From positions 56,787 to 120,786 of the forward strand of contig VCMS01000163.1 in NCBI GenBank assembly GCA_022539475.1: a stretch of DNA of 64,000 nucleotides. Direction: 5' to 3'. Shown piece by piece: positions 1-64,000 of the stretch (position 1 is its first letter; each line of letters begins with the position of its first letter). This DNA comes from Gracilaria domingensis (lineage: Eukaryota; Rhodophyta; Florideophyceae; Gracilariales; Gracilariaceae). The notes under the pieces were generated by a model. The model worked only from the letters and a program-made list of their open reading frames with translations, searched no databases and had not been told where the DNA came from. The position numbers and the translations under genes were made by a program.

Positions 1-722
1 TTGTTACGCCCGTCAAACCTCTGCGCGCCCACGCCCATCGTCGTCATTCCTGCCGCCCCTCGCGGCAAACAAGGCGGCGGCGGCAGCGGCGCGCTACTCG
101 TGTCGAACGGCACGTTTGTCAGCGCCGGCAGCGTGTTACTCCTAGACTGTGAAAGCGACCACGAAGCCGCTCCGGCTTGCTGTTGTTGCTGCTGCTGATG
201 CTGGAGCTGTTGCGGCGGCTGCGCGCGATCACGTGCACGAAAAGAGCCCTCGTGTCGCACGCCAACACTCTCCTCATCGCGCGCACACCGCAGCAAATGC
301 GAGAGATCCGACCGCGTCGGACCGTGCGACAAAGAAAGCGTATGAGGCGCCGTAGACGGCACCCTCAACGTCTTGGCCGTAAAAGCGGTATTCAACGAGC
401 GCTGAGCCGGCGAACTCAACACGTCAAGAGGAACTCTTCCCGTGGAGTCCTCGATGACTTCCACATGTGGCGAGGCGTCTGCCGCGGCGCGCGGACGCTT
501 TGAGGCGGGCGGGAACGGCGGCGACGGCAAACGGCGCGGAAACTCGTTGTCGAGCAGCTGCAGCGGAAGCGGTGTCAATCGACGCGCGCCCGGTGCGCGG
601 GAGAAACCGAACGCCGGCGCGGACCCGGGCTGAAGCGCAATGGGCAACTCGGGCACGGGCGCGCGCGCTCGCTCGTTCGCATACGAAGAAAACGCCGACT
701 TGAACGACGGCAGCACGGACAT
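1..722 (-). CDS. Gln/Pro/Ser-rich protein of unknown function, N-terminal part (runs off left edge)
   Basis: An uninterrupted minus-strand frame begins at an ATG at 722-720 and stays open to base 1, giving about 240 residues with no stop. The product is low in predicted structure: Pro- and Ser-rich stretches, an acidic segment around residues 90-100, and a glutamine tract near residues 180-190 (complement of 171-200). I recognise no domain. Composition of this kind is common in nuclear regulatory or scaffold proteins, but that is only suggestive. It lies downstream of the bHLH gene on the same strand. The long open frame in GC-rich DNA is itself weak evidence, because GC-rich DNA has few stops; the varied, non-periodic composition of the N-terminal half is what favours a real gene. 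Confidence 0.5.
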   Translation of the reverse strand, partial: MSVLPSFKSAFSSYANERARAPVPELPIALQPGSAPAFGFSRAPGARRLTPLPLQLLDNEFPRRLPSPPFPPASKRPRAAADASPHVEVIEDSTGRVPLDVLSSPAQRSLNTAFTAKTLRVPSTAPHTLSLSHGPTRSDLSHLLRCARDEESVGVRHEGSFRARDRAQPPQQLQHQQQQQQQAGAASWSLSQSRSNTLPALTNVPFDTSSAPLPPPPCLPRGAAGMTTMGVGAQRFDGRN

Positions 723-1055
723 GACGGCGGCCGACAAGGCAAAACACGGGGCGACGCTCGCTGGCGCGCGCGCGCGCGGGCAGGAAGGGGCGGGTGGGGG
801 GGGAGGGGGGGAGGAGCGACGGGGAAGGGGTGGGGGGCGGGGGGAAGGGGGGAGGAGGAGGAGGCGGAGGAGGTGCGCGAGGGGGGGCGGTCGGTGCGTG
901 GGGCATTGCCGCACGTGCTCGCGAGCCGGGCGGCCTTTATGTGCGATGTGCGCGCTCTAACGGCGCGCGCGCTGTTCCTCTCCCATGCCCGCGCACGCGC
1001 TGGCCGCGTGTCCACGCGCTGTCAGCGCCGGCGGCGGCTGCGGCGCGCGCGCGCG
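723..1055. other. G-rich intergenic tract between two minus-strand genes
   Basis: Contains long runs of G interrupted by A (about 787-880), potential G-quadruplex sequence, and alternating CG at 769-779. It would be the 3' region of the bHLH gene and the promoter of the gene starting at 722. No coding sequence is supported; open frames here are products of base composition. Confidence 0.5.
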
Positions 1056-1649
1056 TCACGCGCGCAGCTGGCGCTGCAGCCGCGCCACCACCGAGATGGC
1101 GTAGTCGATGATCTGCGCCTTGGACTTGACCACCACGTCCGCCGGCGGCTCCGGCAGCACGCGCCGCAGCAGCTGCAGCTTCTCGTTGAGCTTCGCGCGC
1201 GACCGCCGCGTGTGGATCTTGTGGAACTCGCGGCGCCGCCGGCTGCGCTGCTCGCCGCCGCCCTTCTGCGCGCGCGCGCCGGTTTGCGCCGTGCTGCTGT
1301 GCGTGTCGGCCGCCGTCGTGCAGTCGGCCGCGTGCGCGCTCGCCCACGCCGGGCTGTCCGCCGCCTCCTTGTCGTGGCCGCCCCACTGCGGCGCCGCGTC
1401 GAGGCAGCAGCGGTCGCCGAGCGCGCTGGTGGCCGCGCCGGCGTGCGCGCTTTGCGCGTTGCCGTCCATGTCGGGTACGTTGAGAAGGTCCAGCAGCAGC
1501 TCGCACGGGTAGTCTAGCTCGTTGTGCGCGGGCGCTGGCGCGAGGCCCGCGCCGCCGCTGCTGCCTTCCAGCGCCAGGTGGTCGAACAGATGGCTCCCGC
1601 TGCGCTCGTCCAGCGGGTCGTTGTCATCGCCGCCCATCACCTGCTCCAT
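1056..1649 (-). CDS. bHLH transcription factor
   Basis: A 197-residue protein starting at the ATG at 1649; an in-frame TGA lies upstream, so this start is likely. The first 130 residues are low complexity with an acidic N-terminus. Residues 138-197 form a basic helix-loop-helix domain: a basic stretch with four arginines followed by the plant-like HKIHTRRSRAKLNEKL, a first helix, a Pro-rich loop (LPEPPADVV), and a second helix ending LQRQLRA at the C-terminus. Such proteins bind E-box-like DNA as dimers in the nucleus; the partner and targets cannot be read from the sequence. There is no leucine zipper after helix 2. The gene is intronless and GC-rich like its neighbours. Confidence 0.8.
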   Translation of the reverse strand: MEQVMGGDDNDPLDERSGSHLFDHLALEGSSGGAGLAPAPAHNELDYPCELLLDLLNVPDMDGNAQSAHAGAATSALGDRCCLDAAPQWGGHDKEAADSPAWASAHAADCTTAADTHSSTAQTGARAQKGGGEQRSRRRREFHKIHTRRSRAKLNEKLQLLRRVLPEPPADVVVKSKAQIIDYAISVVARLQRQLRA

Positions 1650-1891
1650 GCTGACCAGCTCTGAGGCCGCGCTTGATGAGGCGCCGCTGCGCTTGGCGTG
1701 CGCTAACGGTCGTGCTCATGCTGCTTAAATGGTGCCGTTGCCAAGTGCTCATGTACTTTGTGAATTTATGAGGGCGCGCGCGTAGTGCTGCTCCTTTGTA
1801 AATTAAATCGCCGTGAACTTAAAAGTTCAAAGGTAACAAACTTTAAACGTGCGCTCAAACTTGCTTTTGTGCTTTCAACAACGTTTAGAAT

Positions 1892-2122
1892 GTTCAAATC
1901 ACCGAAAGTTTAAATTCTTGAGCAAGAGTAACTGAACTTTGCTCTGTGCTGCTCCTCAATCGATCACTCATTGCTTGGAGAGCAATTGAACAAGCGTTCA
2001 AATCACCGAAAGCTTAACTTCTTGAGCAAGAGTAACAGTTATTATTCGCACGGCGAAGGTAAACTTTGCTCGGTGCTGCTTCTCAATCGATCACTCATTG
2101 CTTGGAGAGCAATTGAACAAGC
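1892..2122. repeat. Direct tandem duplication, two copies of a ~104-127 bp unit
   Basis: Copy 1 (1892-1995) and copy 2 (1996-2122) share the start GTTCAAATCACCGAAAG and the end GCAATTGAACAAGC. Copy 2 carries an extra ~23 bp in the middle. They lie upstream of the bHLH gene and could be regulatory, but nothing shows this directly. Confidence 0.8.
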
Positions 2123-4353
2123 AAAAGCGTGCAGAATGAACTAAAGGGGGACTTACATCGTACCTCTATAAAACATATGCACATTTCAGGCATGACACAG
2201 CTTGTCGTCACGACGCGCTTCGCACACCAACTATTGTGACCATCACCATGGGCTCGTTGCGGCCCGGTCAGAACCGCTCATTTGAGAGCGCGCGTCAAAC
2301 AAATGCGAATCAAAACGCTTAGTAAGGTTAATGAAAAGCGCAAGTCGTGCTCTTGCTGCTTCCAATCAAAACTCACGGCCTAGCGGGCGGCGCTGCGTAG
2401 ATGTCAGCAGCAGTGCGGATTACAGCCAGGGAGATATCTTCCGTCATGGATAATCGCAGTGTTGCAACACGTCTTTCAAATGAGTAGCATGGAACCCAAA
2501 TTTTGGAAGTCTCTTCGCCGCTGCTGATATTTTCCACATTAAGCCTAGCCATTGGTGGAGGGCGCTATCGACTCTACCGAGTCGAGATTGACTGGCGAAA
2601 GCCCTCTGATTCGATTCACGATGCGCACGTTCCAGTCTTGCTGTTCTTCTATGTTTGAGGAGAAGCCCGACGAGTTTGATTACTAATCGACCGCCCCGAA
2701 CACACCAGATCGCAAAGCTGTGACTCCCATTGGTCGTGTCCTCGTTCAGCTGCAAATCTCGATGTGCTCGCAATAGCGTGCTCGACCCGGAACTGAATCT
2801 ATCTGCAACGGGTTCTCGCACGCAATGCACGTACGGACATGTAGCCTAAAAGATTAACCCCGCGTCACGCTCTCGGAAGCTCGCTGCATGCATTCTGCGC
2901 CTCAAGCAGTTAATCGTATCAATCTGCCACAAGCACTGGCCCCTACAGGGGTAGCAGTACGTGTAGCAAAAAAAACACGTTGCAACGCCGCGACCCTTCT
3001 CGATGATAAAAGGAGGCATCAAAACCAGCTCGGCTCTTCAGTCTTCTCCACGCCGCGCCATTTCTCTAAACAGATTGCGGCCAAGTCGATTTCGCCAGCG
3101 GCCCCACGCCCCACGCCCCACGCCATAAAACTTTAGCACAAATTATGGTTCGTAACCCTTCGGGGCCAACACGAAAACCCAACCAGGGGCAAACCAGCAG
3201 GATTCATGCGCATGCATGAGAAACGACGCGTTTTGGCACTTGGCCCCTGCACGAGGTAGTTGTGCCACTTTTTGTGCGGCATGCACGCGTCCTCACACCG
3301 CCACTGGCGTCCGAAGCATAACACTTTTTTTTTTTTTTTTTTTTCCAGGCTGCGATTGTGTCCATCTGGACATTATAAGTCTCTCTCAAGCTGAGAGTGC
3401 TGCTGAGTCTCAGCCATTGAGCTGTCGATGGATGTGCGCTCCCAACGTAAACTGGAGCGCAGTGCGACGTGCTACGTTTCGTTGGTATCGAGATGCCATC
3501 TTTAGTCCATTTTCTAAGTCGTGATAGTTTAGTTCTATATGTAATATATGAAACTTGAAGAGCAACAACAGCTTCATCGCGCTTCGCGTCCAAGCGAGGA
3601 AAACGAAGCCTGTGCTGCGGCTATTTATTTGGTTTCGTACTGTTTTTCTAGTACTACCTAAGCGCATTCAGTGCGGCAGTTTGGCAGCGTCTGTGGCGAT
3701 AAATTCACGGCGGCAATACGATCTAGTGATAACTCTGTGGCGCGCAGTGTGGCCCGAGGCAATCGCTGGCGACATGATGTCTACAACGTCTACTAAGCGC
3801 TGCCGCATACAAGTTGTTTGTTGTAGGTGCATGTGTTGTGCGCTTTGGATGCGAGCCAGGTTCGGGACAAGCAGCACGCACTTGTGCCAGCATGTCTCTT
3901 CCATTCAGCATGGCACGTATTGCATCGGGGAGCTGCCGCGAAAACATGCCCCAGCCTGACATGTCGGCGATGAGGCGGACGTCATGAACAGGTTGCTGAA
4001 GCTTGTTGACGTGTGCGCATGACTCCTTTGCCTGCAAGGCTGCGTTTGATGAAGAGCAAACTCGTGAGGGGGATTGATGGATGGAAGTACGCACCGCAGG
4101 CGCATGGATATGGGCGCTATTTGGTGGCAGGCGTGGCCGTATTTTGGGTGCCTCTCAGGGACATTCGAAACGGCCTGCGCCGGCGGAGGTGAGACGTGGC
4201 CAAGATCAAATCTCACCCGGTGCACTTGAACAGAGGCGGGGCGGGGCAACTGTCAGCGTGTGGTGGGCGTCGAAATGCACTTGAGCGCGGTGCTGCCGCT
4301 TGAAGCTACGCCCGAGGCTTGAAAACGTGCTAAGGTTAGAATCGTGTCGATCA

Positions 4354-4418
4354 TCGACCGTGAAGGTGGTCGACCCGTGAGGGTGATCGACCCGTGAGGG
4401 TGATCGACCGTGATCGCG
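4354..4418. repeat. Short tandem repeat, ~17-bp unit
   Basis: Four units resembling TCGACCCGTGAGGGTGA in direct orientation; the middle two are identical and the outer two diverged. Confidence 0.75.
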
Positions 4419-4933
4419 CGTCGGCAGCCGCCGCGTCTCGTCTCGGCTGCGTTGCAGTGGACCGACTTGTGAAGAGGCATGTGCGCTGACTGAGCACCAG
4501 GCCTGCTGAGCACTGCTTACTGCAGGAGAAGCGCATCATACCAAGGGTAAGGATAGCTACGGTAGGCAACAAATGCAGCGGGCGCGGCAGTCAGCCGCGA
4601 GGCGTGCGCCGGTGTGAAGCCACTCGCCGCGGCGCCGTCGCCGTGCATTCGCCGCCGTGGGCGACTTTCGCACCGTACACGGTGTACACGTATGTATGCG
4701 CGGCAGCTGTCAGCTCGTCACTGACGAGCTGCAGCCGCTGCGGTGCAGCCGCTGCACTTTGGCGCGAAGCGGAGACTCCCGCGCCGGAGAGCGCCCGTTT
4801 CCATTTGAGCGCGGGTGCATGATTCACCGCAGCTCCGCGCGACACGCGCGCGCGCGCGCGCGCGCAAAGTGCTGTTTTTCAGCCAAAATTTTGTAACGAG
4901 TGCGCGCTTTGAATCGAACGCGCGGCGGCGCGC

Positions 4934-4939
4934 TATAAA
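4934..4939 (+). promoter_or_regulatory. TATA box of the nucleotidyltransferase gene
   Basis: A TATAAA sits in otherwise GC-rich DNA, about 145 nt upstream of the ATG at 5082. It argues that translation starts at 5082, not at the in-frame ATG at 4815, which lies upstream of the box. Confidence 0.6.
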
Positions 4940-5081
4940 GGCGCGCGGCCCGCGCTCCGCGCCGCCGCGCTACCGACACCGCCCTTTCCGCGCCGCCGCA
5001 CCGCCGCCCGCCGTGCACAGCCCCCACGACTGCCCGTCTGCCTGCGCCCCCACGCGCTGCGGCCGTCTCCACAGCTTCTCG

Positions 5082-7040
5082 ATGTCGGCCGCCGTCACCC
5101 AGATGCCTCCGCCGGCGCCGAAGGCCGCCCTCCCCAAGGGCATGACAGAGCTTCGTCTTCACAACTACCTCCGACGGGCCGTGTCCACGCACAATGTAAA
5201 CCGCACGCTGCTCATCAACGCCCACAACTGGATTTTCTCCAACCAGATGCCGGTGTCAAACCCCAAGCTGCACGAGCTTCTTGCCCAGTGCTTCGACAAC
5301 ATTCAGAGCCCGGCAGCCGCCAGCTACCACGTCAGACGCGCAGAGCTGCTCCGGAACCGCTCCGCTCAACCGGTCACTCCGAGCCACGACGCTCGACCCG
5401 AGCGTCGCGCCTCGACGAGTGACCCTCGAGCGGGCGCTTCCGCCGGCGACGCGCCGAAGACGGACAAGACTGGTAAACAAGCCTCCTCTGAGAACCAGGC
5501 CTTTTCAGAAAACCTTCTGAAGAGGGCGCGTTCCAGAAGTCGCTTTTCCGAGCTGCCGAGCCGAGAATCGCTTGGCGCGCGCTCAAAACGTCAGAGAATG
5601 CATGCGGATGCAGAGCCATCCATTCAACCTATCATAGTTCAACACCCGCCGCATGTGCACGATTCGAAACCGTATGACAAAAACAACTATATGCCGTCGT
5701 TGAAAGCGGCCGTTCGCATGCTGGAAAAGGAATGTAACCAAAACGGCGAGTCTTCGCCAAAAGTTCGCTTCTCATTTGAAATAGATGACGACAAAAAGGA
5801 GATGGGTGTAAGCATAGATATCAAAGTACAAGTTCCGGACATGGCTAAGAAAGCTACAGATGGCGTGGTCAAAGTGAAGGATTATTGTCGGTTTGGGACC
5901 GAAGATGACATCACCGAAAAGGGCGCAATATATGAAAAGGCCAGAAATAGAAGTGCCAGGCTGGCAGTAGCAGACGTGAACGATATTCGGAGAGTAATAG
6001 AAAAGGCTTGTTATAGCGAGCTCAGGGTGTATGTAGAAGAACTAACCGATGGGTGGAAAACGCGAGACTTTTCAAGTTATTGCTACAGGGCATTTGAAAG
6101 GGCAAAGACAATAATCCTGAGCGAGGCAAAAGGAAACTTGTACGGCGCTTCTGTGTCGTTGTATGGTTCGGTGCCAACCGGTCTGATTCTGGGCGAGTCT
6201 GATATTGACGTGTCAATATCAGTGCCGATGCTGTTTGAGTCGTACGAAGACGGCGATCCGCATCGGATCAAGTCGAAAACTATAGACGTGCTCAAGTTTC
6301 TGGCGATTCAAATGAAGAAGGAAAAAATGGAAAACGTGTTTGTAGTGACTCAGGCGAGGGTACCGGTGCTGCGGTACATTGATAGAGAGACGCAGGTGAA
6401 CGTGGACGTGACGCTAAACAACGACCGTAGTTTGCTACTAGCAAGATTGCTGCGGCGACATATGCACAAAGACGCGCGCATATGGGAGCTGTGTATGCTT
6501 GTCAAGTACTGGGCCAAGCAGCGCAAGCTGTGCGGCGTGGTGCAGGGGCACATCAACTCGATGGGCTGGGTGATCATGGTGATCTTCTTCCTGCAGCACC
6601 TGGTGGAGCCACGCGTGGCGGCGTTGTACCGTCCGAAACAGGCCAAGTACAACTTCGCGACGATCGTGGAGGAGCCGTGGCGCGACAGCAAGAGCGGCGG
6701 CGGCGTGAACGCGCAGCCGACGCACGTGCTGCTGATGGAGTTCTTCCGCGTGTTTGGCCAGCGCTTCGAGTTCGACCGCGAGGCGATCTCCATGACGCTG
6801 CTGTACCGCGAGCGCACCAAGTACATTGCCAAGGGCGCGGCGGACCGCCCGCTGTTCATCGAGCAGCCGCTGCTGGCGGGAAAGAACGTCGTGGACTACG
6901 TGTCGCGGCACACGCTGGAAATTGCGCGCCGGGAAATGCGCGACACGTACCGCCTGCTGGCCGCGCAGCGCGCCAGCCCGGCCGCCGCCTTCGCCGTGCG
7001 CCAGCTCACCGACGAGGAGTCGTATTTCTACCGCCGCTGA
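5082..7040 (+). CDS. TRF4/TUTase-type nucleotidyltransferase (non-canonical poly(A) or poly(U) polymerase)
   Basis: 652 residues from the ATG at 5082. The first ~260 residues are low complexity and basic, apart from an N-terminal helical segment (about residues 20-70). The core begins near residue 335. The polymerase-beta fold signature LYGSVPTG precedes the two metal-binding aspartates D374 and D376 (SDIDVS), and the third carboxylate is D442 in VNVDVT. A PAP-associated domain follows (about 470-560). The layout is that of Trf4/PAPD or Cid1-type enzymes, which add A or U tails to RNA 3' ends in quality control or turnover. The last ~150 codons are markedly more GC-rich than the middle. The base specificity (A or U) cannot be told from the sequence. 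Catalytic residues appear complete. Confidence 0.82.
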   Translation: MSAAVTQMPPPAPKAALPKGMTELRLHNYLRRAVSTHNVNRTLLINAHNWIFSNQMPVSNPKLHELLAQCFDNIQSPAAASYHVRRAELLRNRSAQPVTPSHDARPERRASTSDPRAGASAGDAPKTDKTGKQASSENQAFSENLLKRARSRSRFSELPSRESLGARSKRQRMHADAEPSIQPIIVQHPPHVHDSKPYDKNNYMPSLKAAVRMLEKECNQNGESSPKVRFSFEIDDDKKEMGVSIDIKVQVPDMAKKATDGVVKVKDYCRFGTEDDITEKGAIYEKARNRSARLAVADVNDIRRVIEKACYSELRVYVEELTDGWKTRDFSSYCYRAFERAKTIILSEAKGNLYGASVSLYGSVPTGLILGESDIDVSISVPMLFESYEDGDPHRIKSKTIDVLKFLAIQMKKEKMENVFVVTQARVPVLRYIDRETQVNVDVTLNNDRSLLLARLLRRHMHKDARIWELCMLVKYWAKQRKLCGVVQGHINSMGWVIMVIFFLQHLVEPRVAALYRPKQAKYNFATIVEEPWRDSKSGGGVNAQPTHVLLMEFFRVFGQRFEFDREAISMTLLYRERTKYIAKGAADRPLFIEQPLLAGKNVVDYVSRHTLEIARREMRDTYRLLAAQRASPAAAFAVRQLTDEESYFYRR

Positions 7041-7364
7041 AAATTCAAAATATTTATTACCGAAATACTGTACCCGCCCCATCAACAAAAAAAAAAGAAA
7101 AAAAAAGAGAGAAAAAAAAAAAACGTGCGTGATCTCCCCCGCAGCGTTTGACTTGCTCTTGATTTGCTCTAGACACATACACGAGGATTTGCTCCTCACT
7201 AATCCACCCGTTCACCCGGCTTCGGACCATTAAATGAAATCCTGAATTAGATCCCAGCGCTTCCCAAGCTGCGTACCCCTGGGTACTTTCCGTGGCGACT
7301 GCGTCGAATCACTTCCACCGCCGGCGCCCAGTTGGCGCCCGTTCCGCGCCGTTCCACCCTACCA
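7041..7364 (+). other. 3' flank of the nucleotidyltransferase gene and short promoter of the dTMP kinase gene
   Basis: An A-rich stretch (about 7087-7122) follows the stop codon within 50 nt. No gene is supported. The compact spacing implies that both regulatory regions fit within about 320 bp. Confidence 0.4.
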
Positions 7365-8003
7365 ATGAGAGGCGCGCTCATCGTGTTCGAGGGCGCCGAC
7401 CGCAGCGGCAAGACCACCCAGACGCGCCGGCTGGCCGCCGCCCTGCAGGCCGCAGGAATTGCCGTGGCGCCCGGCACGCCGTGGCGCTTCCCCGACCGCA
7501 CCACCGCCATCGGCCAAATGCTCAATACGTACCTCACAAACGGCGTCGACGTCGACCCGCACGCCGCACACCTGCTGTTTTCCGCCAATCGCTGGGAGAA
7601 AGCCGCGCTTCTGCGCAGCGCGCTGCAAAGCGGCCAAACCGTCATTTTGGACCGCTACGCCTACTCGGGCGTAGCGTACTCCGTCGCCAACGGGCTCTGT
7701 TCCGAGTGGTGCAAGTCAGCCGATCAGGGCCTTCCGGCGCCTGATCTCGTGCTCTTCCTGCAGCTCAGCGCGCAGGCTGCAGCCCAGCGCGCGCAGTTTG
7801 GCAACGAAAGGTATGAAAACGAGCGCATGCAGCAAAAAGTTGCTCGCGCGTTCGAGACGCTACGTACCGAAGATTGGCTTGTCATCGACGCCGACGCCGA
7901 TGAACAAACCGTGTTTCAACGAATTTTGGACAAAGCCATGCCGTTGATTGTGCAAGCCACGAACCGCGATTCCATTTCCACCTTGTGGAATTCCAAAACC
8001 TAG
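7365..8003 (+). CDS. Thymidylate kinase
   Basis: 212 residues from the ATG at 7365; an open extension to 7332 starts with TTG and is unlikely. The protein carries the P-loop EGADRSGKTTQ (residues 9-19), the substrate segment FPDRTTAIG, the LLFSANRWE helix, and the DRY motif of the thymidylate kinase family (LDRYAYSGVAY). PDLVLFLQL matches the strand before the lid. It phosphorylates dTMP to dTDP, the step before dTTP synthesis. Length is normal for the eukaryotic enzyme (about 210 residues). No clear organelle targeting peptide is seen. Its stop codon overlaps that of the convergent ING-type gene by four bases, so the two 3' ends must be transcribed across each other. Confidence 0.93.
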   Translation: MRGALIVFEGADRSGKTTQTRRLAAALQAAGIAVAPGTPWRFPDRTTAIGQMLNTYLTNGVDVDPHAAHLLFSANRWEKAALLRSALQSGQTVILDRYAYSGVAYSVANGLCSEWCKSADQGLPAPDLVLFLQLSAQAAAQRAQFGNERYENERMQQKVARAFETLRTEDWLVIDADADEQTVFQRILDKAMPLIVQATNRDSISTLWNSKT

Positions 8004-8374
8004 TGCTTGCGACGACCGCTCTTCTTCCGTTTCTCTCTGCAGTCGGGGCAGTACCACGCCCCGACGGGTTCCTCGGTCAAGTTGACGCACTCGAAATGAA
8101 ACCATTCGTACACGCAATCGTCGTCTTCACAGGCAACCATGTTGCCGCTAGAAACCTGTCTACAAACGCAGTAAAGAGTGTTATCCAAATTGGTATCCGT
8201 AATCATCTCCGAAATCGGCTGCACTTCCTTGTTGAGTGTTTTCACGGCGGGCGTTTCAGTCATGACGACGTCGCGACGAACCTCCTCCGCACTGACGATA
8301 GGCATCCCGCCCGTCGTCGCCGACGCAGGCGCGCTCACGGCGTCGCCCGGACTGCGCGGCGGACGGGGCCGTGT

Positions 8375-8413
<39 letters not shown>

Positions 8414-8989
8414 CGGCGTTGGCGGCGGCAAAGGCTCTCGTCGGGCGACCGTCTGCGCGTTCCGCGTGGCGGGTGTTTCCGCGGCGCGGCTCTCGGCTGC
8501 AGCCGACGGCAGCTGCCGTGGCTGCGCTGGCTGCGGCTGCGACGGCTGCAACGGCCGCGACGGCCGTGGCTGCTTCGGCTGCGCAGCGCCAGGCCACCTG
8601 CCCTCGCGCTTGAGCTGCGCCTCAAAGTCGCGCAGCTTGTCGTCAAGCACCTGCAACACCGAGTCGAGCCCGCGCAGGGACGAGGCGGCGAGCGCCAGCT
8701 TCTTGTCGGACAGCTCCTGCACGGTCATCTGCTGGTGAATGAACTCCTGGTACTGGCGGCGCACGGAGGCGATGGCGGCGGAGGAGTTGGCGCGCGCGAC
8801 GGTGTCGTCGACGGCGGCGTCGGCGAGCGGGAGCGTGCTCTGAATGCGGTCGTCCAGCGACTTGATTTCGGCAAAGGTGCTCTTGGTGGACGACTGCAGC
8901 GGCTCGATGAGGTCGAGAAAGTCGTCCAGGTACGACGGCGCGTACGCGTCGTGCGGGCGGTCGCGCCGCTCGGCCGCGCGGTACGCCAT
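8000..8989 (-). CDS. ING-family PHD-finger chromatin protein
   Basis: 329 residues from the ATG at 8989. Residues about 15-130 form the ING-type N-terminal helical region (YLDDFLDLIEPL near residue 20, QYQEFIHQQ near 88). A Pro-rich linker (about 180-210, GGC-repeat DNA at 8375-8420) follows. The C-terminus is a PHD finger: YCVCRQVSSGNMVACEDDDC, then WFHFECVNL and GAWYCPDC, giving the expected Cys4-His-Cys3 set. The last residues are a basic tail. ING proteins are subunits of histone acetyltransferase or deacetylase complexes and read H3K4me3 through this finger. Length is typical. The gene is intronless and its end overlaps the dTMP kinase gene. Confidence 0.9.
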
Positions 8990-9419
8990 GGGGACCCGCC
9001 GCGCGCGCGCGCCGCGCCGAGCCGCGCGCCGCCCAGACGCTCCGCGCGTGGCGTGCGCGCCTTTTGTGCTGACTCAGCACGCGCGACACAGCTGTGCCAC
9101 GTGTGTGCTTCCACGCCGCCGCCGCCGCCGCCGCGCCGCCGCCGCCGCACGAAGGGCGCACGCCCGCGGCGGACGCGGCGCGCGCGCCCGCTGTAAGCGC
9201 GCGGCTGACAGCGTCAGGCGGTGCTGGTGCATGGCGCGCGCGCCTGGCTGGCGCGCCGCCCACCATTCGAGCCGTTTGGTCCACGCGTGCGGCACCGCGC
9301 AGCGCTCCGTGCGCGCCGCCTTCCCGCACCCGCACCCGCACCCGCACCCGCCCGCCGCGCGCTCCGCAGTGCGCCTTCCAACTGCGCGCCGCGCTCCCCG
9401 CCCCCGCCGCCCGCCCGCC

Positions 9420-10439
9420 ATGGTCTTCCGCTGGCTGTTTTCGTCGTCGTCGGCGTCGGCGTCGGCGACGCCCTCCTCGCGGCCGTCTGTCGAGGAGGCC
9501 GCCGTGGCTGACGAGCACGCCCTGGGCCCCAGCGACTCCACGCCCGCCGCCATAGAGGACCTTTCCCGCCCGCTGTGCGTCTCGCTCAACGCCATAGCGC
9601 CCGCGCTCGTGGAGGAGAAGCCCGAGCTCAAGCTCAGGGAGTACGACATGTCGCGCGGGCAGTACGCCATCAACGTGCTGGCGCTGACTCACAACGCCGT
9701 GCGCGTCGAGATGGCCGACATGTGGGGCGATATTATCCCCGGCTTGCAGAAGCGCTCGCTGCCCAACGCCCCGCTGCCGCTCACGCAGCAGGATACGGAT
9801 GACCTCCGCAAGTGGTGGTCTGGCTTTGCGCGCTTCGCGCTCACGGCCAGTTTGGTGGATGATATGGTCACCAAGAAGGCGTTTGCGGACGTGTACGTCG
9901 GCTTTGACAAGGAGACCAAGCAGATTGACGCTTTGTTCCACAAGGTGCAGGAGAAGAACAACGTCTACCTGGAGATGGCCTTCAAGAAGATGGCCAAGGC
10001 CGTTGAGAGCTTTGAGCGCGACGTGTCGGAGAATGGCTGCGCGCAGCTCGTCAAGTCCTGGCAGATGCTCGCCACTATGATTGGCGACGTCTACACAGAG
10101 TCCGAGCAGCTGATCGACCTCATCGATAGATGGGTCAGAAACCCTTTCGAGTACAAGGACCTGGAGAAGCAAGCCGCCAAAATCTTCACCAGCAAGAAGC
10201 GCTGGGGGGATGACGACGCCAAGCGCGGCGAGATGGTTATCATGCTGTGTCGATGGTTCACCGCGGAAGAACTCATGAGAGAATGGATGTTCAGAAACCT
10301 TACTAAGAAGGAACTCAAGTGTATTGAGAAGTGGATGAATGGGTACCAAGATGGAAGGCTTGCCATTATCGACCGCCTTTATCAGAAGAAAGCTGCAAAC
10401 GATTCCGGTGGCCATATACAACTCGATGCCATTCCTTGA
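9420..10439 (+). CDS. Conserved-looking helical protein of unknown function
   Basis: 339 residues from the ATG at 9420. A Ser/Ala-rich N-terminus of about 55 residues is followed by a soluble, mostly helical body rich in charged residues and Trp. I do not recognise the family. The segment LTHNAVRVEMADMW (around residue 95) resembles the first helix of hemerythrin-like domains, but the other metal-binding histidines are not evident, so I do not assign that fold. There is no signal peptide or membrane segment. It is transcribed divergently from the ING gene, with about 430 bp of very GC-rich DNA between the two starts. Balanced use of all amino acids across 280 residues makes a real gene very likely. 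Confidence 0.75.
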   Translation: MVFRWLFSSSSASASATPSSRPSVEEAAVADEHALGPSDSTPAAIEDLSRPLCVSLNAIAPALVEEKPELKLREYDMSRGQYAINVLALTHNAVRVEMADMWGDIIPGLQKRSLPNAPLPLTQQDTDDLRKWWSGFARFALTASLVDDMVTKKAFADVYVGFDKETKQIDALFHKVQEKNNVYLEMAFKKMAKAVESFERDVSENGCAQLVKSWQMLATMIGDVYTESEQLIDLIDRWVRNPFEYKDLEKQAAKIFTSKKRWGDDDAKRGEMVIMLCRWFTAEELMREWMFRNLTKKELKCIEKWMNGYQDGRLAIIDRLYQKKAANDSGGHIQLDAIP

Positions 10440-10592
10440 ACGCCATTTTTCTGCTTTTTTGGTTTTTGTACCGTTCATCACTCACCTTGTTTCAAAGAAC
10501 GCCTGTTTCGTGCCGTTTCGCCGTGCTTGCACTCCCGCTCTTTTGAACTGCAGTAAAACTCCCCCCGAACGCAATATATCCCAACTCAACAA

Positions 10593-10853
10593 ATGATGCC
10601 AGCGGCAACCTTCCTTGTAGCCAGTTTAGCTTTCTTATCGGTTTCCTTACTAGTAAACATGTTTGCATTACCGTCCCCTGCCCCACGCCACCCTATGGGT
10701 CCTCAAAACGAATCGAATTTGACTGGTGAACCGATAAGCGCAGACTTGCGAGTGGCGCAGAGAGCAAGTAGCCAACGCCCGTTGTCGATATCATGGACAT
10801 TGTTCAACGCCCGCGCTCGCAAAGCTATACCTATGGACAAGATACACCTGTAG
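10593..10853 (+). CDS. Possible small secreted or membrane-anchored protein
   Basis: 86 residues from an ATG at 10593, directly followed by a second ATG. Residues 4-27 are strongly hydrophobic (a signal peptide or one membrane anchor), and the remainder is polar and Pro/Ser/Arg-rich. An AATATATCC element lies about 20 nt upstream. I recognise no family. It may be a chance frame in the 3' region of the preceding gene. Confidence 0.25.
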   Translation: MMPAATFLVASLAFLSVSLLVNMFALPSPAPRHPMGPQNESNLTGEPISADLRVAQRASSQRPLSISWTLFNARARKAIPMDKIHL

Positions 10854-13800
10854 AATGAACACTGCTTTGAAAACTTTTGAAACAGCCAACCTTTCACCCG
10901 CGCTCGGAGATTGGCGCAAATCAAGCGAAGCCCGCCGTGAAAGTAAACGAGTCTGGCGCCAATATCTGTGCAAAGTCTGGGCGCGGAATCGTGTTAAAAG
11001 CATGCGCTGGCGGCGCTCGCTCCTTAAAGCCAACGTATATTTATCGGAGCCGCACACTTGCCCTGTGACCATTCCGATCCGCCGCTGGGGGAGGTATCGA
11101 CGATGATGATGATTATCATGTGACTGTGCAGTACGCATTCCGAATATGTTTTGATACGTCATGTGGTGTCGTCATCATCACCCAAAATCAAAGCCTGTAG
11201 TCGAATCGACTCTGCGGCTGATGCAGCTACCGAGGCTGAGTATCAAATACTCTGTTCCATATATTGTCAAAATATCATGGCACCGAATTGTGCCATGGTG
11301 TCTCAGTACAAGGGTAGTTGTTATCGTGTCATGATGCTTTGGTATATGCACAGCCATCTTGTCTGTACCGGTCGGTTCCCCGCGCAGCAGCATTGCTCAA
11401 GAGCGCGCCCGTTTGCTGCTGCTGAGACTGGTATTGAAGCGGAAGCTCGAATAATATTCATATTATGCGATAAGTGACACCCAAGGTCACCACCCAAGGT
11501 CACCCAAAACTTTCTGTGGTGCTATCAGTGCAAAAACTTTTGTGCGTAGCAAGGCTGAGTGGATCTCATTAGTCATCGCGTCGGACGCACAGTGCGTGTT
11601 TGACGCAGTCGTGTTGCTCACAAGGCGCCGTTTGGGTTGATGGCAGGGCGAGAAAGAGCGTTTGGACGTCTTACCCCCTTTCACTGCACTGACATTCTAC
11701 GCCTGTATGTACGGGACGTGCCTTAAAAACTTTTTTTGTGCGGACACTTTGTGCTTGCCGCAAGTACTTGTACAAAGATACTGGTACTTGGCGCACCACA
11801 ATCGTTAGTTTACACGAGTTGGTTGATGTTTCTCTTAAGCGTGTTGCAGCAACAAGTATGTTTTCCTATGTGCAGTGCTGTACCAGCACACACATACGCC
11901 AAGGTACTGTACCGGAAAGAAAACACCAAGTCCAATGAGGGCCAGTTGTAATTTTCGTTTTCCTCGGTCATTCTGATACACGGATGTTTTGATACGGGAT
12001 GGCGGCTATTTGCGGACGTGGACTGGTCAGGAGTGAGCTGTTCTTCCGTGTACCCAAACGGTGTGGAGTTTTGACAGTGCTGAGTATCTGGAAGCTCTGT
12101 GCCAACTAAGCCCCACGTGCTGGTCTGAAGAAAAAGCAGTTAGCAACTACACGTAGTATATCTACAACGTAAAGCGTGTTTGGGCGGGAAGGAATGAGTT
12201 GAGAGTGTCAGCCGGCACAAGCGCATTGGGCTGGCCCAGTACTTTTGACTTGTTTGGTGATCCACACGCGAATAATTGCACGGACGTGTAGATATACAGC
12301 GTGAGGCGGATTAAAAAAAAAAACACACACACGAACGAGAGTTGGGTATCTACCAGTACCTTTCGGTAACGATTTGATTGTAGGCTTACTAAAACAACAG
12401 GATTGATTGTTAAACTGTCATTGTGAGTGACGAATCGACTGTGCGTCAATGTTCTGGAGTTTGGTCAAATCAGTGATGACAAGTAAAAAGGCGCCATAAC
12501 CTTGGCATTACTATGGGCAGCTGGGCAAGGATCGGTATCATGGTATTATAGGGTTTGGCGACGAGGCTCCTTTCGTTCAATGTGTGTCTCCACTGTGGGA
12601 TGTTGGGAGAAAAGGCTTTTAAGCGAGTAGGCGTGACGCTGCGAAACAAGCAGGGCAGCCATTATGGTAGGATAGCGCGCTGCGCGCAAATGGTTGAGGT
12701 GTGGGTTGTGTTGCAGTTTGGGAAAGAGGACGCGGAAATGTTTGTTGCAAGACTTGCATTAATAATGCATTAACGGTTACCAAAAGGAGGCAAAAATAAA
12801 CTTTTTTTCTTTTTTGACAAACCTGATTTTTTTAGGTGTAAGTGCGTTAGAAGTTGGTGAGGCGGAACTACAACTGCTGCAGAGCGTTTTGAGCTTGCGC
12901 AGGTTGATGATGATGATGATGGTGATGAGGATGACCGAGCCATGATGGAGGCGGGGGGTGTGAGGGGGCGGGGGGAGAGCTTTCCACTAGTTTTATAACT
13001 AAAAAAAGGGTTTGAAGCAATTATGGCAATAATCGTCAAGGTTTACACGGAGGTACCGTACGTGTGTAAATAAAGGCTTTAAAGGCTTGACTGCTTGGCG
13101 GAACTGAAATGGTTGATTTGACTTGGGCAGGCACAAACACAGCGGAGCGAATGCACCAGTCGAGCGCAGGCGCAGATCAGTGATTGGCGGCGCGCAGCTA
13201 AAAATATATATGCAGCGGCGCAAGCGCGGCGCTGTACGCAGCGCTGCGGCCTACACGGGGGTGGGTTTATGAAAAAAGGCAGCAGCCAAAAATATGCGTG
13301 AAACCCTTTTGGGAGCGGCGAGATTTGGTGGCTGTTGGCGAGAGAATGTGCGGTGAACGAGCGCTGGCGGTGGAGAGATATCATACAGGGGGCGTCTGTT
13401 GACTGAGTTGGAGACGCTCATGGATTTGGTTGCAGGCACTGGTGCGGGGTCCGAAAACTGCGAAATTACAGCTTGCGCGAAGGAGCGAGATACAATTGCG
13501 CAAGGTGGCGGCGGGTACGGTGCGTGAGACGGTGGCGGCGCGGGCGCGTTTTTTCGCGGGAGGTGGAGGGAGATATGAGGCGGGGTGGGGGGGGTGAAAA
13601 AGGCGCGCCTGCGTATGGGGGTGCGTGGGGGGGAGGGGGGGGCGCGAGAGGCGCGAGAGGCGCGGGCGTTGAAAAGCGGTGAGTATGGTGGGCGGGGGGC
13701 GGGGGGATAGCACGCGGGGGGGGGGAGCGGGTGAGCGCCGCGCTGTGGAAGGAGAGCGTTGGGGGGCACATAACGGGGGGGAGGGGGGCGCGCGGGCGGG

Positions 13801-14400
13801 GGCGCGGGCGGGAGCGAGGGCGGGGGCAGCGAATGACGTAAGGGTGACGAAAAGGCGTGTGCGACGCGTCGGCGCGTGACGGGGCGGCGCGCCGCGCGCG
13901 CGCGCGCGCGCGCGCGGTCGAGCATTGCGCGCGGCGGCGGCGGCGGCGGCGGCGGCGCGGCGGCGGCGCGGCGGCGGCGGCGGCGGCGGCGCTTACACGG
14001 CGGCGCGCCTTTTTGGGCGCGCGCGGCGCGTAAGCTTGACGGCGCGCGCGCGCGCGCGGACGGAAAGCCGCGGCGGCGGGGCGCGCTGAGTGGGCGCGCG
14101 GCTGTCGGCAACGGCGACGCGCGGCGAGCCGCCAAGCGGCGGGCGCCAAGTGGCGGGCCGGCGGCGGCGCACGTGGAAGGCGCGCAGTGGGCGCGCGGCG
14201 CGGCTGCTCGCCGCGCGCGCGCGAGGCGTGGACAGATTGCGCCAGATGCGCGCGGCGGCTGAATTGAGCAAACGCGCCGCTCGGCGCGCCTTACAGCGTC
14301 AGCGTGCCGCGCGCGCGTGCCGCCGCCGCGCTTAAGGCGCGCGCGTGCGCGCGCGTGCGCGCGCGCGGAAAAGGCGCGCGTGCGTCAAAGCGCCGCGCAC
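10854..14400. other. Gene-free region; moderate GC to ~12.8 kb, then extreme GC
   Basis: No coding frame here is convincing. From 13.4 kb the strand is purine/G-rich (GGGGGG runs), then CG-alternating (13894-13915) and CGG-repetitive (13929-13991). Long overlapping frames on the minus strand (13251-14149) code only for Pro/Arg/Ala low complexity and are composition artefacts. The last part is the promoter of the zinc-finger gene. Confidence 0.45.
13929..13991. repeat. (CGG)n trinucleotide repeat, interrupted
   Basis: About 20 CGG units broken by single CGGCG interruptions. It lies between runs of alternating CG and could form quadruplex or hairpin structures. Confidence 0.85.
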
Positions 14401-14732
14401 ACCCTCCACTTGCTCGGCCGCCGCGCCGCCGCCCGCGCGCGCCGCGCCGCCCGGACTGTTTAAAAAGCGCCGCCCGTCGCGCGCCGCCGCGCTCGACGAT
14501 CACCGGTCGACTGTCGCCCTCCCCCGCCACCGCCCCCCTCTCCACGGCCCCCTCCTCCCAAACCCCCCCCCCCCCCCCCCCCCCCCCCTCCCCCAACCCC
14601 CGGCCACAGCGCACTCACCGCCCCCGCCTTCGCCGCTGCCGCCCGCCGCCAACGCCCCACCCCCACCCCCGCATTCCTCCGCCGCCGCCTGCCGTGAGTC
14701 GCGCCGCCCCTCCGCCGCCCCCCGCCCCAACC

Positions 14733-15191
14733 ATGCAGCATGGCCACGGCAAGCCGTCCAGCAGCAGCAGCAGCAGCACCTCTCGCTACTGGGACGACGT
14801 CATGTCAATCCCCGGTCCGCCGCGCTCCGTGGCGGCGCCCGCGCCGTCCGGCTCCTCCAGCGGCGGCTCGTCCTCGCTGTACCCCCAATTCGTGGCTCAG
14901 CCGGCGTCCGACATCGCCAAGCCGCCCAAGCCGCCCAAGCCCCCCTCGTCGCGCTCGCGCTCCAGCCGGCAGTTCTCGTGCCCGCTGTGCTCGTCGCTGT
15001 TCGAGCGGCGCGGCCACCTGGAGGCGCACGTGGAGACAGTGCACGAGGGCAAGCGCCCGCACAGGTGCCCGCACAACTGCGGAAAGGTGTTTGGGCACCG
15101 CTCGTCGCTCAGCAGGCACGTCAAGAGCGCGCACGAGAACCCCAACACGCCGTCGTCGTCCAAGTCCAAGAAGCAGTACGGGCCGCCGTGA
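14733..15191 (+). CDS. Two-finger C2H2 zinc-finger protein
   Basis: 152 residues starting at the ATG at 14733. Residues 8-80 are Ser/Pro-rich, with a KPPKPPKPP stretch. Two C2H2 fingers follow. Finger 1 uses C83, C86, H99 and H104; finger 2 uses C112, C116, H129 and H134 (the first pair spaced by three residues). The linker is HEGKRPHRC, close to the classical TGEKP linker. The tail is basic and Ser-rich. It is most likely a nuclear DNA-binding protein. A run of about 25 C residues (14564-14588) lies in the promoter or 5' UTR. The start was chosen because the upstream open frame is only GC-rich low complexity and TTTAAAAA at 14459 could serve as a TATA-like box. Confidence 0.8.
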   Translation: MQHGHGKPSSSSSSSTSRYWDDVMSIPGPPRSVAAPAPSGSSSGGSSSLYPQFVAQPASDIAKPPKPPKPPSSRSRSSRQFSCPLCSSLFERRGHLEAHVETVHEGKRPHRCPHNCGKVFGHRSSLSRHVKSAHENPNTPSSSKSKKQYGPP

Positions 15192-17752
15192 GCGCGGCGG
15201 CGGCGGCGGCGCCTGAGCGCGGCGTTTTGAGTTTGCATCACTCGGAGGCTGAGCTGTACATTTGGGACCGTGTGGAAGCGCACTGCTCTGTAGCCTACTG
15301 TTCGCTGATTGTCGCAAACGGCGTGCGGGTGTCTTATCTTATCTTAGTTGTGTTGTGTGCCATAAACATCCAATGAGTGCTGCGTCCAGTATTTTTGCGC
15401 GCGCGAGCACGCGCGCGCGCGCGCATAGCTGCCGGCGCCACTTTTTGTCATGCTTTACATGTTTTATTGCTGCACCCTGCTGTAACGCGCGCCGCGTCAG
15501 CCGTGCCCGCGTCGTGTATCGTGTCGATCTAATTGTTTGCTTGCTGCCAGCGTTGCGCTCAGCGCGCCGCGCTCACCCGCCCCGCCGCTGCCAACTTGTT
15601 CGCCGCTCTCGCATCTGCGCACCGCCTTGTTTTCCCGTCTGCCCCGCCCCTGACTACTTCCACTCCCGCGCTCCGTATATCCTTATTGGGTGCTCCATGC
15701 CGGATTATAAACCCCTGCAAAAGCGCTCGTGTGCCTCACCACTCATAACATTGCAGCAGCACCCCGCACCTCGTAAACACTTGTAAACACATCTGCATTT
15801 GTACACTTCTCTTTCGTAGACAACGCACCAAACAGCCACGAGACCCTAGCAATCCAATCCCAACACAAAAAGTATTCGGGCACCACAAGCAAATGCAACG
15901 CACCACTCTGTTTGTGCAACCAAAAAAACGCTACGCTTCCACAAATGCGCTTCTCAAGTTTTGACACGCAGCACCTCAAAACTAGCCAGTAGAACAATGG
16001 TACTCTTGATCGGTGCGCATGCGCAATATCGAAATAAATATGCCAACCGCGACGCCGTCGTTCGGTTGATGGCATACCGAAGTATGCCAAGATGTGTTTC
16101 CCCTTGGTAGCTTCGCGTCTCGCAGCATTTAGCGCAAAGTTTAACTGTACATGTATACGTTGTAATTATTAGTTGTGGCGTGGGGTCCCAACGCGATTAA
16201 AAGCACCCCAAAAGCCTTTTTTTTTTTCATCTGTTTCACATGTCAATTTCTTTACCGGCCCGAGCACAATTCTCGGCACAGCGCCATATAATAACTAACT
16301 CTGGTAGAGTACTCCCCGAGACTGAATCATTCACACAGATCAAAACCACAAAACGAGAGGAGCTGATTAATTCGATACAACAGCTACCGCATCGTTAAAA
16401 CACGTGACCTCGCAGATTGCATCGCCTTCACGGTACAATCTGTGCCAATGTGCAGAACCGACAAGACTTGTCAGAGATAGGCGATTCCAGTACCGTTGAT
16501 ACATTTCAGACCAAGTATCTCAGTTCGCATATTTAACAGCCGTCCATCAATTCTGCTCGTTGCACTGCTGACTGAAATTTACGGTTCCTGCATATTCGCA
16601 TTTTGAATAAACAAATAAATTTAAGCTCTTAAGCGAATGCTTAAAAGTAACAATAAAATATAAATATTGCTAATAGTGCATGAGTCATGCAAGAGCATTG
16701 CAGCAATACTCTGCACTAGCAAACTTCATGCATTAGTTGTCACTCTCCAGAGCTTGCTTTTTTGTCACTGTCGGATTCTTCAGAGAACAGCGAGCAACTG
16801 CTTGTCTCATTCGAGAAAACATCTGCAAAAAGATGGGCAAAACTGAAAGCTGAACATGTTGGCACAGTGTGCACACTTTTCGTACAAATCTCATTTTGTG
16901 TCAAAGGTGGCTTGGCATAGAATCATGTTTTTATACCAAGAAATTACTAAAAACTTTGATTGAAAGTTTTGAAATCAAGAAATACGCGTTCACACAAACT
17001 TTCGTTTTAGGAAGGTTTTTGTCTGGTTCGGAAATCCCACAAACTATTTCAAGCAACCACTTTTTTTCAAGTTCGAAAATTTTCAGGTTTGAAGAGCTGG
17101 AGGCCTTTCTAGTTAGTTTCCGCACCAAAATAATAATTTAGAAATAGTGCTCTTAAAATTTTATTTTGCTATTAAGCTATGGATTACTCAAAAAATCAGT
17201 AACCTTCTGCACAAACGTTAGACCACCGCCTTTAGGCATCGTTATAGAATGTGAGAAGAGAGATACGGTTGTAATCACAATTGTATTGTCTTCTCACAGT
17301 CTGCCTTTAGCAAATCATACCCCATTCTGCATGCATGCAGAATATCCATTTTGCGCGAGAACGACGTCCGAGGTGATTCTGACATTTTGAGATATTTTCC
17401 TTACTTCAAGCTATATTGAACAGTTTCGTGCAACTATTCTCTTCATCGGCTTTGCGAATCCCCTCGAGAAGCTCTAAAGTGTCCCAAAGCATTGCTTTGT
17501 AAATTTGTGCTCGCTTGAATTTTCAAGTTGAAAAGAGCTTATCGTTTTCAAGTTGTCAAAAGTCGCTGCTCTATCCAAAGCATTTTTCCCTAGCTTACGT
17601 ACTAGCTTTTTTCAGTATAACCCAATGGAAAGGTGTTTCACAAACACGCCAAACCGAAAAGTATGCTGGTCATGTATTTGAGAAGCCAAAAGTATGTACA
17701 AAACCAAATCAGTGTAGTAATATTCTCTTTTCGTTAAAAACGGTGAACTCCT
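15192..17752. other. Intergenic region, GC-rich then AT-rich; no gene seen
   Basis: The first 500 bp are the 3' flank of the zinc-finger gene with alternating CG (15395-15424). From about 15.8 kb base composition drops, and from 16.1 kb the DNA is AT-rich. Frames of 70-170 codons here lack protein-like composition. I find no RNA gene by eye. Confidence 0.4.
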
Positions 17753-19536
17753 TCATTTCTCGTACACAACCCTTCCCCCAAGAACAGTCTTCTTCACTTC
17801 TACTCTTGCAATGGCGCGCTTGGATATATCAAAGAGATTTTTGTTCAAAACCACGTAGTCAGCATACTTTCCTTTTTCAATCGTTCCAGTCACATCATCA
17901 TGACCCAATGCATAAGCCGGATTACTTGTCCATAGCTTCCCTGCGGTTTCTACATCTGGTACTCGCCCCGATCGCAAAGCTCGAGAAATGGAAGACAGAG
18001 GAGAAAGCGGGTCAGCATCCCAATCACTAGAGATCGTGACCAGTGCACCTGTATCAAGTATTCGATCCGTCGGGATCAGCTTATAAGCCCTGGCACCAAT
18101 CACTTCACTCATTTCATCCTGATATGATTTTGAGAGAGTATCCGGGGCCATTTGAAAGTCAGCAATGATGTTCAAATCCTTAAATCGGGCTTCATCAGCT
18201 TCATCGATCATGTAGGCATGAGTTATTCTGCTACGTGAGCCTTTCGCCCCTGAAGTTCCTTCAAGAATGTCGAGTGCCTTTCGTGTCGCTCCATCACCAA
18301 TCGAATGAAAATTAATGCTAAAGCCAGAATCGATTAATTCTTGGACATAGTTCTTCGATATTTGAAATGTCAGCATGTGAAAGAAAGATTGCGAAAATTT
18401 CGACTGTGTTTAAAACGTACCTTTAGTACCGAGTCGCGAAAGTACGGAAAGCCCTTCGGATACATTTCATTAAGTGGGTAGTCATACTCTTGCAACAGCA
18501 GAGCTGTTCCAAGATCCAAAATACCATCAACGTAAATCTTGGCTGTATTGAAGGATAACAGATCCGTTTCCTTCTTCCCATCTCTATAAAACCCCCTCAG
18601 TTTGCTCATCTGCTCGTCGAATGACTTGTCTGGGTATACATAAAGAGTATTCTTGGCGCGAACAGTAATATCACCGTTATCAAAAGCCTCAAGCCACACA
18701 TTGACGCTGTCTCTCGTCCAGAATCCTCCTGCGTCGGATAAAGATGTGATGCGATTTCTCCCTACAACGTCCAAGGCTTCAAGCAGACCGTCATACATTT
18801 TCGGGAAGGATACCTTGGAGGCGTCTCTAGCCTTTTGTTGAGCATTTTCGAAGAGAAGCCCATTGAAGTTTCCAGAGCCATCTCTTCCATATATGCCACC
18901 TCTAGGATCATTACCACCATCAATCTCGGCCTTGCTCATGGCCTGAGAATTGATCCATGCTCCGTGACCAAGATCATCCAGCACGATGACGGGTCTATTC
19001 GGGAAGGCCTTGTCCAGTTCGTCGAGGGGGGAGTCGTCAATACCATCTAGATCATAAAGGCTTGCACCTGCAGCCCGCAACCATTCCGTGGAATCGTCGT
19101 TCCGGGTGCATCGCTTCAAATCGCGGATGTATTGTGAAAGTCTTCTGCCAGGGTCAAGCGAGCAGAAGATACCTGGAAGTCTATTTATGCCAGCCTCAGG
19201 AATATGAAGATGGACATCCTGGAATCCAGGAAGAATAAATGCTCCTTTCATGTTTAGCTCTTCATAGTCATATTGACCGGCATTTTCCAACGCTTCTCGC
19301 ACGTCGCCTTCCGATCCGACAGATAGAATTACACCGTTCTTCTCGTACGCGAAAGAGTCCGCCACTGACTCAGATTCGTCTGCGGTGTACACAAACGCAT
19401 TGTACACAAGAACTGCTGTATCAGGCTTGCTCATTCTGACATGCCTAGAATGTCTGGTGCTGTTGCTCGCGGCCACACCAGAGAAGAACAGCACAAGGGT
19501 GAGCAACAAGGCGCGCAGAAATGTAAGGGGATGCAT
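17753..19536 (-). CDS. Secreted YtcJ-like metal-dependent amidohydrolase (two exons)
   Basis: Exon 1 (19536-18421) and exon 2 (18352-17753), joined across a 68-nt intron, encode about 571 residues. Residues 1-23 are a signal peptide. The metal-binding HxH is H109/H111 in PGFQDVHLH. Further amidohydrolase ligands follow in exon 2: INFHSIGDGATRKAL, RITHAYMIDEAD and the late aspartate in ISSDWDADP. This is the Amidohydro_3 / YtcJ group, which includes N-substituted formamide deformylases; the substrate cannot be predicted. The C-terminal strand (KYADYVVLN, then a closing Val/Gly-rich strand) completes the composite beta domain, so the gene looks intact. Splicing keeps the frame and restores family-like sequence across the junction. 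Confidence 0.85.
18353..18420 (-). other. 68-nt spliceosomal intron
   Basis: On the minus strand it begins GTACGT and ends ...ATCGAAG, with a CTGAC branch-point-like element (TGCTGAC) about 20 nt before the 3' end. Removing it fuses the two halves of the amidohydrolase in frame (phase 0). It is the best-supported intron in the window and sets the expected intron size. Confidence 0.8.
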
Positions 19537-19704
19537 GGCTGTATCTATACAACGTGCTAGAGCACTGGAGTCTGATTCGTGTTGGAGCTGAGTACGATGA
19601 TCAGAAACCGTTGTGCGTTTTGTGGACGTACGAATGGTCTCGCTTTATTTCGTGTGCCACTCGTAACCCTGGTATGTGTTCCGTGTTCCATCAAGTTGAT
19701 GAAC

Positions 19705-19756
19705 GACGGGCCAGCACAGCACTGGGACCATGGTCGCAGTTCTGTGCTGGCCCGTC
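19705..19756. repeat. Inverted repeat, 15-bp perfect arms
   Basis: Arms GACGGGCCAGCACAG (19705-19719) and its reverse complement (19742-19756) flank a 22-nt loop, just upstream of the amidohydrolase gene. Confidence 0.8.
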
Positions 19757-20764
19757 TATCAAATGATTGACAATGGCCCATCGCGAATGCCAACAAATGT
19801 CATTTGCAATGTTGGTTAGATTGATGATTGCAATGTTGGTCCTTAATGTTGGTCCTTGATGTCAACAAGACTTCTTCTTCATGTCAGGTCAGTTGGACAT
19901 GGACTGCATGCGCATCTGCGAGCCAATATTGCAACGAGCACACAAACATTCATCTTCAGGCAAGCCTTGCAAGACTATATGCAGTTATGTTCCTCCCCCG
20001 GAGGAACTTACTTGGGGTTTTTGTTGATTGGTCAGAAACTATGATTTGTTCTCAATCGCAGTCCGTGAATTTCACAAACCACAAGGCTTGTGGACCATCA
20101 ACCATCTCCGTTTTGCACTGTGTTTTTGCCGAAGGAAGGCTAGCTCTCCTCGAAGGCCACCTCTAGGAATTCTACCTTCTTGACATATATATCATATCCT
20201 CTTTCGTCCATTCGAAAGCTGTGCTTTGCAAATCCTTCAAGTGAGTGGTCCACAGTCCTGATGCGTGGGCAACCTACTTACTTGCTGCGAGTGACAAGAA
20301 AAAGTCAGCTGAATTCGCGGATTTCACGGTTGTGCTGCACTTGAGCAGCTTGTGAAAGCATTATAGATACAAGGAGACATATCATGTCCTCGCACAACTC
20401 TTTTGCTTATGTACATGCTTATACCGACCTATGGCTTTACAATAGAGAGGCAAGTTCAGCATCGTTTTGGACTCTCAAATATCTTACTTGTGCCCAAAGA
20501 TTCGCCACATTATCATCGGGGAACGCCTTTCTTCCAAACTATAATCTGGGGACAGCTCAGTCTTTCTCGTGGGCCACAAGCATATTCCCGGAATATGCTG
20601 CTGTACTGCGAAAAAGTGGAATTCTGCATTATGATGAGGTGCAGCGCGCTTTTATGCTTACGGAAAAAGCACATCGCGGCGAAGCACAAGACTAAACAGC
20701 ACGAGGGCTGTACGTTGAGGGTAGTTTGGCGGTAACGACAAATGCTGCGGAGAAATTTTGCGCG

Positions 20765-20831
20765 GTCTCGACGGTGCCGACAGTAACAACCAACACAATG
20801 TGTTGGTTGTTACTGTCGGCACCGTCGAGAC
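20765..20831. repeat. Perfect 67-nt palindrome (33-bp arms, 1-nt centre)
   Basis: Left arm starts GTCTCGACGGTGCCGAC and reads to ...CCAACACA. After a single central A, the exact reverse complement follows. It could form a cruciform, or be the footprint of a fold-back insertion or palindromic duplication. Confidence 0.95.
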
Positions 20832-21757
20832 ATGTCATGGGGCAGTAACTGGAAAGGCAACGGCAGCGATGCAGTGTTGGTGAAGGCGGAAACGTTGGAG
20901 ATTGAATGCAGGAAAAGCCAGCCCGCCAGAATACCAGAAATTTGGGTTTGTTCAGAAATTCGCTGGCGCGCCAGTGGGCCAAATGAGGCGGTCAAATAAG
21001 CGTTGTGCTATTCAGTATTGTTGATCCTAAGGTAGTCTGAAGCAACTCAAACAAAATCTAGAGCTCTCTCTCATTTATGAGCGGACTAGCTTAACTAGAA
21101 CTATCTGCGGAGCGATTCTGAAAGAATCGCTCTCTCACTAAAAAGGCCAACACTTTTTCGGTCCACTTCAAAATGATTTCGTTAACAAACAAAACTCTTC
21201 GATCGCTCAGAGGAGGCAGACTGAGTCGCCTCGTTTTGAGAGTGTTCGTATCGAACACCTTAAGCTGAGAAAAGCCTTCCGTATCTTACGGCTATTGCCA
21301 GTCCCACGCGGGCTGCGAAAAACATAGTAGGGTTCTGGGTTCGACGCGATCAACGGTTCACAGAAAGGTTTTCTTGTGAAGTCTGTGACGACGATAAGTC
21401 GTTTACTGCTTTTGTACTCTTCAAGTACGAAGCGCCACAACGTGTCGTAAAATTGAGTTCTAATAGTTCAGTAGGCTGTTCCTGTTACTGGACAACTTTT
21501 GTCGTCTGTGGGTAGCCTTTAGCTTCATTTTGATGCTGTGAATCACAAAATCCGTCGTAGATACGCGGCAACAGTCGCTATCAGAGCTCATTGCTTATCG
21601 AGAGTGCATTTTTGCGTTTCCGACATCTGGTGCACAGTTTGGCGAGGTAAATGGACCCCTTGAAGGTCCTTCCAGAACGCCGGATTTGGTTTCGACCCAA
21701 CCAGATTCAATCCGAAATCAAGCGATTTTATTGGCTGGTATTTGACCATCTGACCGG

Positions 21758-21804
21758 ATGGCAATTTCTGCATTCACCCACTGGGTGAATGCAGAAATTG
21801 CCAT
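21758..21804. repeat. Perfect 47-nt palindrome (23-bp arms, 1-nt centre)
   Basis: Left arm 21758-21780 begins ATGGCAATTTCTGC and ends CACCCA; a single C at 21781 is followed by the exact reverse complement. Same design as the palindrome at 20765 but a different sequence. Confidence 0.95.
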
Positions 21805-23152
21805 TGCCATGTCAAAACCTTTAAATTGAAACTCTTTCACCTGCGAAAGGGAGAGAGAGAGAGAGAGAGAAAGAGAGTTCACCTGATGAGATTACCTCAG
21901 ATGAGCTGGGACCAACTCATCAAAATTCACCGTGCAGGTATGGAAAATTCCTCACCTTTCAGGCATGGGGATAGACGCAGCTCATGGAGACCACCAAGTC
22001 TTCGTTCAAGATGCGCTACACGAAATCAAAGATATGTACTTAGAGCTAGGATCAAATGCAAATTTGGTCACTCGTATCTGCAGATCTCACTCTCGACGAA
22101 TAACATGATGTTGATGCGCGAAACACAACTCTCTCATGCTAGAATCTACTCGTTGAATAGGGTCTTGATGGAAATGGTTTCCGACGGTTGCTGTTGCTGC
22201 CAAATTCAGCGAAGCAAAGCATGTTGTTGCTGTATGCAAACCCCGCTTCGAAGCTTACGCCTGAGTTGCCGGTCTCCAATTCGGTGATAGGAAGAAACAC
22301 GGCACGTGAAAAATCTGTACTCAGAATCAACGCTGAATTATATCCTTGGTGCCAACGGCATGCCACTTCCACTTGCTTCGTGCTTCACTGTCAACGAATG
22401 TGTGTGGTCATTCTGATGAAATAGAAGGTTATCCTCAGTAGTCGAGTCGCTCAAACCATGAACAATGCCAGCCTCGCCCACGCTTGTCCCAAAATGTGCA
22501 AGTCGCCAATTCATGAATAACGGCTGCATCTTCGCCGCTGCCAGGCTAGACGTGGAAACGAGTCCCCGCAGCTTGTTCAGCCCTTCTTTACAGACTGCCA
22601 TCGGAGGAAGACGTGCCCAAATTAACGCTCAAGGTGGACAGGAGAATCCTATCAGTACAGGTATTAGATGTTGCACACACCTGTACCACAACAGCTCGTC
22701 GGTTCCTGTCCAACGGCTGCCGTTCGCTGATGACAGTGGACACATGCGTATTCTGATTCGGTACGTTTGAATTCGCCATATCTATGTAACACAAATTACC
22801 TTTTCCACGCCATGCTCCATCAGTTCCGCCGCCAACTTAGGATTTCGGTACAGTACAAAGTTACACGAACTCCTCATCCCGGAGATATGTGGGACGCACT
22901 TGCAGAGGAGTCACCAGGCCCTGACAACTTATTTGGTTCTCCTCTTCACGCACCGATGAAACGTACATTAGAAGCTATGCCAGGCGAAGGAACCCGTTTC
23001 GCAAATCCGCTCATGCTGCTGACTGCTTCTGCACGCCTGTAAGATCGATTGTTCCGCAACAGATAAAACACCCGTATCCACCGCTGCTTGCAAGCAGACG
23101 ACACCAATTCGCTCCGCCTGTAGTCGCGGTCTGCAGTTGCCAAAGCATCACC

Positions 23153-24571
23153 ATGCATTTCCCAGCCCTCCAAGTATTCTTCGCAGCCCTTCTCTTCTCC
23201 ACCTCCCTAGGAGCCAACCCGATTACCACTCCAATCATCACAGGCGAGCTCAATGTCTATACGAAACGTTTCGCTGAGCTCCCGCCTAGGAATGGAGCGC
23301 CCGCCCAGATCGTCTGCATCATTCCCCAAGGACGTGACCTCTATGTCTGTACAGCCAACGCGGTGTACAAGGTAACTCCGCAAGGAAGCGTCTCACTGTT
23401 CATTGATGTCGAGGCGGCAATTAGCTCTCAGACGGATCGTTTCCTGAATACCTTCAATAAGGCGCACGGTGGGGTCCGTAGCATTGCATTCCATCCGAGT
23501 TTCAGCGTTTCCGGTTTGTTCTACATCTCTGCAATGGAGTCTCGGCCGAAGAATCCGTCCGGATTCAATTACGTCTCAGACTCGTCGGACCCAATTAACG
23601 CTGACAGTGTGCTCCTCGAGTTCAAGTATGACAGAAGAAGCGGCTCGGTAGACGCAAGTTCGTATCGCAACGTCTTCCGAATCGGCATGCCAGTGTTCGA
23701 TCACCCAATCAAACAAATGGCGTTCTTTGGCCCATATTTGTACGTCGCCCATGGCGACGGCTCGGTGCAGTCGGCCACCGCCGGTGGAGGACAGAACAAC
23801 GACGCTCTTGGCAAAATCCTTCGCATTGACCCCGTGCAAAGTTTCGGTGAGCCATACACCGTACCTCGTTCGAATCCATTCATCGGCAGTTCATCGTATC
23901 CCGACGAAGTGTATGCAGTAGGGTTCCGAAACCCCCACCATTTATGCTTTGGTCGCGATCGCACGCTGTATGTGGCAGAAACGGGACGCGACAATGTGGA
24001 AGAGGTGAACCTGGTCGTATCAGGCGGGAATTATGGATGGTCTGACCGAGAAGGAACGTTCGTGCACGAAGATGGCGGTGGACTGATCAATGGCATTTCA
24101 GATCTACCCGCAGACGATGAGAAATTTGGCTTCATCTACCCCGCGGCTCAGGTAGGGCACGAGGGTAGCGTAGGGGCCGGATTCGTCGGACAGGCGATCG
24201 CCGGGGGGTGTCCAGTGGAGAACGGTTCACCCATGAGCGGCAATTACTATTACTCGGACTTCCCGAGGAGCGGCAAGCTGTTCTACTCGGGCATCTCCGA
24301 GCTGCGAAATGCGAAGACTACGGGACCACCGCAGTCGCTGACTCAGGCTCGGACTCGCCAGGCGAAGATCTTCTTCGAGCAGAACGGAGGCGTGAAGGAG
24401 TTCGACACGCTCGGCGATGTGGTGCGTTTCGAGACAGGAGTGGATAAAGGGCGGGTCGACGTCCGCTTTGGGCGCGGGGCGGCTGGGGAGTTGTACTGGT
24501 CCAGCAAGACCAACGGCGGGCTGTACGTGTTCACGTCGTCGATGCGTCGGGGGCCAGGTGGTCCTGTGTAA
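23153..24571 (+). CDS. Secreted PQQ-dependent sugar dehydrogenase-like beta-propeller protein
   Basis: 472 residues from the ATG at 23153. A signal peptide (about 1-21) precedes a six-bladed propeller of the glucose/sorbosone dehydrogenase (GSDH) family. Family landmarks in order are RSIAFHPSF with LFYISA, NNDALGKILRIDP, YAVGFRNPHHLCFGRDRTLY, AETGRDNVEEVNLV and GGNYGW. In bacteria such proteins oxidise aldose sugars with pyrroloquinoline quinone; eukaryotic members (HHIP-like and algal) are often extracellular and of unknown substrate. Whether PQQ is bound here cannot be told. The gene is intronless with balanced composition. Length fits the family (about 450). Confidence 0.87.
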   Translation: MHFPALQVFFAALLFSTSLGANPITTPIITGELNVYTKRFAELPPRNGAPAQIVCIIPQGRDLYVCTANAVYKVTPQGSVSLFIDVEAAISSQTDRFLNTFNKAHGGVRSIAFHPSFSVSGLFYISAMESRPKNPSGFNYVSDSSDPINADSVLLEFKYDRRSGSVDASSYRNVFRIGMPVFDHPIKQMAFFGPYLYVAHGDGSVQSATAGGGQNNDALGKILRIDPVQSFGEPYTVPRSNPFIGSSSYPDEVYAVGFRNPHHLCFGRDRTLYVAETGRDNVEEVNLVVSGGNYGWSDREGTFVHEDGGGLINGISDLPADDEKFGFIYPAAQVGHEGSVGAGFVGQAIAGGCPVENGSPMSGNYYYSDFPRSGKLFYSGISELRNAKTTGPPQSLTQARTRQAKIFFEQNGGVKEFDTLGDVVRFETGVDKGRVDVRFGRGAAGELYWSSKTNGGLYVFTSSMRRGPGGPV

Positions 24572-25661
24572 ACCGTGTGTGACGTGGAACAAGAATTAAC
24601 TTCAGTAGCCTTACGGGGTACGATGGCAATGCGTGACGGTGTGGGCAGTAGCGCACGTGCAGGCTCGTACGTTTAGTACCCTTGTATAGCCGTATCTACA
24701 CATATCAAAGGTACAGGGAGCAGAGCGCATAGCGCAATGCGTTAGCAATTGCTGACGTAACTGCTTCTGTATGATACCGTCGGCGACGCGTGCGGCATGC
24801 GAGGCACCGACCCCGAATTCGATCGTACGTGTAGCTGGCGACTGTCGGAACGATGCCGTCGACTTGGCGAGTGTGGCGTTGCCGGAAGCTTTGTTAACAC
24901 CACTGGAGGTAAGATACTCGAAGATCAGGTCGTTCACGTGGGTAGTTCGGATTGCTTGCAGCTTTGAATGCTGCCGTCATCGTCGCTGCCACTGTTCCTG
25001 ATTGCTGCTCGCTGGCAAAACTACTGTTACCGTGGAGGCCACTGTTGCCCTTGTACCGTGTACCCAACTGCCAAGGCTAGCCTTCCGTCGTACCTTTCTC
25101 GCGGCATTGTTTTCAAAATTACTCGGTTTAAAACTAAGGTCATACACCACCGGCATGCCGGAATACTCCACAAATGCCGACGACGCAAGATACTTGCGGA
25201 CAAGTCACGGGAGCACGACTGTAACCCGCGTCACGTCGTCAAGCCCGCTCGTGAACAACGCAATTGGTACGTCATACCCATTGGCTACCAGGCATTAGCC
25301 TATAGCTACCGATAGTACCATAAAAACATGCACAGATCCTACTTTTCTTTCCTCGCTCAAACCCTTGGCCAGGCCAGCAAAATCCGTGGAGAAAGCTATA
25401 TACCCATTAGTACCATCGCAAAAGCGGCGAATCTATAATCGTGAATGATGCGAACTCCGCGCTTGTTTGCGTCTACGCAACCCATCTAATGGTGGTGTGA
25501 TATCTTTAATATCATGGATCTAGTTACTCTACCATTTGGTGAAATCATCATATTTGAATCGCACCTTTGGTAAACCTCATACAGGAATAACCAGCAGCGA
25601 TGCGTAGAGTGTGCCAAGAACGTTTTTGTCTGTCGTACGATGGAGATTACGCTGATAGCTC
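24572..25661. other. Intergenic region between dehydrogenase-like and peroxidase genes
   Basis: About 1.1 kb with no supported gene. The final 170 bp before 25833 form the promoter and leader of the first peroxidase gene, starting with its TATA box at 25662. Confidence 0.4.
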
Positions 25662-25668
25662 TATAAAA
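25662..25668 (+). promoter_or_regulatory. TATA box of peroxidase gene 1
   Basis: TATAAAA in the context AGCTCTATAAAAACC, about 165 nt upstream of the ATG at 25833. The leader between them is pyrimidine-rich, as in many TATA-driven genes. Confidence 0.65.
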
Positions 25669-25832
25669 ACCTATTCCCCTCCTTCTTCTGACCCTCTCTC
25701 TCAAGACTAAGCTCGTGAACGTACACAACTTTTCCTTCCTTTCTCCGCTTCGAACTCCGTCTTTCGAAGCCTCTATCCAAATTCCATCCGCATAGATACA
25801 TAACCGTTGACCATCGATATCTTCCATTTACT

Positions 25833-27536
25833 ATGGCACTCAATATGAGCATTCTGACCCTGCTGTCAGTCGTACTGTTTCCTCTCATAGCTGCACAACA
25901 ACCTGCAGCAATTGGAAAGGGAGCTGGTCTCCTCAAGCCATTGCCGCCCGCTAAGAACCCCTCTACCCCAGGTGTGTCTGAGGAGTGCGCTTCGGTAGCG
26001 ATTCGCACTCTGTCTGGACGCTGTACCTCGGCCGTAAATCCTGCCCTCGGTGAGGCTCGACGCGCCCAATTTAGTTACTTCGATGTCAGTACCACCGTGC
26101 CTTCGGGAGAAGGCCTCCCATCTCCGCGTCGCATCTCCAACATCGTCAGTGATCAGACCGAGGACACCAGAAATTCTATGGGTCTCAATGAGATGTTCAC
26201 CTTTTTCGGCCAATTCATTGATCATGATTTTGCACTCAGCCCACTTGATGAAGAATCTGAAGAGGAGTTTTTCATCGAGGTACCAGAGGATGACCCTTCA
26301 CTGTCTGTTGATGAGCTTGAATTCACTCGTACCGAACGGGAGTTTGTCGAAGAGGGTTCGACAACGGAACGCCCCATCACTGTTCTGTCGTCAGCCGTGG
26401 ATCTCTCTACTGTGTATGGTGTCGACGAGGAGCGTAATGAGTTCCTTCGCGTGCCGGACTCTTGCAGGCTTAAAGTATCTCCCAACGACCTGCTGCCCTT
26501 GAACACTGATGGTTTCGTCAACTCTCCGAACACCTCTCCGGCGTTCTTCATTGGCGGCGACACACGTGTCAGCGAGACTCCCATGCTGACCGTCATGCAT
26601 ACCATCTGGGTTCGCGAGCATAACCGTCTCTGCGGCCTCATCGAGGAGACATTCGATGAGTTCTCTGCAGAGGATCAATATGAAACGGTTCGTGCTATCA
26701 ACATTGCTCAATTTCAGAAGATCGTTTACAACGAATGGATCCCTGCCATCCTTGGAAGCATAACACTTTCCACCTATACCGGCTACAAACCCTCCGTCAA
26801 CCCCACAATAAGCCTCGAATTTACTACTGCTGCCTTCCGTCTTGGCCATACCTTGGTGGGAACTGATGTGACAAGAATTGATTCCAGTGGAGCTGTGCTT
26901 GACCCGCTTCCAGCCGAGAAAATGTTTTTCCTTCCAAGCAGTTTCTTCACGGACAACGAGTTGGAAGACTTTGTTCGTGGTGCCACTCGCACTTTGGCTC
27001 AGGAGTTCGACGAGAAGGCAGTTTCTATCCTCAGAAACTTCCTGTTTGAGAATGTAGAAGAAGAGGAGGGTTTCGATCTCATTGCTCTAAATTTGCAACG
27101 TGCTCGTGACCACAACGTCGCCAGCTTCAACCAGCTTCGCGCCTTCTTCCTCGGATCTCGGGCAGAGTCATTCGCTGATATCTCAAGCAATAGTGCCACG
27201 GAGAAAAAACTTGAGGAGGCTTATGGAAACGTTGACGACATCGAGGCCTGGATCGGTCTGATGGCAGAAGATAAAGTACCCGGATCTGTTGTTGGTCCAA
27301 CTTTAGGTGCTTTCCTCAAGGTCGAATTCGAGAGACTTCGTGACGGAGATCAATTTTTCTATCTGCTCAGGAATCAAATCCCCAAGATAGTTTTCGATAT
27401 GATCCCTTCAATTGAGGATGATATCTTTGGTCCATCGAACCTGTTCAATCGCATTCTCGCAAGAACAACCTCAGTTTCTACGGCATTCCTGGTAGATGGC
27501 GCAAACGCCTTCTGCGTCAGCGGAAGATGCGGCTAA
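25833..27536 (+). CDS. Secreted animal-type haem peroxidase (copy 1)
   Basis: 567 residues. A signal peptide ends near LIAA-QQ (residue 21). The distal haem histidine is H131 in GQFIDHD, the catalytic arginine R261 in WVREHNRL, and the proximal histidine H339 in FRLGHT, the order expected for the peroxidase-cyclooxygenase (animal haem peroxidase) superfamily. It lacks the long propeptide of mammalian myeloperoxidase. Cysteines near both ends (SEECAS..., SGRC) may form disulfides. It probably acts outside the cell with hydrogen peroxide, for example in halide or phenolic oxidation or oxidative defence; the substrate is not determined. It is intronless. A close paralogue lies tail to tail at 28601-30283. 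Confidence 0.92.
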   Translation: MALNMSILTLLSVVLFPLIAAQQPAAIGKGAGLLKPLPPAKNPSTPGVSEECASVAIRTLSGRCTSAVNPALGEARRAQFSYFDVSTTVPSGEGLPSPRRISNIVSDQTEDTRNSMGLNEMFTFFGQFIDHDFALSPLDEESEEEFFIEVPEDDPSLSVDELEFTRTEREFVEEGSTTERPITVLSSAVDLSTVYGVDEERNEFLRVPDSCRLKVSPNDLLPLNTDGFVNSPNTSPAFFIGGDTRVSETPMLTVMHTIWVREHNRLCGLIEETFDEFSAEDQYETVRAINIAQFQKIVYNEWIPAILGSITLSTYTGYKPSVNPTISLEFTTAAFRLGHTLVGTDVTRIDSSGAVLDPLPAEKMFFLPSSFFTDNELEDFVRGATRTLAQEFDEKAVSILRNFLFENVEEEEGFDLIALNLQRARDHNVASFNQLRAFFLGSRAESFADISSNSATEKKLEEAYGNVDDIEAWIGLMAEDKVPGSVVGPTLGAFLKVEFERLRDGDQFFYLLRNQIPKIVFDMIPSIEDDIFGPSNLFNRILARTTSVSTAFLVDGANAFCVSGRCG

Positions 27537-28600
27537 TCGATGCAAACAGCGCTTGTAACACGAATGGTATACAGGGTATGGGTAATACAGCATATTTATC
27601 CTTAAGTTAGATCTATTTATAAACGAATCCTGAATATACAATATGTAGCGAAGTGGGTCATGAAATCGCACGTTCCAGGAGCGTAACGCATAACACATAT
27701 TTGCTAAAGACCAAGTACGTAGAATCTAATTCCTTTTAATGCTGAATTTCCCAGATAATTACGTGTAGTTGTTGTCACTGACATCCTGTTTTTTTAGGGG
27801 TTAACCTTACCAAGGTTTTACTGCACCTGCAAGCACCTTTGGTTACCAAAGTTTAGTACCTGTACATCGGTACCAATGGCTTCTCCTACAACATTAATCC
27901 GTTAGGGACCGAAAAATTCTCATGCCTATTGAGCTAGACGTGAAGGGAGCCACTTAGATCGCAATGCATAGGTTTCATGTAGTTCTTGTAAGCCTGTGAT
28001 TGTACAATTGATGAACGAATCTATCTATAGAGACGTTCACTTGTGGTTCTTCTGGTGGCGGTGCATATGCGTGAGACAGCTTTAGACATATGCATGTGCC
28101 AGTCTTCGTTCTGGAGTCCAGAGCCACTGACATCATGTTTGCGTGGACATCATTTCAGTGGCCAAAGAACACAGTCCTAATTCTTGTGTTATGTTAACAA
28201 GTTGTTAAACCGCATCTGAATAAACCTGAAAACATTTAGAAATACTAGTTGCGTTAAAAGCCAAATATTCTAACGTTACTGGTTCTTAAATATCGATCTC
28301 TCAGACTGCTCCAAATCATAAACGAATTAATGCGGGGCTGCGAACAGGCAATAGGGTGTTTAGTGTCACCAGGATTTCTCTGGGAATATATAGATATCTT
28401 TTTTAGAATTTAATCTTCTGCTGGAGTCGGTGCTTTATTTCCACAGCTCATGTTTAATTCATTTCGTCAAAGCCTTCGTTCTCATGACAATTAGAACGTT
28501 TTCATGTTTAAAATGTCTCTTAACTTACGCCGGAGACTACCTTTGTACTTTCCTTGGGGTGGAAAGAGAATCAAAACAAAATGTCCCGGTTCCATATGGT
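27537..28600. other. 1.06-kb spacer between two convergent peroxidase genes
   Basis: AT-rich DNA that holds both 3' ends. No gene is supported; the open frame at 28430-28759 on the plus strand partly mirrors the 3' end of peroxidase 2. Confidence 0.4.
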
Positions 28601-30283
28601 TTACGCCTTGAAGGCATTTCGTCCTCTCGGAAGGAAGCGAGTGGCAATGGAAGTTGTCCTGAGAAGGATGCGATTGAACAGGGTATTGCGACGGAATATA
28701 TCAGTCTCAATTCCTGGGATGTTGTCAAGTACAACTGTCGGAATTTGGTTCCTCAATAGGAAAAAGAACTGATCTCCATCACGGAGGCGGGTAAACTCTT
28801 CCACCATTAATGCTCCTAGAGTTGGACCTACTCCAGATCCCCGTGCCTTGTCCTCAGCCATTAATCCAATCCACGCCTCTACGTCATCGACATCACCATA
28901 TGCCTCCTCAAGCTTACTGGCAGTGGTAGGGTCACTAGAAATATCGGAAAATGAAGAAGCACGGGAGCCACGGAAGAATTCCCGAAGGTCGTTGAACTTG
29001 GCCACGTTGTGGTCGCGGCCACGCTGGAGATTTAGAGCAATTAGATCGAAACCTTCTTCTTCTTCAACATTCTCGAACAAGAAGTTCCTGAGAATGTCAG
29101 TGATCTTTGCGTCGAATTCCTGAGCAAGTGTGGCGGATCCTCCACGAACAAAGTCTTCGAGCTCGTTGTCGGTGAAGAATTGGCTTGGAAGGAAGAACAT
29201 TTTATCAGCAGGAAGAGGCGCAAGAGGTCGTCCACTGCCGTCGATTCTGGTCACGTCCTCACCAATCAGGGTATGACCAAGGCGGAAACCTGCAGTGGTG
29301 AACTCGAGGCTCACAGTTGGGTTCACAGCCGGATTGTAATCCGTGAAGCGAGGAAGTCTGATGGATCCGAGGATAGCTGGAAGCCATTCATCGTAAATAA
29401 TCTTCTGGTACTGAGCAATATTTACCGCTCGGGCTGTCTCGTACTGCTGCACTGGAGTGAAGTCAGGGAACGCATCCTCGAGAAGATCACAGAGACGATT
29501 ATGTTCACGAACCCAGATGGTGTGCATCACCGTAAGCATGGGAGTCTCACTCACGCGTGTATCACCCCCGATGAAGAAATCTGGGGAGGTATTCGGTGCA
29601 TTGACAAATCCATCAGTGTTAAACGGAAGAAGGTTACCCGGAGAAGTCTTGAGGCGGCACGAATTGGGAACTCGAAGGAATTCATTGCGAAGTTCATCAA
29701 CACCATACACATTTGACAGGTCCAATGCGGAAGAGAGAACAGTGATAGGGCGTTCCACAGTTGTTGAGGCGTTAACCATAGCACGCTCTGAACGGGTGAA
29801 TTGCAAGAAAGGCTTGCTAAGGAGAGGGTCATTTGGGGGAACTTCGATGTTGAATTCTGCTCCTTCATCTAACGGAGAAAGAGCGAAATCATGGTCAATG
29901 AATTGTCCAAAGAAGATGAAGAGCTCATTGAGTCCAAATGAATTGAAAGTATCACCTTCCTGCTCACTAACGATGTTGGAGATGAGTCGCGGACTCGGGA
30001 GATCTCCACCAACTGGCAGCTGAGAGCTGACGTCGAAGTAACTGAACTGCGCACGTCGAGCTTCACCCAAGGCCGGGTTCACAGCAGACGTGCATTTTCC
30101 GGAGAGTGTTCTGATCCTAATGTCGGCACACTCCTCGGCCACATCTGGAATTGATGGGTCTCTTGCAGGAGGAAGGGGCTTAATGAACTCGGATCCCTTC
30201 CCAAATGGCTTCGGAGGCTGGGCGGCAACGCGAGAAGCGAGTGCAGCCAAAAGCAGAAAGAAGATGGTTATGGGGCGAACCAT
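28601..30283 (-). CDS. Secreted animal-type haem peroxidase (copy 2)
   Basis: 560 residues from the ATG at 30283, chosen because it aligns with copy 1 and follows the TATA-like box by about 130 nt; the longer open frame to 30493 runs through the promoter. It has a signal peptide ending ...SRVAA before QPP, the distal-site motif GQFIDHD, the arginine motif WVREHNRL, and the proximal FRLGHT. It matches copy 1 along nearly its whole length with few gaps, differing most in the acidic segment after the distal site (copy 1 has a few more Glu) and in the last 20 residues, where copy 1 ends with a Cys-containing tail. The function is the same as for copy 1. It is likely a duplicate in inverted orientation. 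Confidence 0.92.
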   Translation of the reverse strand: MVRPITIFFLLLAALASRVAAQPPKPFGKGSEFIKPLPPARDPSIPDVAEECADIRIRTLSGKCTSAVNPALGEARRAQFSYFDVSSQLPVGGDLPSPRLISNIVSEQEGDTFNSFGLNELFIFFGQFIDHDFALSPLDEGAEFNIEVPPNDPLLSKPFLQFTRSERAMVNASTTVERPITVLSSALDLSNVYGVDELRNEFLRVPNSCRLKTSPGNLLPFNTDGFVNAPNTSPDFFIGGDTRVSETPMLTVMHTIWVREHNRLCDLLEDAFPDFTPVQQYETARAVNIAQYQKIIYDEWLPAILGSIRLPRFTDYNPAVNPTVSLEFTTAGFRLGHTLIGEDVTRIDGSGRPLAPLPADKMFFLPSQFFTDNELEDFVRGGSATLAQEFDAKITDILRNFLFENVEEEEGFDLIALNLQRGRDHNVAKFNDLREFFRGSRASSFSDISSDPTTASKLEEAYGDVDDVEAWIGLMAEDKARGSGVGPTLGALMVEEFTRLRDGDQFFFLLRNQIPTVVLDNIPGIETDIFRRNTLFNRILLRTTSIATRFLPRGRNAFKA

Positions 30284-30411
30284 TTCGGATGAAACGCTAG
30301 TTGAGAATGTTGAACTTCGGAGATCAAGACTTAACTCGGCGGGTGACGCACTAGAGGGAGTCGATTTGTGATGATGGAGAGAGCAGGAGGTAAAGTGAGG
30401 CAAGATGGGGG

Positions 30412-30418
30412 CTTTTAT
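30412..30418 (-). promoter_or_regulatory. TATA-like box of peroxidase gene 2
   Basis: ATAAAAG on the minus strand in the context CCCATAAAAGCCC, about 130 nt upstream of the ATG at 30283. Confidence 0.6.
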
Positions 30419-30493
30419 GGGGAAGAGTGAGGGACCTAACTCTCTTTTCTGGACATGGTGAAAATGACGTAGATCGGTTTGTGGGAGCAGCAA

Positions 30494-32759
30494 GCCATCA
30501 AAATGGTCGAGAAATGGTAAGCAGCAACGGCAGGTCTCGCTTTCTCGAAGGAATCATATGAATGGTATATTAGCAACGTAAAGTTTTTCAGCAGAGCTTT
30601 GAGATCCTTGAAGACCTCTGAACAAGTAGAGAAAAGGGTATTATCTACTAAGGATAACGCAGAGCGACATGTGGTGTCTCATGCGCAATGTTTGGACAGA
30701 GTAATTGTTGCTAGCGACGAGATTGTTACCCTGAAGTATTTGTCACGGATTGAAAGTATCCCATAATGTGAATCGTACCTTCTTGTCGAGAATGCCAACA
30801 TGAATGCTGTAGTTGATAAGATAGCATAAACTTTTGTTGCCGCAAGGCACCTTGTATACCTTTTGTATGGTCCCGACCATTTGCAGCGATGATATCGAAG
30901 CCTCTTCCAGCAAACATTGCCAAATCTGCGTTGTGGCGATAGGGCATACGTAAACGATCCAGAAGGCCAAGAGGGCTGATCTCAATCCCTGACACGAACA
31001 ATGAGGACGCTTGCAGTGTACCGAAGGTATTGTTGTTGTGTACGGCTGCCGTAAATACTTGTTGCCATATTGGGCTTTAAATTTTTCTCATATTAAGGGT
31101 GGTTTGAGTAAGGTACTAAACCCCTACGTAGAAGTACTGCACTTGTTGCCGCATCCAAGGTTCTTACGTAGATGGTATGTGTAATCTTCTCTTACCCTTA
31201 GTATTTGTTGCCGCACGTGGGATTCTCACTAAAGAGCAATTCTGATGTTAACAAAGACATGGATCCATGTTGCTGATTTGAGATGGAAGAACATGAGAGC
31301 ACGTGTAGCGTTCGAGTTTGTATTGAGGAGGGAATTTCTCCTCTATAAGACGCTTCGGAGTGCCATCACGGCAATATCTTGTCGCACACAGTGATAACAA
31401 TGATTGTGTCCCAGGACGCGGCTTTAGCGAAAGAAGAATGAGAGTCTAAATGGATCGACGCGTGAAAAGGCGTGGGCTTGCTGCCTCTGTCTCTGCCTTT
31501 GACAAGTCAAATGACGATAAATGATCTAGGGCACCCCATGCACACCGCAAACCGCTTGGCACTCACCAAGTTCAGACTTATTAAGTCTCAACGAAGTTCA
31601 GACTTCACGCCTGACTCCATCGCGGCCAATCAGTTCATTCACGGAGAGCCCTCCTCTGGCATCCAGTTCACTTGGAGATATTCGCTCCCAACGGGAGCGA
31701 ATAATATCTCAACGTGAACGCAATACTACGAAGATTGCACGCAAAAAAAATAGCAATTTAATTGCGACATGCGACGGTGCCAAAAGGTATCCTTAAGGAT
31801 AATACCCGTGAAATCTATGAGATATCCTTAAGGATATTATCCTTCAGGATATCTCATAGATTTCACGCGTGTGATACAGTGCCAATACCACACACGTCAT
31901 ATACTAACTACGACTAGTACACGTACACGTCCAGGATATCGGCGTGAGCCGTTCCCCCGCGTCTCATGGTGAAAAGACAAACAGTCGTAAGTTACGACTC
32001 GTAACCTTATCTACCCTTGGTAGATATTCCCGAAGGGAAACTTCGGAAATCAAAACTTTCTCCGCAGCTCCAGTGAGCGGCGGAGAAATTCTTCCCCGCT
32101 TGGCCGCATTACGCCGCATCATTTGGCTTTTGGCCTGTTGGTGCCACTGAATGCTTTAATAGCGCGAGGGCCAGCTTGGACTGGTGTACCGGTGGTCATC
32201 GCACGCAGAGCTCAGAAGCTTCCGTCGCTACCGAAGGGCGCTGGGCAAAAGCGAGAGGGGACGAGGAGAGAAGGGGGAATTTCCCTGTGTCCGTGCTCTC
32301 CTCCCCGGGCTGGCTTCGGGCCAGCCCTGTTTATTTGTGTGTAGCCCTGGGGGCTGCTAGGGGCAGCCGCAGGGTGCGGCGAGCTCGAGCTCGGGGAGCT
32401 CGCCGCGAGGAGCGGCGCAGGGCTTGCGCGAGAAACGCAGGGCGCGGCTGTAGTGCGCCTGCTGTGCCGCTGGTAACTCTACAGCAGGGCGTCGCACATG
32501 GACGCCAACACTTTTTTCCAGTCTGGAAGCGCGTTGCCCGCGCGCTGTATGCACACCTTTACCAACATGGCGCAGGGTCTTCGAAGACGTGATTGCACCC
32601 ACCGTACGACGGTGCAGTGGGAGGGGATAGAACGCTACCTTCGGTAGATACTCTTCTTCGGGAATAGAGCCGCCCGGAGGCCTAACAAGAGAGCCACACA
32701 CTGCACCGATAGAAACTTGCGGATATCCCTTCACCTCAGTCGAGAGGCTCTAAGCTTTC
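30494..32759. other. 2.3-kb intergenic region without a supported gene
   Basis: Holds a strong hairpin (31807-31867) and a moderately GC-rich stretch (32150-32600) with frames that have no recognisable domain. The 138-codon frame at 32176-32592 is Arg/Gly-rich low complexity. Confidence 0.35.
31807..31867. repeat. Hairpin with 22-bp perfect arms
   Basis: CGTGAAATCTATGAGATATC... (31807-31828) is repeated as its exact reverse complement at 31846-31867, with a 17-nt loop. The smaller palindrome TATCCTTAAGGATA occurs twice, once just before the left arm (31788-31801) and once over the loop. Confidence 0.9.
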
Positions 32760-33440
32760 TCACTCAATGATTGACTGGATAGCCTTTATGATATCAGCTG
32801 GCTCGGCGCGAGTTGTATGATTCAAGTCGGCATGCAAAAAGACGACCTTCCCTTCTTTATCCAACACGAACGTTGCTGGTACAGGCAACTTTGCTTCCCG
32901 CTTCCCTTCATTCCCATTGATTCGGTCCAAGTCAAGTCCCGAATTTTCATGATATATCCCCTTCATCTCCTCGGGTACGACGTATGCAATGCCATAGCTC
33001 TCCGCCACCTTCAGGCCATCATCAGACAACACATGGAATGGGATTCCCATCTCCTCTATCGTGGAAACGCTTTCATCCGGTGTTTCTGGTGTGACCGTCA
33101 CAAGCTTAGCGCCAACTTCTTCAAAGTATTCGTTTGCAATGATGAGAGAGTCCAGTGTTGCATTGCAAAAAGGACACCATCCTCCCCGATACCATGTCAA
33201 CACCACGGCCGTGTGACTTTGCAACAAACTTGCCAGATTGACAGGAGTCCCGAGCGCGTCATTGAGTGTGAAATCCGGGGCGATGTCACCCTCAACAGGC
33301 GGCTTTGGTTTGTAGTCGCTAGCAAGCTTAGCAATAGCATTCCTCATCCTCGCGACACGTTCATCTCCAACCTTGGCTCGGAGCTTACTCTTTGCCTCCA
33401 TTAACTTCGGAGCAAGCTCTGGAATACCTGGAAGAGTCAT
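32760..33440 (-). CDS. Peroxiredoxin-like (AhpC/TSA family) protein
   Basis: 226 residues from the ATG at 33440. A helical N-terminal extension (1-48) precedes a thioredoxin-fold domain: GDIAPDFTLND (51-61), then the active site YRGGWCPFCN with C89 and C92, VTPETPDES, and a conserved cis-Pro region LPVPATFVLD. The CxxC form belongs to the AhpC/TSA peroxiredoxin-like group common in bacteria and algae, thought to reduce peroxides using thiols. No signal peptide, so probably cytosolic. The open frame extends upstream to 33515 only by a TTG start, but a good splice-donor AAG/GTAAGC (around 33505) suggests a short intron in the 5' UTR. Confidence 0.85.
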   Translation of the reverse strand: MTLPGIPELAPKLMEAKSKLRAKVGDERVARMRNAIAKLASDYKPKPPVEGDIAPDFTLNDALGTPVNLASLLQSHTAVVLTWYRGGWCPFCNATLDSLIIANEYFEEVGAKLVTVTPETPDESVSTIEEMGIPFHVLSDDGLKVAESYGIAYVVPEEMKGIYHENSGLDLDRINGNEGKREAKLPVPATFVLDKEGKVVFLHADLNHTTRAEPADIIKAIQSIIE

Positions 33441-34452
33441 ATCCACTTGTAGCGATAGCGTTCCCTGTCGATGAAATGTCTTGTTTTGCAAGAATGTGCG
33501 GCTTACCTTCGACAAGAGCTGTTAGTTTTCAAGAGTGAGTTTGTGGCTCGAGATCCGAGGATGAAATAAGCCGTTCCCTAGAGAGGGAAGGGGGCAAGGG
33601 GAAGAGCTGTGCGTATAAAAGCAACAGGACCAATCGCAGTCAAATTTGACTTTGGAGAAAAGGTTGTCATGGGTTCTGAAGGTTGTGAGATTCTTTCTGA
33701 GAACATCGCAATAACGAAGCGCTTCTCCACATCTTCAGATTTGGTTGGCAGGGTCTTCACTGTGAATACACAACGTTGATAACCCTCCATGCACCTTAAT
33801 CCAGTCTTCCATTTAGAGATTCCTCATAGAAGTAAATAATATTTAGGCTCTTTTGCTTTTTCTAGGTTGGAAGAAACTAAACCCAGTAGTATTAATAGTA
33901 ATAATATTTAGGCTCTTTTGCTTTTTCCAGTTTGGAAAAACTAAACCCAGTGACTGCAAATAATGTAAGGTACACAATGTCCATCTGTATCGCGCGAACC
34001 CTCGCTCGCCTCTTCTTCCTTCTGTCCCCCGCACACGCCTCTAGGTACGTGCGTTTGATTCCGCAGTACGTGTTTCTTGTTATGGAGGAATATATTAGCT
34101 CGATGTCGACTCTTCTTATACTGAAATACCTACTTTATGCCGTTTTATGCTATTGAAGAGGAAATCCAGAAACTGTGCTGTAAATTGAGCACCATGAAAA
34201 CACGCACAAAACCTCCAAAGTAGTGCTCTTCTCAAAAGCAGCGTGACAAAGAAGCCTCCATACGCACGAGAAAATTATGTTTAAAACCAGGATTGCACTG
34301 AGATAAACAAAGAGAGATCCGATAAGAAGTCTTCAACAAGAAAGAAGATCAGCCCAAAAGCAAAATATATAAATGAATCCCACAAAAGTACTCCATGTCT
34401 ATGAACAAGCTGGCACAAGGTCCAAAGACAAAAACCCACTTTGTAAAACAAG
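33441..34452. other. Intergenic region upstream of the retrotransposon
   Basis: No gene seen. Contains the tandem repeat at 33836-33952 and becomes AT-rich towards the retrotransposon. Confidence 0.4.
33836..33952. repeat. Direct repeat, two ~53-bp copies
   Basis: ATAATATTTAGGCTCTTTTG... at 33836-33889 recurs at 33901-33952 with few differences, separated by 11 bp. Both end in AAACTAAACCCAGT. Confidence 0.85.
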
Positions 34453-34788
34453 TGTAACAGTGAAACATTGTACGTCGCTCATGACTGCATGTAACTGTCT
34501 CTACGTTAATGTGGTCATATCGACACACTACTGGACTCTGTATGAAATGTGTCGACGTTGTTGCAGGGCGCAGTATGGAGAAGGACTGGCAGATCTGCTG
34601 CTTAGTGACGCAGTATCGGACAACAACTGTAGAACTAGGGTTGCCACTGTAGAAGGAAAGAAGGAAGATGTAGACAGTGGTTCGGGTGGGAGTACAAAAA
34701 AGAAGAACAATCGAAGAGAACGCTCTCCTCCTGCCCGAGCCATCGGCTGATCAGAGTTCAAACCAGTAAAGAACCCCAGTCTGCTACA
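34453..34788 (+). repeat. 5' LTR
   Basis: 336 nt, starting TGTAACAG and ending CTGCTACA, an imperfect terminal inverted repeat of the TG...CA type. It matches the 3' LTR along its whole length. Confidence 0.92.
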
Positions 34789-34789
34789 C

Positions 34790-34801
34790 TGGTAGCATCG
34801 C
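34790..34801 (+). other. Primer-binding site
   Basis: TGGTAGCATCGC begins one nucleotide after the 5' LTR; the leading TGG complements the CCA end of a tRNA. Which tRNA primes cannot be decided by eye. Confidence 0.6.
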
Positions 34802-34825
34802 TTTTTTGCGTCATCAATCCTTGCC

Positions 34826-35665
34826 ATGTCCAACCAACCAATTATATCAATGCAAGGCACTGGCTCTGCGTCGATCAATTTGAAGCCCAACAAGCCGGAA
34901 GTATTTTCAGGAAAACGCGATTTCCTGACGGTCAATACTTGGTTATACAAGGTCGAACAGAACTTCAATCTTGTTCAACTCGCAAGTGGTACTGCAGTTC
35001 TTGCCAATGATGATAAGATCGTGTTTGCAACTACTCTACTCACAAAAACAGCGGCAATTTGGTGATATACGGTTTTGAAGTCTAATCCTGTTCCCAAAAC
35101 CTCGGAAGCATTTACCGAAACGATACGAAATAAGTTGGTTCCGGAAGATCATGAACGAAGAGCTCGCGACTCGTTGAGACTATGCAAGCAAACATCTTCT
35201 GCTTCTGCATATTTGTCAGACTTTCGCAATATTGTTCTCACTATACCTGGCAAGAGTCAAAGTTAGAAGTGGGACAAATTTGTTAGAGGCCTTAAGTCCA
35301 AAATTCAATTTGAAGTTCGCAAGTCTAACTGCACTGAATTTGAGAAAGCAACTAAAATCGCAATTCAGGTTGAAGCAGCATTTTCTGGTCTTTCTCTTTA
35401 AAGCGCATCTCATGAAGGTTCTACAGATTCTGCTCCGGACCGAATGGGAATTGGAAATACGGAAGTTAAAGCTCGTGATTATCGTTCCAAAACTCTCTAT
35501 AACATCAAGAACAACGCATGCTTCAAATGTCACAAGGTCGACTGTCGTCCGTGGAAACATCGCCAGCACAACGGCGGTGCTCAGATGGCTGTTTCAAATC
35601 TGGAGGCGGATGATCACGGCGCTAGTCATGAATATCATCTAGATTCTGATAGTTCGGAAAACTAA
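34826..35665 (+). pseudogene. gag-like region, interrupted
   Basis: The first frame (34826-35065) resembles a gypsy capsid N-terminus (PEVFSGKRDFLTVNTWLYK) and stops at a TGA following AAIW. The same frame resumes, then breaks. A CFKCHKVDC segment near 35520 is a zinc-knuckle remnant. At least one nonsense codon and one or more frame changes make it non-functional. Confidence 0.7.
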
Positions 35666-35694
35666 ACAGTCCTTTCAAAACTTCAACGAGCACG

Positions 35695-36303
35695 TTGGAG
35701 GGACTTGAATCTGGCGAGCACCTGTCGATTCAGAACCAATGTGGTTCTCGCTGCGCAGCTGTTCCCATTGAACAGTTGCTTTTGTTTTCAGGCTCTCTGA
35801 GTAGTGTACCTGTTAGGATCCTGAAGGATGATGGCTGTAACACTAATGTTGTATCACAAAATTTTGTGATACGCCATCGTGATGTTCTTGATCTCAGACC
35901 TGTATTGGTTGGCGTAGAGCACCCCAAGAATGGCAATACAGAAACTGGTTGTGAAGTGCTTCTGAACGGCATTATTGCGATTGGTGCATACCAATACACG
36001 AGTAATTGGGTCGTTGCGGATTGCCGCTATGATATCTTGCTGGGTATGCCGTGGCACGTGGCATGCAAACCGTTGACTGACTATCCGAGACAACTTGTCA
36101 ACGTCGGAGGCACCGTTTTGGAAGCTTCCTTCGCAGAGCCTCTTGATCATGTTAAGGTTTTGAACATGGGGTTCAAGCGCTTTCGGAAGCTTCTCCGTCG
36201 CCGGCCGCAGAATTTTGAGGTATACAAAGTGGTTTCTCGCGACGCTTATTACACCGGTCGCTTAGAAGAGAGTTTGTTTGCAGTCAACTCTAGTAGCGCA
36301 TAA
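35695..36303 (+). pseudogene. Retroviral-type aspartic protease region of pol
   Basis: About 200 codons. ILKDDGCNTNVVSQNFV has the spacing of the protease active site, but with DDG where most families have D-S/T-G; ILLGMPWH matches the conserved ILG downstream. It is separated from the RT frame by a frame change near 36,340. Confidence 0.65.
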
Positions 36304-36339
36304 CAGAATCTAATGGACTCCGAAGACCCTGAGCTACGA

Positions 36340-37967
36340 CCCATATTGAACGGTTTTCTGACGTTTTTGAAGAGGAACTTCCGAACGGACTACCTCCATC
36401 TCGCTCAGTAGATCATGCAATCGAGGTTGATCCAAATTGCAAGCCCCCGCACCGGCTACTGTATCAACTTTCGCCTGCTGAGTTGCTAGCTGCAAAGGAA
36501 TACGTGGACAAGCTTCTGCAGTCTGGGAAGATACGACCCAGCCGGCCTTCGTATGGCGCACCTTTATTCTTCGTCAAAGAAGGTACTCGTCCCTTGCGTG
36601 GTGTGGTAGATTACCGCGCTTTGAATCGCATAACCAAGAGGAACAATGCTCCTCTTCCGCGTGCTGACGAAATGTTCGACCGATTAGGACAGTCATGTTA
36701 CTTTTCGAAACTGGATCTTAAGACTGGTTTTCACCAGATAGGCATGCGGGATGAGGACATAGAAAAAACGGCATTCAATACGAAGTACAGACAATATGAG
36801 TACCTCGTTATGCCCATGGGGCTTTGCAACGCACCGGCAACGTTCCAAACACTAATGAACGGAGTGCTGCATGATGTTATCGACAGGTTTGTCGTTGTGT
36901 ATATTGATGACCTTCTAATTTTCAGTCGTAGCAGAGAGGAGCATTTGGTGCACATCCGGGAAGTACTGTCACGCCTACGAGCGGCAAAGCTCTATGTCTT
37001 CCCGAAAAAGTGCTCCTTTATGCAAAAAGAAACGGAGTTTTTGGGGCTGATTGTCAGCAAAGACGGCCTTCGTGTCAATCCTCACAAGGTTGAAGTGGTA
37101 CAAAACTGGCCAAAACCTATCTCTCTTACAGAGTTACGGAGCTTCTTAGGGTTGGTGCAGTTTTTTCGGCGGTTTACGCAGAACTTCTCGTTGCGAGCCG
37201 CACCTCTTACTCGCTTGACGCAGAAACGCAATGGAATTCAGGCTTGGGATGACGATGCAAATCATTCGTTCGAAGATCTTAAGACGGCTCTCACTTGTGC
37301 TCCCATCCTCGTTCCGCCTGATTGGGAAAAGCCCTTTCGACTACACATCTATGCTTCGCAGTTTGCCGTGGGAGCTACATTGACGCAACTCGACGATGAA
37401 AAGCGAGACCGCGTGATTGCGTACATGTCCCGCAAACTGTCACCAACGGAGCAAACCTATACGGCTAACGAGAGAGAACTGCTTGCTCTAGTGTTTTCTT
37501 TGCAGCGGTTTAGATGCTATCTTGAAGGTAGCACATTTGACGTCCTCACCGATAATCAAGTTGTGAAGAATTTTCTACACAAGAAGAACGTGAACCGCAG
37601 AGAGGCCAGATGGTTAGATATTCTTGCAGCGTTTATTGTCAGAAGTGTCTCGCTGCAACCTGGACGAATTCATGTTCTTGGTGATTCTCTTTCCCGTTTG
37701 CGACAAGCACCGGAGGTGCATAATCTTGAGTGTGACGTTTTATCGTTTAGTACGACCGAAACAGTAATCAACGGTTACGACACGGATCAGCTGTTTGGAC
37801 CCGTGTTCAACGCGTTGGAAGGAACTTGGCCGGATGACGCTAAGAAACGCAAGCGCCTCGAGCATCTCATCTCTTCCTTCAAAATCGATGGTGGTAAGTT
37901 ATATTACTGTGGAAAGCTTTGTGTCCCTGACCCACGCACGACGGGCTGTGTTGGAACTCGCACATGA
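36340..37967 (+). pseudogene. Reverse transcriptase and RNase H region of pol
   Basis: Open for about 540 codons. RT landmarks: FSKLDLKTGFHQI, FNTKYRQYEYLVMPMGLCNAPATF and the catalytic YIDDLLIFS near 36,900. The tether and RNase H follow (LHIYASQFAVGATL near 37,340; TANERELLALVFSLQRFRCYL; DNQVVKNF near 37,555). Sequence shifts to another frame near 37,930, before the integrase. Confidence 0.9.
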
Positions 37968-39258
37968 TTCCCGAACCGCAGGACACTTTGGATTTGGCAA
38001 GACTCTTAGTCGTCTCCACCATTACCACTGGAAGCATAAAGCCAGAGATGTACGGAAGTACTGTGATGGGTGTTCGATTTGCCAACAGAACAAGGATCAT
38101 CAAGGGCAATCTCTGAATGAACCTACGCCGCTCCCGCTTCCGACAAGAAGATGGGGGTTGGTAGCAACTGATTTTATTGTTTAGTTACCCAAGACCAGCT
38201 CAGGATTTGACGCAATTACAACATGGGTGGACCGGCTCTCTAGGAGAGTTCACTTTATACCATCCAAAGAGTCGGATGATGCCCCCGAAGTGGCACGGAG
38301 GTTTTTTCGTTTTATCTTTCCCCACCATGGATTGCCTGACGCTGTCATCTCTGACCGCGATCCTCGTTTTGTGTCCAAGTTTTGGACGGAGTTGATGAAT
38401 CTCTGCGGGGTCCGACTGAAAATGTCGTCATCTAGGCACCCACAAACGGACGGCGCATCTGAAGTAATGAATAGAATGGTTGAAAACTACCTTCGTTGTT
38501 TTTGTTCATTTGAACAAAATGACTGGGATAAGTTGCTCCCAACCGCCGAGTTCGCATACAATTCAGCAATAACAGAAGATTTGGGCATGTCCCCGTTCGA
38601 AATAGATTTAGGGTGGAAGCCGAAAGATCCTTTGGATATGATCAGTGCGAAAGAAACCGCAGTGGAATCTACAGAACAGTTCCGCGCCCGTCTTCAGTCT
38701 GTATTGGAAGACGCTCAGTTTTGCCATCATCTTGCAAAGGCAAGGCAGGCCGCGGAATCCAGCGTTCACTTTCGAGCTCCGACGTACAAGGTTGGGGACA
38801 GTGTCTGGGTTTCGAAGAACCTTTTCAAAGATTTGTAAAGCCGTTCGCGTCCAAAAGACAAACTTACTGCCAAGCGGTTCGGTCCGTTTCAAATTACGGA
38901 GCTTGTCGGGAAGAATGCATTGCGTTTGTCATTTCCATCACACATAAGGACACATCCCGTGGGCCATGTTTCGCACACACGTCCTTTTCGGACTCAACCA
39001 CGTGATATTGCGCAGCCAACTCGCTCGAAACCTGTTCCCGTCGATAGGCGCAACGGGCAGGACCTCTTTATGGTAGAACGAATATTGAAGCATAGAAAGC
39101 GTGGAAGAGGGTTTCAGTGGCTCACATTATTGAAAGACAGTCCTACACATGAAGCACAGTGGCAACAGACAAAAGATTTTGTGGACAAGGACGGAACTCT
39201 TACGGCAGCATTTCATCAATATATTGTGGAACATGGATTGCTTAAACATTTGCATTGA
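37930..39258 (+). pseudogene. Integrase region with C-terminal chromodomain
   Basis: Starts with the zinc-binding H-H-C-C motif (LAHDSRTAGHFG... CDGCSICQQNK). The catalytic core shows ATDFIV, interrupted at once by a TAG at 38182, then ISDRDPRF and the glutamate region SSRHPQTDGASEVMNRM. A TAA near 38,836 follows FKDL. The end (about 39,060-39,240) is a chromodomain: MVERILKHRKRG, FQWLTLLKD, EAQWQQTKDF. In chromoviruses this directs integration to marked chromatin. Confidence 0.85.
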
Positions 39259-39299
39259 GTTTGACGAGGTCGTCAAACAACTTTGCGAAGCGGCAATGG

Positions 39300-39635
39300 T
39301 GCAACAGTGCAGCATTGTACGTCGCTCATGACTGCATGTAACTGTCTCTACATTAATGTGGACATATAGACACATTACTGGACTCTGTATGAAATGTGTC
39401 GACGTTGTTGCAGGGCGCAGTATCGAGAAGGACTGGCATACCTGCTGCTTAGTGACGCAGTATCGGACAACAACTGTAGAACTAGGGTTGCCGCTGTAGA
39501 GGGAAAGAAGGAAGATGTAGACAGTGGTTCGGGTGGGAGTACAAATAGGAAGAACAATCGAAGAGAACGCTCTCCTCCTGCCCGAGCCATCGGCCGATCA
39601 GAGTTCAAACCAGTAAAGAACCCCAGTCTGCTACA
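39300..39635 (+). repeat. 3' LTR
   Basis: 336 nt, TGCAACAG to CTGCTACA, preceded by the purine-rich tract GCGAAGCGGCAATGG. It has the same length as the 5' LTR with about 15 substitutions. Confidence 0.92.
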
Positions 39636-40812
39636 ATGAGACTTCAAAACCCAATACTGTGGCAAAGAACTCTTTTTCAATCAAAAGATAACTAAATATC
39701 ACATTTTACGCCAACTTGTCACTCAGGGAAACTCGGGAATTTCGTAAAACGGGTGGATATTGTAATTAAAAACGGTACATGTAATGTGACTTCGCAAATT
39801 ACGACAAAACTGATAGTCAAATGTTTGAGGAAATCTGGTTTAATTTAATAATTTTCAATCTACATTGTTGCAAAAGGGTATTGTCACGCAAAATAGCGTG
39901 TCTAAAAAGCAACAATGACGGATAAACCCTACGCAATTATTTTAATGATAACTTCAAAAGTCATCACGGATAACATTTGAAGTTAACATGATGAGTTGGG
40001 AGATAAGTTCGAACTTATCAGGTTTCCAAGCCTTGAGCCTTCGTCGTAGAAGCCGAAGGCATCGGAGTCTTTCAATTTCTCACTTCTGTTCTTCTAGTAC
40101 TTCAATGAGATCAAATTAATTTTTAAACTTAGAAAGCCAAATTCAAACCTCAGCATTCTAAAAGTAGAACATTTTTGACTTTTTTTGTAAAGTTAACACT
40201 ATAAAATTTGATGAGCTTTTGCAAGTATTTGCTCTTTCTCTTAACGGTTTTGAGCTCTGAATACTCATTTTAAAGTACTTCGCTGAGATCAACATCTCAT
40301 GCGAAACTTTGGTTGTTTAAGCTTATCTCAAGAGGGCTAAACAAAGCCACTAACTTAAAATCTGATGTGCATTTGATGGATTTAGTGAGTGATGACTGAT
40401 ACAATTCTAATCACGGATCTACGCACAAATATCTTACTGTAATGGAAACAAAATTCCAGTCACGCTAAATACAAACATTGGCTGGTTTTCTCCGTCTTGC
40501 GTAAAGTACATCTTGTGATTTCATGTACTCATGTGCATTAATACAGCAAAGCAAATTTGTATTTATTATCGCGATGTATTTGAAATATTTGTGTTCCATT
40601 ATGCAGATCGTTTCATATACGCTTTTTACGGCTCTTCCCAGGTCCTGACTGGGTATCTGATATTTTGAACTGGGGACATAGAAAATAACTACTCCTGGTC
40701 ACCTTAATTTTAATCGCAAGAATGGTTTCAGACAGATCTTGTCAGAATAACAAAGACAGTCTCATAATAACACTGACAGAAGAAGACAGTGGGGCCGCCT
40801 GCAAGGTTTCCG
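39636..40812. other. AT-rich DNA between two mobile elements
   Basis: About 1.2 kb with no coding frame of note and no clear repeat. May include terminal parts of the tyrosine-recombinase element that follows. Confidence 0.35.
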
Positions 40813-42685
40813 TCACAAACCTTCTCCGCATCCAGGTCCAATCTTGCCGGCACCAACCCCAAATTTCACATTTATTGTTACATTTCCATTCAAAGCTCCT
40901 TCATTTCGCAAGAATGTAGACAACGTCAAAGCAGCATTTTGCCCTGTATTGACTCCAGCCTTCTCCATACTTTGTCCAGAATCTAAACCCAAATCCAAAT
41001 TCTCCTTCTCAAATGAACATAAATCCTCTAATTGCGTACTCCTGACTTTGTATGGATTCACAAATACGGCGCGCTTTGCCTTTGGCTCTTCAAAGCCTCC
41101 CAGTATTCCTTCTTGTTGACGCTTGCCAAGTGATCCACGCAAACTGGTATAAGCCGCAAATGACCTTGGGTCCCTATTACCAGAAGGCTTTGCAACGCTA
41201 GTGTCATCTATCCCAGCACCAAAAAGCTGCGTTATAACAGTCGCACGTAAACCATGCAGCGTCATAAACGTTTCGATCGCGCACCAGTAGTATTATTTGC
41301 CTCACAGGCATCGGTGACATACCGAACAAGCGTCTCAGCACCGACATTCTGCGGCTTAAAAAAGGCTTGCGGCAACGCCCCTCTGTGGTTAACGGCACAG
41401 AAGAACTTGTCATCTGCCTCCCGGAATCGCGAAACAATCGCAAGGTATTCATCAAGATCCTCGAAAACATTAAGGATGCCGTCGAGTTGAACCCGATTCC
41501 ATATATAAACTTCTTTCGGCTTTGTGTTAATCCATTTTAGACCTCCAGATTGCGTCTTTGAGGCCCCGTCAACACTCCCAATGCGCCCAACAATACGATA
41601 TACGGTCTCACTGCCATCCAATACTTTGATCACGTCCTTCAATCGTAATTCCCCGAGCTCTGACTTTCGGAATGCAGTCATCAAGGCCACGTTAAATATT
41701 ATCCTTATCAAAAATCCACGGGGATGTGCCTTTGACAGAAAAGATGACTTGTAAAGATCTCGAATGTTCTGTTCCGACAGGATGTTATGACTTTTCGACA
41801 AGCTCCCTGAGACTGTTAGCGTCGTATTTTGTTATCCAGTACAGTCATAAGCCCACGTTCTGGATCTGCGAAAACCTTCCCAGAGAATAAATTCAAGTCG
41901 TATCCCCAGTGTTGTTTGAATGCTCGTCGCAACCTTGCAATATATGTTTTCAGAGTAGATGGACTGAGATCTTGGTTGTCTGACTTGCGCTTCCGCGTTG
42001 CAATGAATTCGACTATAACTGCATTTACCCGTTTCAGTTGTCGATCGGTCCACATGGACGTGTCTTTGGGCAGACTGTGACCATTTTCTGTTCGGAACAA
42101 ATATATAGAGGTGAGCCCAACGGCTTGTTCCCTCAAGCTGCGACGACGCCAAGCAGCTGTTTATTTGTCTTTCAGCTCTGCAAGTAGTTCCGGTCTTAGC
42201 AGATTGAAATCCTCCACCACGAATTCAGCGAATGCGTAAAACGAAGTTTTTGTGGACTTTGCAGTGTTGCCTGGAGTATGTCGATACATTAAACTTCTCG
42301 CTTCCGCAGATAAAGCCGGCTGGATCTGCGATTGGGGTTCATTAAAGTGTGATGCAGAGGAATTTCTGGGCAAAGTTGTAGAATTGACATGATTGTTTTC
42401 CTGCGACTCTGTTGTTAGGATAATGATAGCATTAGGGAGATTTGGATCGTTTTGGTTTGTGGGAGAGGGAGATATAGATGCATTTGCTGATCGAGGAATG
42501 ATATTCAGTGAACTGCTGACTTCAGAGGATGACACGTGACTTTTGTCAGAATCTCCGATGATGGCGTTCATTTGGCTAGTGGAGGGTAAAGAATGATGCT
42601 CTGTGTGTGGAAAGTCGGCGGACTCATCGTAGAATTCTGTGAACGATGGCGCGACGTTCATGGTGCGCTTGCCTGTGCAGGACAA
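40813..42685 (-). pseudogene. Crypton-like tyrosine recombinase element, frame-broken
   Basis: Four minus-strand segments in different frames form one recombinase. The N-terminal part (42685-42161) is Ser/Asn-rich. The next (42136-41816) resembles a core-binding domain (TLKTYIARLRRAFKQHWG). The catalytic part follows: box I MTAFRKSELGELRL near 41,680; HGLR at about 41,255; and a tyrosine in FAAYTSLRG about 30 residues later. R-H-R-Y order and the DUF3504-like spacing point to Crypton-type transposons. The frame changes near 41,820 and 41,265 are both of the -1 type; the join near 42,150 is unresolved. It could be a decayed copy, a gene with assembly gaps, or a gene with unseen introns. Confidence 0.75.
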
Positions 42686-42850
42686 AGCACATCGTCCTCC
42701 ATGAAAGAGTTCCTGGGAAGTTTTGTTGCACAGGAAGAAGCAAACTTCATGGTTGCGTACGTTAGGTTATGCGCAGCTGTCTGTTGGAGAGAGACAGCTG
42801 TTGCAAAATTTCCCATTGAGGAGAGCATCTGCAGGACCTAAGTGACAAGC

Positions 42851-42977
42851 GAGTTATCAACCGGGAGCTCGCGAGAAAAATTACGCACCTTGGCTCGCTA
42901 TATTGGGCCTCGCTGCGCTCGGACCCAATATTGAGGCCTCGGTCCGCAATTTTCTCGCTCGCCCCGGTTGATAACTC
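42851..42977. mobile_element. Small foldback/MITE-like element
   Basis: GAGTTATCAACCGG at 42851 is matched by its exact reverse complement ending at 42977. The arms continue imperfectly inward (CTCGCGAGAAAAATTACG against CGCAATTTTCTCGCTC), and the centre contains CCAATATTGAGG-type smaller inverted repeats. It is 127 bp and has no coding capacity. Confidence 0.7.
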
Positions 42978-44371
42978 TTACATGTTGCAACGCAAGCGGC
43001 TCCAAAAAAAGATAAATGGGCTAAAGCTCGAATGCTTGATCCCAGTCGCGACCTTTTGTTTATTCTCTCAGTCTGCGATGTTCACAGTTTTCTATATATC
43101 GCCGACAATCGCCGAAGGTGTAGGAGCCTAGCTTGTGTCGATACTATAATGTTGATCGACGAGATCGCTGGAGTACACGTGGAAGACGAAACACCGTTCT
43201 TGATTGACGAAGCATACGCTAAGGCGTTCCATAGTAACAAGGCTCTTTGGGGTCTGTATAGCAACTAAAAACTTTATCTTTCAAAGTTGCACACCTTTTG
43301 CGCTTTCTTTGTGAGCTTTCGCTGTGCCGTGCGGTGCAAACAGAAGTGCGGGCAAAAAACTGCGGCGACGCAGAAAAACACTCACTCAGTTCTCAGATCC
43401 TTTTCTCTATAGAAGTAAATACAGTAGTAAAACCCTCCAGTAGAACCGATTCAAGCAAATTCTAAATCCAAGCAGCCCCGTTTCCAACGTAAAATGAGAG
43501 CTAGAATAAGGTAGAACTAACGTTAGATCTGGATGCTCACGACAAGCAACACAAAAAAGAGATATTTATGCATACCCCGTTGGTCAAATTGAACGACAGA
43601 CGTGCCGGAGAGCGCTTCACTTACTCGCAAGATCAAAAAATGATCCCGGGCAATGTAGACTAAATCTGTATAACAAGAAAGAGTGCCAAGAGCTACATGA
43701 CGGTAACAATAACAGTTTCACAATAAAAAGGTGCCGTAACGACGGTCTGAGGCTACTTAGAGATAAAGATCGGATGACTAGCCCGAAGTTGCGACGGGTT
43801 GCCCCGTTAGGAACGTAGACCGTCCGCAAGTGACAGAAAAGTCAGAGATAGAAGCATCCTAGTAGTTTATTTCTCTTACAGTGGCGGCGAAGTTATTCTG
43901 TACGTCTGTGTTCTGCAAAGTGGAATATAGTCTGTTCGCTTTGGAAACTAAGCTAGTTTTGGGACTATTTGGGGCGCGCGAGGGGGGTAGCAGAGGCTGG
44001 CACTCAAAAAATTAAGAAATTTTGGAATATTAAATTCCATTTCGCGCAGTTTAGTTCTTGGGTCCCCTAGTTTTTGTAGAGGTTCTACTTCGCCGCACCA
44101 CCCCATTCACTCTTTTCCGCGACCCTCTCTCAAAACTGCACTCGTGCTAGTTTGCGTTTCCATTTTCTCCCATGTTGCAATGCCAATCGCAACTCATCCC
44201 ACCTCAATCATCCCATCACTTCTTCCCAGTCCACACCACCCCGGCTATTTACCCATTTCTCGCCCATCACGCGTTCCCATCCTCTCTCTCCGTCTCCGCA
44301 AACGTCATTTTGTAGAAGTCAGGTGGACAACCCTCCCTCTTCTCGTATACCCGCCTCGCCCCAAAACGGCT
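42978..44371. other. Intergenic region, no supported gene
   Basis: About 1.4 kb. Nothing recognisable; pyrimidine-rich towards 44.3 kb, where it meets the 3' end of the coiled-coil gene. Confidence 0.35.
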
Positions 44372-45301
44372 TCAAATCCCTCCCATCCTTCTCTCCTCCT
44401 GTCCCCTCAGAATCCCCTTCGCAGTCCGCGCTACCTCCGCCGCACTCCTAAACCCAGTCACCACCGGAGCTCCCACTCCCTCCCGCAGCACCTCCTCCAC
44501 CACCTTCTTCATCTCCTTACGCCTCTTCTTCAGACGGCTCTTCCCATCCCCAACCCCACCACCCTTTGTCTTCGGTGTCACAGGAGACCCCTTCTGCACC
44601 GCCACCCTTCCCACACTTCCCTTCTCCGTCTTTCCCTCCACACCTCCTTTCACCGTCTCCTCTTCCACCAATCTTTGCCTCTTGCACAGCTCCTTCACCT
44701 CCTTCTCCAGCACGTCCAACCTCTCGTTCAGAACCCTATTCTCCTCCCGCAACTCTCCAACCTCCCTTCCCGCACACTCCACTATCCCATACACATGATT
44801 TCTCATCTCCACTCCTAATACCGACAACGAATTCCGCAGGCTCGAAATCGCCTCAACCGAAACACCACTACCACCCCCACTCAGCACCACACCGCCCATT
44901 TCCGTTACAATCTCCACAATTCCATCGTCCAGTTGCTCCTTCATCACCAACCCCAACATCCCCACCCTCGCCTTCATCTCCCCCACAAACCGCATCTTCC
45001 TGTCACCCTCTCCGCCCCCACTCTCTATCTGGTCTCCAACCTCTAACTGACTCAGATGCACCGCACCCCTTCTCTCCATTGCGACCCCCTCCACCTCCAA
45101 TTCTACCCCCTTCTCCACCTCATCACCATCCCCTCTCCTCGCCTCACACTTCTTTCCTTCATCAGCCACTTCCTTCTTCTGCGACATCCGACCAGCCGCC
45201 GTAATCACGTCCTCTTCCCGCTTTAGTGACGGCGTCTGCGGTACCTCCTCCCCATCCAACAGCGCCAACAGCTCCTCATCCTTCACGTATCCGTTCGACA
45301 T
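44372..45301 (-). CDS. Coiled-coil protein of unknown function
   Basis: 309 residues from the ATG at 45301 (the open frame upstream to 45397 has no good start). Charged throughout and rich in Glu, Lys, Val and Gly. An N-terminal acidic helix (about residues 6-20), a strongly predicted coiled coil around LREENRVLNERLDVLEKEVKEL (about residues 185-206), and a very basic stretch (KSRLKKRRKEMKK, about 255-267) suggest a dimeric nucleic-acid-associated protein. I recognise no family. The antisense strand also has a long frame, but it is only Pro/Ser/His low complexity. It lies among mobile elements, so it could belong to one. Confidence 0.5.
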   Translation of the reverse strand: MSNGYVKDEELLALLDGEEVPQTPSLKREEDVITAAGRMSQKKEVADEGKKCEARRGDGDEVEKGVELEVEGVAMERRGAVHLSQLEVGDQIESGGGEGDRKMRFVGEMKARVGMLGLVMKEQLDDGIVEIVTEMGGVVLSGGGSGVSVEAISSLRNSLSVLGVEMRNHVYGIVECAGREVGELREENRVLNERLDVLEKEVKELCKRQRLVEEETVKGGVEGKTEKGSVGRVAVQKGSPVTPKTKGGGVGDGKSRLKKRRKEMKKVVEEVLREGVGAPVVTGFRSAAEVARTAKGILRGQEERRMGGI

Positions 45302-45539
45302 CTTCAGAAAAAGAAGTAGTAGTTGGATCGAAGTTTCTGCTGCGATACAGTGCAATCGAGCTAAACTGTGCTGTCCACCCCCACTGTCCAACCACACGGG
45401 CTATATCCAGCACCATGATTGTCCCTGTTTCCCTCATCCCATTTCCCGCCAAAACATCTACTGTACACCTCCGCACCTTCCACTATTTAAGCGCCATCTC
45501 TCTGTCCCCTCTTCACATAGTCCCCACCCACCTCGCCTC

Positions 45540-45905
45540 GACCGGCGATATTTTTCTCTTCCACCATAACCCCACTCGATGGTTATAGCAAAACAGGAAG
45601 ATATTGCCAGTGGAGGCAAGCTAGGGACTAGTGATTGTACTTAGAGTTGCTCACCCTCTGTCTCGACTGGGGGCATGTTCTTCTTCCGTCACATCCTTTG
45701 TGGGTTGTGACAAAAAAAGAATATGTCACCACTCGACACCGGATGGGTAACAATGATAGCACGTAGAGTAGTTCATCCTCCCTCTCAGCGTCCACTGGGG
45801 ATATATTTATGTTCTCTCACATCCTTTCCCGGTTGTCATACAAGAGAAATACATCTCCAATGGAGACGGAGAATTTAGTTGTGATAACACGTAAAGGTAA
45901 CAATG
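45540..45905. repeat. Degenerate tandem repeat, three ~120-bp units
   Basis: Units at about 45540-45662, 45663-45788 and 45789-45905 share, in order: a CGACnGGGG...AT start, TTCTTC/TTCTCT pyrimidines, CACATCCTTT..GGTTGT, a purine-rich AGATAT/GAATAT step, ...ATGG/GTGGAG.., and a GTGAT..CACGTA-type end. Copies 2 and 3 are the most alike. Confidence 0.6.
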
Positions 45906-45934
45906 TAATAAACAATAAATTTATGCTACTATCT

Positions 45935-46255
45935 CTAACCAACCTTCCGAAAACCAGCTATGACATGAGCTGGGTTACTCGAGCCAAAGATGGCAGATCC
46001 TGCAACTGAAATGTTTGCACCGGCCTTCACTACTGCTTTCACAGTACTCAGTCCAATACCTCCATCCACCTGTATCCCTATTCTTGGGTACAACTCCCTT
46101 GCATGTCGCACCTTATCAAGAACACCCTCCATAAACGCCTGTCCTCCAAACCCTGGCTCCACCGTCATCAACAATAACATGTCTACAACTCCTTCCTTCA
46201 TAAGTGCTTCTACGACCTTTATAGACGTATTCGGGCACAATCCAACTCCATCCTT
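45935..46255 (-). pseudogene. C-terminal half of ribulose-phosphate 3-epimerase
   Basis: 107 codons matching the second half of the epimerase barrel: VDMLLLMTVEPGFGGQAF (the conserved metal/phosphate loop), then IQVDGGIGLSTV and ANISVAGSAIFG. The open frame ends at a TAA just upstream (46256-46258), and no first half is visible in the next 400 bp of the minus strand. The full protein is about 220-230 residues, so half is missing. A splice acceptor could lie at AAAAG before GATGGAGTT, but no donor exon is seen. Most likely a truncated copy of a Calvin/pentose-phosphate gene. Confidence 0.8.
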
Positions 46256-46652
46256 TTAATTATGGCAATCCGATTGAAGCTATAAAACCCGTTCACCTCA
46301 TTTATGAAGCCAAAATGGCTCTTTTCATCCTGTATTCAAGCTCCCCGTAACTCGTACTTTACAACTACTTTACAACTCAGGTTCGAAATCAGTTTCATTC
46401 ATTGCACACTTTCTACTGTTCCACCTACCTTTCATAAAACATCATCACACTTTGTGGCTTGTCGTCTCATACAAGCCCTATCATTCATTCAGTACAATCA
46501 CATATCATACATTTCGCTCACTTTCACAAAGTGAACCATGTTCCCGTTCTGCGCTTCCCAACCGTTTGTACTTACGTATCACTCTTTACCCCAGCAGTTC
46601 CCCGCTCCATCTTCCCTTTTTATCGTCACACAAAAACAATCGAACACTTGCA

Positions 46653-47555
46653 ATGAACTCCCAGTCCGACATGCCTCCCACTCCGCCTCCGAGTCCCAGA
46701 TACTCCGACGTCCCTCAGGCCTCATCTCCCGCCCGAAGGACTCGGGCCGTTATTGTTGGAAGGGGGCGTATAGGTACCTTGCTGGCGAACGAAGAAGATA
46801 CGGTCATTTCCGCACTCGAATTCTGCAGCATGGCTGCTACCTCTCATCTTTCTGATGTACCGATACTAGTTTGTGGAAGAACGAACACCCTGGAGACCGT
46901 AATTCAGGCTTGCCCTTATTCGCTCAGAGAGAATCTCGTTTTCTTCCAGAATGGAGACATCATACCATTGCTTTCGAAGCTCGGTGTGGACAAATGTTCA
47001 AAAGTTGTCCTATACGTTGGTGTCCCCTCAAGAAACGCAGCTCCGCAGGATGGTGTCACTCCTCAAAGTCCGGATGGTCTCACTGTCGCAACAGGAAAGT
47101 GGGCCTCCAACGTTGCAGACAGGTTTAGGTCTATGGGTCTCACTTGCGGGGTTGTCGACGAAGACACATTTCTCGTAAGCTATTATGAGAAGCTCGTGTG
47201 GCTATCAGCGTTCAACATCGTCGGGGCCTCAAGAGGTCTCATTCCTATGGACGTAGTCGCTACGGAGTGCAGTACGGTTGTGCTCACAATAATGAAAGAG
47301 CTGTTGAAGATAGTTTCGCTTAAGACAGGTACTACTTTCAACCTGGAAGAGACCGTTGGGCGACTTCTTGCATATGGGAAAACTCTCGTTGGCTTCCCTA
47401 CTTCTTTCTCCGACTTTCAGTTTAGGAACGCGTACTTCTACGACTTTTCCCGCCAAGAAAGAAACATTGTAGGCGGTGACCCCGCTCCTTTTCATACAAA
47501 CTACGTCAACGTTGTTAAGGAAAAGTTAACCCCCTCCCCATTCCCCCAGCTTTGA
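46653..47555 (+). CDS. Ketopantoate reductase-like NAD(P)-binding protein
   Basis: 300 residues from the ATG at 46653; the frame is open further upstream but that part reads as UTR. After a Pro-rich start (residues 1-28) comes a Rossmann motif AVIVGRGRIGTLLA (GxGxxG), VLYVGVPSRNAAP in the position of the second nucleotide-binding strand, and a helical C-terminal domain with LAYGKTLVGFPTSF. The architecture resembles ApbA/PanE (2-dehydropantoate 2-reductase) and related oxidoreductases. The classical catalytic Lys/Glu pair is not confidently placed, so the substrate is open. No introns, no targeting signal. It lies in tandem with the HAD-like gene downstream. Confidence 0.6.
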   Translation: MNSQSDMPPTPPPSPRYSDVPQASSPARRTRAVIVGRGRIGTLLANEEDTVISALEFCSMAATSHLSDVPILVCGRTNTLETVIQACPYSLRENLVFFQNGDIIPLLSKLGVDKCSKVVLYVGVPSRNAAPQDGVTPQSPDGLTVATGKWASNVADRFRSMGLTCGVVDEDTFLVSYYEKLVWLSAFNIVGASRGLIPMDVVATECSTVVLTIMKELLKIVSLKTGTTFNLEETVGRLLAYGKTLVGFPTSFSDFQFRNAYFYDFSRQERNIVGGDPAPFHTNYVNVVKEKLTPSPFPQL

Positions 47556-48182
47556 GGTTAGAACACATGACTTTTCGGTGTTGTAAACCTTTTAGAGATA
47601 GTTAAACATAAAAGTTACTTTATCGAAATGACCTGTTCCTATTACATTACTTATATTGTTCGTCCTTCTGTGGTTCAAATATGCCCCTTCAAATCCTACA
47701 TCCCTTATCACTAATACTTCGCTAAGATTTTGCTAGATAGAAAATGGTCATTCCATATCATTAAAGTGCACGATACTAGTAACGAAACAAGTACAAAAAT
47801 TGTGATATTTCTGAAGAACTAAGCGTTTGCATTACTTGGGGCACCCGTATAAAGTAAGGTAAACCTTTTATGGGTTTCAACCCGTAATGGAGGTTGTTTT
47901 ACTCTTCTTGATTTCTAAGCTCATGTTAAAGATATTTACAGTTTTCTTTACCCACTTGAACCCGTACATATAATTTATGACTAAATCATCCTTTCTTTAC
48001 TTCAAATCGATGCAAAAACTTCTCCTCCTAGTAACGTTTTAAAACAGTACTACAATACCCGTATATGGTCGTTCTTAGACTCTTGTTATACTACGAAACA
48101 CCTTGTGAACATCAATCACATCCTTCTCATTCGTATACCCACACCCATTTGCAAAACGAACCCTTTCGAAAGCTTTCAAAAC
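47556..48182. other. AT-rich spacer, no gene
   Basis: Promoter and 3' flank only; no protein-like frames seen. Confidence 0.4.
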
Positions 48183-49055
48183 ATGTATAAATCAGAAGTT
48201 GGAGTCCAAGAAGTAACTCCTCAGCAGCTGGCTAGCGAAATATTCGAAAATGGCTACGCCGTGATTAGTGCTGTTGACGGTACTCTGAAAAGAGCTGGGG
48301 AGAACATTCCTGCCGAAACAGTCAAATGCATGAAGTACATCAACGCACTCGTTGGTTTCGGAATTGCTACTGGGCGAGATATAGAGGATGCCGAGAGTTT
48401 CATGGAGCACCTGGGTGGCTACGCTTTTGGCATCTCTGGAAACCAAGGCGCACGGGTGAGATTATCCAATGGTACCGAAATTGATCAGGACCTTGACAGG
48501 GAAGGCTACGAAAGATGTGCAGCCGAACTTGAGAGACTTGCACTCTCCTTAAATGAATCGCACGGACTTCACGAAGAGCGTCAACAAGCAGTGGTGAGCA
48601 CTAGAAAAGACAGTGGACTCCCTAACTTCACGTACAATGGACTGTCGAAGTGGAAAACAGAAGTTAACTCCGGTATTTCAAAAGTGTTGACGTCCTTTCC
48701 GAACCTGGTTGCGTACCCTCAAGATGAAAACTGTGACATAGGGGACATTCGTTTCACGAAAAATAGTGGAGCGCTAGCCTTGGTTGAAAACGACCCCCAG
48801 TTCGACACACATTTAATCGTTGCTTTCGGGAATGCTTCCAATGATGGCCCTCTATATGAAATGGTAACCCTGGCAGTTCATGTGAAGGGAGAAGACCATC
48901 CAGCAGCGGTAACATATCTTGTTGATGGCGTGGAGGACGTGCATGAGACCATCAGAAGGGTGGCAGAACTGTACGGGTACAGAAAATGCAAGTATCAAAG
49001 GTTTAGAAATGCTCTTGGAATTTGTTTCAAGTGCTACGATGCCTTTAATACTTAG
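48183..49055 (+). CDS. HAD-superfamily protein lacking the nucleophilic Asp (copy 1)
   Basis: 290 residues from the ATG at 48183, which aligns with the start of its paralogue. The layout is that of Cof/trehalose-phosphatase-type HAD proteins: motif I region ISAVDGTL (29-35), motif II FGIATGRD, a cap domain, and a motif IV-like FGNASNDGP. In active HAD phosphatases motif I is DxDGT; here the first Asp is Ala30. The acid/base Asp (D32) is kept. This predicts no classical phosphatase activity; a binding or regulatory role is possible. It is convergent with the paralogue at 49108-49947, about 50 bp apart. Confidence 0.65.
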   Translation: MYKSEVGVQEVTPQQLASEIFENGYAVISAVDGTLKRAGENIPAETVKCMKYINALVGFGIATGRDIEDAESFMEHLGGYAFGISGNQGARVRLSNGTEIDQDLDREGYERCAAELERLALSLNESHGLHEERQQAVVSTRKDSGLPNFTYNGLSKWKTEVNSGISKVLTSFPNLVAYPQDENCDIGDIRFTKNSGALALVENDPQFDTHLIVAFGNASNDGPLYEMVTLAVHVKGEDHPAAVTYLVDGVEDVHETIRRVAELYGYRKCKYQRFRNALGICFKCYDAFNT

Positions 49056-49107
49056 CTATGATATGAGATCTCAGTAATAAAAGTGTGGTATATATCTCAA
49101 TACCCTT

Positions 49108-49947
49108 TTATGAATCATGGTGGTTTTTATCGTGCTGCTTTTCCTCGTAGCCGTACAAGAGAGCCACCAACATAATTGTCGAATATACATCCTCCACGCT
49201 TTCGAACAGGTTGTGTACTCCACCCGGGATACAATCTTCTTTGACGTGAACGCCGTACACGCCTACCTCATGCAAAGGCCCGTCGCTCAAAGCACTTCCG
49301 AAGGTCACGACGTCATCCGTATCAATAAATCTCGGTTCATTATCCACAAGATTTGCTCCTCCGCTTCCTTTTGTGTATCGCTTGTCCACAATTTCGCAAC
49401 TTTTATCGCCGGGATAGATAACAAACGCATCCATCTTCTGCAACAAGTCCCCAATAGCAGAATCCACTTCTTCTTTCCAGTGCCACAGTTTGTTGTACAC
49501 GAAATTGCGAAGGCCACTATCACTTCTGGTCTCCACAACCCCCTTGTCATCATCATTCACAATACCATGCCTCCTATTCAAATCCCTTGCCAGGAACAGT
49601 AGTCCGTCAACAGTGTGGTCAAGGGTGTGATCATTGAATGCAGCATTAATTTCCCTCTCGTCAGAGAAACGCAGGAAAGCTCCATGATTCGCCGAGACAC
49701 CAAACTTATAGACTCCGAGTCCTTCCATTTTCCCCTCCACTTCGCCCACATCACCCCCTGTGACAAGTCCGAAACCAACACGTTCGTCAATGAACTTCAT
49801 ACACTTCACACCTTCTTCTGTAATTGACTCTCCTTCTCTTCTCAACGTTCCATCAACGGAACTTAATATACCGTAACCATTGGCATATATGAACTTAGAC
49901 AAGGTATTTGGTGAAATTTCCGCCAAGTCTCTCTGTTCCTCTGCCAT
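49108..49947 (-). CDS. HAD-superfamily protein lacking the nucleophilic Asp (copy 2)
   Basis: 279 residues from the ATG at 49947; an in-frame ATG at 50019 would add 24 residues, but the shorter form matches copy 1 exactly at the N-terminus. It shares the full layout with copy 1: ILSSVDGTL (Ser in place of the nucleophilic Asp), FGLVTGGD in place of ATGRD, SANHGAFLRFS, and FGSALSDGP near the end. Motif II and motif IV are more degraded than in copy 1. The common loss of the nucleophile shows it happened before duplication. Confidence 0.65.
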   Translation of the reverse strand: MAEEQRDLAEISPNTLSKFIYANGYGILSSVDGTLRREGESITEEGVKCMKFIDERVGFGLVTGGDVGEVEGKMEGLGVYKFGVSANHGAFLRFSDEREINAAFNDHTLDHTVDGLLFLARDLNRRHGIVNDDDKGVVETRSDSGLRNFVYNKLWHWKEEVDSAIGDLLQKMDAFVIYPGDKSCEIVDKRYTKGSGGANLVDNEPRFIDTDDVVTFGSALSDGPLHEVGVYGVHVKEDCIPGGVHNLFESVEDVYSTIMLVALLYGYEEKQHDKNHHDS

Positions 49948-50283
49948 TTTTCCTGATACAGTCACCATACTGCCACAAGTACCGCATAGACAAGAACTGT
50001 ATAGACTTCTCAGTTTCATACTTCTCTTAAAAGCAACCTTAAGTGCAGTTTCAGAAATGTTAGGACGCTACATGTTCAATTGCAAATTGACTGGTGCCAC
50101 CAATGATGCTAACGATACCGAGCATTTGGCATGTTGCAATTAGACGCAACTGGACCAAAGACGTTTGACATTTGTTCAATTACCAGCCTGCCGCACCTTT
50201 TCTATGTTCATATGTATAGCCTTGTAATAGTATACTACTCTTAATACTCGCAAGACACACATAATTTACTAATCATCTCATTC

Positions 50284-52243
50284 TCATCCACTTCGAGGCG
50301 CTCGCAGCCTCATTATTGGCAAATCGTCATCACTACTACTCTCGAGCACTTCGGTTCTACCGGCGTCCGCTTCCACACCAATCTCCACGACCACTTGGTC
50401 TTCGTCCATGTCAACCGCCCCACCCTCCTCATCGGACAACAGTTCATCCTCCGCCTCCTCCTCCTCGTCACCATTGACAAACTTGGGTCGCAAATCCCGC
50501 ACCCGATGAACAGCATCGGTAGTGCGTAGCCCTCTGGTACCATGTACATGTGGTATCTAACCAGCAAATCCATACACTCGGGCCTATCCACCTTGTCCTT
50601 CCCACTTGCTCCAGCATGTGTCACATCACCACGGCCCACGAATACAGAGTACGGTGGGATGATTATCTTCTTCGCTGGATACACCTCCGACATCACTCGC
50701 AACTGTTGGTTGTTCATCCCCACCAGTTGATGGCTTCCAGCGCTCACCCAGAGAGGAAAGCCCTCTTTCCCAGAGGCCATTACAAAGTATCCGGGGTTGC
50801 CAGTATTCATTGTTTCCTTCGTAACCAGACCACTGAAGTCGGTGTGCAGCGTCTGGCGCTTGCACTTTCTCGTCGTCCCCAGAAATCGACCACCAGTTTT
50901 CGGAGTGTACATCTTCACAGCTTCCCTTTCATTGTCCCATAGTCCCAAAGCCGCAGCAATTGTACCCATTCGAACATCAAGTAAAGCACGCGACCTTACA
51001 ACCCACCTGAGCTCCTCATTATCCTCCGGCTTCTCCACCGTACCCCAACGTGTCGACATCACTCTCCCCTCAAATGGTCCATCGCTACCGTCCTTCCATC
51101 CTTCATCATCGTTGATTATTTGAACAAACGACTTCTGTTCCTCTCCTTTCCGTATATCCGGCATCGCTCCATACTCATTCTCGAAGAAGTCCACCAACTT
51201 CCCCGACACATCTCCGAACTCCCGAACTTCTTCCAACTCCTCCCATTTAGGGACACCATTATCCGTCGCAAAACCATCAAGCACGCAATATCCATTCTGC
51301 CTTAGTTCAGCTTGCATTCGGGCGAAGAACATTTGCCCAAATTCGTCATGCTCCTTCGCAGCAACCCACAGCACCTCTTCATCATCCATACCTGTCGGTC
51401 GAGTACGAGGATACTGCATACCAAATGTCTCCGCCCGTAGGCGATGTTCAGCCCTTGCAGCGTGCCAAAAGACAAGATGGTGTACATCTCTGAGATTCGA
51501 GACACTTAGCAGCTCCGACCTATGTCCCTTCGGCAAGTGAATGACTCTGAACCAGGGGTCCTTGTGCTCAATTACGTTCTTCCCTTGCCATTCCTGCGGT
51601 CTCAGCCTGGCATACCCGCACCATGATGGGTTCGGTGGGCCATCATATGGGTCACTTCGAACAAGTCCGTGCTCCTCAGATTCCGGAAGAGCTGTAGGTT
51701 ACTCGTCATCAAATGACCCCCCACCTGTCTCTTGCTGATCGTCTGGCGCAGCATCTTTCTCGACGGTGACAACGCGTGGAACTGTCACAGCAAGAAGCTC
51801 TTCGTCATCCACAAATGCAGAACTGCCTGCGTTCTCTGCATTCGCTCCCTCTCCCAATGCCACGAACTGAACCTTCATCGACCTTCCTCTCAGCACATGT
51901 TCATTTAGTTGAGACATCAGGTCATCCGGTGTCATGCTGTTCAGAGTAGATCTCATCTGTTGTGTGAAAGTCTTTCTCCGTTTCTTCCTCGGCGGAGCCC
52001 GCTGTTCTTCTTCAGAGCTATCCAGAACTTCTATGGCACCTCGATTTCGGCCGTGCTCATTTCCCTATAACTCACCTGCGCCCGTTCTCGTGCACTTCTT
52101 CGCGGCTCCCCTTCTTCACTGGCAGATGTTGCAGCAGCAGCAGCGGGAGTCCTCCTCTTCGTCACGGACTGCTTCACTGGTGGGGGGGCGGAATTACCTT
52201 GAGCATCGTCCGCAATCGATTCTGAACGGAAGTCGTGGCAGTT
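50284..52243 (-). CDS. Candidate 2OG-Fe(II) dioxygenase (double-stranded beta-helix), frame-disrupted
   Basis: The main body (51536-50517) has the spacing of a 2-oxoglutarate/Fe(II) oxygenase: LHTDF with H and D at about 50,846 and 50,840, distal H in GRGDVTHAG at about 50,618, and an arginine in VRYHMYM at about 50,558 for 2OG. NGYCVLDGFA near 51,290 resembles the PhyH-type start. It continues upstream in the same frame across a TAA (51699-51701) through a basic, low-complexity N-terminal region. A possible 74-nt intron (52002-52075, GTGAGT...CAG, phase 0) lies there. No ATG is found before 52243. Near 50,518 a -1 frame change leads to an acidic tail ending at 50284. Family assignment is by motif spacing only. 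Confidence 0.55.
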
Positions 52244-52288
52244 CTAATTGAGCTCGTCCGCTCCGAACACGCGGCAAAGTGTTGAAGT

Positions 52289-54191
52289 TCACAACTTGTC
52301 CCAAAAGAACTGATACACAGCTGCGTTGTTGTCTAGGTCTTCAACGTCATCTTCATTCGATGGAGCAGAAAGACTGACTTCTCGTTTCAGGAACACTTCC
52401 ATGGACTCTTCCTCGTTCAGTTCATTCCTCACTGCTCTAGCCGCGCGGAACAGAGACACTGCTCTATCATAAAAGAAACCTCGAACCTCCTCAAAGCTTT
52501 TCCATTGCTTTGTCTTCGTCGACTTGCCCTTCAATAGAAACATCTGAAGACAATCAAGAATGAAGGAAAACTCCTCGGCATCCAAAACATATAGCGGAGT
52601 ATGGGACAGATCTGTGAGACCTACGTCACTCACACTCTCACATATATCCTCGAAATGGGCCAGCATTCCCTCACGAGACATGAGTTGCAGGGCGACATTG
52701 GCATATCTCAGGTACTGACGCTCTTGCACAGTCCCAATCAGTTGGCTCTCCTTCAACACTTCTGTCACTTCTGCAGGATCCACGTCTGCCGGCGTCACCC
52801 CCTCAACATCTTCAATTAGAATGGCGACCACACTAACTATAGAGTGTATCTTGTCTGCAAACATCATCCTTCGCATGGTACTCGTCGACTCATTGAGGTA
52901 CGAAGCAACACATAACAATTCCTTCATCCCAATGGGCCTCCCATCTCTTCGTATCAGCAGATTGCAACGCCAAAACTTGGCTAATCGCTTCCACTTCGGT
53001 GCACCAGTCGCTGCCAAATATTGTATAGCTTTCAGACGATGCAAACCATCTACAATGAAGCACTTCTTGTTAGGCGTCCCTTGTCAGTATCCCTCTCTCC
53101 CGTAGTAGCATCTTGTAAGGCCACTACTGGAGAACCCATCGACTGCAATATCCCCCGCTCCTCCATACTCTTCACAAGGGCTTCAACGTGGCGTTTACTT
53201 ACTCCACGGAGTAAATTGGGCGGAGTGTCCACCAGGTGATGTCAACAGTAACAACAACCATCCGGTACTGATTGAGGTTCACCTTTGGTACCTTCTGAAG
53301 AATTCGTCTGTACGTCTTGCTCCGAGTAGGTGTCCCTTGTGTTCCAGACCGCTCGCCAGAAACACTTGAACGTGCCATTCTTGCGGACAGAAGCACAACG
53401 TCATCGTCCTGCTGCTCCGCAGTTTCTGGTGCAGTTTGGGGTACAGATGGACCAGCTCCTTGCGCGGATTGCGCATCCGCGTCTGGAAGGGGACCTTTCA
53501 TGATCTCATCTTCCTCCTCTTGCACAGCCGTCCCCTGCTGAACCGTCTGTTTCGACGCAGAAGATCCCCTTCTGTCGATGGTCTGATTCATCGCAGGAGA
53601 AGCCCTTTTCGACGCAGTGGAGTTCGTAGCGGAGGTAGACTTTGTTTGACCTGTCCGCTTCGTAGCTGGGGATGCTCTCGTCTCCATAGACCGCTTCATA
53701 AAGAGACGGACCTGCCGCGGAGGTGCTACTGATGCGCTACCTCTCGGTGTTGATGAACTTCGAATTGGCTCCGTGCGGCTTGTCGGCGTCATCACCTCAC
53801 TCATAGCGCTCACCGTTCCTCGCTTCGACGCCGGAATGCTGGCTGCCACCGGTTCCATCATTTTCTCATCCCAAGGAGCGGCCGTCCGGAGATCCTGGAT
53901 ATATTGTGGAAGATCCAGGCCCTCCGCCCGGTAAGGGTAGAACGTCTGACCGCTTCGACTGATGAGAATATTATGAACCACCACAAGACCTGGGTCTAAT
54001 TGCTTCCCGTGCAACTCGCGGCGTAGAACACTTCCAATTCCATGCAACAACGCTTCCCCGACTATCACCTTTCCTTCATCCTCAATATCCATCTGCAGAG
54101 AAACCCGCATTCCACCTTGCAATAATCGAGTGCTCCGCCGAGTGCGAGGAGTCACGCTTTGCGTACGCTTTCGAACACGAGTTGGCTTCAT
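52289..54191 (-). CDS. ParB/Srx-like domain protein, frame-disrupted
   Basis: Starts at the ATG at 54191 with a basic N-terminus, then a long Ser/Thr/Arg-rich linker (about 53,800-53,300). The ParB-like domain begins near 53,240: VSKRHVEALVKSMEERGI, then FIVDGLHRLKAIQYL with the family GxHRxxA motif near 53,050, followed by a helical C-terminus with LCVASYLNES. Two -1 frame changes, near 53,230 and 53,079, interrupt the domain. In bacteria ParB binds parS and spreads on DNA for partition; ParB-like domains also occur fused to phage DNA methylases. Such a domain in a eukaryotic element is unusual. The first exon and its promoter arm are shared by symmetry with the methyltransferase gene. Confidence 0.65.
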
Positions 54192-54250
54192 GTTGAACAG
54201 CTATTGCAGTGAAAGGTGTATATCAACAATACGCTCGCTCGGACGATACA

Positions 54251-54341
54251 ACAACGGAGGCGAGCCTTTAAATGGCGACTTACGCTGGGCACCCCCGCTT
54301 TCGGCAGCTCCTCCCAGCGCACTGCCAGTCTCGTCCGTGTC
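54251..54341 (-). promoter_or_regulatory. Left 91-bp inverted promoter arm (ParB-like gene)
   Basis: Exact reverse complement of 55610-55700. It contains TTTAAA (54266-54271) about 75 nt upstream of the ParB-like ATG, which probably acts as a TATA-like element. Confidence 0.75.
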
Positions 54342-54613
54342 CTGTCCGTGGCCGCTCGCACACTGATTGTACGCTTTAGAGTCGTGGAGTTCGCGCAATG
54401 ATGACTCACGCGAGCAATGGTCGCGTTCTCTAATCATGCTCTTCAAATGCTTTGCATAGTAGTCAAGAGTACACTCATTCACTTCCATGTACAGCCTACT
54501 CCCGCCAATACACGTGGACAGCGGCGCCAACGTACCGGCGGCCGGGTGTACGAAATCACTGCGCGGCGGCGTGTTTTGCGAGGTCCCGGGAAGGCACCGG
54601 AATGTGCCGAACT

Positions 54614-54683
54614 GCCCGCGGCGGGGGGGGTCGGTCGTGTTAGGGTAGGTACCCTAACACGACCGGACCCCCCGCCCGCGGGC
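54614..54683. repeat. GC-rich hairpin H1
   Basis: About 70 nt palindrome with GCCCGCGG/CCGCGGGC ends and a GTGTTAGGGTAGGTACCCTAAC centre. Confidence 0.9.
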
Positions 54684-54718
54684 ATAAAATCGCACATTTT
54701 CAAAAATCGCCAAAACGT

Positions 54719-54786
54719 GCCGCGGGCGGGGGGGTCGGTCGTGTTAGGGTAGTACCCTAACACGACCGACCCCCCCGCCCGCGGGC
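54719..54786. repeat. GC-rich hairpin H2
   Basis: Same design as H1 (centre TTAGGGTAGTACCCTAA, one base shorter). H1 and H2 are separated by an A/T-rich spacer ATAAAATCGCACATTTTC. Confidence 0.9.
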
Positions 54787-54824
54787 ATAAAATCGCACAT
54801 TTTTCAAAAAATCGCCCAAAACGT

Positions 54825-54896
54825 GCCCGCGGGCGGGGGGGGTCGGTCGTGTTAGGGTACCTACCCTAACACGACCGACCCCCCCCGCCCGCGGGC
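54825..54896. repeat. GC-rich hairpin H3
   Basis: 72-nt palindrome; centre TTAGGGTACCTACCCTAA, where the central hexamer is in the opposite sense to H1. Confidence 0.9.
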
Positions 54897-55182
54897 ACGT
54901 TCTGGCCACATTCTGGCACCCTCCGGAGACCTCCCAAAACACTCCTCCCGGCACTTCCTGTACCCACTGCGTCACCTTAGTGCACCATCCCGTCATCTTA
55001 ACCCTCCAGACACTCCCTAATTTCCGGGATGGTGCACTGAGGTGACCATCCCGTCTTCTCCACCCTCCAGACACTCCCTAATTTCCGGGATGGTTCACTG
55101 AGGTGACGCAGTGGGTACAAGAAGTGCCGGGAGGAGTGTTTTGGGAGGTCTCCGGAGGGTGCCAAAAAATCGTCGAAAACGT
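54897..55182. repeat. Central inverted and tandem repeat between hairpins
   Basis: Two ~70-bp direct copies (GGGATGGTGCACTGAGGTGA... around 54,985 and 55,075), flanked by inverted copies of a longer unit (CTCCGGAGACCTCCC... at about 54,921 and its complement at about 55,147). The unit also occurs at about 55,392-55,425. The region therefore has a rough two-fold axis near 55,000. Confidence 0.75.
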
Positions 55183-55254
55183 GCCCGCGGGCGGGGGGGT
55201 CCGGTCGTGTTAGGGTAGGTACCCTAACACGACTGGACCCCCCCGCCCGCGGGC
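55183..55254. repeat. GC-rich hairpin H4
   Basis: 72 nt, same arms and TTAGGGTAGGTACCCTAA centre. Confidence 0.9.
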
Positions 55255-55292
55255 ACATTTTGGACGATTTTTTGAAAAATGTGCGATTTTAT

Positions 55293-55364
55293 GCCCGCGG
55301 GCGGGGGGGTCCGGTCGTGTTAGGGTACCTACCCTAACACGACCGGACCCCCCCGCCCGCGGGC
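55293..55364. repeat. GC-rich hairpin H5
   Basis: 72 nt, same arms and TTAGGGTACCTACCCTAA centre. The five hairpins share the complementary 7-base G/C runs next to TCnGGTCGTG. Confidence 0.9.
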
Positions 55365-55609
55365 ACGTTCTGGTCACATTCCGGCGCCTTCCGGAGACCT
55401 CCCAAAACACTCCTCCCGGCACTTCCGGCAGTGATTTCGCTGCACACGCCGTACACATATATCAAACTAGAGAAAACTAGCGCTTCACACCCACTTGATC
55501 CGCGACTTTTAGCACAATACGGGACCGTTGCAATAGCTCCGAATCGCGACGTGGCCGACACGCGACGCTATCGCTCCGACACGCGACGCTATCGCTCCGA
55601 GCGGACACG

Positions 55610-55700
55610 GACACGGACGAGACTGGCAGTGCGCTGGGAGGAGCTGCCGAAAGCGGGGGTGCCCAGCGTAAGTCGCCATTTAAAGGCTCGCCTCCGTTGT
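55610..55700 (+). promoter_or_regulatory. Right 91-bp inverted promoter arm (methyltransferase gene)
   Basis: Exact reverse complement of 54251-54341. TTTAAA at 55680 is only about 35 nt from the methyltransferase ATG at 55714. The two arms make a symmetrical bidirectional promoter around the hairpin array. Confidence 0.75.
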
Positions 55701-55713
55701 TTGCGCTGAAGCG

Positions 55714-58238
55714 ATGGATTCCACCGATGTTGGAGAGGAGATACATCCTATCGACATGAGTGCTCCGCCTCCGGCGTTCCATGCATATGTCAGACTTTTC
55801 TTGGTTCTTCGCGATGCTTTGGCAAACAGCGATGGAGGCCCTGATCGGCCACGGGACGTGGGGTTTAGAGGGTTAATAGAGTTCTGCGCCGAGAACTATA
55901 AGGATATTCCGGAGGCAAGGAAGATGTTTGAGGAGGCCACTAACTCCAAGAACCTGCAGAACTTGACACTGCAACAGCTGCGAAAGAGTGTTGTGAATAA
56001 CAAACCTGTGGAACAGCGATATCTTGTAACGAAGCTTCTTGACAAGAAGGACGGGGATGAGGACCAGAGACTGCGCGATTTTTTCCTTCTCTCTATGGAT
56101 ATGGGTATATACCTACCGGTGCGATGCCTGGTTGGTTATTTCATGACCAGGAGAAAGCAGGTTCTGAAGACGACAGTGTTCATCCCACCAACAGCTGTGA
56201 ACCCATTTGAGGTCGTTATATACTTATCATACCTCGGCCACATAATGGGAGAGAACGACAACATCCGAATGATGAAGAAGAAACAACCGAAAAAGAAACG
56301 AAAAGTGAACCATGCACCAGCTGTGTACATACCCACTTTTACGTCGTTCTCCAAAGACAACTGTGATCGACTGGGATTCGGTATCAGTGAGGTCGTATGG
56401 GCATGGAGTTGTTTTGCGGCTCATCTTGGATACACGAACGTTCAGCACATGGTGAAACCATACATTTACATGAATATGCAGACGTTGAAGTATACAGCGC
56501 TAGAGACACGGGAGTCTGGTTATGCCCCGCCGAGCCAGAGTACTCGATTCAACACAAAGGATGTGCCACAGAGCAGTACTAGTGGATCGGTGGAGACCTT
56601 GAGTGATGAATGCGATACAAACCTGCGAATACTGGCTAAGGAGTTTTTGACAGACCTCGAAACCATATGCACCCACGATAGCCTCTATAGCTTACGGGTT
56701 GATCAGATGAGGAACTGGATAGAGTTTTCGGAGATACGGATGGATACCGTATCTAGCTCTGACTCCGGTGAGTTGCCTGCTCGATTTCAGAAGTTTTCGG
56801 AGTTGCTATGGAAACCGATACAGGATATGCGTCATGCGGCAGGGTTCCATGTCGGCATTCACGCGAAACCTGATATTGAACTGACGAAAACCCCTAAAAC
56901 TTCCGGTAATGCCGAACCTTCTTCGACCAAGTCTGCCCCACCCCCACCTCGTCGAGAGTATATGAACCTCGTGAGCTCCGATAGCGACGAGTTCGAGAAG
57001 CCGGTGAATCTTGCGGAGCATGAATCTCGGGTTGCTGGTTACAACATCCAAAAGACTGGTATTGAGCCGCCCATGAAGGGGATATCCAGTCTCCTTCGAA
57101 TGAATATGGACAAGGTGTGGAAGGGGATGAGAAAGTCACACTTTGTAGCGTACAACTGTGACATGAAGGACCTGAGGCACACACACGAAACGTTTGTGAA
57201 TCAGAGTGAGATTTTATGGGGTGAGGCACAGCTTGTCCTAACAGACCCTCCCTTTAACACTCGAAGGAAGAGGAACAAACGGAATAGTGGTCACGATGTC
57301 TTCAGTGAGGAAGACATGATCCGTACGGCTGACTTAATAAGTTCCGCGCTTCGGTCAGGTGGGCACTTCATTATATTCTGTGCCATGGCACAGTTTCATG
57401 TGTGGCACAGGATACTTTCGGAAACGGCGAGTACGAAAGATGAAGCTGGAAGCGAAGGTAAACCAGAACTCATGCCTTCGTTTAAAGTGGATGCGAATCC
57501 ACTGGTGTTCATCCGGGATCGCAGTAATGTTGGAGGGAATCCACGGAAGTTTGGGATACAGCCCGTAACGGAGTACGCCGTTCATGGGGTGAAGCGTGGA
57601 TTGCGACCATCGGAGGAAGCCAGTCTTACTCCATTTGAGGAGAACAATTTCATTCCTTCCACTTTCCCGGCTAACAGGAATGTAATTGACCGGGTGCCCA
57701 AACCGAGGGCGGGGGAGTGGTTGACATGGAAGGTACATGAGCCAGGTAGCTCAGTACCAGGTGGGCAGTACATAAGACCGGAGCAGAAGTCGAGGGAGTT
57801 GATGAAGGAGTTGATATGTCGCTTCACAAGACCGGGTGATCTTGTCATGGACATGTTCGCGGGAACTTTTTCTACGGGTATGGCGTGCCTATCGCTGACA
57901 AAGCATAGGAAGTTCTTGGGGTGCGAGAAGAATAGGCCATGTTTCAGCCATGCGAAGCACCATCTAACGACTCTTATGGCCGAAGTTATTCGGGGGGGAA
58001 GAATGACATCCTGGTTGAACAGGAGGTGGTGGATGCGGCTTCAACGACCTATGAACGGGTTCCACATCGGGACCGAGGTCGGCTTGAATGGGAGGCTCCA
58101 TTTGGTTACCCCCAGTACCAAGTGATGCCTGGACATATTACTCAGTTCCTAGGAAGATACTGGAAGGACTGGGACTTTGTCGACAAGTGTGGAGAGCGTA
58201 CTGTAGATCTTTGGGAGGGAAGTACCGAGGAGCTCTGA
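55714..58238 (+). CDS. Beta-class DNA methyltransferase (N6-adenine or N4-cytosine type), frame change at end
   Basis: Starts at the ATG at 55714. Residues 1-480 are unrecognised and mostly helical, with a Lys-rich stretch near 190. The catalytic domain has motif IV first, LTDPPFN at about residue 511, and the AdoMet-binding motif I late, DMFAGTFSTGMA at about 710, followed by FLGCEKN. The order IV then I is the beta class of prokaryotic-type DNA methyltransferases (N6/N4 MTase fold). The 0-frame ends at 58125, but a -1 change in the G7 run at 57992-57998 leads to a protein-like tail of about 80 residues ending at 58238. The G-run also forms the heptamer G GGG GGA in frame, which could permit ribosomal slippage. 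Nuclear; target sequence unknown. Confidence 0.78.
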
Positions 58239-58243
58239 ATCTT

Positions 58244-58849
58244 ATGGATATGCATATGCTGTTGACTGTTGAAGCCAATCGCTATCGCTTACATATAGCA
58301 TCTTCTAAGATCCGACATCCCCGTGCTGGTATGGGGGTGTTCACGGAACATAAGATATTGGCTGGGGAAACTATCTGTCATTTCTATGGAACTTTGGTAT
58401 ACACGGATCTGACGAACCGGAAGGAAAGACACTTAACGTATGGAAGTGGCTGTCTCGGAGCAACTCCAGTGCGGTACAAGTTGTTTTCTATGATGGTCAC
58501 TGTGACTGGTACGGAGTTTCTGCACCTGAGGAACAGACCAGGACAGGCTCAGGATAGAAAGGAGAGCGAAGTCTACATTGTCCCGGCGCCTTTTTGTATC
58601 GGGGGCTACATTAACGACGCCGGATATCATGCCGGGGATCCCGATTTATCGGAGCCCCGGTCAAACAGGACTCGAAGTGCCAATGTGCAGGTGGTGGAAG
58701 CGAAGTCCGTGATACAGTTCAAGTCAGACCTTTCTAACTATGCTCTACTTCGTTGTAGAGCAGTAAGAGATATTGAGAGGGGCGAAGAGTTGTATTTCGA
58801 CTACGGAGAGCAGTACGCCTGGGACTGGGCTCTGACATTGGAGCAATAG
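58244..58849 (+). CDS. SET-domain protein lysine methyltransferase
   Basis: 201 residues from the ATG at 58244, only five bases after the methyltransferase stop at 58238. SET landmarks are GMGVFTEHKILAGE (29-42), IGGYINDAGYH (119-129, where canonical enzymes have NHxC: here Asn-Asp) and RGEELYFDYGEQYAWDW (179-195) with the conserved catalytic tyrosine. There are no pre-SET or post-SET cysteines, as in small SET-only enzymes. Likely targets are histone lysines, but non-histone targets are possible. The near-zero spacing to the previous frame raises the possibility of a joint transcript or a fusion protein divided by a lost base. Confidence 0.78.
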   Translation: MDMHMLLTVEANRYRLHIASSKIRHPRAGMGVFTEHKILAGETICHFYGTLVYTDLTNRKERHLTYGSGCLGATPVRYKLFSMMVTVTGTEFLHLRNRPGQAQDRKESEVYIVPAPFCIGGYINDAGYHAGDPDLSEPRSNRTRSANVQVVEAKSVIQFKSDLSNYALLRCRAVRDIERGEELYFDYGEQYAWDWALTLEQ

Positions 58850-59098
58850 ATGAGTTCAGTAGCGAATAAAAGTAAATATGCTTGTGAGTGTTGCAGCTGC
58901 CTGCAATACGCGTTGTTGTACATGTACACTGGAGCTCTTCATCTGTAACGGCGATATTTGCGACCCATTGGGCACCTCAAATTCCTAAAAAGCAGGAACT
59001 GCGGAGTCTCCCGGAATATCTGAACCATGCACCCCCCCCCCCACCCCCTCCCCCCCTCCCCAACAATTTCGTTTCATTACCCTGTTTATCTCCACAGC

Positions 59099-61494
59099 AT
59101 GGGTATAACGCCGAGAAAGCGAAATAGTACGCAGCGGAACAAGAGTGGACAGAAGAAGAGAAGAGCATCGGATGATACGAATCAGGCTACAAGCACCGCA
59201 CTTCCTAAACGGAAGTCGTCCTCGACGAAGGAGAGAGTCAGTGGGCGTCCTTCTACAGGACTCTCTCGCCCATCTCGCAGCGGAGCGTCTTCCGGGATTG
59301 CGTCAAGAATTCGTGGATCAGCGAACGATGTCGTGCCGTCAACTGCCGATAATGCAAATCGTGCATCTGTCTCTGCTCCTCAAGAAGATGAGGTAACTCG
59401 GCCCAGCGGGTCAGGACAGGAGGGCATGACAACTGGAACCGAAGAGGTTCGTATGACACCAAAACCTTCATGTCCCCGGCCGATATCGAAGACCGGAGCT
59501 ACTGGGGCGCGGGTTACGCCGCCCAGTGGATCTGGACAACAAGGGACAATGACGAGAAGTCGTGAGAGTCCTAGTATATTAAGATCGTCACGTCCATCCC
59601 TCTCTTCTAGAACTGGGGCCGCTATGAATCGTATCATGCCTCGCAATGGGTCCGGACAAGGGAGAAACACAATAAGAAATCGAGAGACAACTGATAGACG
59701 AGTTACTTTTCGACCTTCCCCTCTTTCCAGAACGGGGGCCGTTGCAGCTCGTACGAGGCCCAATTCATCTGATATACCATGCCATGGAGGAGGACATACA
59801 CGGGAGTTGGAGCTCGGAGCCGTGCCAAGGGTGGACACAGAACGCCTGCAGCCTCTCGTGGCTAAGGCTATGGCACATGAGGATAGTTCCGATAACGAAA
59901 TAACACCGAATCCTGCGGCATTACCGGGGCCTGTCGCCGAAGAAGCTAGGGAAATAACGGAAGATATCCAAACTGGTGTGAATTCAAGCTCTATGAACAG
60001 ACCTGATCTTTTAAATGAACTGAATTGCTTGAAAGAAAAGGTTAAGACGCTACAAGAGGACTTGATGGTTCGGGGAATTCTAGTGAAGGTCGCCCAAGAG
60101 CAGAGTACGGCTTTGAAAAAGAGGCTTGAAGAGAAGGATCTAGTCATTGAAGGGCTAAGAGGGGCACTGAAACAGGAGGGAGATAGGAGTACACGTGCTG
60201 GTGAACCTGGGCAGACAGGTCGAAAGAAGCATAAAATTGAGGTGTGCGACGAGTTTCGAGGGGTTGCTCGAGCAGTGTATCACAACATGCTGACGTGGGC
60301 AAGGAGAGAAACAAGTGAGCTATGGCTCGAAGGTGAGTCGCTCACCCGAAATTGGGGTAACCGTGCCGAGAAGGTGGAAGACGCAACTGAGAGTGGGGAA
60401 GGGCTTATTGAGCCGGAGGAAGGTGGTTCATACATGGTTCCTAAAAACCCCGTGGAGCTCTTGGGCAGTTTTGGCATGTTCACACCGTCGGTAGAGGGGG
60501 GCCAGATGCTTTGCTGAAGAAAATGGTTGAAAGCGAGTTGAAGGAGTTGAGCTGGGAAGGTATTAGAAAAGCATCTCTTACCGACAGGTGTATACTGGAA
60601 CTTTGTGCAGATATGTGCCTTAGGCAGAGAATGCGGCAGACCATGAGTGACGTCGTGGGCGTTCGTAAGAGAAATACGAGGGATAAACTATTTCTGCTCC
60701 TGGGGTACGATCTGATTTGGAGAAGAACAAAGCTGGTAGAAGAGAATGCTGACGAACTCACAATGCAGTTGAAGGAAGCGCAGGAGAACATACTGCGTCT
60801 TGACGAAAATGGTGTACCGAACACTTCATGGTGGAGAAAAGCCCCATTTGTTCGTCTAAAGTACTCCAATGCGGACAATGTCGAGGATATGCCGACGGAA
60901 GATCAAGACTTGTTCTTCCGAAACCGTGTCGGGGTACAAGTGCTGAAGGAGTTTATTGGGTATGATGTGGAAGACAAGGATACGGGCACCTTTTTAGATG
61001 GCACAATACTGTTGCTCGCACGTTTGGACGCTTGGGTGTTGACGGTTGTGAGCCTTCTAAGTACGGATGTGTCAAGGGGTGGCCAGAGACAGAAACTGTT
61101 TACAAAGAAGTTTGCTGAACTGCTACCTCTGTGTTTAAAGAATGTTCTGGGGGATGTTAGGCAACATGTCTTGAGGACCAATTCCAGCGAGTTTCATAAT
61201 TTTGGAACGACAACGGAAGATTGGACTAAGGTTCTTGGTAATGACATGAGAGAGGCTACATTTGGATATCGAATGCCGTCGAACGGAAGACTTTACCTCA
61301 CTGTGAAAGAACAATTTTTTATTGACAGTGTGAGCCGAAGATTGGGGTCTATTAGCGATTGCTTCGTTGGTGAATGCGAGGAAGGGGATATGGAGTTCAA
61401 GGAAATGGACATGAACGATTTCGGAATTAACACAGGATCACAAGAAAAGGCACCACAAGGTGAACATGTAGAAGATGGAGCCCTTAATGTTTAA
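59099..61494 (+). CDS. Repeat and coiled-coil protein of unknown function, one frame change
   Basis: From an ATG at 59099 to 60517 and, after a -1 frame change at the G6 run 60496-60501, from 60511 to 61494. The N-terminus (residues 1-90) is basic and Ser-rich with KRKSSS-type nuclear signals. Three tandem ~41-residue repeats follow (59402-59761; each with SGSGQ and SRTGA-like cores). Then come an acidic stretch and a coiled coil (about 60,000-60,180, LNCLKEKVKTLQEDL). The C-terminal half is a helical domain of about 330 residues that I cannot assign. The gene is preceded by a C-rich tract (59029-59060) and a CACAG/C acceptor-like site at 59093-59097, so a 5' UTR intron is possible. It ends 11 bp inside the convergent transposase. 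Confidence 0.6.
59402..59761 (+). repeat. In-frame tandem repeat, three ~120-nt units
   Basis: Units at about 59402-59521, 59522-59644 and 59645-59761 each contain GGGTCAGGACA/GGATCTGGACA-like and CCGGAGCT/TGGGGCC-like blocks. They are diverged, so the duplication is old or under selection to vary. Confidence 0.65.
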
Positions 61495-64000
61495 GGCTGT
61501 ACAAGATCAACGTGCTCAGTTGGTCCTTCATCTGAATCATGATAGAATCGATTGATGTAGAATCGGTGTTGAACCATTGAAGTGGAGGACAAAAAGGTGG
61601 AGCAGGGTAGTTTGATCGAACAACATGGACAGTTCCCTGTAGTGCAGAAGCCGGAACCATCCCGTACCAAGGAGTTAACTCTACGATAGTCTCCGCTTTG
61701 GAATGACGAGGGAACGGAAGAGTGTGGTTCTTTTCATCGTTTGTAGCCCACCGTAAAGATATGCATTTCAATATGTGGTCGATGTTTGTTGCGGGGGGTA
61801 AAACCTCGAAATACCGGACGAATGCCACCTCTGGTGCGGTAAGTGCAGAATCAAGGAGAGATATTCGAATCAGAGCGACTACCTGGGCAACCCAAGTCTC
61901 TGAATCTTCTCCGCTTACCAATACAGTGGAAAACTTTGGCTTTCTACTGGGACCAAATGCTGGAGAAGCGAAGACACGTTGGATGATGGGGTATTTGGGT
62001 CGTCCCAGCTTAAGTGCCTTAGAAGACGAATCGAAGTGTTCAAGAGTCGGAACGAAACCGCCTTTCACGAGGCCGAATTCACCAGAGTTATCCTTGTCTT
62101 TTCTGGGAAGTATGTAATAGAGTGCTCATCCAGTGTTTCTTTCACGAGACTGAGGAAAGGAGGAAGGGCCTGTTCACCAATTTGATCAAGAATCGACCTT
62201 GTGTCCGTACTTGAGAACATTTCTCTAACAGCAGTCCATGTTTTTGAACTGGACATACTTGAAACACAATGTTGAAGAGCTCGTAAAGTGAAAGAACGCC
62301 CTCTCATTGCAAACCGAGGAAGCTGTGTGGAAGTTCCTGGTAAACCTGGATTACGCTGGTAAGGAGTATTGCCATTCCATTGCTTTCTAACATGTCCGTG
62401 CTCAATGGAGCGAATAGTCTCCTCCACAGCCGTTGCTGTTCTTCTGGACGTCTTTTTGTAGTGTCTTTTAAATAGCAGGTGTGCATGTTCGTATATGCCT
62501 GCGTCGTAATACTTGATACTTCCCAGACGGCGAATATCGTCCACGAGATGATCGAGAAGATGAAACTTCAGAGTTCCCAGTCTGGAGGGATGAAAATCCG
62601 CCAGAGTCTTTGTTGCGGAACGCTTGAAGGCTTCAATCTCCGAACTAAGACACAGGAGAGAGCTTTCAGTCCAATACGGGTCACGATTGTATCTGAATAA
62701 GGTCGAGAGCAAGTCCGAGTACTGAGAGAAAACGGTTGTGATTGGGGCAACGTCCTGTTCTCCACAGCATATGTCAAAGAATGCTCCTATGAAGGGAAAG
62801 ACCATGTCAAGTGCTTTGTAGTTTTTGGCCTCCAGCATTCCACGGAGACCGTCTTTCGTGAAGATACCATTCAAAGATTTGCCTTTCTCCTGCGTGGAGA
62901 AATCGATATGTAAACCTTTGGCAGGAGAATCGCGTTCTATGGCAGCTAGAATTGCGTTTGCATGGTTGAGGAGTTGGGTGCGTATCGTTCGAAATGAACG
63001 CGATGCAGATGTTCCTATTGTGGTGCACAGGGTGTCTGACTGCAGTCTCTCGATTGTGGCCGTTTTTATCAACTTTGAGATGCCGAGATGCAAGTTGTGT
63101 AATGGTTCGAATGAGAACAGACTGTATGGAGACAATCCCGGGATCATTCCAAGGCTTACGGAAGTTTCGAGGAACGAAGGAATGAGAGATATGGAATTTG
63201 AACGCATCAGAGTATCCGCTTGAGATCTCCTCTCCCTCGCACGACGTGGACGTCTTTCCGCCTCGTCTTTTTGTGCATGTTGCAAGATAGCTGTGTATGT
63301 CTTTCGGATGCTTTTCGTGTGCTTTTGAGAACGTCCGTTGAATGAGGTGGGAATAGGACTGCATAAAGATGAGCGAGGGGCTTTGCATCTATGACACGGG
63401 CTTTCCGTTTTGGTCCCATGAAGAATAGACAGAATGTCCTTAGCCTCAGGAATATCCGCACAATAACTTGCAAGCAGAGGATGGCACACTCGACTTAGTT
63501 TGTCTTCGCCGATGAACTGAAAACCTTTCTGCGTGAGATTTAGAATGGGCTCCAGGACTTGACGAAGAGATTCTTGAAGGATTTGCATCCTGGACTCGCG
63601 TAGAGACTTGCTAGAAACAAATGGCATTGCGTCTGCTTCAGATGCGGAAACCTCGATCAGTGTGGTAGGGAAGTATGCCACTACTGTGAGGTCATCACGG
63701 ATACACTTACGGCGAAGCTCGTCGGAGAAGTTGAGAAATATGAGGTGAAGAGGATAGGCGGTAACCGATGTTTGCTTTAGAGTTGTTGAAGACTTATCGG
63801 TGTATACCTGCAGAAGACCTACGAAAGATTCACTGTAACTTATTTCTTGGGAGTACCACACTATTCTACTATCCAAAGAGCCCATGACCATTTCCTTAAG
63901 TTTGAGGTGGCGTCTCTTGCGAGAGAGCCGGACATGGGGTGAGATATTTTCGTGGAGTGGGTCTGAGGTATAGGGTGGAAGAATGTGTTTTCGTTGTGAG
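61484..64000 (-). CDS. Plavaka/CACTA-like transposase (5' end beyond window)
   Basis: The minus-strand frame is open from 64000 to 62065; it then changes -1 near the T4 run 62099-62102 (A4 on the coding strand) and continues to the TAA at 61484. About 830 residues are visible. The first catalytic Asp is likely in VYTDKS (about 63,796). AYPLHLIFLNFSDELRRKC and the zinc-like CHRC (C at about 63,396) and FSFEPLHNLHLG match the order in Plavaka-type transposases of the CACTA (EnSpm) superfamily. The N-terminus lies outside the window, so completeness is unknown. It converges with the coiled-coil gene and overlaps it by 11 bp. Confidence 0.8.

What the first reader, a model, noticed from the sequence alone, without database searches (positions are those of the whole stretch)
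50284..64000. Transposon-like cluster carrying a DNA methylase, a SET enzyme, a dioxygenase candidate and a ParB-like protein
Seen: a Plavaka/CACTA-like transposase next to a beta-class DNA methyltransferase, SET protein, HxD...H...R dioxygenase candidate, ParB-like protein and a repeat/coiled-coil protein, with gaps of 5-260 bp (except the 1.5-kb divergent region). Known: dioxygenases of the TET/JBP family travel with KDZ transposons in fungi, and ParB-methylase pairs occur in phages. Inference: this element could write, oxidise or erase DNA marks, modify histones and partition or pair its own copies, so as to control its expression or that of rivals. I know of no described element with this full set.
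Basis: partly seen in the sequence, partly recalled or inferred. Interest (0 to 1): 0.92.

Follow-up and report, generated by a model that had tools for sequence, protein, structure and literature searches.

The report
Giant red-algal transposon carrying chromatin modifiers
A seaweed genome holds hundreds of copies of a very large jumping gene that carries what looks like its own chromatin-marking machinery, including a DNA-methylating enzyme joined to a second (SET-type) methylating enzyme in a single protein.

Summary
The window lies in a 77.9-Mb genome; the only outside relative found for the dioxygenase candidate is a Gracilaria domingensis protein. The cluster is part of one DNA transposon starting at window 43902/43903; one complete copy measures 22,931 bp. 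There are 561 left and 549 right ends genome-wide, none in controls. The "six genes" are fewer, larger proteins. The DNA methylase and SET domain form ONE 1,045-aa protein; 32 of 50 homologs carry both domains, including one from Chondrus. The ParB-like part and the HxD...H...R protein share one frame. The two fusion genes diverge from a 93-bp inverted repeat enclosing five palindromes, which number 1,549 genome-wide. Transposase and methylase-SET show purifying selection. Giant red-algal elements and ParB-methylase accessory proteins of algal transposons are already in print, so this is a new variant; I found neither fusion described. Some relatives lack the accessory genes, and the dioxygenase is unproven. 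Likely role: marking and controlling its own copies.

The parts
43903..64000 (+). giant Plavaka-class DNA transposon, window copy (left end at 43902/43903; cut by the contig end at 64000; complete copy C91 measures 22,931 bp)
   Evidence: left boundary at 43902-43905 in 20 of 20 scored copies; right boundary at one place, within about 15 bp, in 39 of 39 scored copies; C91 measured
43902..43920 (+). left terminal inverted repeat, ACGTCTGTGTTCTGCAAAG; right counterpart in other copies ACGTCTGTCTCTTGCAGAT (first A may belong to the TA target)
   Evidence: 561 left and 549 right ends at up to 2 mismatches, control 0; flanks
44372..45397 (-). left cargo ORF, 341 aa, no family above cut-off
45935..46240 (-). 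fragment of a ribulose-phosphate 3-epimerase gene (profile positions 114-198 of 198 only)
   Evidence: PF00834 5.4e-24; 150 copies scored of 450 candidates
46452..47555 (+). left cargo ORF, 367 aa, Rossmann-like by eye, no Pfam match
48105..49055 (+). HAD-like hydrolase ORF
   Evidence: PF08282 1.4e-10
49108..50019 (-). second HAD-like ORF; Ser where the first Asp of DxDGT is expected
   Evidence: PF08282 1.2e-4; motif reading
50284..54191 (-). gene for a ParB-like / HxD...H...R (candidate 2-oxoglutarate dioxygenase) fusion protein, broken by frameshifts in this copy
   Evidence: one frame from the ParB-type HR box to the end in L094 (924 aa to the locus edge); open frames up to 1,365 aa listed; phrog_3264 4.2e-4
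54192..55713 (.). divergent promoter/operator region between the two fusion genes
54250..54342 (+). 93-bp inverted repeat, left arm, 58 bp upstream of the ParB-dioxygenase start
   Evidence: 100% to right arm; also in C91
55609..55701 (-). 93-bp inverted repeat, right arm, 12 bp upstream of the MTase-SET start
54637..55340 (.). array of five GTGTTAGGGTA-n-TACCCTAACAC palindromes (starts 54637, 54741, 54849, 55207, 55317)
   Evidence: 1,549 sites genome-wide with up to 1 mismatch, control 0
55714..58849 (+). gene for a beta-class N6/N4 DNA methyltransferase-SET fusion protein (1,045 aa in L098); frameshifted in this copy, hence two ORFs 55714-58125 and 58088-58849
59027..61494 (+). repeat/coiled-coil protein(s), two overlapping ORFs 59027-60517 and 60511-61494
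   Evidence: no Pfam match; no sign of selection in the second ORF
61484..64000 (-). Plavaka transposase, C-terminal part (gene continues past the contig end); frameshift near 62068 in this copy
   Evidence: PF18759; ORF of at least 1,062 codons in C91; 69 copies scored, 66 of 69 without internal stop

Best explanation
SHOWN: a giant (about 23 kb) transposon with a Plavaka-type transposase has amplified to roughly 550 copies, many of them shortened, in a genome that I take to be Gracilaria domingensis. Full-length copies encode the transposase and two divergently transcribed chimeric proteins: a beta-class N6-adenine/N4-cytosine DNA methyltransferase fused to a SET domain, and a ParB-like domain fused to a protein with an HxD...H...R motif. 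Their shared control region is an inverted repeat enclosing palindromes that also persist in some shortened or diverged copies. INFERRED: the two fusion proteins act on the element's own DNA. The ParB-like part would bind the palindromes, as ParB binds nearby parS sites; the methylase-SET protein would write a DNA mark and a protein-methyl mark there; and the dioxygenase part, if it is one, would remove the DNA mark. The net effect would be a self-marking switch that keeps the element's copies expressed (anti-silencing) and limits or coordinates their transposition. The genome shows no C5 DNA methyltransferase match, so the mark is more likely the element's own 6mA or 4mC than 5mC.
Against: The ParB-dioxygenase gene shows only a non-significant trend (w 0.71, p 0.067) and the dioxygenase domain alone none (w 0.80, p 0.35). 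The dioxygenase has no Pfam match, no PDB sequence match of note and no usable model, and copy C91 has lost the HTD and distal-H residues. The ParB match is short and weak (residues 308-351, E 4.2e-4), does not include the HR box (residue 381), and Pfam finds no ParB domain. The SET motif usually read NHxC (recalled) is IND-type here, so histone-lysine activity is not assured. Palindromes need not be ParB sites, and C42 keeps both ends without them. Variant C27 has no match to the accessory genes, so they are not needed for every copy. No binding, methylation or expression data exist here.
Confidence: 0.5

Rival explanations
1. Self-silencing: the MTase-SET protein marks element copies for repression (a brake on transposition that protects host and element), and the divergent ParB-dioxygenase gene is the release or has another role.
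For: A bacterial-type N4C methylase in bdelloid rotifers has transposons among its targets, and SETDB1-type SET proteins are expanded there (PMC8885841, passages); here both domain types sit in one protein. Many near-identical copies coexist (97-100% among the 69 scored transposases).
Against: In bdelloids the enzyme is a host gene; here it is element-borne and evolves below neutrality within the element, which fits a benefit to the element at least as well.
Confidence: 0.25
2. Passive cargo: the accessory genes are captured or left-over sequence that moves with the element but does nothing for it, like gene fragments in Pack-type elements.
For: The element carries a truncated ribulose-phosphate epimerase fragment; variant C27 carries what reads as a phytoene desaturase fragment (by eye) and no match to the accessory genes; many copies are frameshifted or internally deleted; the second coiled-coil ORF and the dioxygenase domain alone show no selection.
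Against: MTase-SET has 50 homologs at 28-46% identity, 32 with both domains annotated, with invariant catalytic motifs, and evolves below neutrality within the element.
Confidence: 0.2
3. The accessory genes serve transposition or copy maintenance itself (for instance ParB-like pairing of ends or copies, methylation state licensing excision after replication), not expression control.
For: ParB-like domain next to palindromes; methylation-gated transposition is known for bacterial elements (recalled). Shortened copy C84 and variant C27 keep palindromes and ends.
Against: C42 lacks palindromes yet keeps both ends, so they are not strictly needed in cis; no ParA-type family match among the ORFs scanned.
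Confidence: 0.15

Closest known systems
Giant EnSpm/Plavaka elements with accessory genes in red algae (Bostrychia moritziana, Petroll et al. 2025, Curr Biol; paper not held, known here only from the citing passages of PMC12477816 and from recall)
   Same: Red alga, giant size, EnSpm/Plavaka-type transposase, several accessory genes, large share of the genome (the Plavaka name and the genome share are recalled).
   Different: The paper could not be read, so gene content could not be compared, and it may already describe part of this set; this report gives a Gracilaria family with its ends, target sites, two fusion proteins and palindrome operator.
Sola1-1_Ec32 of Ectocarpus, 21.5 kb, with a 1104-aa ParB-like + N4C/N6A methylase accessory protein (PMC12477816, passages seen)
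   Same: Giant algal DNA transposon; ParB-like and N6/N4 methylase domains in an accessory protein on the strand opposite to the transposase.
   Different: Different transposase superfamily; there ParB is fused to the methylase, here ParB is fused to the dioxygenase candidate and the methylase to a SET domain, in two divergent genes.
TET/JBP-bearing Plavaka transposons of Agaricales fungi (PMC12730594, introduction and passages seen)
   Same: Plavaka transposase plus a (candidate) 2-oxoglutarate dioxygenase accessory gene; short (2-3 bp) target duplications.
   Different: No Tet_JBP match here; termini CGTCTGT..ACAGACG rather than TGT..ACA or CATCA..TGATG; no methylase or SET is named for the fungal Plavaka elements in the passages seen.
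HarbingerS and oomycete MuDR transposons carrying SET methyltransferases (cited in the introduction of PMC12730594)
   Same: DNA transposon carrying a SET domain gene.
   Different: Other superfamilies; no DNA methylase fusion mentioned in the text seen.
Bdelloid rotifer N4CMT (PMC8885841, passages seen; PDB 8s9m)
   Different: Host gene with a chromodomain, not a mobile-element gene with a SET domain.
Amoebidium 'Plavaka giant repeats' (PMC11244446, passages seen)
   Different: Many of the genes described there are tyrosine recombinases; that host has 5mC.

Membership tests
Plavaka DNA transposons | transposase of the Plavaka domain family | tested here: met
   PF18759 1.2e-18 (window) and 9.8e-19 (C91 copy)
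[quoted passage not shown]
   strings CHRC and HLLDH are present in the C91 ORF, but the catalytic D and E were not assigned
Plavaka DNA transposons | 2-3 bp target-site duplication | tested here: met
   TA on both sides in 10 of 19 end pairs, 10 of 20 with C91, which is CA/TT. The inner A and T are part of the search pattern and carry no weight; outer T on the left in 13 of 19, outer A on the right in 14 of 19. Two non-TA pairs, C142 and C157, share a right flank, so some pairs are not simple insertions
PlavakaA / PlavakaB subgroups | termini TGT..ACA (A) or CATCA..TGATG (B), per PMC12730594 | tested here: not met
   termini (A)CGTCTGT..ACAGACG(T)
KDZ (Zisupton-type) | 8-bp target-site duplication (PMC12730594) | tested here: not met
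   no duplication longer than TA visible in 19 pairs
beta-class N6/N4 DNA methyltransferase | permuted order, DPP[YF] before the SAM motif; CcrM-like fold | tested here: met
beta-class N6/N4 DNA methyltransferase | which base is methylated, or activity at all | not testable with these tools
   both N6A (6pbd) and N4C (8s9m, 1boo) enzymes match
SET-domain protein methyltransferases | SET domain with ELxxxY-type catalytic tyrosine region | tested here: met
   PF00856 1.7e-7; tyrosine in 36 of 40 rows, missing in P0022, P0024, P0034, P0050; the fold itself was not among the structural rows
SET-domain protein methyltransferases | canonical NHxC motif (recalled) | tested here: not met
   reads IND-type in most of 40 rows
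ParB / ParB-CTPase fold | sequence match to ParB-like proteins | tested here: inconclusive
   phrog_3264 4.2e-4 over residues 308-351; an IVDGLHRLKA box (GxHRxxA type, recalled) at residue 381; no Pfam ParB match and no PDB match
ParB / ParB-CTPase fold | nucleotide binding and specific palindrome binding | not testable with these tools
   needs protein
2-oxoglutarate/Fe(II) dioxygenases | HxD...H...R residues | tested here: met
   HTD and distal H in 20 of 20 fetched loci; lost in C91; which Arg would be the catalytic one is not settled
2-oxoglutarate/Fe(II) dioxygenases | double-stranded beta-helix fold | tested here: inconclusive
   model failed, pLDDT 28.9
TET/JBP | Tet_JBP sequence family | tested here: inconclusive
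   no Pfam match for the protein; genome search uninformative because the control was silent

The most novel reading that the evidence does not exclude
The element carries a complete, self-contained epigenetic switch: one polypeptide writes a non-5mC DNA mark and a chromatin mark together, while the divergently transcribed ParB-dioxygenase reads the element's palindromes and erases the DNA mark. This would be a mobile writer-reader-eraser system working in a host that lacks C5 DNA methylation, and it would have let the element take over about a tenth of the genome.
Probability: 0.25. Interest if true: 0.9.

Novelty: new variant of a known kind. Interest (0 to 1): 0.72.

Why it matters
If the reading holds, a eukaryotic transposon has fused DNA-marking and chromatin-marking enzymes and carries its own operator, so that how a mobile element controls its own epigenetic state could be tested with two proteins and one short DNA palindrome. 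The DNA methylase-SET fusion family, with 50 homologs found here, is in itself a new lead on non-5mC DNA marks in red algae and on the direct coupling of DNA and chromatin marking.

Tried and rejected
The protein search with the 803-aa methylase found nothing, but its words came only from the first 500 residues, outside the catalytic domain; the region search that covered the domains found 50 homologs. The earlier miss is therefore not evidence of absence. The dioxygenase search found only the Gracilaria protein P0001.

Structure of the dioxygenase from six near-identical copies failed and was not used. Viral contigs held no relative of either fusion and the prokaryote genome collection none of MTase-SET; these scans reach close relatives only. 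Rfam and tRNA scans of the window were empty. Tet_JBP and MT-A70 genome searches rang in no control genome, so they say nothing.

A first selection count without a transition/transversion correction gave lower ratios (transposase 0.49, ParB-dioxygenase 0.54, MTase-SET 0.42, coiled-coil 0.80); I rely on the corrected one with wrong-frame controls, which lowers ParB-dioxygenase to a non-significant trend. Of the 166 MTase-SET variants 134 are private to L099; dropping that copy leaves 32 variants and w 0.30, p 6.4e-4.

Co-occurrence by position: 14 of 56 methylase hits have a listed head-to-head dioxygenase hit at 3.6-4.8 kb and 8 of 56 a listed convergent transposase hit. The lists are capped best-hit lists, so these are lower bounds, and the 42 of 56 without a listed dioxygenase prove nothing either way; whether the genes always go together is not settled.

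I first took the base A before the left end and T after the right end as constant (19 of 19); that is circular, because both bases are in the search patterns, and I dropped it. A virus origin, an assembly chimera and chance adjacency were considered and rejected because defined ends and colinear copies recur at many sites. The SET domain did not appear among the structural matches, because the methylase fills the list.

The Bostrychia paper could not be read. Papers were searched; none of their listings or the passages seen names a methylase-SET or ParB-dioxygenase fusion in a transposon, which is a statement about those searches only.
Full report
1. What the sequence shows. The window is C163:56787-120786 of a 77.9-Mb, 680-contig assembly. 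The only outside relative found for the dioxygenase candidate is a Gracilaria domingensis protein, P0001 (98% identity), and the published genome of that species is 78 Mb (PMC10388701, passage). I take the host to be that red alga.

2. The element. The transposase search scored 69 places at 97-100% identity (of 1,890 first-look candidates; 66 of 69 without an internal stop), so the count is a lower bound. Of 30 fetched loci, 24 are colinear with about window 60573-64000 at 98.4-100%; L002-L004, L022 and L024 show internal deletions and L019 is cut by its contig end. A query of window 30001-50000 gave 20 scored copies, all starting at window 43902-43905. The right side of copy C91 gave 39 scored copies, all ending within about 15 bp of the same place. 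Between these ends C91 measures 22,931 bp, counted from the A before CGTCTG to the T after CAGACG. Terminal patterns with up to 2 mismatches occur 561 (left) and 549 (right) times; the reversed control patterns occur 0 times.

3. Target site. Among 19 end pairs, TA stands on both sides in 10; the outer T on the left is present in 13 of 19 and the outer A on the right in 14 of 19. C91 itself is CA/TT. The pairs were chosen from zero-mismatch listings whose patterns include the inner A and T, so only the outer bases inform. C142 and C157 share a right flank, and C142 and C166 a left flank, so some pairs are nested or rearranged. A TA target is the best reading.

4. Copy structure. Pairing the zero-mismatch ends that were listed (the first 100 places of each side) gave 21 pairs of 9.2-31.7 kb, mean 15.7 kb, 7 of 21 at 19 kb or more; the longest may not be a single element. 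With about 555 elements this is roughly 8.7 Mb, about 11% of the assembly, as an estimate. Three fetched shorter copies differ. C84 and C42 are internal deletions of the same element. C27 shares the ends, the palindromes and a diverged transposase region but has no match to the accessory genes; it carries what reads as a phytoene desaturase fragment (by eye). The left cargo includes a truncated ribulose-phosphate epimerase, 150 copies scored of 450 candidates.

5. The two fusion proteins. In the window the methylase (803 aa) and SET (253 aa) are separate overlapping ORFs. A genome search scored 56 methylase copies (of 1,017 candidates). In 16 of 56 the open frame is listed as 1,055 codons, 9 of these 16 without a stop; the top five hits match the frameshifted form to its end. 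Copy L098 gives one ORF of 1,045 aa with PF01555 and PF00856. Fifty homologs at E 1e-3 or better, 28-46% identical, were found; 32 of 50 have both domains precomputed, including Chondrus crispus P0008; Pyropia vietnamensis P0051 has the methylase domain. The fusion is therefore ancestral and the window copy is the broken form. Likewise the ParB-type HR box and the HxD protein share one frame in L094 (924 aa to the locus edge), with open frames up to 1,365 aa listed elsewhere (84 copies scored of 738 candidates). The window and C91 copies are frameshifted at different places.

7. Selection. With a transition/transversion-corrected neutral expectation and two wrong-frame controls: transposase w 0.58, p 0.0011 (31 copies, 149 variants); MTase-SET w 0.52, p 3.8e-5 (6 copies, 166 variants); methylase domain alone w 0.40, p 3.2e-4; N-terminal part w 0.65, p 0.042; SET domain alone w 0.70, p 0.40 (10 variants); ParB-dioxygenase w 0.71, p 0.067 (22 copies, 107 variants); dioxygenase domain alone w 0.80, p 0.35; second coiled-coil ORF w 1.10, p 0.66. 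Wrong frames gave w 1.04-1.71 for transposase, MTase-SET and ParB-dioxygenase as wholes; for the small parts they scatter more widely (0.36-3.89). Of the 166 MTase-SET variants 134 are private to L099; without it w is 0.30, p 6.4e-4.

8. The control region. The two fusion genes start from the two sides of a 1.5-kb region. A 93-bp inverted repeat (arms identical in the window; C91 arms 100% and 98.9% to the window arm) stands before both start codons. Between the arms lie five palindromes GTGTTAGGGTA-n-TACCCTAACAC in G+C-rich hairpins. Genome-wide there are 1,549 such sites with up to one mismatch, control 0. Counts in copies: window 5, C91 4, C27 3, C84 4, C42 0; none in 43.9 kb of window flank or 8.4 kb of C91 flank. 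That these are binding sites for the ParB-like domain is inference, from the usual position of parS near parB (recalled).

9. Host marks. No C5 DNA methylase match was found in the genome (0 candidates), while the control rang in 10 of 14 genomes, all prokaryotic. MT-A70 and Tet_JBP searches are uninformative. A TET-like action on 5mC is therefore less likely than an action on the element's own 6mA or 4mC, if the protein is a dioxygenase at all.

10. Known relatives. The Ectocarpus study (PMC12477816, passages, and part of the reference list) describes a 21.5-kb Sola1 element with a ParB-methylase protein. [quoted passage not shown] That paper is not held; I recall its abstract as attributing Bostrychia genome growth to giant Plavaka transposons. 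Kojima 2025 (PMC12730594, introduction and passages) describes Plavaka with TET/JBP and cites SET-bearing HarbingerS and MuDR elements. Amoebidium has Plavaka-flanked giant repeats (PMC11244446, passages). The ParB-fold survey (PMC12704722, passages) reports phage ParB-N6N4 methylase fusions, and the word dioxygenase does not occur in its main text. The element is thus a new variant of a known kind, with two fusions that I did not find described.

11. Verdict. The finding is real, larger than reported, and interesting. Confidence is high for the anatomy of the element and for the MTase-SET fusion, moderate for ParB, and low for the dioxygenase and for any stated function.

Noticed in passing
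L073:839-1180: A 9.2-kb variant of the element (C27) carries a stretch that reads, by eye, as a phytoene desaturase fragment, suggesting capture of host gene pieces.
   Followed up: no
window 45935-46240: Truncated ribulose-phosphate 3-epimerase (profile positions 114-198 of 198), 150 copies scored of 450 candidates.
   Followed up: partly
window 48105-49055 and 49108-50019: Two HAD-like ORFs: the first reads AVDGT in the window but DVDGT in copy C91; the second reads SVDGT in both copies, so the usual nucleophile Asp is replaced.
   Followed up: partly
window 36483-37967 and 38227-38838: ORFs that read as Gypsy-type reverse transcriptase and integrase pieces (by eye).
   Followed up: no
window 25833-27536 and 28601-30493: Two similar ORFs that read as animal-heme-peroxidase-type proteins (by eye).
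   Followed up: no
window 1-16000 versus 16001-64000: Base composition is higher and more uneven in the first 16 kb (0.495-0.692 G+C per 2 kb) than after it (0.406-0.578).
   Followed up: no
G000 contigs C28, C163, C211, C591, C323: The same frameshifted methylase form (matching the 803-aa query to its end) is found at five places, so a broken form seems to have been copied, perhaps by transposase supplied in trans.
   Followed up: partly
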